Source: a virus. From it: a DNA stretch of 37,111 nt. Below are positions 1 to 37,111 of this stretch, one piece after another. The stretch is from IMG/VR virus record IMGVR_UViG_3300030333_008516, positions 1 to 37,111 of that record, one strand, 5' to 3'. The number at the start of each line of letters is the position of its first letter. Positions within the stretch are counted from its first letter, which is position 1. The translations under genes and the position numbers were made by a program. Below the pieces are notes generated by a model. That model searched no databases. It was given only the letters and a program-made list of their open reading frames with translations, and was not told the DNA's origin.

Positions 1-1
1 A

Positions 2-76
2 GTTGATGGAACTCAACCAGAAGCCATCTCTGACGAAGGAGAAGTTTCGGAAGAAGAGGATTCTCCGCAAGAATAA
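2..76 (+). CDS. C-terminal end of an unknown protein (partial, 5' end outside window)
   Basis: An open frame enters from the left edge and ends at a TAA at 74-76, giving 24 residues. The tail is strongly acidic (run of Glu/Asp with Ser, ending SPQE). The codons are consistent with a real gene end: the stop is followed by a 36-base spacer and then the next rightward gene. No function can be read from this tail. Acidic tails occur in many phage structural and scaffold proteins, but that is not evidence here. Confidence 0.5.
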   Translation, partial: VDGTQPEAISDEGEVSEEEDSPQE

Positions 77-112
77 GATAGATAATTTAGCTTTCCTGTT
101 TATAATGGGATA

Positions 113-808
113 ATGTTAAAGTGTATTTTCTTAATCCCAATTGACCACAGGGGTATTCAGGGTAAATTATTCGGGCAATACCTAGATTTGCAGTCGTGGT
201 GTGAAAAAAACAATTCCACCATTTTAACCTGTAATGGTCTATTTTTAAATTTTGCTAGGAACCTTCTCGCTACAGGAGGCAAGGGATATTCAGATACATC
301 TCCCCCAAAAGCAGAATGGCTTTTTTGGATTGATTCCGATATTAAATTCAGTATTGAGCAAATAGAATACTTATTAAATGAAGTGCCAGAGGAAAACTTG
401 TTTGCCACTGGTTGGTATCAATCTGATCATGGAGATAAAGCAATGGTTGGCTCTTGGGATGAAGAGTATTTCAAGGAGAACTTACACATGCCATTTACCT
501 CCGCTAAATGGTTGCTAGAAATGGCCAAGGAAGACACTCGAAAAATTGTTCAGGTTGACTGGTGTGGGTTTGGTTTTACCAAAGTCCACCGTTCAATATA
601 CGAACAAATGGAATATCCATATTACCCCTTGAATCAAATAGAAATTGAAGGTTGTAGAGACCCAAAGAATGAGGGTGAAAAGATCACAATCAAAGACCTA
701 AGTTTTGAGGATGTTAGTTTTTGCAGAAACTGCTACAAAACAACTGGAATTAAACCTGTAGTTATTCCTGAATTAAGAGTGGCTCACTTAAAGTCTTATT
801 TCGTCTAG
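113..808 (+). CDS. GT-A type glycosyltransferase
   Basis: A 231-residue protein with the layout of a GT-A nucleotide-sugar transferase. A hydrophobic strand leads into the DxD-type motif WIDSDI (about residues 70-75), which would bind metal and sugar nucleotide. A Gly-rich GFGFTKVHR segment follows in the acceptor region, then a Glu-Asp pair (FEDVSF) typical of the catalytic base area, and a C-terminal His. No membrane segment is seen, so it is probably cytosolic. It is the only complete rightward gene in the window and meets the leftward neighbour tail to tail with a 21-base overlap. A TATAAT lies 6 bases before the ATG. The sugar and acceptor cannot be named. Confidence 0.8.
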   Translation: MLKCIFLIPIDHRGIQGKLFGQYLDLQSWCEKNNSTILTCNGLFLNFARNLLATGGKGYSDTSPPKAEWLFWIDSDIKFSIEQIEYLLNEVPEENLFATGWYQSDHGDKAMVGSWDEEYFKENLHMPFTSAKWLLEMAKEDTRKIVQVDWCGFGFTKVHRSIYEQMEYPYYPLNQIEIEGCRDPKNEGEKITIKDLSFEDVSFCRNCYKTTGIKPVVIPELRVAHLKSYFV

Positions 809-1462
809 ACTCTTAAGATATTCCCGAGGATATTTTAATCTTTGTTCGTCCGACATTCCAGCCAAGTGGAAAACATATGGGAGTTCATTGGTCTCCTGTT
901 GTCTTAGGTAATTTATCTCCTTTTTCCAGTAGTGCTGTAGCTTTAAATAGGGAATGATAGAACAGATTTCTCTGAAGTTATCAATATTCTCCTTGTAGCA
1001 TCCTCTTATAACCGCTTGATCTTCTATCCAATTTCTAATTGGGGGGTTTAAAAATTTGTTTTTAAGCTCGTCTGAGTAAGCCCATTTTTCAACCATAGCT
1101 TTAACTTGGCTGGTATTCTTAAGAATGAGAACCCCAGAGTTCAAGGCTGGGGGGCTTAGGTTACTGTAGTCTGCACTTAATATGATTTCGTTATCGTATT
1201 TTTGTATCAGATCCTCTAGCGAGGGTGATTCTAAATAAAAGAAAGCGTCAGCATCTATCCATACAACATAATCATACTTTTCTATGTGTTTTAGTATTAA
1301 TGGAAACCTCTCCCAATGTGGTTTTCTGTCCGTGTAGCGGCGTTTGGAACATTTTATTAATTTATAATTATATTTATTGCAATATAATTCATTTATCTGG
1401 TGGTAATATTTAGCAAAGAATTCTATTTGCTTATCATACCACATTAAGACCGCTATATTCAT
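788..1462 (-). CDS. GT34-like (GMA12/MNN10 type) glycosyltransferase
   Basis: A 224-residue protein resembling the galactosyl/mannosyl transferase GT34 family. The cues are the stretch before the metal site (WERFPLILKHIEKYDYVVW), then WIDADAFF with the DxD motif, and later NSGVLILKN, the usual 'N-S-G' acceptor-side motif of these enzymes. The tail has the expected aromatic/His-rich segment (FHLAGMS). It is the last gene of the long leftward series and overlaps the rightward glycosyltransferase at its 3' end. It lies about 20 kb from the main glycan locus, so it may act on a separate acceptor. Family call is moderate; substrate unknown. Confidence 0.8.
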   Translation of the reverse strand: MNIAVLMWYDKQIEFFAKYYHQINELYCNKYNYKLIKCSKRRYTDRKPHWERFPLILKHIEKYDYVVWIDADAFFYLESPSLEDLIQKYDNEIILSADYSNLSPPALNSGVLILKNTSQVKAMVEKWAYSDELKNKFLNPPIRNWIEDQAVIRGCYKENIDNFREICSIIPYLKLQHYWKKEINYLRQQETNELPYVFHLAGMSDEQRLKYPREYLKSLDEIRL

Positions 1463-1472
1463 CCCTTAAATT

Positions 1473-1709
1473 CTAAGTCTCCCCGTCAGGAGACGATGGT
1501 AAGGCATATGCGTGAAAGTGAGGAGTGTTTCCTTCTTGGTAATCGTTCTTGAAAATAAGACACGAAACCTTTTGGCCGTTTACTTCTATGGTTCCAGATA
1601 GGTAACTGCGTCCATCACCCTTATTCTTGATCCAGAATGCTCCCACTTTGTTCTTGCTCCAAGTCGAAGGTTGTTTCTCTAAGGATGTTGATGAAATCTC
1701 TTTTTGCAT
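1473..1709 (-). CDS. Small conserved phage-type protein (DUF736-like pattern)
   Basis: Up to 78 residues. The core has the pattern 'G-a-f-W-x-K-x...G-x-x-Y-L-S-G-x-I' then a strand ending in 'FKN' and an aromatic C-terminal part, similar to small beta-rich phage proteins of the DUF736 sort; the exact family is uncertain and function unknown. The ATG at 1709 makes an 89-base overlap with the preceding gene. An in-frame GTG at 1646, which begins just before the conserved GAFW and has GGAG about 10 bases upstream, would cut the overlap to 26 bases and is a likely alternative start. Confidence 0.6.
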   Translation of the reverse strand: MQKEISSTSLEKQPSTWSKNKVGAFWIKNKGDGRSYLSGTIEVNGQKVSCLIFKNDYQEGNTPHFHAYALPSSPDGET

Positions 1710-1818
1710 GACGAGGTAATTTATTATATTGTTTTTTTAAGCGTTGATAAACTCTTCTTGATACAGGGTCAACAGGATTGCAGATTTTCCTTAATTGTTT
1801 GGCAACTTTTTTATTCAT
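1621..1818 (-). CDS. Small basic protein of unknown function
   Basis: A 65-residue protein, rich in Lys and Arg in its first 45 residues and acidic in its last 15. Its ATG shares an ATGA overlap with the stop of the preceding acetyltransferase (1815-1818), which supports real, coupled translation. No domain is recognised. The C-terminal part overlaps the next small gene in another frame, so one of the two ends may be annotated too long. Confidence 0.55.
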   Translation of the reverse strand: MNKKVAKQLRKICNPVDPVSRRVYQRLKKQYNKLPRHAKRDFINILRETTFDLEQEQSGSILDQE

Positions 1819-2273
1819 AAGCGAGCGATGTAAACTTCTGAGTCTTTTAGGAATCCCATTCTTTCGTAAAAACGAATAACTTTTTCATGTTTAGGATGAG
1901 CCATTGCTGCTCCCATTTTAATATATTTAAAATCTTTTTTCTTGGCTTCATCTACTGCGACTTTAAACAAGCTGCATCCAACCTTCGGGTTCTTTGACAG
2001 CCAAAGGTATTCACTAAAGATACGCTCTCCAAACTTTTCGTTTTTTTCATTTAAAAAAGCTATCAGCGCATCATAGTTTCCATCTGAGTTTTCATTAGCC
2101 CATACCATTAGATCCCAATTCAAAATTTGCGTATGAGCAAAACATTTAATAATTCCATCTTCATCATGCTTAAGAAAAAAATGACCTTCATTATTGTTTT
2201 CATAATCAAAGAGACGAGAAATATCCTTGATTGCTCTTTCGAATTCTTTTGGATCTCTTAAGCGCTTGATCAC
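1815..2273 (-). CDS. GNAT-family N-acetyltransferase
   Basis: About 152 residues from the GTG at 2273. The C-terminal third has the GNAT signature: a helix with basic residues, a strand (FKYIKMGAAMA), then HPKHEKVIRFYERMGF, where the 'a-x-x-f-Y-x-x-x-G-F' element closes the acetyl-CoA fold. The substrate is not predictable. An ATG at 2333 gives a 20-residue longer form, but the GTG forms a GTGA overlap with the stop of the preceding gene and places the start at the normal beginning of the fold (MIKRL...), so I prefer it. The following small gene is coupled by ATGA. Confidence 0.75.
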   Translation of the reverse strand: MIKRLRDPKEFERAIKDISRLFDYENNNEGHFFLKHDEDGIIKCFAHTQILNWDLMVWANENSDGNYDALIAFLNEKNEKFGERIFSEYLWLSKNPKVGCSLFKVAVDEAKKKDFKYIKMGAAMAHPKHEKVIRFYERMGFLKDSEVYIARL

Positions 2274-3034
2274 TTTAAAACAGAGAGTAATTTTCTGGCT
2301 TCTGAGCTTTCGATGTCTTGAAAAGAATTCCAAGAAGCAGCCTCCTCGTTTCTATATTTATCCTGCTTCCATAAATCCCTTAGGACGGCCTTGAAGCCCT
2401 CAAAGGAATCCGTATCGTATTTATCTCTAAGGACTTTTTCAAGGATGCCTAAGGGTGTTATAGGGGGGGCTACAGACTCAATAGGTGCGGGTTGACCTTG
2501 AGACTTGTCGATCTCATCTGCACCTACAATATGAATGTTTAGATAATTCCTAACACATCTAACAAAAGCCCGATTACATGCAATCGTTTCTAAAAACTTC
2601 GCACAAAATGAGTCAGTATTTGCCAAAGTTGCATTGCCTATGTCTTCGTAATCTATCTTGCAAAGACTTTCATAGTTCGGAAGCCAACCGATGCGACATT
2701 TAGCAGTGACATACCCCTCTGAAACATTGTCCACCTGAAACTCTACGGAGTGATACCCACGCAGCTTTGCCAGTTCTTTAATACCACCAAGCATGATAAG
2801 AAGCTGTTTGTCATCTAAGCCCTCTGAGGAATTTGGTGTGGGCTTATTTCTGGCATCAAACCATCCCTTGTTTGGGTAAAGAAATTCGGGTTTAATCATT
2901 GCCCTCCAGTTAACCGAACCGTCTTCATTAAAAACATAATCAATATTATCAAGCAAGCCATGGCCATTGCGTTGATAAATATCAGGTCCGTAAACCTTTT
3001 TTGCAGACTTTTTAGCTGTTTTAGTTTTGCTCAT
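2270..3034 (-). CDS. Conserved phage protein, possible Rad52/Erf-like annealing protein
   Basis: A 254-residue protein with a Lys-rich start, a middle part with strands and 'IKELAKLRGY', then a segment PNYES...YEDIGNATLAN followed by a helix ETIACNRAFVRCVRNYL and VGADEID. The order 'DxG-x-AT ... E-x-x-x-x-R-A-x-x-R-x-x-R ... EE(L/I)' resembles single-strand annealing proteins of the Rad52/Erf kind, and the tail (residues about 185-254) is a looser helical region after a Pro-rich linker. This is an inference from pattern only. Its 3' neighbours are small unknown genes and the 5' neighbour is a glycosyltransferase, so context does not decide it. Confidence 0.55.
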   Translation of the reverse strand: MSKTKTAKKSAKKVYGPDIYQRNGHGLLDNIDYVFNEDGSVNWRAMIKPEFLYPNKGWFDARNKPTPNSSEGLDDKQLLIMLGGIKELAKLRGYHSVEFQVDNVSEGYVTAKCRIGWLPNYESLCKIDYEDIGNATLANTDSFCAKFLETIACNRAFVRCVRNYLNIHIVGADEIDKSQGQPAPIESVAPPITPLGILEKVLRDKYDTDSFEGFKAVLRDLWKQDKYRNEEAASWNSFQDIESSEARKLLSVLK

Positions 3035-4187
3035 AAATATAAAAATGGTCTAATTCTTCCCAATACTCAGGAGTATCTATCACTATGTTGCTATTGTCAA
3101 GATTTTTTTTCCAATGTGCGTAACTTAAATATTCCTTGCCTCCTTCGACTAGGTATTTACCAGAAAAGAACTTTGAATTTTTTGTAACGTTTTCTAATTT
3201 CTTATTTTTATTTTGATTGTAGGGTTTAACTACTTGATCGAAATAAACGTTTTGAGCGCGACCTAAAAACTCGGAGTTTTTAAGCAACAAAACGCACTCT
3301 ATACCTTGGTTTTTTAAGAATTTAAAATATTCATTTGGAATACGAGCACTAGGGTCTCCATCGCCCTCCCACTCTTTGTCTATGAATATGCACAATCGGT
3401 TTATATTTTTAGATACAGGCGCAAGCCCATGAGGTTGAATAACTTTATCGGTTATGATACCTAGTTTATAAGACTGGCAATATCGTATAACAGAGTCTTG
3501 ATCGTAACCGTAGTCAAGACGGAGAAATATGTCAAACTTGTCTCTTGTATCAAGGGGTAGAAAGGATGTTGGAACAACTTCTACAATTTTTTGCTCAAAA
3601 CCCGCACCTATATGAAGGGTAGAAAAATTAATGTCTTGATCGTTTATTTTAAGTAGTTTTAAAATTGACTGTGCGACAACTTCAGGCTTGATGTTGTTTA
3701 TTTGTTTTTTGGGATCTTCAGGAGAAAAGCATGGCTTGCTGTCCCACTTGGGAGATAAGTTGATATTAAGAGCAGAAGCAGAAAATAGGGGCCGATTATT
3801 GTTTGGAAACGAATTCCCAAATAAATTAATTGTGGGAGTATTTTTTGAACTGGCCACATGACTCAAGACTCCATCACTTCCCAAGTGTAACAATGATTCA
3901 TTTAAGATAAAAGATTGTTGTCTAAACGATAGGTTTAACAATTGATCTACGCCTTCAATTGGATTTCTACCTGCTATCTGCACAACTTTAATTCCACGTT
4001 GTTTTAGAACAGGTCTAACTAATTCTAAAACAAGGTTATAGTGAGAATAGCGTTTTGATGGTGTCGCCTCGTCATTGGAAATGGTTATATACTTAGTAGT
4101 GGTCAATGGAAAAAAGTGATCCTGAACCACAGGTTTGGAAGCTTTAACTCCCAAGTTCTTTGCGTATTCTTCTAGAAAATGAGACAT
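3021..4187 (-). CDS. GT9-type heptosyltransferase C-terminal half with an extra C-terminal domain
   Basis: A 388-residue protein. Residues about 1-180 match the C-terminal (nucleotide-sugar binding) Rossmann half of GT9 enzymes: YITIS, the segment after a Ser-Arg pair (SKRYSHYNLV), a QIAGRN strand, then LLHLGSDGVLSHVAS...TPTINLFGN, which corresponds to the GT9 'DsGpmHlAaa...P.v.lFG' motif. The N-terminal half is absent here; it sits at the end of the preceding gene, whose TAG is one base before this ATG. Residues about 190-388 form an extra domain I cannot identify, ending in an aromatic tail (DHFYIYEQN). It probably works as a complex with the preceding protein. The same split occurs at 33422-34355. 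Confidence 0.75.
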   Translation of the reverse strand: MSHFLEEYAKNLGVKASKPVVQDHFFPLTTTKYITISNDEATPSKRYSHYNLVLELVRPVLKQRGIKVVQIAGRNPIEGVDQLLNLSFRQQSFILNESLLHLGSDGVLSHVASSKNTPTINLFGNSFPNNNRPLFSASALNINLSPKWDSKPCFSPEDPKKQINNIKPEVVAQSILKLLKINDQDINFSTLHIGAGFEQKIVEVVPTSFLPLDTRDKFDIFLRLDYGYDQDSVIRYCQSYKLGIITDKVIQPHGLAPVSKNINRLCIFIDKEWEGDGDPSARIPNEYFKFLKNQGIECVLLLKNSEFLGRAQNVYFDQVVKPYNQNKNKKLENVTKNSKFFSGKYLVEGGKEYLSYAHWKKNLDNSNIVIDTPEYWEELDHFYIYEQN

Positions 4188-4188
4188 G

Positions 4189-6078
4189 CTAGAGTAGTGA
4201 AAATTGATGTTTGTTTACTCCATTATGAGTGAAGCATATGTTTTTTTGAGTTGTTGTGTGGGGATAAAAAGCCATTTCGAAAAACCCCTTGTGGTCACCA
4301 ATGCCTTCCAAAGCTAAAGAGTTTTCAACTATTGGGGAATAAGGCAAGCACTTAAAAACAGCGGGATTGTCTTCAATATAGTCAAAAAATTGAGGGTGAG
4401 TGAAGACATAAATAGAATGCTCTTTATACTCTTTTTTTAAATTCTTCATTAAGGAATTTACCAAAAAAACGTCACATTCGCTTTGAGGCATAATTACAGC
4501 AATCCTCTTTTCCACTTCATCTTCAGCAAGTAAATCCTCAAGTGTTGGAAGAGAAGACTCTTGATTATGTTTTGCTGCTAATTGCCTGAAGTGATTGACG
4601 ACATGTTCTTGTGGCATCCCCTTCTTGATTTGAGAGACCCAGTGTTTTAGCCCTAATGAGTTTTCATCAACCTTATCAATTAGAATGTTTTTATAAAGAT
4701 CTTTCACAAAATCTTCCAAGCTTATGTGGTCCCTTGGAACAGCATAGTCAGGATTACATTTTAGTTTGTCGTCATTAAACTCATAGCTAATAGATGGCAT
4801 GGCATCAATAATCTCCTCAAGTTTTTTGCCAATAACCTCAGTAGAGAAATTGTCTATGACCCACTGACGAGATTTTTTACCCCTTTCTTTGATCTCATCT
4901 TTATCCATTTCGTAAACCATCATTAGTTTGTCGTAAATGTCCTGTGAATCGGTAGAGGCTTTAATGAACTGAGTTCCAGGTTCTCTATACTCATGCCACT
5001 CTAGGGGAATACCTCCGCTTTCCTCGCTACAACTATCCTCACCACAAGAGTAGTTCGTTACTAATGTGATAAGTTCTGTTAGCTTTGCCTCTTGAATGGG
5101 AATTTCCTGACCTCCACTGGTGAATGGATGACAGTAAACATCCATCATATTATATATCTCATTTAATTGTTCTTCTGTTACGCCGTTTGATGTGTTAGTT
5201 GTATGAACTGATTTTTCAGCTTTACAGAAAGGACAGTTTTGATCCTGCCCTTTGAAAGCGCTAATGAAATAATTGCCGCATTTTTTGCAGACATAAGTGG
5301 TCAAAATATCTGATTGATTAAGACCTTTTTCTTCAATCAATTGTGGAATATTCCAGCCTTCTGACCAGTGCGTGTGCAAAAGTAATTTTGCATTAGGAAT
5401 TTTTTCCTTGAACAACTTGAAACCTTCAAGCAAATTTGGAACGCTTTTTCTTAATTGGTTTCTAAAAACAAAACCAACAATATAATCATCCCACAAACCA
5501 AGCCTTCTCCTTACTTTGGAGCGTTCTTCATCACTTAATTTATAAAAGTTAGAGGTGTCTAGGGAGCCTCTCAATGTTTTAACGTGATCATAACCTAGAT
5601 CTTTCATTGCTCTTTCTGCAAAGGAGGCCCAAACATAATAATTCTTAAGCTTGGGGACAAAATCCACTGCCTGAGGAAGAAGTGGTAAGCTATCTAACGT
5701 AGTCCACAACAAAGTGTTTATTTTGTTCCACCAAGGTTTTCTGTGGAAGTTATCGAAAGCCCATATGTCCTCCATTCCTATGTAGACATCAGGCTTAAAC
5801 TCTTTTACTGCTCGGTCAACGAGGCTGCGCCCATAGCCTTCTGCTCTTTGCTCTTCTGGTGTTAACTTGTCTAGTTGCGCCTTGGGAGGGAGAGAACCTC
5901 TGCACTCCCAAGGAACGGACTGGGTTTGTGGGTCATCCCAGAATAAACCATTAGCAAGCTCAACCAAATTATATTTACCTGTGTTATACAGGTATCGCAT
6001 AATATTTTTTTTATTTTTACCGAAGCCTGTAAATGCTCGACAAAAATTAGAATGGAATAAAACTGTTTTTTTATCCAT
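4189..6078 (-). CDS. Multidomain glycosyltransferase: GT4 + zinc ribbon + DUF4214 + GT9 N-terminal half
   Basis: A 629-residue protein from the ATG at 6078. Residues about 1-430 are a GT4-like GT-B enzyme (VGFVFRNQLRKSVPNLLEGF; KLLLHTHW; YCHPFTSGGQEIPIQEA, the region that holds the donor-binding E-x7-E). A zinc ribbon (C264, C267, C282, C285) is inserted in the donor domain. Residues about 452-500 match DUF4214 (EDFVKDLYKNIL...GLKHWV). Residues about 522-629 match the N-terminal half of GT9 enzymes (KRIAVIMPQSECDVFLV; DNPAVFKCLPYSP), and the missing C-half is the next gene, one base downstream. A longer ATG form (6105) exists; 6078 gives the short ATGGATAA overlap with the preceding stop. Confidence 0.8.
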   Translation of the reverse strand: MDKKTVLFHSNFCRAFTGFGKNKKNIMRYLYNTGKYNLVELANGLFWDDPQTQSVPWECRGSLPPKAQLDKLTPEEQRAEGYGRSLVDRAVKEFKPDVYIGMEDIWAFDNFHRKPWWNKINTLLWTTLDSLPLLPQAVDFVPKLKNYYVWASFAERAMKDLGYDHVKTLRGSLDTSNFYKLSDEERSKVRRRLGLWDDYIVGFVFRNQLRKSVPNLLEGFKLFKEKIPNAKLLLHTHWSEGWNIPQLIEEKGLNQSDILTTYVCKKCGNYFISAFKGQDQNCPFCKAEKSVHTTNTSNGVTEEQLNEIYNMMDVYCHPFTSGGQEIPIQEAKLTELITLVTNYSCGEDSCSEESGGIPLEWHEYREPGTQFIKASTDSQDIYDKLMMVYEMDKDEIKERGKKSRQWVIDNFSTEVIGKKLEEIIDAMPSISYEFNDDKLKCNPDYAVPRDHISLEDFVKDLYKNILIDKVDENSLGLKHWVSQIKKGMPQEHVVNHFRQLAAKHNQESSLPTLEDLLAEDEVEKRIAVIMPQSECDVFLVNSLMKNLKKEYKEHSIYVFTHPQFFDYIEDNPAVFKCLPYSPIVENSLALEGIGDHKGFFEMAFYPHTTTQKNICFTHNGVNKHQFSLL

Positions 6079-6556
6079 TTGACTTGTAGGCTTTAGCTGA
6101 TGCAAGGCGATTTAAGTAAAGTTCCTGTAAGAAGAACTTCAAGAATTCTCTAAGGCCATAAGCCTCAGAAATCTCTACGCCAATGCCAAACTTGTTTGAA
6201 GAATTTCGCGTAATGCCGAATGAAAAGGCATCTGTCCCATCTTTTTTTTGGTAAGGTTTAAAACTAATAGAAGTCTTGTTGTCCTCGTAAGAGTGAAAGG
6301 CTGAAAAGTCTTTATACTTTTCAATAGCATGAATTAAACCTCCTACTTCAATCTCGTTGAGCTTAATTGATAGAGATTTTTCTGGGTCTTTAGCGTTCTC
6401 TGAAAAAGATCCTGTGCGCTTCGCTTGGTTCCATGAATGCTGCTTTACAGCCCTAACATAAACACAAGGTTCTTGGTTTTTGTTATTAGGGCCGATGTCG
6501 AAGCTCACCGCACACCCTGTATTTTTTGAATTAGGCTTATAATACTGAACAATCAT
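6071..6556 (-). CDS. Candidate single-stranded DNA-binding protein (phage type)
   Basis: A 161-residue protein: a strand-rich first two thirds starting MIVQYYKPNSKNTG, a 'KQHSWN...TGSF' segment, a 'KLNEIEVGGLIHAI' helix, FH followed by further strands, and a C-terminal 'EAYGLREFLKFFL' helix. This alternation of short beta strands and helices with conserved aromatic and basic residues resembles the small PC4/Whirly-like ssDNA-binding proteins found in phages. I infer the role from the pattern and from the lack of any other ssDNA-binding protein in this replication-rich window. It could instead be a different nucleic-acid-binding protein. Confidence 0.45.
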   Translation of the reverse strand: MIVQYYKPNSKNTGCAVSFDIGPNNKNQEPCVYVRAVKQHSWNQAKRTGSFSENAKDPEKSLSIKLNEIEVGGLIHAIEKYKDFSAFHSYEDNKTSISFKPYQKKDGTDAFSFGITRNSSNKFGIGVEISEAYGLREFLKFFLQELYLNRLASAKAYKSNG

Positions 6557-6584
6557 ACTGATTGTATGTATTAAAGTCTTAAAT

Positions 6585-7859
6585 TCAACCCTTGTTTTTC
6601 TTTTCTTTTAAGACCTCTTTGTGCCTTTTCATAAAGGTCTTATGATCGGGTCCAGCCATGTAAAGGGTTTTGCCGTCGTCGCTTTTGTGTGAATGAAAAC
6701 CTTGAAGACCCAGCTTTTTGGCATCTTTAATCGCCTCTTCTTTGGTTTCAAAGTAATGCTCCATAACGTCAGGAGATCCTTGTGCTTTTTTGAGAGCTTC
6801 TTGTGTGGGCCTATCTTTATCCCCAGGTTTTGCGGGTTTATAGTTTTTGCCCATCCTTTGTTTTTTCTTCCTAATGTTCTCCCATAGCGAGGACATTGCT
6901 TCTGCTGCCCAGTTTTTCTCTGAGGCAGAGGCGATATCTTGGTCAGCCTTTCTGTAAGAATCCTTAACCTTACCGCCTCTTCTCATTTTAAGAAACATAT
7001 TTACGCGAGCCATTGCCCAACCATGTCTGGACATATTTGGTCTATGAGAGGTGCTGAATGCTCCCGAACCGCGACGATAGACTTTCTTTAACTGAGAGAG
7101 AGTTACCTTCTTTGAGTGTTTCGAATTATGTTCTTTGACTTTTTCTTTTAGCGCGTTAGTGGTTTTTTCGCTAAATGTAATTTTGCTACCCTTTTCTCCT
7201 GCGCTCCCCTTAGGATTCTTCTTTGAACCCTTCTTTCTTTCGCTTGGTTCAGCAGGGGTTTGAGCACCACTTTTGCGTCCACTGCGTTTAGCTGCCTCAG
7301 AAACTTCTGCATCTGGCGCATTAACTAGATCAGGATTCATTGCTAACAGTTCATCATGATCGAAAAGTGTTTCACCATCCCACTCGTAATCATCCTCTAC
7401 TGAACCCTCTACTTTTTTACCAGCCCTCCACTGTTTACAGGACCAATACCTAGCTTTCCACTTTGGACCTGGGTTATCGCAATTATGTCTAGCTCTGAAG
7501 CTTTTGCGACGAGCGGGATCGTCCCTTTTAATTTCCATGTTGGGATCTCCAAAATTAACCTTTACGATATTACCTTTCTCGTTTTTGACATAAACAGAGA
7601 ATTTCTTTGGCCCTTTTGGGGTCCGAAAAGGTTTATTAAGGGGCTTATTTTTCTCCTGCGCGGCTGAAAAGTAACAACAAGTGTCTCCGTCTTCCCCTAT
7701 AATAGCGGAAGCTTTGCTCTCTGCTTTTGAAAATTGCGAAGAACAGACGGCGGCTCTTTGCTTGTTATCTTTGAATTCTCCCCTTGTGGTGGGATCGCTC
7801 ATACAGCGATCCATAAATTTAGAACGCTTCTCTCCATTGTTGGGGGTTGGTAGTGGCAT
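6585..7859 (-). CDS. DUF5872-containing phage protein
   Basis: A 424-residue, very basic protein in several blocks. The N-terminus (MPLPTPNNGEKRSKFMDRCM, then a Cys-containing 'RAAVCSSQF') is common in phage head-associated proteins. Residues about 85-150 hold VYVKNEKGNIVKVNFGDPNME, then RDDPARRKSFRARHNC and a YWSCKQW motif. A low-complexity Ser/Lys/Glu linker follows (about 185-225). Residues about 245-310 match the DUF5872 pattern: LSQLKKVYRRGSGAFS, WAMARVNMFLK and SYRKADQDI. A Lys-rich tail ends the protein. The same WAMARVNMFL element is present at 34769-35194. Function is unknown; a structural or DNA-binding role is possible. Confidence 0.7.
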   Translation of the reverse strand: MPLPTPNNGEKRSKFMDRCMSDPTTRGEFKDNKQRAAVCSSQFSKAESKASAIIGEDGDTCCYFSAAQEKNKPLNKPFRTPKGPKKFSVYVKNEKGNIVKVNFGDPNMEIKRDDPARRKSFRARHNCDNPGPKWKARYWSCKQWRAGKKVEGSVEDDYEWDGETLFDHDELLAMNPDLVNAPDAEVSEAAKRSGRKSGAQTPAEPSERKKGSKKNPKGSAGEKGSKITFSEKTTNALKEKVKEHNSKHSKKVTLSQLKKVYRRGSGAFSTSHRPNMSRHGWAMARVNMFLKMRRGGKVKDSYRKADQDIASASEKNWAAEAMSSLWENIRKKKQRMGKNYKPAKPGDKDRPTQEALKKAQGSPDVMEHYFETKEEAIKDAKKLGLQGFHSHKSDDGKTLYMAGPDHKTFMKRHKEVLKEKKNKG

Positions 7860-7862
7860 TAC

Positions 7863-8918
7863 TTAAGCTTTTACACCTAAAATCGGCTCAGTTATTGTTT
7901 TTAGCAAAAAACTATTATTATCCAGAAACACAGGAATGCATCTAAATCTATCCAAAGACTGGGCAAATAAATTAGCTAAATCAACCAAATTGGTAATACG
8001 CTGAGAACGTAAAACATATACCTCTAATAAATATTGGCTCACCATGTCTAGGAGCTTTTGTCTTAATTGTAGCTGGTATATCTCATTGTAAAGATGTCGA
8101 TCTTTATCTAGATTTCCAACTTTACAGAACTCATCTAAAAACAAAGTTTCCGTCTTATTATCTGCACCAAAATCTAAAATAAAGTCAACTAAATCAATAA
8201 AAGGGTGACACAGTGAGGTTCTGTGAAGGTAATCAAAAAAATACAACCCATTAGAATAAAAAATATTTTTCATGGGCATTCCCCCAAGACAGGTCTTAGA
8301 AGCGTCAATTTTGCTTACCCTGTCTTGAATTTCTGTAGATAATTTAGTTAAAAATTTATTTAAAATATCGTAATCAGAATAATCTTTAATTGCATCTATA
8401 GAATCTTTTGGAAAATTTTTAAGGCTTAAGTTTTTTGTATGCTCTTTTATAATTGATTTATATTTACGCTTGGGGTTTGGCGATATTGCCCCGTTGAGAG
8501 TGAAATATGCGCGGAACAAATTATTCCGATCTTCAATCAACTCTGATTTAGGTAATTCTAAAACGTTAATTGACCGTGGAAACTGAAAGACCAAATAAGT
8601 ATTTTTTGATTCTTTGAAAGAGAACGGTTTTCCCGTAGCTATACCCTGAGTTTTATCTAAAACGTCTAACTCTCTTTTTAGATCATAATTTTTACTATCG
8701 AAAGATATCTTTACTCGAAAAACTCTCTGTTCAGCAGTCTCTATTTCATAAGAGTCATAGTTGTTTTCTTCAGAAAGCACGGAGATACTTTTAATTGTGT
8801 CAGAAATATTTGATTCCTTTAGACATTTCTGTAGAAATTCTTGGCCCAACATAGAGTTTTGGCTAAATGAAGAGTCTACTGAAAATATTCTGTTGTTTAG
8901 TATTGACGATAGATTCAC
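7863..8918 (-). CDS. APH/protein-kinase-fold protein, probably catalytically degenerate
   Basis: A 351-residue protein starting at a GTG. The first lobe has 'RVFRVKIS' with a candidate ATP lysine (K70) and an acidic helix residue (E83). The second lobe carries LGGMPMKNIFY (residues 211-221) where APH-type phosphotransferases have HGDxxxxN, followed by YFFDY (D229, the usual metal Asp) and HPFIDLVDFIL, the usual 'P..DLA' segment. Asn218 and Asp229 are kept, but the catalytic Asp is replaced by Gly213 and the His by Leu211. It may be a pseudokinase or bind a nucleotide or sugar without phosphorylating it. The assignment is from motif order only. Confidence 0.55.
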   Translation of the reverse strand: MNLSSILNNRIFSVDSSFSQNSMLGQEFLQKCLKESNISDTIKSISVLSEENNYDSYEIETAEQRVFRVKISFDSKNYDLKRELDVLDKTQGIATGKPFSFKESKNTYLVFQFPRSINVLELPKSELIEDRNNLFRAYFTLNGAISPNPKRKYKSIIKEHTKNLSLKNFPKDSIDAIKDYSDYDILNKFLTKLSTEIQDRVSKIDASKTCLGGMPMKNIFYSNGLYFFDYLHRTSLCHPFIDLVDFILDFGADNKTETLFLDEFCKVGNLDKDRHLYNEIYQLQLRQKLLDMVSQYLLEVYVLRSQRITNLVDLANLFAQSLDRFRCIPVFLDNNSFLLKTITEPILGVKA

Positions 8919-8932
8919 CTAATATAATAAAG

Positions 8933-8962
8933 AATTAACCCCCTTTTTCAAGGGGGTTAATT
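8933..8962 (-). terminator. Rho-independent-like terminator or attenuator hairpin
   Basis: A perfect 11-bp inverted repeat, AATTAACCCCC (8933-8943) with GGGGGTTAATT (8952-8962), and an 8-base loop. Read on the minus strand, the stem is followed by a T-rich tract (CTTTATTATATT). It sits between the small basic protein gene and the APH-like gene, and covers the end of a 19-codon leader ORF. No similar T-rich tail exists on the plus strand, so it most likely acts on leftward transcripts. Confidence 0.7.
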
Positions 8963-8994
8963 GGGGTTTGGTGGGGAGATTGATTAGCAACCAT
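8935..8994 (-). CDS. Possible 19-residue leader peptide
   Basis: A short ORF, ATG at 8994 to TAA at 8935, encoding MVANQSPHQTPINPLEKGG. It is one of the few starts in the window with a purine-rich Shine-Dalgarno-like sequence (GGGGAGGAG, 8996-9004, very close to the ATG). Its last codons lie inside the terminator hairpin. This arrangement looks like a transcription-attenuation leader for the APH-like gene. It may also be chance; there is no conservation evidence available here. Confidence 0.3.
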   Translation of the reverse strand: MVANQSPHQTPINPLEKGG

Positions 8995-9004
8995 GCTCCT
9001 CCCC
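8973..9004 (-). promoter_or_regulatory. Hairpin covering the leader-peptide ribosome site
   Basis: On the minus strand GGGGAG (9004-8999) can pair with CTCCCC (8978-8973), with an inner AGCA/TGCT stem. This would hide the Shine-Dalgarno-like sequence and start codon of the 19-codon ORF. The same G-run could pair alternatively with the C-runs at 8963-8966 or 8939-8943, so this hairpin and the downstream terminator stem may be mutually exclusive. Functional role is inferred. Confidence 0.35.
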
Positions 9005-9031
9005 GTTTTTGAGAAAGTTTTCCAGTCCGAC

Positions 9032-9256
9032 CTAGAAAACTTTACCAAAATTCTGTTGAGCCAAACGAACACCGCAAATACTTGTTTTGGCAAGTTTGCG
9101 GTTTTCTCCAGCGTTACGGTCATAGACCTGAACATACTTATCAGTTTCACCCATAAGTTGAGCGTTCATAGCTTCGCCCTGCGTGGTATAAAGACCAAAA
9201 AAGCGTCCCCGCGTATTGCGGATAGCTCTCATCACTCTAGTATTTACTCTCTTCAT
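9032..9256 (-). CDS. Small basic protein of unknown function
   Basis: A 74-residue protein rich in Arg and Lys, with an N-terminal basic helix (MKRVNTRVMRAIRNTRGRFF) followed by alternating strands (YVQVYDRNAGENRKLAKTSI). The sequence looks like a compact nucleic-acid-binding or beta-barrel protein, but no family is recognised. It starts 9 bases after the stop of the ClpA-type gene and is followed by the attenuator-like region, so it may close that transcription unit. TACTTTTG, which fits the Bacteroidota -7 pattern TAnnTTTG, lies 14 bases before the ATG without a clear -33 element. Confidence 0.6.
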   Translation of the reverse strand: MKRVNTRVMRAIRNTRGRFFGLYTTQGEAMNAQLMGETDKYVQVYDRNAGENRKLAKTSICGVRLAQQNFGKVF

Positions 9257-9265
9257 GGCTATATA

Positions 9266-11695
9266 TTAATCAAAAGTAAGGGTTTTGTCTACAATTTTTG
9301 AAGAAATATTTTCTATATTTCTGTTTTTAACAATGAACTGAGAGAGGGGGACTTGAACTAGAACTTTAACCATGTTTTTTATCTCTCTTGCATGATTATT
9401 CTTTTCTTTAATATGATTAAAAATATATTTTTGCAAGCTCAGGCTATAGCTCCACTTTACCCCTTTATTAAGCAAACGCTCTTTAATTTGAAGCAGTTCC
9501 CTGTTGATGATTTTCATTAAATGAGAATCTTCCAAGTTATTGAAAAAGATTATTTCGTCAATACGAGCTAAAAGTTCAGGACGCAAATGTTTTTTTAAGG
9601 ACTTTTTATAACTATCAGAGGCAGGTTCTTCTTGAGAGAGGAAACCCATGCTCCGCTTACCCTTCTTGTCCTGTCCGATATTAGAGGTCATGATGATAAC
9701 GGTGCCTGTAAAGTCTATTTTACGGTTAAGATTATCTGTTGCATAGCCTTCATCTAGTATGTGTAATAATACATCTAAAATTTTAGCATCACACTTCTCT
9801 ATCTCATCAAAAAGAACCACACAGTTGGGGTTCTCTCTGACAAACTCAGTAAGCAAGCCGCCTTCCTCATATCCGACATACCCAGCGTTAGCCCCCAACA
9901 ATTTTGAAATACCAGTTTTGTCCTGATATTCACTCATGTTTAGCTGGATAAAAGCTTTTTCATTGCCATAGAAATACTTTGATATTTTTTTCGCCGTGAA
10001 AGTTTTTCCGACACTTGTGTCTCCTATAAACAAAAAATTAGAAAGCGGTTTTTGAGAGTCATTGAGGCCAGCTTTTGCACAAGATAGAGCATTATGTATG
10101 ATTTGAATATTCTTTTCTTGCCCAAAGATTTCACTGTTCATTTTTTTGTGAAACGAGGTGAAGGAGGAATTTTTTGACAATGTTTTAGCCGATAAGCCAG
10201 TTTTATCGGTCATAACCTCAATAATATCTTTTTGCCGAATTTTTTCTTTTTTACCTTTTGCTTCCCCGTGTTTAGCCATTGTTTCTAAGTAGTCTTTTAG
10301 AAACTTAGTAAACTGCTCCTCGTCCAGATTAGGGTCATTGGAAGTATCAACTAAGAACTCACAGAACCTAGTGCGAGCTTTCGCTACTTTTGACGGTATA
10401 TGGTCATATTTGATCTTTGTTTTTGCCCCAACTTGGTCAATTACATCAAAAGCCTTGTCTGGAAATCTCTTATGGTTAAGGAATTTTTCACAAAAATCCA
10501 AGATAGTATCAATATCTTTCTCTTGATACTTAACCCTATGGAAATCCTCATAAAAAGGAAGGGCGTTCATGATAATCTCTTTAGTCGCAGTGCGACTAGG
10601 TTCATCTACCATGATCTTATCAAACCTGCGCTTCATGGCGCTGTCCTTTTCAAAGAATTTCTTATACTCCTGTGTAGTCGTAGCGCCTATGCATTTAATG
10701 CTACCCCTTGCTAGAGCGGGTTTTAACATATTTGATGCATCCACTGCACCCTCAGAGTTGCCAGCGCCAATAATTGTATGAATCTCATCAAAAAACAGTA
10801 TGATGTTTGACTCTCTCTCGGCCTCTGCAATGAGAGACTTGAACCTCTCTTCAAATTCTCCCCTGTATTTCGTTCCTGCCACCATTGCGCTAATGTCCAC
10901 CGTGCAAATTTGCATTAAGGACATGTGTGCTGGGCATTCTTGATTAACTATTCTTTGAGCTAACCCTTCAACAATGGCGGTCTTGCCAACGCCAGCCTCT
11001 CCCACAAGAATTGCATTACTTTTATTTTTCTTGGAAAGTATTTCTATAAGCTCATCAGTCTCCTTGTCTCTTCCTGAAATTTTAGAAGAACGTTTAACTA
11101 AAAAGTGGTGATTTAGATTTACGCAATATTTACTGAGATGCTCTAAAGCTTGTCGAGGAGCCTCTGTGGGGGTTTGGTTTAGTTTTTTGCCTTCGATCTG
11201 AAGAATGTTTTTGATTTGATCGGTTGGTGGGATGCTGGTTTCTAAAACATGAGTTTCGATAATATCCTTTGCATACTCCACATCAATACCAGCTTCGGCA
11301 AGATGCTCCACAAAGGGGCCACCCATGTCTAGTATAACATACAAAATATGTTCAACACCGATGAAATAACTATCAAAATTATCTGAAAATTCTTTAGCAA
11401 AGAATATAACCTCATTCACCTCGTCATGCCAAAATCCCTGCCCCTTTTTAGCTTTAAAAGAATTTTTATTCTCTGAAGCGTAGGTTTTAAAAGTCTTGAT
11501 AAATAGCTTCGGATCAAAGGTTATTCCATAATTTTTAAGCTTTAAGGCGCAGCTATCTGAGATATTAACCAAGCACCCATAGACTAAATGGGCGTTAGTA
11601 ACCAAAGAGTGGCCATTTGCCTCTGCAAATTTTTTAGCATCCTTAAGTCCCTTTTTCGCTTTCGGGGTTAGGTTGAAGTCTGTTAAACCCATCAT
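9266..11695 (-). CDS. clpA: ClpA-type AAA+ protein unfoldase
   Basis: An 809-residue Hsp100 protein. Residues about 3-150 are the double Clp-N repeat. The first AAA+ module has Walker A GEAGVGKT (232-239) and Walker B FFDEIH (D303, E304). There is no M-domain coiled coil between the modules, so it is ClpA-type and not ClpB/ClpC. The second AAA+ module has Walker A GDTSVGKT (558-565) and Walker B LFDEIEK (D630, E631). The loop RSMGFL (682-687) matches the I-G-F/L tripeptide by which ClpA and ClpX dock on ClpP. ATP-driven unfolding of proteins is expected. No ClpP is present in the window, so it would need the host peptidase or act alone. It lies 11 bases after the polymerase core gene. Confidence 0.93.
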   Translation of the reverse strand: MMGLTDFNLTPKAKKGLKDAKKFAEANGHSLVTNAHLVYGCLVNISDSCALKLKNYGITFDPKLFIKTFKTYASENKNSFKAKKGQGFWHDEVNEVIFFAKEFSDNFDSYFIGVEHILYVILDMGGPFVEHLAEAGIDVEYAKDIIETHVLETSIPPTDQIKNILQIEGKKLNQTPTEAPRQALEHLSKYCVNLNHHFLVKRSSKISGRDKETDELIEILSKKNKSNAILVGEAGVGKTAIVEGLAQRIVNQECPAHMSLMQICTVDISAMVAGTKYRGEFEERFKSLIAEAERESNIILFFDEIHTIIGAGNSEGAVDASNMLKPALARGSIKCIGATTTQEYKKFFEKDSAMKRRFDKIMVDEPSRTATKEIIMNALPFYEDFHRVKYQEKDIDTILDFCEKFLNHKRFPDKAFDVIDQVGAKTKIKYDHIPSKVAKARTRFCEFLVDTSNDPNLDEEQFTKFLKDYLETMAKHGEAKGKKEKIRQKDIIEVMTDKTGLSAKTLSKNSSFTSFHKKMNSEIFGQEKNIQIIHNALSCAKAGLNDSQKPLSNFLFIGDTSVGKTFTAKKISKYFYGNEKAFIQLNMSEYQDKTGISKLLGANAGYVGYEEGGLLTEFVRENPNCVVLFDEIEKCDAKILDVLLHILDEGYATDNLNRKIDFTGTVIIMTSNIGQDKKGKRSMGFLSQEEPASDSYKKSLKKHLRPELLARIDEIIFFNNLEDSHLMKIINRELLQIKERLLNKGVKWSYSLSLQKYIFNHIKEKNNHAREIKNMVKVLVQVPLSQFIVKNRNIENISSKIVDKTLTFD

Positions 11696-11706
11696 AATTA
11701 ATTACA

Positions 11707-14262
11707 CTACTTTACGTCAGATAGCTTCATGTAGATTTTATCCTTTAGCGGGAACACTTTATCTATGAAAACAACGTCATCGCCAACACTCCCATGAACA
11801 ATCACAATATCTCCTTTTTGCGGTAGTTTTTTGCCACTATCTAGGTAGTTAGTTAACCTCGCATCCCTTGCGCTGTCAAGGAACAATCCCTCCACTACGC
11901 CGCCTTCATCCTGAAGGGAGAAACGAGCATATTTGTTTCCGTTTCTGCTGGTTCTGCGTATGATATCTGTCAATATCCCTACAAACTTAATATGGCTGCG
12001 TTGCTCCATGTCTTTTATCTGCATGGCAGAATTAAAATCCTCACCGTGATTGAAGACCTCTCTTACATTGTGTGAATAACTATACCCCAATAGCTTCTCC
12101 TCAAAGAACCAGTTGGCATATTTAATATGCTCTATGTTCATAGAGTAAATGTCCTTATATGGTTGAAACTTTTTCTTGAAGGTCTCAAACCTTTTATCTG
12201 TGAACATTTTACGATTATCGTCTCCCACACAGTCGGATTTTTTAACGTCATGGATTGACTCCAAGATGTCAAAATTATATTTATCTCCCAAGGCAATGAA
12301 GTTTCTTTTTTCTCTGTCTGTTAGAATATTGAAAGTTTGTGCCTCTAAGACCAATCTTGAGCGACTCTTTTTTACAAAAGAATCCAAAAGCCCAGCTTGA
12401 ATAAGAGCAGAAAGAGTTCCTATATTGAGGCCAGCTTGTTTTGCTGAAATAAAAACTTCATATTTATTAGCAAATGAATCTTCACGGAACTCTAAAAGCG
12501 CTTCTAATACTTTTTCTGACACCCCTTTAATAGAGTTTAATCCGTATCTAATGTTTTTACCCTCAATTTTGAAGTCTATATCAGACTTGTTTAAGTCGGG
12601 AGGAAGTAGGGTTATGTCAAACTGAGGAAGCTCTTGAGAGATTTTTGCTATCTCTTCATGGGGACTTGGCTCATATTTTGCATATTTTAAAAGACTTAAA
12701 AAGAACTCTTGGGGATATTTAAATTTCAGGTAAACTGTAAGGGCTGCAAGGTGTGCGTAGCTAATGGAGTGCGACTTGTTGAAAGAGTAATTTGCTGAAT
12801 CCTCTGCGACTCTCCACAAAACATCACCTATGGCGGGGTCAAGGTTGCCGTCACTGATCTTTTGCTCAATCTTTGCTTTCCATGCTGGCATCTGATCAAC
12901 CTTCTTCTTCCCCACGATACGGCGCAACTGCTCCGATTCATCAAGGCTGAAGCCTACTTTAACAGCCATTTTCATTAACTGTTCTTGATACAGGGGAATG
13001 CCGCCCGTGTAACTAAGTATGTCATCAAAAAATTCATGCACAGACTGGAATTCTCCTGTTCTAGCATAGTCAGCGTATCTGTCCTTAAAGTCTAAAGCTC
13101 CAGGTCTAGCAATAGCTACAACCGCAGAAAGTTGTTCAAGGTTTCTTGGTGCGATTTGTTGGCATACTTTAAAGTTGGTGTCTGCCTCAATTTGAAACAG
13201 TCCTTGGGGGCATCTCAGTGATGCTAGTGCTGTATATATTAAGGGGTCATGAGGATCTATTTGAGATGCTTCTATGCCTAGTTGTTTGCAAACATCATGA
13301 ACCACAGATAGCGTTCTCAGTCCAAGGATATCAAATTTAACACTAAGACTGGAAACATCGTTCATGTCATAACCAGAAACTAATGCTCCATCATTAGTAG
13401 TCTGTAGGGGCATTATATCCTCCAAATCAAAATATGATATACAGATACCAGAGGGATGGACACCTGTGTTTTTGTTTAGTCCCTCTAATTTTTTTGCTAT
13501 CTTGAAAACCTTGGGGTGTTTATCAGCGTGACTTTTAAAGGTCTCACTCTCGTCATAGGCTATATTCAACTTAGATACGATGCCAAAATGCTTGGGAATA
13601 GTATCGCTAATTTGATTTACTTCAGTCTCGCTCAGTTCCCCTACTATCTTTCCGCACTCTTTCATGCAAAGCTTACTGCTTAGAGTGTTTAGCGTGAGAA
13701 TTTTAGATGTGCGTCCCTTGAATTTTTTTTCAATATAATTAATTACCTCGGCGCGACGATCATAGGATATATCATTGTCAACATCAGCCAACAAGCTTCC
13801 ATCGAGATAAATCTCTCCGTTGTGTTCAATTTTTCTAGCCCTGCTCTTGGAAACAAATCTTTCAAAGAACAAGTCATATTCAATCGGGTCAATATTGGTT
13901 ACGCCAATAACATAAAGAACCAAGGAACCTGCGGCACTACCTCTTCCAGCGCCAGTGGGAATGTCGTTCTCTTTGCAATAGTTGAGAATGTCCCAGTTTA
14001 GTAAAATGTAATCGACAAACCCAAGATCCTTAAAAATTGTAAGCTCCTCTTTAAGTCTGTCGTAATAGACTTGAGCGTTTTCAAGTTTATCTATTTCCTT
14101 TTCTTTAACTTTTGCGAAGCAAAGCTTACGAAGGAATTGATAGTTGTCTTCCAGGTCTGAGCAAGAAACTTCTTCGTAATATTTTTTTTCTATTTTAATT
14201 TGAGGAAGCTTAACTCCTACAGGGAAAGGTGTTTTGTAAGGTTTATAGGGATTGAAATTCAT
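11707..14262 (-). CDS. dnaE: DNA polymerase III alpha-type catalytic core (without PHP domain)
   Basis: An 851-residue C-family replicative polymerase beginning just before the palm domain. Motifs: GAGRGSAAGS (104-113), the catalytic Asp cluster ADVDND (D160, D162, D164; the third catalytic Asp is D311 in KFDILGLRTL), then FQIE and RPGALD, YQEQLMKMA, RRIVGKKK, YSFNKSHSISYA, followed by a helix-hairpin-helix region (YGLNSIKGVSEKVLEAL) and an OB fold near the C-terminus (FVGILTDI...YARFSLQDE). About 15 residues are inserted between FERFVS and the Asp cluster. The PHP and proofreading parts are supplied by the two preceding genes; the start overlaps the exonuclease stop by ATGA. Confidence 0.95.
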   Translation of the reverse strand: MNFNPYKPYKTPFPVGVKLPQIKIEKKYYEEVSCSDLEDNYQFLRKLCFAKVKEKEIDKLENAQVYYDRLKEELTIFKDLGFVDYILLNWDILNYCKENDIPTGAGRGSAAGSLVLYVIGVTNIDPIEYDLFFERFVSKSRARKIEHNGEIYLDGSLLADVDNDISYDRRAEVINYIEKKFKGRTSKILTLNTLSSKLCMKECGKIVGELSETEVNQISDTIPKHFGIVSKLNIAYDESETFKSHADKHPKVFKIAKKLEGLNKNTGVHPSGICISYFDLEDIMPLQTTNDGALVSGYDMNDVSSLSVKFDILGLRTLSVVHDVCKQLGIEASQIDPHDPLIYTALASLRCPQGLFQIEADTNFKVCQQIAPRNLEQLSAVVAIARPGALDFKDRYADYARTGEFQSVHEFFDDILSYTGGIPLYQEQLMKMAVKVGFSLDESEQLRRIVGKKKVDQMPAWKAKIEQKISDGNLDPAIGDVLWRVAEDSANYSFNKSHSISYAHLAALTVYLKFKYPQEFFLSLLKYAKYEPSPHEEIAKISQELPQFDITLLPPDLNKSDIDFKIEGKNIRYGLNSIKGVSEKVLEALLEFREDSFANKYEVFISAKQAGLNIGTLSALIQAGLLDSFVKKSRSRLVLEAQTFNILTDREKRNFIALGDKYNFDILESIHDVKKSDCVGDDNRKMFTDKRFETFKKKFQPYKDIYSMNIEHIKYANWFFEEKLLGYSYSHNVREVFNHGEDFNSAMQIKDMEQRSHIKFVGILTDIIRRTSRNGNKYARFSLQDEGGVVEGLFLDSARDARLTNYLDSGKKLPQKGDIVIVHGSVGDDVVFIDKVFPLKDKIYMKLSDVK

Positions 14263-14891
14263 ATCTCCAAGTCAAATAATTGCTTTCTGAAAACCTTAAA
14301 GTTCATCTCGATGTCATACAGAGCATCGTGCAGTCTTTTGGGGTCGTGATCAATGTTATACTTTTTTAACAGGGTCGCCTGAGATGTTTTGAGTCCCCTC
14401 TCCCTATGATTTAGGAGTCTATATTGCCAAGCAATGAGGTTCTCCCTCTCCACTGGAATTTGTTTGGCTATAGCTGTGGCTAGAGATTTGGTGTCGATGA
14501 TTCTTTTTACATAGGAATAATTACCCCCCAACCCCATAAGTTTTCGCCACACGTTAACCATGTAAACATCAAAACCTAAAAGGTTCTGACCGACAATGAG
14601 ATTGTTTTCGTCGTATAGATCCTTTGAAAACTTTTCCCAAACAGTGTTAGGGGGCAGTGATTTCTTGGAGTATTCTTTATAGGAAAATCCCGTGACCCTT
14701 GCTGCACCTTCCGATACGTTTAAATTAGGCCAGTGGATATAGTAATCATGCTTATCAATTATTGTGTCTCCCTCAACCAGTAGCCAAGCTACTTGCCAAG
14801 GTCGAGAAGTGACTAAATTTAATCCTTCTGTTTCAGTGTCAAAAACAACGTATCTTTGTTTTTTGTTGAATCTAAGTAATGGCTCATGCAT
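14259..14891 (-). CDS. DEDDh 3'-5' exonuclease (DnaQ/epsilon-like proofreading subunit)
   Basis: A 210-residue exonuclease from the ATG at 14891. ExoI is FDTETEG (D18, E20), ExoII is GQNLLGFD (D108) and ExoIII is HDALYD (H188, D193), giving the DEDDh set. Cutting 3' ends for proofreading is the expected role. It lies between the PHP-like gene and the polymerase core, overlapping the first by 8 bases (ATGCATGA) and the second by 4 (ATGA). An earlier ATG at 14930 gives 13 more residues, but those have no family match and a 47-base overlap, so I prefer 14891. Confidence 0.9.
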   Translation of the reverse strand: MHEPLLRFNKKQRYVVFDTETEGLNLVTSRPWQVAWLLVEGDTIIDKHDYYIHWPNLNVSEGAARVTGFSYKEYSKKSLPPNTVWEKFSKDLYDENNLIVGQNLLGFDVYMVNVWRKLMGLGGNYSYVKRIIDTKSLATAIAKQIPVERENLIAWQYRLLNHRERGLKTSQATLLKKYNIDHDPKRLHDALYDIEMNFKVFRKQLFDLEI

Positions 14892-15600
14892 GTTGTAAAT
14901 AGGACTCAAGGCAGAATTCATTGCTGCCAAAGTGGTTAAGGTTGGGGCTGCTTAAGGTGGCTGCTCTGCCAAAATTTCTATTGCACAATATCTTGTAAGT
15001 CTGTAGAGCTTCTACATCCTTCTTATTTTTATATAGAATTGTTTTTACAGACTCAATTGGTTTAGAGATTGAGTTAGCGAAGGAGACAACTTTTTCAGCT
15101 AACAAAAAATCAAATGGTAGGTTATTTGATTCTAGCCAGAAAGTTGGCGAGATGTCCATAAAGTCGGGGATACAGTTTTTAAGGTAAAACTGATTTTGAT
15201 AAAGAAATGAGTCATAGAATGGGATAACCATCTCTACCGAAGATTCGTCCCAAACGCTATTGAGGTAAGCAAGGTCCACTTTTCCTCCTCCCAGCATTTG
15301 GGAGAAAGAATAAATTTTATTTATTAGCTTGCACCCCTCGTCGTCCTTTGCAAAAATTATTACCTTGTGATCTGATAGATCGCCCTCTTCTTGAGTGTCG
15401 TTGCAACAAGTCAATCTCAATCCAAAAATTAGATGGATGCCCTCCTCCTTGCAGGTATTGTGACACTTAACAAAACCCGTCATAGAGTCTTCTACTAGAA
15501 CCAGAGGATTAATATTATGCTCTTTGGAGATATCAATAATCTCATCTAGCTTTAATATACTCTTTCCTATTGAATAGGTGGACTTAAATATGGGTGTCAT
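14884..15600 (-). CDS. PHP-domain-like N-terminal part of DNA polymerase III alpha, degenerate
   Basis: A 238-residue protein that aligns by eye to the N-terminal PHP domain of DnaE. STYSIG (residues 8-13) stands where DnaE has HxHSxYS; LVEDSMTGF stands where it has (I/L)TDHGN; IHLIFGLRL matches IKPI(I/V)G; and the end (QTYKILCNRNFG, then SNEFCLES) matches the region just before the DnaE palm. The His and Asp metal ligands of the PHP site are missing, so it is probably structural. It ends where the polymerase-core gene would continue, with the exonuclease gene between them. Confidence 0.75.
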   Translation of the reverse strand: MTPIFKSTYSIGKSILKLDEIIDISKEHNINPLVLVEDSMTGFVKCHNTCKEEGIHLIFGLRLTCCNDTQEEGDLSDHKVIIFAKDDEGCKLINKIYSFSQMLGGGKVDLAYLNSVWDESSVEMVIPFYDSFLYQNQFYLKNCIPDFMDISPTFWLESNNLPFDFLLAEKVVSFANSISKPIESVKTILYKNKKDVEALQTYKILCNRNFGRAATLSSPNLNHFGSNEFCLESYLQHA

Positions 15601-15614
15601 TCAGTATAACCTTA

Positions 15615-15631
15615 AACCCCCTCTGGAGGTT
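15615..15631 (-). terminator. Weak hairpin after the RecB-like nuclease gene
   Basis: On the minus strand AACCTCC (15631-15625), loop AGA, GGGGGTT (15621-15615): a 7-bp stem with one G-U pair directly after the nuclease stop and before the polymerase genes. Only three Ts follow, so it would be a weak terminator at best. Confidence 0.3.
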
Positions 15632-15632
15632 G

Positions 15633-16658
15633 TCAAGAAGAATGTGCGGGACAACCTTCATAATACTTCATCTCATAAGCACCACCCTCAGGAACTAGAC
15701 TTTCTTCGAAGTCGTCTTCTAAATAAGATCCAATAATCTCATTGGAAGAATTATAAATTACATAATAAAAAAAGTCAAACTTCATGGGGCAATGCCACTT
15801 TGGTGAACCGTCTTTTTTAAGCTCTCCCTTTTTTGTGGCAAATCCACACAAGAGTCTTCCACTGAATGAACCGTCTTTAGGGAAATCTTGGCGAGCCGCA
15901 AAATTACTTTTTGCCTCCTTGATTGTAAAATTATCTAAGTATTGTTGTATTTCTGATAACTGTAACTCAAAACCTTCCAGTTCACCAGAGTCTAAAGGCT
16001 TCATTCTCACCACTCCTGAGTTGTTGGAGTTTTCATCTAGATCAAACTTCAAAAACAAAAACTCGCTTACCCTGTTAGAGTAATTGGGAAAAAGATTTTT
16101 AACTGCAAGGCTATACATCAAATCTTGTAAATTATCTGTAGCATCCTTACCTTTGAATACTGATTTGCTTGTTTTGAAATCTCGTATAAGAGCGAATTTT
16201 TTTCTTTTATAAAGAAATAATTTATCTATGAAGCCTCTGATTTTATACTTTATAGCGCCATCTTTTTTTACTATCTCAAAATCCTTTTCAGAATACTCTT
16301 CTGTTGGTTTACTGCCATCGTCACCAAAAAAGTCATAAGTTAGACCATTGTAAATCATCTCCTTAATCAGAGTGATGTTGTCATCATCATCCACACCTTC
16401 TTTGGTGGCATGTTTTAGTATTAGTCTCTTGATTGATGGAACACAAAAGACATCTTGAGATTTAATGATTTTGTCATAGTGCTTTTTGCGCCTACTTGGA
16501 CCCAATACCTCAAAAACTAAATGGCAAATAGAACCCCTTCTGGCTCCATCATTGCTCTTTTCGGGAAGATTTAACTTATACTTACACCAGTAAAGCCACG
16601 CGCAGGACTGTGCTGTTTTTATTCTGCTGGCCGAAAGAGGTGTTTGAGGATCAGGCAT
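15633..16658 (-). CDS. RecB/Cas4-like PD-(D/E)XK nuclease
   Basis: A 341-residue protein of the RecB nuclease family. It has LSASRIKTAQSCAWLYWCKY (the usual 'S-x-S-x-l...C' start), RRGSICHLVFE (motif I His), RGFIDKLFL (Asp), then ALIRDFKTSKS (catalytic D-x-K) and NLQDLMYSLAV (the Q-x3-Y motif of this family). Cys near the N-terminus and more Cys at LLCGF, WHCPM and EGCP near the C-terminus could hold an iron-sulphur cluster as in Cas4/AddB, but the spacing is not typical. The ATG at 16658 overlaps the primase stop by 8 bases. It probably processes DNA ends in replication or recombination. Confidence 0.87.
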   Translation of the reverse strand: MPDPQTPLSASRIKTAQSCAWLYWCKYKLNLPEKSNDGARRGSICHLVFEVLGPSRRKKHYDKIIKSQDVFCVPSIKRLILKHATKEGVDDDDNITLIKEMIYNGLTYDFFGDDGSKPTEEYSEKDFEIVKKDGAIKYKIRGFIDKLFLYKRKKFALIRDFKTSKSVFKGKDATDNLQDLMYSLAVKNLFPNYSNRVSEFLFLKFDLDENSNNSGVVRMKPLDSGELEGFELQLSEIQQYLDNFTIKEAKSNFAARQDFPKDGSFSGRLLCGFATKKGELKKDGSPKWHCPMKFDFFYYVIYNSSNEIIGSYLEDDFEESLVPEGGAYEMKYYEGCPAHSS

Positions 16659-17721
16659 CACTAAGCATTAAGGCGGTCTTAATTTCTTTTTTAGTGAAGC
16701 GTGAGGTATTATTTTTAACGAAATTACAGATATAGTCTAGCTGTTTAGCTTGATTGTGTTCTTTCTCAAGCCAATTTTTCTTAAAATCATACCCATCTAA
16801 ATGAGCGTCACCAAAATCATTATAGGGTTTTGGTGGGAATTTTACAATTAATCTGTCTAGGTCGAAATAAGAAGATAATTTAATAAATGTTTTTATCGCT
16901 GCGATAAGTCCTCTATTTTCCCCACTGCCTTGATCATTATTTGTTGAAATGCATATAGAGCAAATAGACTTGCTACTAAGATAGCTAATAATGTTAGCGT
17001 TAACAGATAGGCCAAACATGACCAGCACATTTTTAATACCTTGTTCGTAAAGAGCCATTGCATCGCCTATACTTTCTACTAAAATAACTTGTTTTTTTGA
17101 ATTAATATTATCATCCACTTCATTTCCTTTGGTGAATGCTGGATAAACCCAATTGTTTCTACGTCCTATATGCTTCCATTTTGGATAGTTGTTATCATCG
17201 TCAACCTTTCTGCCAGAAAAGCCAACAATTTGATGATGTTCATTGTATATAGGAAAGACCATCCTTCTATACATCTTTCCGACTCCAGCAAGTCCAGCTT
17301 TAAAAGATTTTTGAGTTTGCTCAGAAATATTGCGCTTACAATAAAAATGATAATTAGAAAAAAGTTTATCTAGTGAAGATTCGGGATACACCCTATCCAT
17401 CTGATTTAGTTTTTTAGGAGTATAAGATGGTAAGTTTTCCGTCTTGGTTCTGCCTAAAATTTCAGATAGTTGCTTAGGGTCTTTTACTGTAAGCTTAATT
17501 AGCGCTTCAAAAGGCTTGCATCCTTTATCTTGCACAAAATCCATCCATACACCCGTGTCTTTATAGATTTTTAAAGCAGTTGGATTATCTCCCTCTCTAT
17601 AAAGAGCAGAGCTTCTCCAGTGGTCGCCACAGTCAATCAGCTTGTATCCTAAAGACTCCAAGAGTCCTTGGAAATCCTCAGAACTCACCGAAGTCTGGTA
17701 TTGTTTCTTGTCGTCCATCAC
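16651..17721 (-). CDS. DnaG-like primase with degenerate zinc-binding domain
   Basis: A 356-residue protein laid out as DnaG. Residues about 10-85 correspond to the zinc-binding domain (NPTALKIYKDTGVWMDF) but lack the Cys pairs. Residues about 115-200 match the RNA-polymerase N-terminal part (YRRMVFPIYN, VGFSGRKV). The Toprim domain has LVESIGDAMAL (E216), then TNNDQGSG (261-268, with Asn where the first Asp of DxD is usual) and NDFGDA (301-306). There is no C-terminal helicase-binding domain of usual size. It starts at GTG 17721 (or ATG 17718) after a GGAGGA at 17731-17736, and overlaps the helicase stop by 44 bases; a later GTG at 17688 would shorten this. It likely makes primers with the neighbouring helicase. 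Confidence 0.85.
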   Translation of the reverse strand: MMDDKKQYQTSVSSEDFQGLLESLGYKLIDCGDHWRSSALYREGDNPTALKIYKDTGVWMDFVQDKGCKPFEALIKLTVKDPKQLSEILGRTKTENLPSYTPKKLNQMDRVYPESSLDKLFSNYHFYCKRNISEQTQKSFKAGLAGVGKMYRRMVFPIYNEHHQIVGFSGRKVDDDNNYPKWKHIGRRNNWVYPAFTKGNEVDDNINSKKQVILVESIGDAMALYEQGIKNVLVMFGLSVNANIISYLSSKSICSICISTNNDQGSGENRGLIAAIKTFIKLSSYFDLDRLIVKFPPKPYNDFGDAHLDGYDFKKNWLEKEHNQAKQLDYICNFVKNNTSRFTKKEIKTALMLSDA

Positions 17722-19195
17722 TGTCTAAATCCTCCTCGCCATTCAACACTCTTGCTATATCTCGCAAATCGCCACATTCGCTAATATTAAAATTATTAAA
17801 ATCTAAATTTATAGCATTTTTACGAAGGCTATCACCAACTCTTACGGGTTCTATTGCGCCAGCAATATCGTCACCAAGGTGCCGAGCTTTAACATTGATA
17901 AGTTTATGCGTTCCAAATCTTTGCCCCTCAACTTCAATTTCATCAGCGGTTTTATTTCTCAAAATAAACATATGAGAGCAGAACTGAGTGATTCTGTCTG
18001 ACAGGGAGACGATGGATTCGTCATCTACTATGGTTTGCGCTGTTCTGTTGTTTGTGATTCCGTATCTATTGGATTGGACAGATGTAATCATCGGAATGAT
18101 TGGCTCCCCTTCCCATAAGATTTCCTTTTGAACGCATTTCTTAAACTTATCTACCATTTCGCCTACCACCTGCCACTCTGACTTATTGGCAATGTTCTCT
18201 GAGGTTGTTTTGATATAATCAAAAGAGAAAATCATCTTATTGCCTCTTCCCACCTTGGAATAGTAGAACCTTTTAAGGGTGTTGACCATAGAGTCTACAT
18301 CCATGCCGCCCACATTGTAGTAGTAAAACTTTAAGTCTTTTACTTTATTCCAAACGCTCCTAACCTTATTGACTACAGTTTCGCCTGACTGTCTCCATTT
18401 GCCACTTTCCAATAGATGCATGGGAACTCCTGATAAGGCTGCACATTGCCGCATAATAAGCTCCTCTTTGCTCATCTCGCCATTATCAAAGTGGAGGACG
18501 GGAGCATCATATTTAAGACTTACTTTAGTGCAGTAGTCCATGCAGAAATTTGTTTTACCAACTCCTGACCGAGCCACAATAACGGTAATATTACCAGCGC
18601 GAAGAAGCGAGCCGTAGATATCATTCACTTTTGGGTGTGGACCCATCATTCCAAACTCTGTAAGAGGATTGTTGCCCCTTTCTTCGACTAGGGACTCCAT
18701 TTCCTCATAGATATTTTGAGGAGTGTCATTTCCAAGCTCGTAGAGGTTGATCCGTGAATTATAGATTGTGTCAGCCGATTCAACAATACTCCTGTAAGAT
18801 GCATCAGGAGGTATGTTCTTCATTTTTTTTGCAATCTCCTGCGAAGATTGAAGTATTTCCCTTCTAATAGAATACTTTTTTAATTCTTTGGCAGTTTTAA
18901 CTGTATTACCTACAGGAACCTTTCTTAAGGTTAAAGATTTAATGTAATCAGATGGATTTAAATTATCCTCAAAGGAGAGTCCCACCTCGTTTACTCTTTG
19001 TGCGATGATTATTTCATCTACCTCATCGCCACCATTCAAGGCTTGTTGAATGATGCGGAAAATTGTTGAGTTAAGTGGGCTTTGCTCAGAATAAAAATCT
19101 GAAGTATCAATAAAATTTGAGATCTCAGCAAAACTTTCGGGGTCTTTAAGAAGACCCGCCAATAGCTGTTTTTCTAGCTCTAGGTTATAGATCAT
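17678..19195 (-). CDS. DnaB-like replicative helicase
   Basis: A 505-residue RecA-fold helicase. The N-terminal domain (about 1-150) has the DnaB start (LELEKQLLAGLL, then FYSEQ). The C-terminal motor domain has Walker A ARSGVGKT (208-215), the HFDNGEMSKEEL segment (motif H1a of DnaB), Walker B IFSFDYIKTT and the later VQSNRYG (the Gln of H3), then SLSDRI. It is expected to unwind the phage replication fork 5' to 3'. It is coupled by overlap to the small acidic protein upstream and the primase downstream, so helicase and primase are probably made together. Confidence 0.92.
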   Translation of the reverse strand: MIYNLELEKQLLAGLLKDPESFAEISNFIDTSDFYSEQSPLNSTIFRIIQQALNGGDEVDEIIIAQRVNEVGLSFEDNLNPSDYIKSLTLRKVPVGNTVKTAKELKKYSIRREILQSSQEIAKKMKNIPPDASYRSIVESADTIYNSRINLYELGNDTPQNIYEEMESLVEERGNNPLTEFGMMGPHPKVNDIYGSLLRAGNITVIVARSGVGKTNFCMDYCTKVSLKYDAPVLHFDNGEMSKEELIMRQCAALSGVPMHLLESGKWRQSGETVVNKVRSVWNKVKDLKFYYYNVGGMDVDSMVNTLKRFYYSKVGRGNKMIFSFDYIKTTSENIANKSEWQVVGEMVDKFKKCVQKEILWEGEPIIPMITSVQSNRYGITNNRTAQTIVDDESIVSLSDRITQFCSHMFILRNKTADEIEVEGQRFGTHKLINVKARHLGDDIAGAIEPVRVGDSLRKNAINLDFNNFNISECGDLRDIARVLNGEEDLDSDGRQETIPDFGEF

Positions 19196-19434
19196 TCTGA
19201 TTGAGCCTTTCTCTCCTCCTGCATACTTCTTATGTAATCCTCTAGTGTTTTAACTAGGGCTAGTTCAGTCATGCCACAATCAAATTTTGTATAAACGAGT
19301 GGCTTTCCGTTTTCTGAGGAAACAGCAATGATAACACCTTTATACTTATCGGGGCCACCAGACAACTCGTAAAGGTTATCAACCATTTCTGTAGGAAGGG
19401 AAAACTCGTTATCGTCTTGATCCTCTAAATTCAT
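19192..19434 (-). CDS. Small acidic protein of unknown function
   Basis: An 80-residue protein. The start is acidic (MNLEDQDDNEF), the middle reads as strands with YELSGGPDKYKGVIIAVS and PLVYTKFDC, and the end is a helix with LVKTLEDYIRSM. Both ends overlap neighbours by 4 bases (ATGA type), which supports it as a real gene. It sits between the nuclease and helicase genes and may be a helicase accessory, but that is only from position. Confidence 0.65.
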   Translation of the reverse strand: MNLEDQDDNEFSLPTEMVDNLYELSGGPDKYKGVIIAVSSENGKPLVYTKFDCGMTELALVKTLEDYIRSMQEERKAQSE

Positions 19435-19838
19435 AAGTATATCTCCTGATCATTAAATAGTGAAGCTGTAATAGTGTCGTTTGGGTAGACCTCTGCCAAC
19501 TTTATATCGTTCGCCTGACAGAAGTCAAACTTTTTTTGATCCCTTTTTAATTGATCGGAATATTTAAAGCGGTTCTTGTGAAAGAACTTGACAAACTTTG
19601 TGTGTTGCGCCCCCTGAACTTCTACAGCTATTTTTTTATTAGCGTTGTAAAAATCAAGAGTCAGCCGACTTCCTGCAACCCGAAACTCTTCAAAAACAAT
19701 GTCGTTTTTCCAATACGGAAATAGAAATTTTTTTACAGCCGTTTGAAATTTACTGCGACTCGGTTTATCCCAATCTATTAAATATTTTTTTGCGTTTTTA
19801 AGGTTTCTTTCTTTGCCGTATTCGTCAATAAACTTCAT
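19431..19838 (-). CDS. Small PD-(D/E)XK endonuclease-like protein
   Basis: A 135-residue protein. The core reads VFEEFRVAGSRLTLDFYNANKK then IAVEVQGAQH: the D of LTLDF and the E-x-Q of VEVQG are in the place of the catalytic acids of Vsr/DUF559-type nucleases of the PD-(D/E)XK fold. A basic helix (KYSDQLKRDQKKFDFCQA) follows. This size and fold suit a structure-specific or repair endonuclease. Its neighbours are the RecA-like gene upstream (ATGA-type overlap) and a small protein downstream, so a role in recombination is likely. Confidence 0.7.
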   Translation of the reverse strand: MKFIDEYGKERNLKNAKKYLIDWDKPSRSKFQTAVKKFLFPYWKNDIVFEEFRVAGSRLTLDFYNANKKIAVEVQGAQHTKFVKFFHKNRFKYSDQLKRDQKKFDFCQANDIKLAEVYPNDTITASLFNDQEIYL

Positions 19839-20947
19839 GCCCCTATTTCTTCCTTAAAATAATCTATTAAAAATTTGCAGAGATCAGAGTTTTCTTCAAC
19901 TGTTTTAAAGAGATTGTTGTCTCCTTGTATTTTATCAGGAAACTCTAGATTTTGAGATTCAAGCAGTTGTTTAAAGTCATCGCTAGGTTTAATCCATGCT
20001 CCCTTTTTTTCTACAAATTCCCAAGCATATAGAAGGTCAATAACTTCTTTTTCAATCCATATGGATGTTCCACCAGTTCGACCATAACGAATAGGGTAGG
20101 AAATTGTAGTATTGGTGTTTTCGTGAGCGGATTTTTTAATTGTTACTTTTGCGTGATGGCCAATGATAGGGTTTTTCTTGGTATCCATCGTTTTAACAGA
20201 GGGATTTTTAAGTATTAGATCCCCTTTAAATCGAGGCTCAAACTCCATAATGTTATTGGCGAAGTGCAGGAGCGCGTTTCCTCCTGTTGCTGTAGTTTGA
20301 CGCACAGGGGATTTCGAGTATGGGTCAAGTTTTATGTCTGCTCTAACTTGGCTGATAAATATTGCCATGTGTCCACGCTTTCCTAGTGCAGTGCTTGTTT
20401 TTTTACAAAAATCAGAAGCAATAACTGCTCCCCCCGCAACCTTACTACTCTCATCAAAATTCTTTCCCAAGTCATCTTTTCTAATCAGCCCGTCTACAGA
20501 GTCCAATATAAAACAATATTTAATCTTTTCCTCATTATTTGTGATAAGCTGGCGAATGAGACCCATTGCTGTTTCATAAATATTACTCTCAAACACAAAA
20601 CAGGTTCCATCCACCCATTCCTCTGGGGTAAAAACAAACTTTACTCCAGATCTCTCTTGAACTTCAGGCCCGAGTCTCCCTTCGGCCTTGATGTAAAGAC
20701 CCCTTGATTTGTCGAGCGTCCCAAGAAAGTTCTTCATTACTTGAAGAGATTCAGAGGTTTTCCCACCTTCATTGACACCTGTAAAGCGATGTAACCCAGG
20801 TCCAAACCCACCCGCCAAATACAGGTCTAGCTGCAATGATCCGCTTGAGACTTTATATTCCACGGTCTCTTCAAAATTGTAGTGATCGTCTTTGTTTGCC
20901 TTTAGGTAGTTACCAAGGATGTCTTCGGGATTTACAGTGTTACTCAT
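19835..20947 (-). CDS. RecA/UvsX-like recombinase
   Basis: A 370-residue ATPase. Walker A is GVNEGGKT (57-64), where RecA has GPESSGKT. Walker B is CFILDSVDG (D149). GSLQLDLYLAGG before the P-loop is the usual RecA start; the segment FISQVRA (about residue 198) is the 'I-N-Q' strand of RecA-like proteins and ATGGNALLHFAN resembles the later 'GG.al.y' part. It would form filaments on ssDNA and promote strand exchange, as in recombination-dependent replication. The last bases of the 115-residue gene upstream overlap its start by 8 bases. Confidence 0.9.
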   Translation of the reverse strand: MSNTVNPEDILGNYLKANKDDHYNFEETVEYKVSSGSLQLDLYLAGGFGPGLHRFTGVNEGGKTSESLQVMKNFLGTLDKSRGLYIKAEGRLGPEVQERSGVKFVFTPEEWVDGTCFVFESNIYETAMGLIRQLITNNEEKIKYCFILDSVDGLIRKDDLGKNFDESSKVAGGAVIASDFCKKTSTALGKRGHMAIFISQVRADIKLDPYSKSPVRQTTATGGNALLHFANNIMEFEPRFKGDLILKNPSVKTMDTKKNPIIGHHAKVTIKKSAHENTNTTISYPIRYGRTGGTSIWIEKEVIDLLYAWEFVEKKGAWIKPSDDFKQLLESQNLEFPDKIQGDNNLFKTVEENSDLCKFLIDYFKEEIGA

Positions 20948-21287
20948 CTAAGAAATCTTTTATTGTTTTGTTTTTGGGGGGGATAACAGCATCTTCCCCT
21001 ACTTTGTCTCCGATATTGTAGACTTCGTATTTGGATAGATCAACCCTAAAATTGAAAGCTCTGAATTTTTGGTCAAGAGCTTCTTTTAGCTTAACGCTAG
21101 TAAGATATGTTAATGAATCAAATTTTCTACCAAAATCGACAATATTCATAAATTCTAAAGAATAACGCTCACAAAGATCATTTAAGAGCTTCATTTCTCT
21201 AGCGAAAAAGGGTCGCCTACCCTTATCGGGAACTTCCAATAAGCGAAAAATAATATGTCTTTTGTTCGGACCTTTAGACTTTGCCAC
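20940..21287 (-). CDS. Unknown protein between the glycan and recombination genes
   Basis: A 115-residue protein, basic at the start (MAKSKGPNKRHIIF) with a short helical middle (REMKLLNDLCERYSLEFMNI) and a DFGRKFDSLTYLT segment. It starts at GTG 21287, in a TAGTG overlap with the stop of gmd, and overlaps the RecA-like start by 8 bases. It therefore links the glycan locus and the replication block in one transcript. No family is recognised. Confidence 0.6.
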   Translation of the reverse strand: MAKSKGPNKRHIIFRLLEVPDKGRRPFFAREMKLLNDLCERYSLEFMNIVDFGRKFDSLTYLTSVKLKEALDQKFRAFNFRVDLSKYEVYNIGDKVGEDAVIPPKNKTIKDFLDE

Positions 21288-22333
21288 TATGGATACATAA
21301 CAGATGCTGTGTCCCTGTCAACCATTTTTTTAACAAGCTGAATAAAGGTAGACTTGGGGGTCCACCCTAACTCTTCGCGAGCTTTCGTTGAATCTCCCCA
21401 TAATAAATCAACTTCAGCAGGACGATAAAAATCTTTATTAATTCTAACAAAGCAGTCCTTGCCATGAAAATATTTCTCATCTAGTCCTTCGCCACGCCAC
21501 TCGCAAATGCTTCTATGGAAACCTGCAAAGTTAAACGCCTCTACAACAAACTCTCTAATAGTGTGAGTTTCATTAGACGATAAAACATAATCTTTAGGCT
21601 TTTCCCTGTCTTGGTTTAGCATTCGCCAGATGCCACTTACAAAATCCTCCGCATCGCTCCAGTCCCTTTTGGCATCTAGATTTCCCAATTCAAGGGGGGT
21701 TATTTCTTTTCCTTGTTCGAACTCTTTCAAGATTCTGGCAACATTTTTTGTGATCTTTCTGGTTACAAATTCTTCCCCACGACGAACTCCTTCATGGTTA
21801 AAAAGCCAACCTTGCACTGCATAGAGGTCGTAGGAATCCCTATATACCTTCACTAAGTGTCTAGCGGCACATTTAGAGGCTCCATAAGGGCTTCTAGGGC
21901 GTAACGGATGCTCCTCGTTCTGTGGGACAGTTACAACATCTCCAAACTCCTCAGAGCTTCCTGCGTTGTAATATCGACAATGTGGAGCGTGGCGACGAAT
22001 GGACTCTAGTTGATTTAAAACCGCCATACAGTTTGTCTGCATGTGGTTGTGGGGCATATCCCAGCTACAACCCACAAAAGAGTTTGCTGCAAAATTAATA
22101 AAATAATCGGGCTTATGTTCTTCAACAACTTTATCCACATTTTGAGAATCGGTAACATCTAAATCAATTAGAAAGAAACGGGGATTTTCAAGTAAATGTT
22201 CAATATTAATGTGGTTCTTGACACTTAAGCGTCTAACTCCTCCTATAATAGAGTGTTCTGTATTTTTTAGGAGATAGTCTGCCATCAAACTTCCGTCTTG
22301 ACCCGTCACCCCAGTGATTAATATTTTCTTCAT
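21287..22333 (-). CDS. gmd: GDP-mannose 4,6-dehydratase
   Basis: A 348-residue extended SDR enzyme that converts GDP-mannose to GDP-4-keto-6-deoxymannose. NAD(P) binding is at TGVTGQDG (7-14). The active-site set SSEEFG (Ser/Glu) and YGASK (Tyr-x3-Lys) is intact, and FNHEGVRRGEEFVTRK is the characteristic Gmd segment, with G-V where the family has S-P. The end carries the sugar-nucleotide region YRPAEVD and the 'LGW.P' tail. It follows fcl with a 4-base overlap, and together they would make GDP-L-fucose or a related sugar. Confidence 0.95.
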   Translation of the reverse strand: MKKILITGVTGQDGSLMADYLLKNTEHSIIGGVRRLSVKNHINIEHLLENPRFFLIDLDVTDSQNVDKVVEEHKPDYFINFAANSFVGCSWDMPHNHMQTNCMAVLNQLESIRRHAPHCRYYNAGSSEEFGDVVTVPQNEEHPLRPRSPYGASKCAARHLVKVYRDSYDLYAVQGWLFNHEGVRRGEEFVTRKITKNVARILKEFEQGKEITPLELGNLDAKRDWSDAEDFVSGIWRMLNQDREKPKDYVLSSNETHTIREFVVEAFNFAGFHRSICEWRGEGLDEKYFHGKDCFVRINKDFYRPAEVDLLWGDSTKAREELGWTPKSTFIQLVKKMVDRDTASVMYP

Positions 22334-23238
22334 GAATTGATATACCAGTTATAAGTTTTGAGTAGACCATCCTCAAGACTCGTTGATGCCTTAAAGTTAA
22401 ATTCTTTTTCTGCTTTTGAAGTGTCTAAGCACCTGCGGGGTTGGCCATTAGGTTTGGTGGGATCAAACACGATCTCCCCTTTGAATCCTACTATATCCTT
22501 AATTAAATAAACAAGATTTTTGATTGATATTTCTTGCCCCGTCCCAATGTTGATTGGTTTGGGCGAGTTATAGTTATCCATTGCAAGTTCGATAGCTTTA
22601 GCACAGTCACCAGCATAAAGGAACTCGCGAGATGCAGACCCATCACCCCACACCTCCACTGACGCTTCTCCTGTTTCTTTTGCTTCTATAAATTTTTTCA
22701 ACAAAGCAGGGATGACATGAGAACTGTCAGGGTTGAAGTTGTCGTGCTCTCCATACATGTTAACAGGGATTAAATGAATGAAGTTTCTAGCGTATTGGTC
22801 ATGATAAGCCTGACATCCCACTAAAAGATTTTTCTTGGCGATTCCATAAGGGGCATTTGTTTCCTCTGGATAACCATTCCATAGATCTTCCTCCTTAAAT
22901 GGAACTGGGGTAAACTTTGGATAAGAACAAACACTGCCTAAGGTAATAAGTTTTTCTATGTTGTAATAACTTGAAGCTGATAAAATATTTAAACTCATTA
23001 AAGAGTTATGAAGAAAGAAATCGGCGGGAGATTCTTGATTCGCACCAATCCCTCCACAAACGGCTGCTAGGTGAATGATAATGTTTGGGCCATTCGAAGA
23101 GATGTAATCGTGAAGATCATCTATATCTGATACGTTTAGCTCTGCGCTTGTTGGAGTAAGTAGCTGATGCTTGTCCTTTAATTGTTTAACCAAGTGGTGG
23201 CCCAAAAAGCCATTCGCTCCTGTGATTAAAATTTTCAT
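22330..23238 (-). CDS. fcl: GDP-L-fucose synthase (GDP-4-keto-6-deoxymannose epimerase/reductase)
   Basis: A 302-residue SDR from the ATG at 23238 (one base after the aminotransferase stop; a longer ATG at 23280 is unlikely). It has ITGANGFLG at the NADPH site, the Fcl signature CGGIGAN, the GSVCSYPK segment and YGIAKK as the Tyr-x3-Lys pair, then NMYGEHDNF and HVIPALLKKF, which are specific for GDP-fucose synthase. It acts on the product of gmd, encoded next. The pair may supply fucose to the surrounding transferases. Confidence 0.95.
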   Translation of the reverse strand: MKILITGANGFLGHHLVKQLKDKHQLLTPTSAELNVSDIDDLHDYISSNGPNIIIHLAAVCGGIGANQESPADFFLHNSLMSLNILSASSYYNIEKLITLGSVCSYPKFTPVPFKEEDLWNGYPEETNAPYGIAKKNLLVGCQAYHDQYARNFIHLIPVNMYGEHDNFNPDSSHVIPALLKKFIEAKETGEASVEVWGDGSASREFLYAGDCAKAIELAMDNYNSPKPINIGTGQEISIKNLVYLIKDIVGFKGEIVFDPTKPNGQPRRCLDTSKAEKEFNFKASTSLEDGLLKTYNWYINS

Positions 23239-23239
23239 A

Positions 23240-24352
23240 CTAATATTGATACTGGTTGATTGAGTGACACATGTATTCAACCTCTTCGATATCCATAAAA
23301 GGGTGAATTGGTAAGCTTACCATTTGATGGCTGAAACTTAGTGCTTTGGAGTTAGGTTGACCTTTCAAGTCTTTATACATGGGCATTTTTTCTATAAGAA
23401 TAGGGTAATGAATTCCATGTTGGATATTATAAGAGTCTAAATGATTCTGAAATTTCTCTCTGTTTTCTACTAAAACAGGATAAACATGATGAACTGGTGT
23501 GCAATTATCTGGATTAAGGGGTAATTTTACAAAGCTGTTGTCAATAGCTGCTTCATAGTGAGAGACAATCTTCCTTCTGCTTTCGTTCCAGTAGTCTAAG
23601 TGTTTTAATTTTTCTTTTAGGATGATGGCTTGGATTGTGTCAAGTCGGTGATTGTATCCTTTTTCTGTATGAATGTATTTTTTGTCTGACCCTAAATTTC
23701 TGAGGTTTTTTAAACGGTTATAAATATCTGTATCATTAGTGGTAATTACTCCTGCATCTCCTGCCCCGCCTAAGTTCTTTCCAGGGTAAAGAGAGAAGGC
23801 TGAAACTTTGCCAAAAGATCCCGTTTTGCACTGCTTAAATAATGCACCATGGGATTGAGAAGCGTCTTCCAGAATTATGCAATCATATTCTGTCGCAATA
23901 TCCTGTATTGCCTCCATGTTACAGCTATAGCCATATAGGTGAACAGGAACGATAACTAAATTGTCGTAGTCTGATCTTGCTTCAGACACCAAGGATCTCA
24001 ATTTAGAAATATCCATCTGGTGGTAGTCATCACAGTCAGTCAGAATAAAGTCTGCATTACTAAAACCCTGCTCTAAGCCAAGGATGGTAGCTACAAACGT
24101 GTTAGCGGGAATTATCGCCCCCGTGCGCCCTTTTAGATTCAGGGCAGAAGCTGATAACTTCAGGGCATCTGTTCCATTAGAGACTCCTACAGAATATCTA
24201 CAACCTATGTAAGTAGCGAAATCTTCCTCAAAATCACTTACAGCGCCACCTAAAATAAAATCACTGTTTTCAAACAGTTTATCTATTTGTTTTAGGGAGT
24301 TATGCTTAATGAGTTCCCATTGAGCATTTAGATTGTTGAAGCAGACTCTCAC
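23240..24352 (-). CDS. DegT/DnrJ/EryC1-family sugar aminotransferase
   Basis: A 370-residue PLP enzyme that adds an amino group to a keto sugar nucleotide. The PLP lysine is K192 in SLYPGKNLGGAGDAG, and EDASQSHGA holds the PLP-nitrogen Asp (D163). The 'YPGKNLG' form of the lysine motif is typical of FdtB/QdtB-like (3-keto sugar) transaminases more than of perosamine synthase. It starts at a GTG within the previous dehydrogenase gene (47-base overlap) and just before fcl. With the dehydrogenase and formyltransferase it likely makes a formamido sugar. Confidence 0.92.
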   Translation of the reverse strand: MRVCFNNLNAQWELIKHNSLKQIDKLFENSDFILGGAVSDFEEDFATYIGCRYSVGVSNGTDALKLSASALNLKGRTGAIIPANTFVATILGLEQGFSNADFILTDCDDYHQMDISKLRSLVSEARSDYDNLVIVPVHLYGYSCNMEAIQDIATEYDCIILEDASQSHGALFKQCKTGSFGKVSAFSLYPGKNLGGAGDAGVITTNDTDIYNRLKNLRNLGSDKKYIHTEKGYNHRLDTIQAIILKEKLKHLDYWNESRRKIVSHYEAAIDNSFVKLPLNPDNCTPVHHVYPVLVENREKFQNHLDSYNIQHGIHYPILIEKMPMYKDLKGQPNSKALSFSHQMVSLPIHPFMDIEEVEYMCHSINQYQY

Positions 24353-25184
24353 GATTTAGTGACTTAGTAATATTAAGAGTAAGGTCTCTCTGTTCTACAT
24401 TTTTATCGAAAAAAGAATTAATTGAACAATGAAGCGGAGAAACTGCTGGAATTTCTATGGTTTTGTCTATATATTTTAAAGAATTTAAATTGTCGTGCCA
24501 CTCTAATATTCCTCTGTCAAACTCCATTATGTTTTGCCTATCTTTTTTTCCATAAGACCAACTTGCATTAATTTGAACACAGGTATGTTCGAATGATAAG
24601 ACTCCAACCACGCTATCTTCTTGTAGAGAATCAGGGTCTCTTTTAAAATCTATCCAGCTTACTTCCTTGGGTTGTTCTTCTAATAGATAGTGAGCTATAG
24701 AAACATCGTGAGAAGCTAAATCCCATCGGGCATTAACATCGCTTCTGACAGGTCCGAAGTTCATTCGATTGGCAAGAATGTTTTTTGGTTTTCCCTCTTT
24801 TTGGATTAAATTTTTTATTTCTTTAACCGCAGGGTTGAAAGTAAAAAGCCAGTCTACAAAAAGATAGCTGCCGTTTTTTTCAGCTAAATTAAAAAGCTTC
24901 TCACAATTTTTACTGTCTACATCTAGGGGTTTTTCACAAAAAACATCTATTCCTTTTTGCAGAAAAAAGCTGCATATGTCAAAGTGGCTTGTGGCGGGGG
25001 TTAAAACAAAGACTTTATCGCATTTTAGTTTTTTATAGTCTTTACATAATTTGTATTTGGAGCCTATCTGTGACCAATCCACATCTTTAGATTCACATAC
25101 TGTAATATCCTTATATCCAAGTTGTTCTAGATTTTTGAGTATTATCTTACCCCAGTATCCTAATCCTATTAAGCCTATCTTCAT
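24306..25184 (-). CDS. Gfo/Idh/MocA-family sugar dehydrogenase
   Basis: A 292-residue NAD(P)-dependent oxidoreductase. The N-terminal Rossmann fold starts GLIGLGYWG; the catalytic CEKP motif is at 83-86 (K85); and WDLASHDVSIAHYL holds the second active-site His of the C-terminal domain. Family members such as WlbA oxidise C3 of a UDP- or dTDP-sugar before an aminotransferase acts. The aminotransferase follows with an overlap, which fits that order. The length is slightly short of the usual 310-350. The substrate is unknown. Confidence 0.87.
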   Translation of the reverse strand: MKIGLIGLGYWGKIILKNLEQLGYKDITVCESKDVDWSQIGSKYKLCKDYKKLKCDKVFVLTPATSHFDICSFFLQKGIDVFCEKPLDVDSKNCEKLFNLAEKNGSYLFVDWLFTFNPAVKEIKNLIQKEGKPKNILANRMNFGPVRSDVNARWDLASHDVSIAHYLLEEQPKEVSWIDFKRDPDSLQEDSVVGVLSFEHTCVQINASWSYGKKDRQNIMEFDRGILEWHDNLNSLKYIDKTIEIPAVSPLHCSINSFFDKNVEQRDLTLNITKSLNRESLLQQSKCSMGTH

Positions 25185-25807
25185 CTTCTAAATCCAGATC
25201 TTTCTCCTAGTAAGTGATTTTGTTTGTTAGAATAATAGGTAAATTCTTTAGATTGTGAGGTCGCCACAGAGAGAGAATAATCAAGTTTAGAGGCTACGTC
25301 TTTAAAAAGTAGCCATCCATATTCTAAAGCTTTGTTGTATACATCTTCTACTTCTTCAATTTCGGGATAAATAGGATATGTGACTCGACCCAATATGTCA
25401 CCATCGTCAATCCCTTCGTGGATTTTATGTATCGTTACCCCGTGCTCTCTTTCTTCGTTTAGAAGCGCCCAGTTGATTGGGCGAACACCCCTGTATTTAG
25501 GAAGGGGGGCGTTATGAAGATTTATAATAGAACCACATCTAGAAATAAAAGGTTTTTTTATAATCTTTCCATAAAAAACAGACATCGCCAAATCTATATT
25601 TAAATCCGCATTGAGATCATTGTAATCTCCCGATGAAATAACGCTAACTTTATTGTTGTTTGCCCAATCAGTAAGAGATTCTGTCCAGTCTGGTTCGGGA
25701 AGGTCTGGAACTATTGCAACAAGGTTGTGGTTTCTGTTAAACCAGTCGGCAATTTTAATTGCTAAAGAGCCTTTACCTAGCAATACTATGTTTTTTTGCT
25801 TCGTCAT
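25181..25807 (-). CDS. Sugar N-formyltransferase (Fmt-like fold)
   Basis: A 208-residue formyltransferase with only the catalytic domain. The triad Asn-His-Asp is at N96, H98 (IINLHNAPLPKYRG) and D137 (GIDDGDIL). The fold starts NIVLLGKGSLAI. The tRNA-binding C-terminal domain of methionyl-tRNA formyltransferase is absent, so the substrate is a sugar nucleotide amine, with 10-formyl-THF as donor. The aminotransferase two genes later would supply the amine. It overlaps the previous glycosyltransferase gene by 35 bases. Confidence 0.88.
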   Translation of the reverse strand: MTKQKNIVLLGKGSLAIKIADWFNRNHNLVAIVPDLPEPDWTESLTDWANNNKVSVISSGDYNDLNADLNIDLAMSVFYGKIIKKPFISRCGSIINLHNAPLPKYRGVRPINWALLNEEREHGVTIHKIHEGIDDGDILGRVTYPIYPEIEEVEDVYNKALEYGWLLFKDVASKLDYSLSVATSQSKEFTYYSNKQNHLLGERSGFRR

Positions 25808-26564
25808 ATATTTTTTCCAACCAGTAGTCAGTATTTAAATATTTTTCGTTCTTCTTGCCTCTAGCTTCGTTAATTTTGCTATCAATAAGTTTTTTGTCTA
25901 AAAGGTCTTCGTTATTTTCAATTAAAACCAAGGGAAATAAATGATGTAAATAATTATACTGTTGAACATTGAAAGTCAAGGGTGTTCTATCTAGGTATAA
26001 GGTCTCGTATATCCTGTGATTATCACCCCTATCGTTACCCTGAGCGCAAACAATAGCCTTGTGTTTTAAAATTTCATTTACATAGTTCTCATAATCTAAA
26101 TTAGGCTCTTTCCACGTTATGTGAGATTCATTCTTTGAAATCGTTTGCAAGACGCTGCGGTGGTGCGGATTTGTATTAATTGTAAAGCAAGAAAACAAAA
26201 AGTCTTTGTATTCCTCGCTAGGAGGGTTACTTAGAATTTTGTGCTTTAGTTTTGCATGTTCCCAAACATGGCCGTGACCCTCTCTCTTGCATTCAATTGA
26301 ATTCTCTAAGCCTAGAGGGATCGGCTCTAGAAGAGGATTAGATGAAAGCCTATTTTGACAAAACCATTTTTTAATATTAGGGGGTGCCTGAGAAGCTAAA
26401 TGGTCTGTAATACAGTAATCGCTATTTCCTGTGATAAAAATCACATCATTTTTTAATGATTTGATATAACTGAACTCTTGTAAGATATAATCAGTTTTGC
26501 AGAAAATAATATTCTTGCCATCGTGCAGCTTAGAGAAATTGTTAATCTGTAACAATCGGCTCAT
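25773..26564 (-). CDS. Exostosin/GT47-like glycosyltransferase
   Basis: A 263-residue protein. The C-terminal half reads IVCAQGNDRGDNHRIYETLYLDRTPLTFN, the exostosin-type 'P-x-G-x-x-x-x-R-x-Y-E-a-l' donor-binding pattern, followed by a FPLVLIENNEDL segment. The N-terminal half has PIPLGLENS, also seen in the family. The protein is short for GT47 (usually over 300). It sits between a methyltransferase and the formyltransferase in the glycan locus. Sugar unknown. Confidence 0.7.
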   Translation of the reverse strand: MSRLLQINNFSKLHDGKNIIFCKTDYILQEFSYIKSLKNDVIFITGNSDYCITDHLASQAPPNIKKWFCQNRLSSNPLLEPIPLGLENSIECKREGHGHVWEHAKLKHKILSNPPSEEYKDFLFSCFTINTNPHHRSVLQTISKNESHITWKEPNLDYENYVNEILKHKAIVCAQGNDRGDNHRIYETLYLDRTPLTFNVQQYNYLHHLFPLVLIENNEDLLDKKLIDSKINEARGKKNEKYLNTDYWLEKIYDEAKKHSIAR

Positions 26565-27177
26565 TACTTATTTTTTTGTAAATACTATAACCATGTCTAT
26601 CGTAGTCATCTCTTTCACACGCCACCCAATCTGGAGATGCTTCTAGAAGTAGTTGACACTCTTTTGTTTTGAGTTCGTTCGTATCGTCTAAGATAAAAAT
26701 AGAACATTTGTTTTTAAGTTTATGAAACTCTGCCAAAGTTGAAAATTCACCCCCATCTAGCAAGATAACATCAAAAAATTCAGGCAACAAATGCGCTATG
26801 TTTTCAACCTGTTGATAATTATTAAGATCGTTTTGTTTCCAGATAGGATATTCCTTTTTAACTGGATCTTGCTTTTTTAAATTGTTGATGTCTATCAATT
26901 CGTCTTCGTCAATAATTCTTCCAAGCAAAAGATTAACTTTAGGGTTTTTTTCTACGTCTGACCAAAAATTAATAGCTTGATTGTAAAAACTTGGGTCGGA
27001 CTCAAGTGAATAAAAAGACCACTCATCATCTCTCGGTAGTAGTCCATCAAGAAAACATTTAGTGCTGCCTTGACCGTTCCATGTTCCTATTTCTAAATAG
27101 GATTTATAAGAGGTGTTACTAGCTATATTAAAAATAGCCTCACCAAGAGCCGTTCTTCGATTAATTTGTCCACTCAT
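26542..27177 (-). CDS. Class I SAM-dependent methyltransferase
   Basis: A 211-residue protein with SYLEIGTWNGQGS (motif I, the SAM-binding glycine loop), YSLESDP (acidic end of strand 2) and FDVILLDGGEFS (motif IV/post II). It is like the small Methyltransf_24 family that decorates glycans. Its place between two glycosyltransferase-like genes supports a sugar or glycan substrate. The start is 18 bases after the preceding gene, the longest gap in this part of the locus. Confidence 0.78.
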   Translation of the reverse strand: MSGQINRRTALGEAIFNIASNTSYKSYLEIGTWNGQGSTKCFLDGLLPRDDEWSFYSLESDPSFYNQAINFWSDVEKNPKVNLLLGRIIDEDELIDINNLKKQDPVKKEYPIWKQNDLNNYQQVENIAHLLPEFFDVILLDGGEFSTLAEFHKLKNKCSIFILDDTNELKTKECQLLLEASPDWVACERDDYDRHGYSIYKKISNEPIVTD

Positions 27178-27194
27178 TTTATTTAATTAACTTA

Positions 27195-27866
27195 TTATCG
27201 TGATACTGTAACAATATTCCAGTTTTCATCTAGTTCTTTAGAGTAAGGCGTTCTGTGAACAATAGACCGTATGTCGTATAAAAATTTTTTCCTGTCTAAT
27301 TGCATATTTTTTATAAGTTGAAAAACAGAACTGTCTATCGTGTGTATTTCTGTGGCGGTTTCTATAATCTTCAACCAATCCATTAAACTATCTGTTTTTT
27401 TAGATAAAAAAACTTTTGGCAGTTTGGTTTTAAAGTCTATTTCGACATTGCCAGCACTACACTGATTTGAGCAAAAAGCATATTTTTTAGGCAATTTTAA
27501 TGAATTAAAAAGATTGTCTTCTTTTTCTTTGTTGCGGGTAATTTTTGATTCAGAGAATCTTGCTTCATATGGCAAGTTGCATTGTTCATAGAAGGATTTT
27601 TCCCAGTTTTTTACGTCACATTTTTCAAAACCAACTCTAAGAACATCCCTTTTCCCGTAGTTGCTTATCGCTTCTTTATCGTTGCTAACGGGATCAAGAA
27701 GAATGTTAGTGTCAGAGTAAAGATCTTTTACGGTAGGAACGTTGTGGTGTTTGACAGCTAAAAAAATTGGACACCTGTATTGAGAATAAACGTAACGAAC
27801 AATTCCATTGCAGACAAAATGGTCTCCAAGACCTAAATGATGGTGTATGTAAATCTCTTTCTTCAT
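27195..27866 (-). CDS. GT9-like glycosyltransferase, short
   Basis: A 223-residue protein beginning IYIHHHLGLGDHFVCNGIVR, which is the GT9 N-terminal 'g-l-G-D' acceptor-side motif, and ending with ETATEIHTIDSSVFQLI, in the place of the 'DsGpmHlA' donor-side motif. It is about 100 residues shorter than usual GT9 enzymes, and the middle (NWEKSFYEQCNLPYEARF) resembles phage and capsule-locus GT-B proteins. It may be a compact form. The start overlaps the kinase stop by ATGA. Confidence 0.65.
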   Translation of the reverse strand: MKKEIYIHHHLGLGDHFVCNGIVRYVYSQYRCPIFLAVKHHNVPTVKDLYSDTNILLDPVSNDKEAISNYGKRDVLRVGFEKCDVKNWEKSFYEQCNLPYEARFSESKITRNKEKEDNLFNSLKLPKKYAFCSNQCSAGNVEIDFKTKLPKVFLSKKTDSLMDWLKIIETATEIHTIDSSVFQLIKNMQLDRKKFLYDIRSIVHRTPYSKELDENWNIVTVSR

Positions 27867-28618
27867 GGAGTCACAACTCCTTTTTTAGATATTACTTTTT
27901 GGCAGCAATTTTGAGCAAATTCAAAAGATTGTTTGAATGATTTCGTAAGAAGATATTCGTAACAGAATGCAGCCAAAAAAGTATCTCCCGCTCCACATAC
28001 GTCTCTTACTTCTGAGGGGTTGCTGATCTTGTAGTTTTTGCCACGAAAAGAACATCCTTCAGAGGACTTTGTTATAATTGTTTTTTTCTGCGCGTGTTGC
28101 CAGTTTTTGTAAAAGCCGTTTTCCTGCGCTTCTTTTTCATTGATTTTTACAAAATCAAAGCTGTCAAACCACAATGGGTTAAAAAATTTTTTAGTGTCTA
28201 TGAAGCTAAGAGACGACCTATCACCAATATACGCTAAGTCTTCCTCTTTTAAGTAACCTTTATTATAGTCTGACACAATAACTGCATCATAAAGATAGAG
28301 ATCCTCTAGTGCTTTCTTGTTAATTTGTCTATAAGAATCATCATCAACTCTTAAAAACATTTGATTGGAGTCTTTATCAATATATCTAATTTTAGAACCT
28401 CTGGGAGAGTTTGTTATTAGTGTAATAACCCAATCTTTTTTATTTTTTCCACAAATAGAGCGTAGGTTTTCATATACATTAGTCGCCATCCCTAAGTTTC
28501 TGTGCTCTTCTATAGGCTCTAATACGGGAACTGGAGCCTCGGGACAAATTCTGTTTACTTTGCCGTAAACAAATCGGTCTAAACACGTTTCTCCTATAAC
28601 TGCTACTTTCAATGACAT
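27863..28618 (-). CDS. hldA: PfkB-family heptose-phosphate kinase (HldA/HldE N-terminal type)
   Basis: A 251-residue ribokinase-fold protein. The start VAVIGETCLDRFVYGKVNRICPEAPVPV is the diagnostic HldE kinase segment; VIVSDYNKGYL matches the 'D-Y-x-K-G' strand; and VRDVCGAGDTFLAAF contains the catalytic GAGD (209-212). It would phosphorylate D-glycero-D-manno-heptose 7-phosphate at O1. The usual 'GGAANVA' is here LGMATNVYENL, and the protein is shorter than the roughly 310-residue kinase domain, so specificity could have changed. The cytidylyl-type partner is a separate gene at 34348-34746. Confidence 0.85.
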   Translation of the reverse strand: MSLKVAVIGETCLDRFVYGKVNRICPEAPVPVLEPIEEHRNLGMATNVYENLRSICGKNKKDWVITLITNSPRGSKIRYIDKDSNQMFLRVDDDSYRQINKKALEDLYLYDAVIVSDYNKGYLKEEDLAYIGDRSSLSFIDTKKFFNPLWFDSFDFVKINEKEAQENGFYKNWQHAQKKTIITKSSEGCSFRGKNYKISNPSEVRDVCGAGDTFLAAFCYEYLLTKSFKQSFEFAQNCCQKVISKKGVVTP

Positions 28619-29565
28619 TTATTATATAAGTCGTTATAAAATTTAATAACCTTTGCAAAGTAATCTAAAGAGCTTGTAGTTTTTACTATCTCAGAGGTCT
28701 GTTGTTGTTGAAATTTAGAAAGTTTATCTGCAATATTGGGGTTTTTGTTGAAAAATGAAACCGCTCCCTCCCAGTCTGTTTCGTCAACATATACAAAACC
28801 CCCAAAGGCTTTAAGATAATGATAGTGCCAACACATGTCCTCTCTCTTTGGCCTTAAAAACAAACAAAGTGAATTAGAGTTCATTGCCCACAGGAGTCTA
28901 TCCCAACAATTGGTGTTTCCGTTTATATTAAAAATATATTTATGCTCCAACTGTTCAGTATAAGGAATATAATCTGATTTAATTTTTTTCCATTCAAATT
29001 CACTTAAAAGTTCTTTTTCTACACAAAAATTACTTATCTTAAATGTTCCTAGCTCGCTATCTTTGTTATTGATACAAAACAAGAAGCGCTGATTATCTTT
29101 TGGAAGATGACCGCCCGAATAGCTTCCTACAAAAATAGCGCTGTCTTTCTTGGAAGAAAAATCACTGTCTATATCGGAAATGGATTTTGTCATTGAATCA
29201 ACTTGGCCTATATACGGATTAGGCAACAGCAGATTAGGATGATTAACTCTGCGAGTAAACCCAAGGCGCGGAACCCCCTCTTCAAAAAAATCAATTCCAT
29301 CACTGGAATTAAAAATAAACTCAAAATTTAATTCTGATAGACCTGTGCCTTTCGTGCCTAAGTCCTTTAAAAGAGAGATAAGGAAATTATTGCGTAACTC
29401 GTCTTGGTTGGGATGTCGCCTAAGGACAGAGAGGTTTCCTTTTTTTAGTTGTAGATGTAGTTCCTGTGGTCGCAATTCAGATTTTCTGATCGCTTCATGA
29501 TCAAGCCACTTAATGGAGCTTGTCTCTTTTTGAAAACAAAAATCAACTATTTGGTCTGCCGTCAT
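28609..29565 (-). CDS. GT90-like (CAP10/LpsA type) glycosyltransferase
   Basis: A 318-residue protein. The C-terminal half reads EHKYIFNINGNTNCWDRLLWAM then LCLFLRPKREDMCWHYHYL: the 'y-K-y-x-l-x-i-d-G ... R-x-x-x-l' and following 'W-x-x-x-L-P-x-x-H' pattern of GT90 proteins, which include xylosyl and LPS glycosyltransferases. No signal peptide or membrane segment is obvious. It overlaps the epimerase gene by 23 bases and the kinase gene by 10, in the centre of the glycan locus. Sugar unknown. Confidence 0.78.
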   Translation of the reverse strand: MTADQIVDFCFQKETSSIKWLDHEAIRKSELRPQELHLQLKKGNLSVLRRHPNQDELRNNFLISLLKDLGTKGTGLSELNFEFIFNSSDGIDFFEEGVPRLGFTRRVNHPNLLLPNPYIGQVDSMTKSISDIDSDFSSKKDSAIFVGSYSGGHLPKDNQRFLFCINNKDSELGTFKISNFCVEKELLSEFEWKKIKSDYIPYTEQLEHKYIFNINGNTNCWDRLLWAMNSNSLCLFLRPKREDMCWHYHYLKAFGGFVYVDETDWEGAVSFFNKNPNIADKLSKFQQQQTSEIVKTTSSLDYFAKVIKFYNDLYNKCH

Positions 29566-30463
29566 TGACTTCTTTGATCCATTGAGGAAGGGACGTTTGT
29601 GGTTCCCATCCTAGTTTTTCTTTTATTTTAGAGGTGTCAGCCAGAGAAATGCGAACCTCTCCTTTTCTTTCAGGAGTAAAAATAAACTCTCCTCCTACCA
29701 TGTCTTTGATTTCCAAGATAGAATAATTTTTACCGCATCCCACATTAAAAAGTTCTCCAACACAGTCTTTATTTTCTAAATCGGAAGCAAGAAGATTGGC
29801 CTCTACAACATCCTTTACATATGTGAAATCTCTTCTTTGTTCACCATCTCCAATAATGGTCATTGGCTCTCCTGCATCTCTCTGTCGCAGGAAAATTCCC
29901 ACTACTGGAGCGTAACGGCCTTTCAGGGGTTGCCTTTCCCCATATACATTAAAGTATCTAAAACATACTGTTTCGAGATCAAACAAATTAGAATAAACTC
30001 TACACATTTCTTCCCCAAAAGTCTTAGTAACGGAATAAGGGTTAAGACAATCTTTGGGGAAACTTTCTTGTAGAGGGGGTTCGTTTTTTAGTCCGTAAGC
30101 CGCTGATGTAGAGCTATAAACGACCCTCTTAACACCAACCTCTTTGCAGCACTGAAGGACAACACAAGTCCCTAAAGCATTTGTTTGAGTTGCTAAAATA
30201 GGGTTTTTTAATGTTGGCTGAATCCTTGCTTCCGCAGCTAGATGAAAAACGCATTCGGCACCACTATAAAGTCCAACCGTGTTGTTATGGTCGCAAATAT
30301 CATAGTGATGATAGGTCGCGCCTTCGTTTCTATAGTGTTTGTCTGACGCTGCTCCTGATAGATTGTCTATTACTACAACTTCATGGCCTTGCTCTACTAG
30401 TTTGTCTACAATGTGAGACCCAATAAAGCCGCAGCCGCCTGTAACTACATATTTTTTTTTCAT
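29543..30463 (-). CDS. NAD-dependent nucleotide-sugar epimerase/dehydratase
   Basis: A 306-residue extended SDR. TGGCGFIGSH (8-17) binds NAD, SSTSAAYG and the YSVTK pair form the active site, and RYFNVYGERQPL is the sugar-nucleotide segment of the GalE/WbpP group. The family converts UDP-sugars such as UDP-Glc/Gal or their N-acetyl or uronate forms; the exact substrate cannot be told. It would feed the neighbouring glycosyltransferases. Its start overlaps the previous gene by ATGA. Confidence 0.9.
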   Translation of the reverse strand: MKKKYVVTGGCGFIGSHIVDKLVEQGHEVVVIDNLSGAASDKHYRNEGATYHHYDICDHNNTVGLYSGAECVFHLAAEARIQPTLKNPILATQTNALGTCVVLQCCKEVGVKRVVYSSTSAAYGLKNEPPLQESFPKDCLNPYSVTKTFGEEMCRVYSNLFDLETVCFRYFNVYGERQPLKGRYAPVVGIFLRQRDAGEPMTIIGDGEQRRDFTYVKDVVEANLLASDLENKDCVGELFNVGCGKNYSILEIKDMVGGEFIFTPERKGEVRISLADTSKIKEKLGWEPQTSLPQWIKEVNDGRPNS

Positions 30464-31122
30464 CTGTTTAGGTAATTTTTGATAATCTCCTCATGCTCTT
30501 CAACAATATTGTCATTTTCATCGAAAACTCTTCCCACATATTCTAATCCTTCCCTTGGAGTTGGAAAATCTATTTTTGATGTAAAGGGATCGTGAGTAAG
30601 TATAAAATGAGAGGGGATCGCTGGTCTTAAGTGGTCAAAAAAAGCATAATCAGTCCCATATTGGTCTGATTGCCCGAAACTTGCACAAAGATCAACCATA
30701 TTGTCTAATATTCCTTTTTTTACTCCAAACATTCCAGGCATAACAAAATATCTATGACACGGGTGATCTCTCATAATGTGCATTTTTTTATCGCTTTTTA
30801 AAAACTCGTCAACAGCCGCCACTTCTCTGGCTGAGAATCGACTATCAGTATCGCGAACGAGCATTACTTCTACATCGGGATCAGAAATTGCCTCAAACCT
30901 CCAATACATGCCTTTCCAGTTTGCTTCTCTATTTTCAATAATGATTTCTGTTTGATCTAAGGCTTGAAGTTCTTCAATATAAGAAGGGGGAACATCTTTA
31001 TGGACATAAAATCTAGTTATCCAGTCTGGATAATATTTTTCTCTTAGTTCTGCGTTTTTAATAGCGCCAACGCAATATTTAGGGTTGTCGCCCCATAGTG
31101 AAAAACTAATAACCTTTTTCAT
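30460..31122 (-). CDS. GT-A-fold glycosyltransferase (capsule/LPS type)
   Basis: A 220-residue protein. It starts VISFSLWGDNPKYCVGAI, a start shared by a group of phage and capsule-locus transferases, followed by the acceptor-side WRFEAIS and a DxD motif in VRDTDSRF (the likely metal site). A Cys/His-rich part near residue 130 (MRDHPCHRYFVMPGMFG) and a C-terminal acidic helix follow. Sugar and acceptor are not predictable. It overlaps both neighbours. Confidence 0.75.
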   Translation of the reverse strand: MKKVISFSLWGDNPKYCVGAIKNAELREKYYPDWITRFYVHKDVPPSYIEELQALDQTEIIIENREANWKGMYWRFEAISDPDVEVMLVRDTDSRFSAREVAAVDEFLKSDKKMHIMRDHPCHRYFVMPGMFGVKKGILDNMVDLCASFGQSDQYGTDYAFFDHLRPAIPSHFILTHDPFTSKIDFPTPREGLEYVGRVFDENDNIVEEHEEIIKNYLNR

Positions 31123-31819
31123 TGTAAATTTTTCTTATTTCTTGCCCTTCTTCAATGTTTGTTGTTTGAGAGGATGTTGATAGTCCTTGGGGATTATAGT
31201 AATATAAACCTAAAATTTCATTTATTTTGTCAAAAGAGGCACCTTGATGGTGACATCTTAGCCAAAATTCATGGTCAGCCGCAGTTTGCCACTTAGTATC
31301 AAAATACCCGTATTTTTTGTGCAGGTTTTTTCTCCAAAAGGGCATATTGTGTGGTGAATTATGACCTATTAAAAATCTTTTACTTGGTGCTTCACACGGA
31401 TAAATTTTTGATAAATCATTTTGCTCGAAAGTTTCATTGGGGATAGTGCTCCAAGCCACATAGCTATAGGAAACGTCACAATCTGGGTTTTGGTTCATGT
31501 AGTTTCCATGAATCTTTAAGGCGTTATTTCTTTTTCTGTCGTCTGTGTTCCAGTTTGTTAAAATATCGGATGATGACAAGTCAACGCCCATATTCCATGT
31601 TTCGTAAATGCTGTATTTTTTATCTAAATTTTTATAAATAATGTTTTCAGGTAAGGAATATCTAGAAATAATATTTTCAGTGTTGTCTGTAGATTGAGCG
31701 TTTAATAATAAGACTTCAAAGCACTCCAATTCCTCTTGAGCTAGAAGATTTTCTAAAAACCCTTCAATAAATTTTTCGCTATTAAAAATAGAGGTTATGA
31801 TTGATGCCTTATAGCTCAT
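31106..31819 (-). CDS. Family 2 glycosyltransferase
   Basis: A 237-residue GT2 enzyme. Its start is ASIITSIFNSEKFIEGFL, and a DxD-like metal site appears in LTNWNTDDRKR. The acceptor-side motif is TAADHEFWLRC, where the family usually has 'E-D-x-x-l'. The protein ends with a short helix and no membrane segment. It follows the cupin gene with a TAATG overlap, and its last 17 bases overlap the next glycosyltransferase gene. Confidence 0.85.
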   Translation of the reverse strand: MSYKASIITSIFNSEKFIEGFLENLLAQEELECFEVLLLNAQSTDNTENIISRYSLPENIIYKNLDKKYSIYETWNMGVDLSSSDILTNWNTDDRKRNNALKIHGNYMNQNPDCDVSYSYVAWSTIPNETFEQNDLSKIYPCEAPSKRFLIGHNSPHNMPFWRKNLHKKYGYFDTKWQTAADHEFWLRCHHQGASFDKINEILGLYYYNPQGLSTSSQTTNIEEGQEIRKIYNEKGY

Positions 31820-32178
31820 TAATCTCCTTTCGTAACTCTGATACTGTCTTCATCAAAATGTTGAGTAGAAAATTCGAACATTTCTGTGTCTTCTGCCGCA
31901 TACATTTGATGGCGAAGACCTACTTTAACGTGAAAATTGTCGCCCTCTCCTAAAATAACCCTCTCGGCCCTCGATATGTCATCATCCTCTCCATAGGAAA
32001 CTATTAACTTGCCTTTTCTTACATAAAAAACCTCGTCTTTTAGTTTGTGGTAATGCCAAGAACATTTTTTACCTTTTGCAAAAAATAAAATCTTACCACA
32101 ATACTCTTCCTTGTTAACAATCCACTTTTCATAGCCCCAACCCTTCGGGACAAACTTAATCTTTGAAAAATTCTTCAT
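31819..32178 (-). CDS. Cupin-fold protein, mannose-6-phosphate isomerase-like
   Basis: A 119-residue single-domain cupin. KGKKCSWHYHKLKDEVFYVRKGKL is the first cupin motif with its His-x-His and Glu metal ligands, and GDNFHVKVGLRHQMYA is the second with its His. The start (KGWGYEKWIVN) is common in cupins of sugar loci related to mannose-6-phosphate isomerase type II. It may isomerise a sugar phosphate or a keto sugar. The HAD gene before it overlaps by 23 bases. Confidence 0.8.
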   Translation of the reverse strand: MKNFSKIKFVPKGWGYEKWIVNKEEYCGKILFFAKGKKCSWHYHKLKDEVFYVRKGKLIVSYGEDDDISRAERVILGEGDNFHVKVGLRHQMYAAEDTEMFEFSTQHFDEDSIRVTKGD

Positions 32179-32482
32179 CTTTTACTCCTTTATCGTCTAT
32201 ATAAAAATCTCCAGCGGGTTTACCCATGAAAAGCTCATCATAATTTACGCCCCAATCTTTAAGTTGCTTCTCTGTTATGTCTCTAAATAGATTTGGACTC
32301 TTGTTTTCTGATCTGCCCATGCCTCGGGCTGTTAAAAAGTGTATCGTGTGACCTTCTGCATATAGCTGATTGATTTTATTGATTCTGTTATAATTAGGAA
32401 CAGACTGAGAATAGCTTCCGTCATCATAAACCTTGCTGGGCTTCTCACAAATAGTTCCATCTATATCAAATACATACGTCAT
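32156..32482 (-). CDS. Small HAD-superfamily phosphatase
   Basis: A 108-residue HAD protein without cap domain. Motif I is FDIDGTI, motif II FLTARG, and the later GKPAGDFYIDDKG supplies the Lys and the acidic motif IV. It resembles small phosphatases found in capsule loci. Its place between hldD and the cupin suggests it removes a phosphate from a sugar or heptose-phosphate intermediate; GmhB itself has a different motif I (DRDGV), so I do not call it GmhB. Confidence 0.82.
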   Translation of the reverse strand: MTYVFDIDGTICEKPSKVYDDGSYSQSVPNYNRINKINQLYAEGHTIHFLTARGMGRSENKSPNLFRDITEKQLKDWGVNYDELFMGKPAGDFYIDDKGVKDEEFFKD

Positions 32483-33425
32483 GGCTTAAATGGTTGTTTA
32501 TATAATCGTTAATAGAATCTTGCAAAGGGGTAAACTCAATATCTAGCGAATATTTTAATTTAGTAATATTTGCTTCTGTGAAATACTGATATTTTGATTT
32601 AAGCTCATCAGGCATATCAACAAAATTGATATTTTTCTTAACACCCATGGCCTTAAAAATATAACTTGCAAGTTCCAACCAAGAAGTGGCTTCTCCTCGA
32701 CCAATATTATATAAACCCTTGTTTGGTGAATCTGCTAGCTTAATTGTAATATCGGCAGCATCCTTTACATATAAGAAATCTCTTTTTTGTTCTCCGTCTT
32801 TATAGTTTGAGTCGTAGCTTTTAAACAGGTCCATAGATCCTGTTGCTTTAATTTGGTAAAAAGCTTTATAAATAACACTTGCCATGTGTTTTTTGTGGGC
32901 TTCATTGGGACCAAAAATATTGAAATATTTCAAACCTGTTATTTTGTCTAAAAGGTTGTTTTTTAGAGCAAAAATATCAAACATATGCTTGGACTGAGCA
33001 TACATATTAAGAGGTTTCAAATCAAAAAGAGAAGTGTCTTCTGACATCCCTTCTTTTCCGTCTCCATAAGTCGCAGCACTTGAAGCGTAGATAAATTTTC
33101 TATCGGCAGATAATGCATGTTGACATAAAAACTTTGTAAAATTGAAATTATTTTCAATTAGATAATCCGCATTGGTTTCAGTTGTGTCTGAACATGCTCC
33201 TAGATGAAAAACAGTATCGTAATATCTAAACAAAGAGGGGAGAAACCCCTCCACAATTACGTCTTGCCCTTGTATGTAGTCCTTAAACTCTAGCCCGTTT
33301 AAGTTTTTCCAATTTTTTTCATTTAAAATATCAATTGCTAGAATATCTGTGCATCCTAATTCATTTAGACGCTTAATTATTGCTGACCCTATAAGTCCTG
33401 CGGCTCCTGTAACTATGGCTTTCAT
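32466..33425 (-). CDS. hldD: ADP-L-glycero-D-manno-heptose 6-epimerase
   Basis: A 319-residue SDR closely following HldD. It has VTGAAGLIGSAI for NADP, the HldD-specific HLGACSDTTE, SSAATYGDG, NMYAQSKHMFD (Tyr-x3-Lys), GLKYFNIFGPNEAHK, DGEQKRDFLYVKD and YNIGRGEATSW. It converts ADP-D-glycero- to ADP-L-glycero-D-manno-heptose, the last step of the heptose pathway. Its neighbours are split heptosyltransferase-like genes on one side and the HAD phosphatase on the other. The start overlaps the GT9 C-half stop by ATGA. Confidence 0.95.
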   Translation of the reverse strand: MKAIVTGAAGLIGSAIIKRLNELGCTDILAIDILNEKNWKNLNGLEFKDYIQGQDVIVEGFLPSLFRYYDTVFHLGACSDTTETNADYLIENNFNFTKFLCQHALSADRKFIYASSAATYGDGKEGMSEDTSLFDLKPLNMYAQSKHMFDIFALKNNLLDKITGLKYFNIFGPNEAHKKHMASVIYKAFYQIKATGSMDLFKSYDSNYKDGEQKRDFLYVKDAADITIKLADSPNKGLYNIGRGEATSWLELASYIFKAMGVKKNINFVDMPDELKSKYQYFTEANITKLKYSLDIEFTPLQDSINDYINNHLSHDVCI

Positions 33426-33976
33426 TTGTTTTGTAAAAGTTTTAGTGTGGCTTCTATAATCTTGTCAGGTTTAATTGTATTAATCAGCCTGTTAGGGTCG
33501 TTATATTGGTAAGATGGTTTTATGTCTGTTTTTGATGGTTCTAAACATATAGCTCGATCTTTTGAAGAAAAGAAAGGGCCAGTAGCCTTACTGGTTTGTG
33601 GAAAAATACAAACTATTTTAATATCATAATGAGAGGCAAGATGGAGTGGAAAGCTATCATACGATAAGTGCAAAGAAGAGTTTTTTATAAGATAGGCCAA
33701 AGAGTGGATTGAGGTTTTTCCTAGATAAGTTGTGTTTACATCATATCTGTCATCGTTCTCTCCCCCAACCTGTATAATTGTATGATTAAAGTCAGAGGAA
33801 CTTTTTAAACCGTCTACCACTTCTTTCCAGAATGAATACTGTCTAGAGGTTCCCTTGGTATCACAAGGGTGAAAAGTTATATAGGGGTCAGTAGGTAGAA
33901 TTATTTCCTCTTCCTTAATAAAACACTTGTCAATAGGCATTGCTGTTGCAAGTGAATATGTTTCAAGCATGTGCAT
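33422..33976 (-). CDS. GT9 heptosyltransferase-like, C-terminal half (separate gene)
   Basis: A 184-residue protein holding only the donor-binding half of a GT9 enzyme: YITFHPC, SRQYSFWKEVV, IIQVGG and HLSYDSFPLHLASHYDIKIVCIF, which corresponds to 'DsGpmHlA...P.v.lFG'. The N-terminal half is the gene just before it, ending one base upstream (TAA, then A, then ATG). The junction, order and gap match the 4187/4189 pair. Together with hldC and hldD on either side it suggests a heptosyl transfer function, inferred from family and context. Confidence 0.78.
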   Translation of the reverse strand: MHMLETYSLATAMPIDKCFIKEEEIILPTDPYITFHPCDTKGTSRQYSFWKEVVDGLKSSSDFNHTIIQVGGENDDRYDVNTTYLGKTSIHSLAYLIKNSSLHLSYDSFPLHLASHYDIKIVCIFPQTSKATGPFFSSKDRAICLEPSKTDIKPSYQYNDPNRLINTIKPDKIIEATLKLLQNK

Positions 33977-33977
33977 T

Positions 33978-34355
33978 TTATTTTCTGAGTGGTATACCTA
34001 CTACGTCTAGGCCATTGTGAACATAATTAAAAAAACGTTGAGTCATTAGAGAAGGGAAGAAAAATAAATCAAAGAGACCTTCCCATCTTCCGTGACCTTC
34101 AATCATATATGGTTGTTCCATAATTGGACAATATTCTATAACCTTGTCAACGTAAGGATTATCCTTCAAAACAGAATGAAATTCGCCTTTGCAAGCATAA
34201 TAAATAAAGTAGTCGGGATAGTGTTCTTTAAACGAAGGAAGAAGACTTGTGGAAAGAAATATATCTCCAGCACTTTCTGGCAAGCAGATTAGCAGTTTTT
34301 TCCCCGAGTGCTCTATGCTCTCTTTGATTAAGTCTAGTTGTTGAGCATTATCCAT
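33978..34355 (-). CDS. GT9 heptosyltransferase-like, N-terminal half (separate gene)
   Basis: A 125-residue protein with the N-terminal Rossmann half of GT9 enzymes: KKLLICLPESAGDIFLSTSLL, then DNPYVDKVIEYCP and a 'HNGL' near its end. It aligns by eye over its full length to residues about 522-625 of the protein at 4189-6078: shared P-x-S-x-x-D-x-F-L, DNP, EG-G and HNG. It ends one base before its C-half partner. The ATGGATAA overlap with the hldC stop couples the two. It probably needs the partner for activity. Confidence 0.78.
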   Translation of the reverse strand: MDNAQQLDLIKESIEHSGKKLLICLPESAGDIFLSTSLLPSFKEHYPDYFIYYACKGEFHSVLKDNPYVDKVIEYCPIMEQPYMIEGHGRWEGLFDLFFFPSLMTQRFFNYVHNGLDVVGIPLRK

Positions 34356-34746
34356 CTTTGAGTTTTTCTATAGTGTTGCTAGTTGAATAATTTCCCAACC
34401 GATTAAAAAATTTTATTTCTTTTGCGTATTCCCCGCCAACTACTGTTTTTCCTTTCCAGTCAGACCCTACCACCATTAAATCAGGAGAGACATCCTTAAT
34501 TAGATTTTCAAGCTCCAGTTTAGTATCAAAGGTATATACCTTATCAACTGGCCTTAAAAACTCAAGCATTTTTACTCTATGAGAAAGCTTGTTAATGGGT
34601 CGAGTGTGACCTTTGTCTTTTTTGACTTTGGAGTCTGAGTCCACCCCAACAATGAGAACATCTCCCATTGTTTTGGCATACCTAAGTAGCTCTAGATGTC
34701 CTATGTGTAGGATATCAAAACAGCCATTAACCCAAACCTTTTTCAT
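34348..34746 (-). CDS. hldC: Heptose-1-phosphate nucleotidylyltransferase (HldC/HldE C-terminal type)
   Basis: A 132-residue nucleotidyltransferase. The start WVNGCFDILHIGHLELL holds the HxGH motif (14-17), followed by VGVDSDSKVKKDKG and RPI, then VGSDWKGKTVVGG and the final STSNTI, which corresponds to the family's 'ISSST'. It would attach the nucleotide to heptose 1-phosphate. In Gram-negative bacteria this domain is usually fused to the kinase as HldE; here the kinase is a separate gene 6 kb downstream. It is the first gene behind the candidate promoter. Confidence 0.88.
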   Translation of the reverse strand: MKKVWVNGCFDILHIGHLELLRYAKTMGDVLIVGVDSDSKVKKDKGHTRPINKLSHRVKMLEFLRPVDKVYTFDTKLELENLIKDVSPDLMVVGSDWKGKTVVGGEYAKEIKFFNRLGNYSTSNTIEKLKDG

Positions 34747-34757
34747 GTTTACACATG

Positions 34758-34785
34758 ATTATATGGTCTTACTGGGTTTCGTCAA
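34758..34785 (-). promoter_or_regulatory. Sigma70-like promoter before the glycan locus
   Basis: On the minus strand TTGACG (34785-34780), 16 bases, then TATAAT (34763-34758): a near-consensus -35/-10 pair. The transcript would start about base 34750, only some 4 bases before the hldC ATG at 34746, so it would be almost leaderless. The -35 lies in the last codons of the preceding gene. It is the best promoter match seen in the window. Confidence 0.5.
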
Positions 34786-35194
34786 CTTCTTGAGGGGGGC
34801 TGAAAACTTTATCAGCTTCAGAATCAGCAATATTAGCTAACAATAAATCAGTGCGAGCGCTTACAAAGTCTAGACTGCTAAAATTCCAAAATGGATCTGC
34901 TAATTCTTGTTGATGAGTTTTGTCCGTTCCCTTGATTATATCTATGTCGTGAGACTTGTATTTTTTAGAAACTTTTTTGTTTGCTGCTAACTGGAGAAAC
35001 ATGTTTACTCTAGCCATCGCCCACTGTGCTGTGGTTTTTTGCGGTTGCCATACTATGGCAGGAGCTTTCTCTCCTCTTTTGTAAACCCTAATTAAATGAT
35101 CTATTGTAATTTGGTTTTCATTCTCCTCGTTAAATCTTAGAACCTTGGCCACAAGACATTTATAAATTTTTTCTGAAAAGCTAAGATTCATCAT
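34769..35194 (-). CDS. Second DUF5872-like protein
   Basis: A 141-residue protein. The middle (about residues 28-88) reads ITIDHLIRVYKRGEK, then QWAMARVNMFLQL and KKYKSHDIDII. The same three elements, in the same order, are found in the large protein at 6585-7859 (LSQLKKVYRRGSG, GWAMARVNMFLK, SYRKADQDI). The C-terminal 40 residues differ and are acidic. The function is unknown; a small DNA- or protein-binding module is possible. It lies between nrdA and hldC, with the hldC promoter inside its last codons. Confidence 0.65.
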   Translation of the reverse strand: MMNLSFSEKIYKCLVAKVLRFNEENENQITIDHLIRVYKRGEKAPAIVWQPQKTTAQWAMARVNMFLQLAANKKVSKKYKSHDIDIIKGTDKTHQQELADPFWNFSSLDFVSARTDLLLANIADSEADKVFSPPQEVDETQ

Positions 35195-35206
35195 AAAAAA
35201 TTACAC

Positions 35207-35221
35207 TTTTAATTATTAAAA
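35207..35221. repeat. AT-only palindrome before the DUF5872-like gene
   Basis: TTTTAAT-T-ATTAAAA, a 7-bp perfect inverted repeat with one central base, in the 34-base gap between the nrdA stop and the next start. Such short AT palindromes can be operator sites or weak hairpins; with no G or C it is a weak call. Confidence 0.3.
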
Positions 35222-35228
35222 ATGAATA

Positions 35229-36875
35229 TTAACCCTCGCAGGATGAACAGTTCAGTATTGATCGAGCCAATTCTTGACTTGGGTTAGCACTCCTTTGGTA
35301 GTAAAAACTTTTGATGCCCTGTTCCCAGCCAAAGATTAGAAGCTCGCTAACCTGTTTTGGGGGACATTTGGGAGCGACCATAATATTAAGGCTCTGCCCT
35401 TGATCAATATATTTTTGCCGTTGAGAAGCTTGAATTACAATTTCTTTTTGGGAAATTTCTCCGAATGTCTTAAATACATCCTTTTCTTCTGAGGTTAGAA
35501 AATCTAAATGCTGAACTGATCCACCTTTTTGAAGAATTGATTTCCACGTTGTTTGTGTATTTTTCTTCTTCTCTTCTAGAAGTTTTTCTAGGTGTGGGTT
35601 TTTGTAAGTAAATTTACCCTTGGCTAAATCCTTGGTGAAGTAGTTGCTGTTAAGTGGCTCGATAGAGGGGGAGATCTGACCCAAAATAAAGGAACTAGAA
35701 GTCGTGGGAGCAATTGCCATGGTCGTCATATTGCGGCGATCATAACCCTCAAGATGCTCAGGCTCACCCAAAAGAACAGCCAATTCTTTGGTTGCTTCTT
35801 CACATTTTGCTCTAATTGTTTTGTGAATTTCAGTGTTTAGAAATTTAGCCTCCATACTTTCAAAGGCTATCATTTGTTCTTGTAGAAATGAGTGCCAACC
35901 CAAAACTCCAACCCCTAAAGCTCTCTGTTTTTTGGCAAAGTTGTGAGATGCCTCCATGAAAGGAATACCCTCTGTCTTGTTGACATACTCTTCCATTACA
36001 GCATCTAAAAAATAGACAAGAGTTTGTATCGCATCTGTTTCCTTAATTTCGTTCCACTTAGACAAGTTTAACGAAGAAAGGCAGCAAACAAATGATTCAT
36101 CTTGAGAAGAATGTAGAAATATCTCACTACAGAGGTTTGAGGCGCTAATCTTTAGTTTTTTATCTTTATAAGCTTTTGGTGCTTGTTTGTTGGCTGTATC
36201 AGTAAAAAATAAATATGGATATCCTGTTTCAAACCTCTTTCTTACAATGGAGGCCCAAGTCATTCTTTTTTTGCGATCCCCCTCTATTAGAGACCTCATC
36301 CATTCATCACTAATGCAGACACCAAAGGACATTTCCTGAATAGGGTTTCCTTCGCTTCTTATTCTAAGAAACTCGTTGATGTCGGGATGTTCAACGGGAA
36401 GATATGCTGCAAATGATCCTCTTCTGACATTGCTTTGAGAAACAACAGAAGAAACTTTATCGAAGAGTTCCATGAAATGGACTGGACCGCTGGAAGTTCC
36501 CCCTGCTGAAATTTCCACACCTCTTCCTCTTAGTTCTCCAAAGTAAGCAGAGGTTCCCGCTCCGTGCTTTGTTTGCATTCCTACTTCAGCTTGCTTCTCA
36601 AGAATAGCATCCATGCGATCCTCGATGAAGACTCCGTTGCATGAAATAGGTAATCCTCTCTCTCTTCCAAAGTTTGCCCATACAGGACTCGCTAAGGAAT
36701 AAAAACCCTCAGACAAATAGCTTTCAAACTTATCTGCAAACCCATCGACTTTAAGATATTTTTCGGCTGCTACAGCGATATCTCTACCTCTTTGTTCAGC
36801 GGATTCTCCCGCTTGTAGATAGCCCCGCTTAAGAAAATCTCTAGAGTCCTTGTTAAGCCATTTGTATTTTTTCAT
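35229..36875 (-). CDS. nrdA: Class I ribonucleotide reductase large subunit (short, no ATP cone)
   Basis: A 548-residue alpha subunit that reduces ribonucleotides to deoxyribonucleotides. The catalytic set is present: C79 (LPISCNG), N247-C249-E251 (SNLCSEIF), C264/C265 (FVCCLSSLNL) and the radical-transfer pair Y525-Y526 (SFYYQRS), with a C-terminal CSSC (543-546). The N-terminal ATP-cone allosteric domain is absent, since the first conserved element (SPVWANFGRERGLPIS) comes near residue 63. Cellular enzymes are about 760 residues; the short form is common in phages. The ATG overlaps the nrdB stop by TAATG. Confidence 0.95.
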   Translation of the reverse strand: MKKYKWLNKDSRDFLKRGYLQAGESAEQRGRDIAVAAEKYLKVDGFADKFESYLSEGFYSLASPVWANFGRERGLPISCNGVFIEDRMDAILEKQAEVGMQTKHGAGTSAYFGELRGRGVEISAGGTSSGPVHFMELFDKVSSVVSQSNVRRGSFAAYLPVEHPDINEFLRIRSEGNPIQEMSFGVCISDEWMRSLIEGDRKKRMTWASIVRKRFETGYPYLFFTDTANKQAPKAYKDKKLKISASNLCSEIFLHSSQDESFVCCLSSLNLSKWNEIKETDAIQTLVYFLDAVMEEYVNKTEGIPFMEASHNFAKKQRALGVGVLGWHSFLQEQMIAFESMEAKFLNTEIHKTIRAKCEEATKELAVLLGEPEHLEGYDRRNMTTMAIAPTTSSSFILGQISPSIEPLNSNYFTKDLAKGKFTYKNPHLEKLLEEKKKNTQTTWKSILQKGGSVQHLDFLTSEEKDVFKTFGEISQKEIVIQASQRQKYIDQGQSLNIMVAPKCPPKQVSELLIFGWEQGIKSFYYQRSANPSQELARSILNCSSCEG

Positions 36876-37111
36876 TAAAAGAGGTCGTCAGCGTCGAATG
36901 TTTGAGAGTTCTTGGAATATTCCACAGGGCGAGAATGAAAGAAGTCGGTGGCATTGTTGCCAAGTAACTCCTCCTCAAACCACATTGTATCTTCCAATAA
37001 AGAAGTGTCAACATCAAACGCTGAATCAAAGCCGATTTTTTCCAAGGAGTCATTAATTCGATTTTTAATGAACTCTTTTAAGATGTCGGCATTGAGACCT
37101 TTTTCATTAAA
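36875..37111 (-). CDS. nrdB: Class I ribonucleotide reductase small subunit, C-terminal part (5' end outside window)
   Basis: An open frame enters from the right edge and ends at TAA 36877-36875, giving 78 residues. It reads as the end of NrdB: a helix region (LKEFIKNRINDSLEKIGF), LEDTMWFEEELLG, then DFFHSRPVEYSKNSQ and the acidic/aromatic tail DADDLF, which is the type of tail that docks on NrdA. The diiron ligands and the radical Tyr lie outside the window. It shares a TAATG overlap with nrdA, so nrdB comes first in the operon, the reverse of the most common order. Confidence 0.88.
   Translation of the reverse strand, partial: FNEKGLNADILKEFIKNRINDSLEKIGFDSAFDVDTSLLEDTMWFEEELLGNNATDFFHSRPVEYSKNSQTFDADDLF

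What the first reader, a model, noticed from the sequence alone, without database searches (positions are those of the whole stretch)
11707..15600. Replicative polymerase divided into three coupled genes: PHP-like, DEDDh exonuclease, polymerase core
DnaE normally has PHP and polymerase in one chain, and PolC has the exonuclease inserted in the PHP part. Here the three parts are separate overlapping genes (8-base and 4-base overlaps) in the order PHP-like, exonuclease, polymerase core. The C-terminal end of the PHP-like protein and the N-terminal end of the core protein together rebuild a full DnaE, as if an exonuclease gene had been placed at the PHP/palm border. Motifs are intact in the exonuclease and the core.
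Basis: partly seen in the sequence, partly recalled or inferred. Interest (0 to 1): 0.75.

Follow-up and report, generated by a model that had tools for sequence, protein, structure and literature searches.

The report
Phage DNA polymerase in three genes
A widespread group of uncultured, mostly marine bacterial viruses builds its DNA-copying enzyme from three separate proteins (a PHP domain without its metal site, a proofreading nuclease and the polymerase body), so the job of the puzzling PHP part, normally fused to the polymerase, can be tested by adding it or leaving it out.

Summary
On the minus strand, PHP-like (14884-15600), a DEDDh exonuclease (14259-14891) and a DnaE core (11707-14262) are three ORFs overlapping by 8 and 4 bases. 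It is not a sequencing error: all 98 distinct related loci keep the same order on one strand, some carry whole extra genes at a junction, and all three genes are under purifying selection. The PHP-like protein is the PHP domain of a C-family polymerase: AlphaFold2 pLDDT 84; the 20 best PDB matches are all Pol III alpha or PolC chains. One-chain bacterial DnaEs match the PHP profile and then the core profile, in line. All nine PHP metal ligands are lost; four of those positions are conserved Lys/Arg. Exonuclease and polymerase catalytic residues are invariant. The pieces do not rebuild a complete E. coli-type DnaE: about 25 residues at the border and the C-terminal domain are missing. I read it as a three-subunit replicase whose non-catalytic PHP subunit docks the proofreader and braces the palm; assembly is inferred, not shown. 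Split phage DnaEs are known, but cut inside the core; I found no report of a detached PHP with the exonuclease gene at the cut. New variant of a known kind.

The parts
14884..15600 (-). PHP-like protein, 238 aa: stand-alone PHP domain of a C-family polymerase, all nine metal ligands lost
   Evidence: Pfam PF02811 8e-8; AlphaFold2 pLDDT 83.7 and Foldseek to Pol III alpha/PolC, 20 best hits; ligands; dN/dS 0.07
14259..14891 (-). DEDDh 3'-5' exonuclease, 210 aa, ATG at 14891
   Evidence: Pfam PF00929 9e-14; nearest solved structure T. maritima PolC exonuclease; DEDDh in 34 of 34
11707..14262 (-). DnaE-type polymerase core, 851 aa: palm, thumb, fingers, HhH, OB; no PHP, no C-terminal domain
   Evidence: Pfam; Taq alpha 382-954 at 1e-105; three catalytic Asp in 33 of 33
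14884..14891 (-). 8-base overlap of PHP-like and exonuclease genes
   Evidence: Sequence; overlap length and frame vary in the family
14259..14262 (-). 4-base ATGA overlap of exonuclease and core genes
   Evidence: Sequence; same in 74 of 98 distinct loci
15633..19195 (-). Upstream genes of the same conserved cassette: DnaB-like helicase, primase-like protein, PD-(D/E)XK nuclease
9266..11695 (-). Downstream gene of the cassette: Clp-type double AAA+ ATPase

Best explanation
The three genes encode a C-family replicase whose alpha chain is divided at the PHP/palm border. The core makes DNA; the exonuclease is its proofreader; the PHP-like protein is a non-catalytic structural subunit that sits on the palm, as the covalent PHP domain does in DnaE, and docks the exonuclease. 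Overlapping genes give coupled synthesis. Shown here: identity of each part, intact catalytic residues in exonuclease and core, loss of all PHP metal ligands, conservation and purifying selection of all three genes, one clade of cores. Inferred: physical assembly, proofreading, the docking role, coupling.
For: Fold match of PHP-like to Pol III alpha PHP; PHP and core profiles match one-chain DnaEs collinearly and the PHP profile matches the N-terminus of a phage DnaE; catalytic residues invariant; constant gene order in 98 distinct loci; dN/dS 0.07, 0.033, 0.029; 12 large contigs have one DnaE gene each and no PolA, so this is probably the main replicase. E. coli PHP is the known epsilon-binding site (PMC3919608).
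Against: No complex was modelled or measured. The exonuclease lacks the C-terminal tail by which E. coli epsilon holds the PHP, so the contact must differ. The palm is poorly predicted alone. Gene neighbourhood and selection do not prove contact.
Confidence: 0.72

Rival explanations
1. Core and exonuclease form an ordinary two-subunit replicase, and the PHP-like protein has taken another job, for example binding DNA or a host factor through its basic former active site.
For: All metal ligands lost and four of the positions conserved as Lys/Arg; PHP-like is the fastest evolving of the three; in L204 and L209 other DNA of about 1.8 and 1.1 kb lies between it and the exonuclease.
Against: It is never missing from the cassette, and the palm of every one-chain relative examined is joined to a PHP.
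Confidence: 0.15
2. The three genes yield fused products by programmed frameshifting, so the enzyme is one PolC-like chain after all.
For: Overlapping reading frames.
Against: Both PHP-to-exonuclease frame relations occur (52 and 45 loci), overlaps run from -26 to +2, and some junctions hold whole genes. No fused ORF in 166 loci.
Confidence: 0.02
3. The PHP-like gene is a decaying leftover with no function.
For: Metal site lost; lowest conservation of the three.
Against: dN/dS 0.07, at most 0.17 over 42 pairs; 41 invariant columns in 34 sequences; present in every locus that could show it.
Confidence: 0.03

Closest known systems
E. coli-type Pol III core: alpha (DnaE1) with separate epsilon (DnaQ)
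   Same: DnaE-type polymerase with separately encoded DEDDh exonuclease; inactive PHP
   Different: There the PHP is part of alpha; here it is its own protein. Exonuclease has no epsilon tail; core has no C-terminal domain
PolC
   Same: Exonuclease placed in the PHP region in gene order; nearest solved exonuclease is a PolC exonuclease
   Different: PolC is one chain with the exonuclease inside the PHP domain; the core here is DnaE-type and the exonuclease gene lies after a whole PHP
Split minimal Pol III alpha of jumbo phages, group 2.2 (PMC7824862)
   Same: Phage Pol III alpha divided into separate proteins
   Different: Cut inside the catalytic module, genes far apart, other Pol III domains absent, and a family B polymerase present
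Two-piece DnaE of Cuke, phi13:1/phiST, MVC_VPHSA2 phages
   Same: Adjacent or overlapping genes for parts of DnaE
   Different: PHP stays fused to the palm start; cut is inside the core; no exonuclease gene at the cut
Wifcevirus WFC and Pbunavirus Ab27 exonuclease-DnaE gene pairs
   Same: DEDDh-type exonuclease gene overlapping a C-family polymerase gene
   Different: Exonuclease comes before a one-chain DnaE that keeps its PHP

Membership tests
C-family DNA polymerase, DnaE type (core) | Palm (PF07733), fingers and HhH domains | tested here: met
   Taq alpha 1e-105, PolC only 2e-4
C-family DNA polymerase, DnaE type (core) | Three catalytic Asp and GxGRGS motif | tested here: met
   33 of 33 sequences
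C-family DNA polymerase, DnaE type (core) | N-terminal PHP domain in the same chain | tested here: not met
   PHP is a separate gene in all 98 distinct loci
C-family DNA polymerase, DnaE type (core) | C-terminal domain and internal clamp-binding motif | tested here: not met
   Chain ends after OB; no QxxLF-like motif conserved at the expected place
PolC | Exonuclease inserted in the PHP domain of one chain | tested here: not met
   Separate ORFs; exonuclease after a whole PHP domain
DEDDh exonuclease (DnaQ-like, PF00929) | DEDDh catalytic residues | tested here: met
   34 of 34
E. coli-type epsilon subunit | C-terminal tail that binds the PHP domain | tested here: not met
   210-aa protein, exonuclease domain reaches residue 201
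PHP domain of C-family polymerases | PHP fold of the polymerase type | tested here: met
PHP domain of C-family polymerases | Metal-binding set HHDHEH[C/H]DH (active form) | tested here: not met
   All nine positions replaced or gapped; inactive PHPs are common in the family (PMC12926913)
Three-subunit proofreading replicase (proposed) | Physical complex of the three proteins | not testable with these tools
   No multi-chain prediction offered; see next steps

The most novel reading that the evidence does not exclude
The PHP-like protein is a detachable accessory subunit in which the former metal site has become a conserved basic pocket (K6, K13, R62, K79, near invariant E37 and D38) that binds DNA, phosphate or the exonuclease and switches the core between synthesis and proofreading: a modular proofreading cassette rather than merely a cut-up DnaE.
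Probability: 0.22. Interest if true: 0.75.

Novelty: new variant of a known kind. Interest (0 to 1): 0.55.

Why it matters
[quoted passage not shown] Here it is cut loose by nature: the core can be made with and without its PHP partner, so its part in folding, activity and proofreader docking can be measured directly. It also gives a marker cassette for a common uncultured phage group, with at least 554 related PHP genes in IMG/VR.

Tried and rejected
Sequencing error or frameshift: rejected by conservation and mixed frame relations. Natural fusion of the parts in the family: none found. A PHP-exonuclease pair model: MAFFT misaligned the unpaired rows, and I did not fold an artificial fusion made with a four-letter codon, because nature makes no such chain. 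Sequence-only PDB search with the PHP profile gave just PolC at E 0.04; the fold comparison settled it. The core model is weak in the palm (pLDDT under 50 in parts) and its PDB superposition is loose, so nothing is built on it. Clamp gene (PF02767) and PolA: none in 12 large contigs, whose completeness is unknown. Cultured relatives by core, exonuclease, Clp and helicase: only distant ones, about 35% identity or less. Host from MAG bins (Saprospiraceae, Flavobacteriaceae and others): bins disagree, so no host is claimed. Placement of the clade among DnaEs: one clade, but its nearest one-chain relative is unresolved.

Full report
Observation. The three ORFs are present as described: PHP-like 15600..14884, exonuclease 14891..14259 and core 14262..11707, all on the minus strand. 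The longest exonuclease ORF starts at a TTG at 14930, but relatives align from the ATG at 14891, so the overlaps are 8 and 4 bases. Pfam gives PHP (8e-8), RNase_T (9e-14) and DNA_pol3_alpha with finger, HhH and a weak OB match.

It is real. A scan of IMG/VR with the core confirmed 380 relatives, of which the best 80 were kept; the PHP alignment confirmed at least 554. In 166 loci (98 distinct at the junctions) all three genes occur in the same order on one strand, and none of 160 loci with at least 3 kb upstream of the core lacks one. The wider cassette (helicase, primase, PD-(D/E)XK nuclease, PHP-like, exonuclease, core, Clp ATPase) is kept too, and members down to about 51% core identity are still split. 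Median dN/dS is 0.07 (PHP-like), 0.033 (exonuclease) and 0.029 (core) over 42 pairs. A tree of cores makes the family one clade with a long stem (support 100/100), consistent with one origin of the split.

Identity of the parts. The AlphaFold2 model of the PHP-like protein (pLDDT 83.7, pTM 0.82) matches the PHP domains of E. coli, Taq and M. tuberculosis alpha and of PolC: the 20 best PDB hits, E from 5.8e-12, TM about 0.65-0.79 by query length. In one-chain bacterial DnaEs, mostly of Patescibacteria, the family PHP profile matches from residue about 9 to as far as about 220, and the core profile starts at about 276; the PHP profile also matches the N-terminus of the Alicyclobacillus phage DnaE (5.5e-9). 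Aligned with E. coli DnaE (sequence), the PHP-like protein ends near residue 250 and the core resumes near 279: about 25 residues, the helix after the PHP, are missing, and the C-terminal domain is absent. All nine canonical metal ligands are replaced or gapped. Four of those positions are basic in nearly all of 34 sequences: K6 (33), K13 (34), R62 (34) and K79 (34). This rests on an alignment at low identity and was not checked on coordinates.

The exonuclease keeps DEDDh in 34 of 34 sequences and the core its three Asp in 33 of 33. The nearest solved exonuclease is that of T. maritima PolC; the core is DnaE-type.

How it most likely works. I think the three proteins reassemble into one proofreading replicase: core for synthesis, exonuclease for editing, PHP-like protein as a non-catalytic brace and dock. 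The PHP domain of E. coli alpha is the known docking site of epsilon (PMC3919608). The exonuclease here has no epsilon-like tail, so the contact must differ. Fusion by frameshifting is contradicted: gaps range from -26 to +2 with two frame relations, and some junctions carry whole genes. Twelve large contigs each have one DnaE gene, no PolA and no bacterial-type clamp gene, so this is probably the main replicase. Seven of the twelve also have a terminase match, so these are tailed phages.

Compared with what is known. [quoted passage not shown] Split phage Pol III alpha is known in jumbo phage group 2.2 (PMC7824862) and, from the records read here, in Cuke, phi13:1/phiST and MVC_VPHSA2, but these are cut inside the core. 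Wifcevirus WFC and Pbunavirus Ab27 have an exonuclease gene just upstream of a one-chain DnaE. I found no report of a PHP domain as its own gene with the exonuclease gene at the cut; the library does not hold most subscription papers, and one key paper on phage replicases was not available.

Verdict. A new variant of a known kind. The complex itself is untested.

Noticed in passing
L003, L008, L010 (exonuclease/core junction); L066-L078 in part; L097, L100, L102 (PHP-like/exonuclease junction): Whole genes inserted at the junctions: by eye a cupin and an FkbM-like methyltransferase, a protein of unknown kind, and a possible PD-(D/E)XK nuclease. The junctions look like favoured landing sites.
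   Followed up: partly
9266-11695: A Clp-type double AAA+ ATPase is fixed next to the polymerase in the whole family; no protease partner was looked for.
   Followed up: no
19431-19838: HNH/homing-type endonuclease gene between the UvsX-like recombinase and the helicase.
   Followed up: no
21287-34746: Large sugar-nucleotide block: several epimerases, an aminotransferase, a heptose-type adenylyltransferase, a formyltransferase, suggesting that the phage alters or makes surface glycans.
   Followed up: no
L011 vs L012 and L055: Exonuclease genes are about four times more diverged in dN than PHP-like and core in the same pair, which hints at recombination of the exonuclease alone.
   Followed up: no
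L198:4995-7979: The core is broken into two ORFs (593 and 393 aa) in this relative.
   Followed up: no
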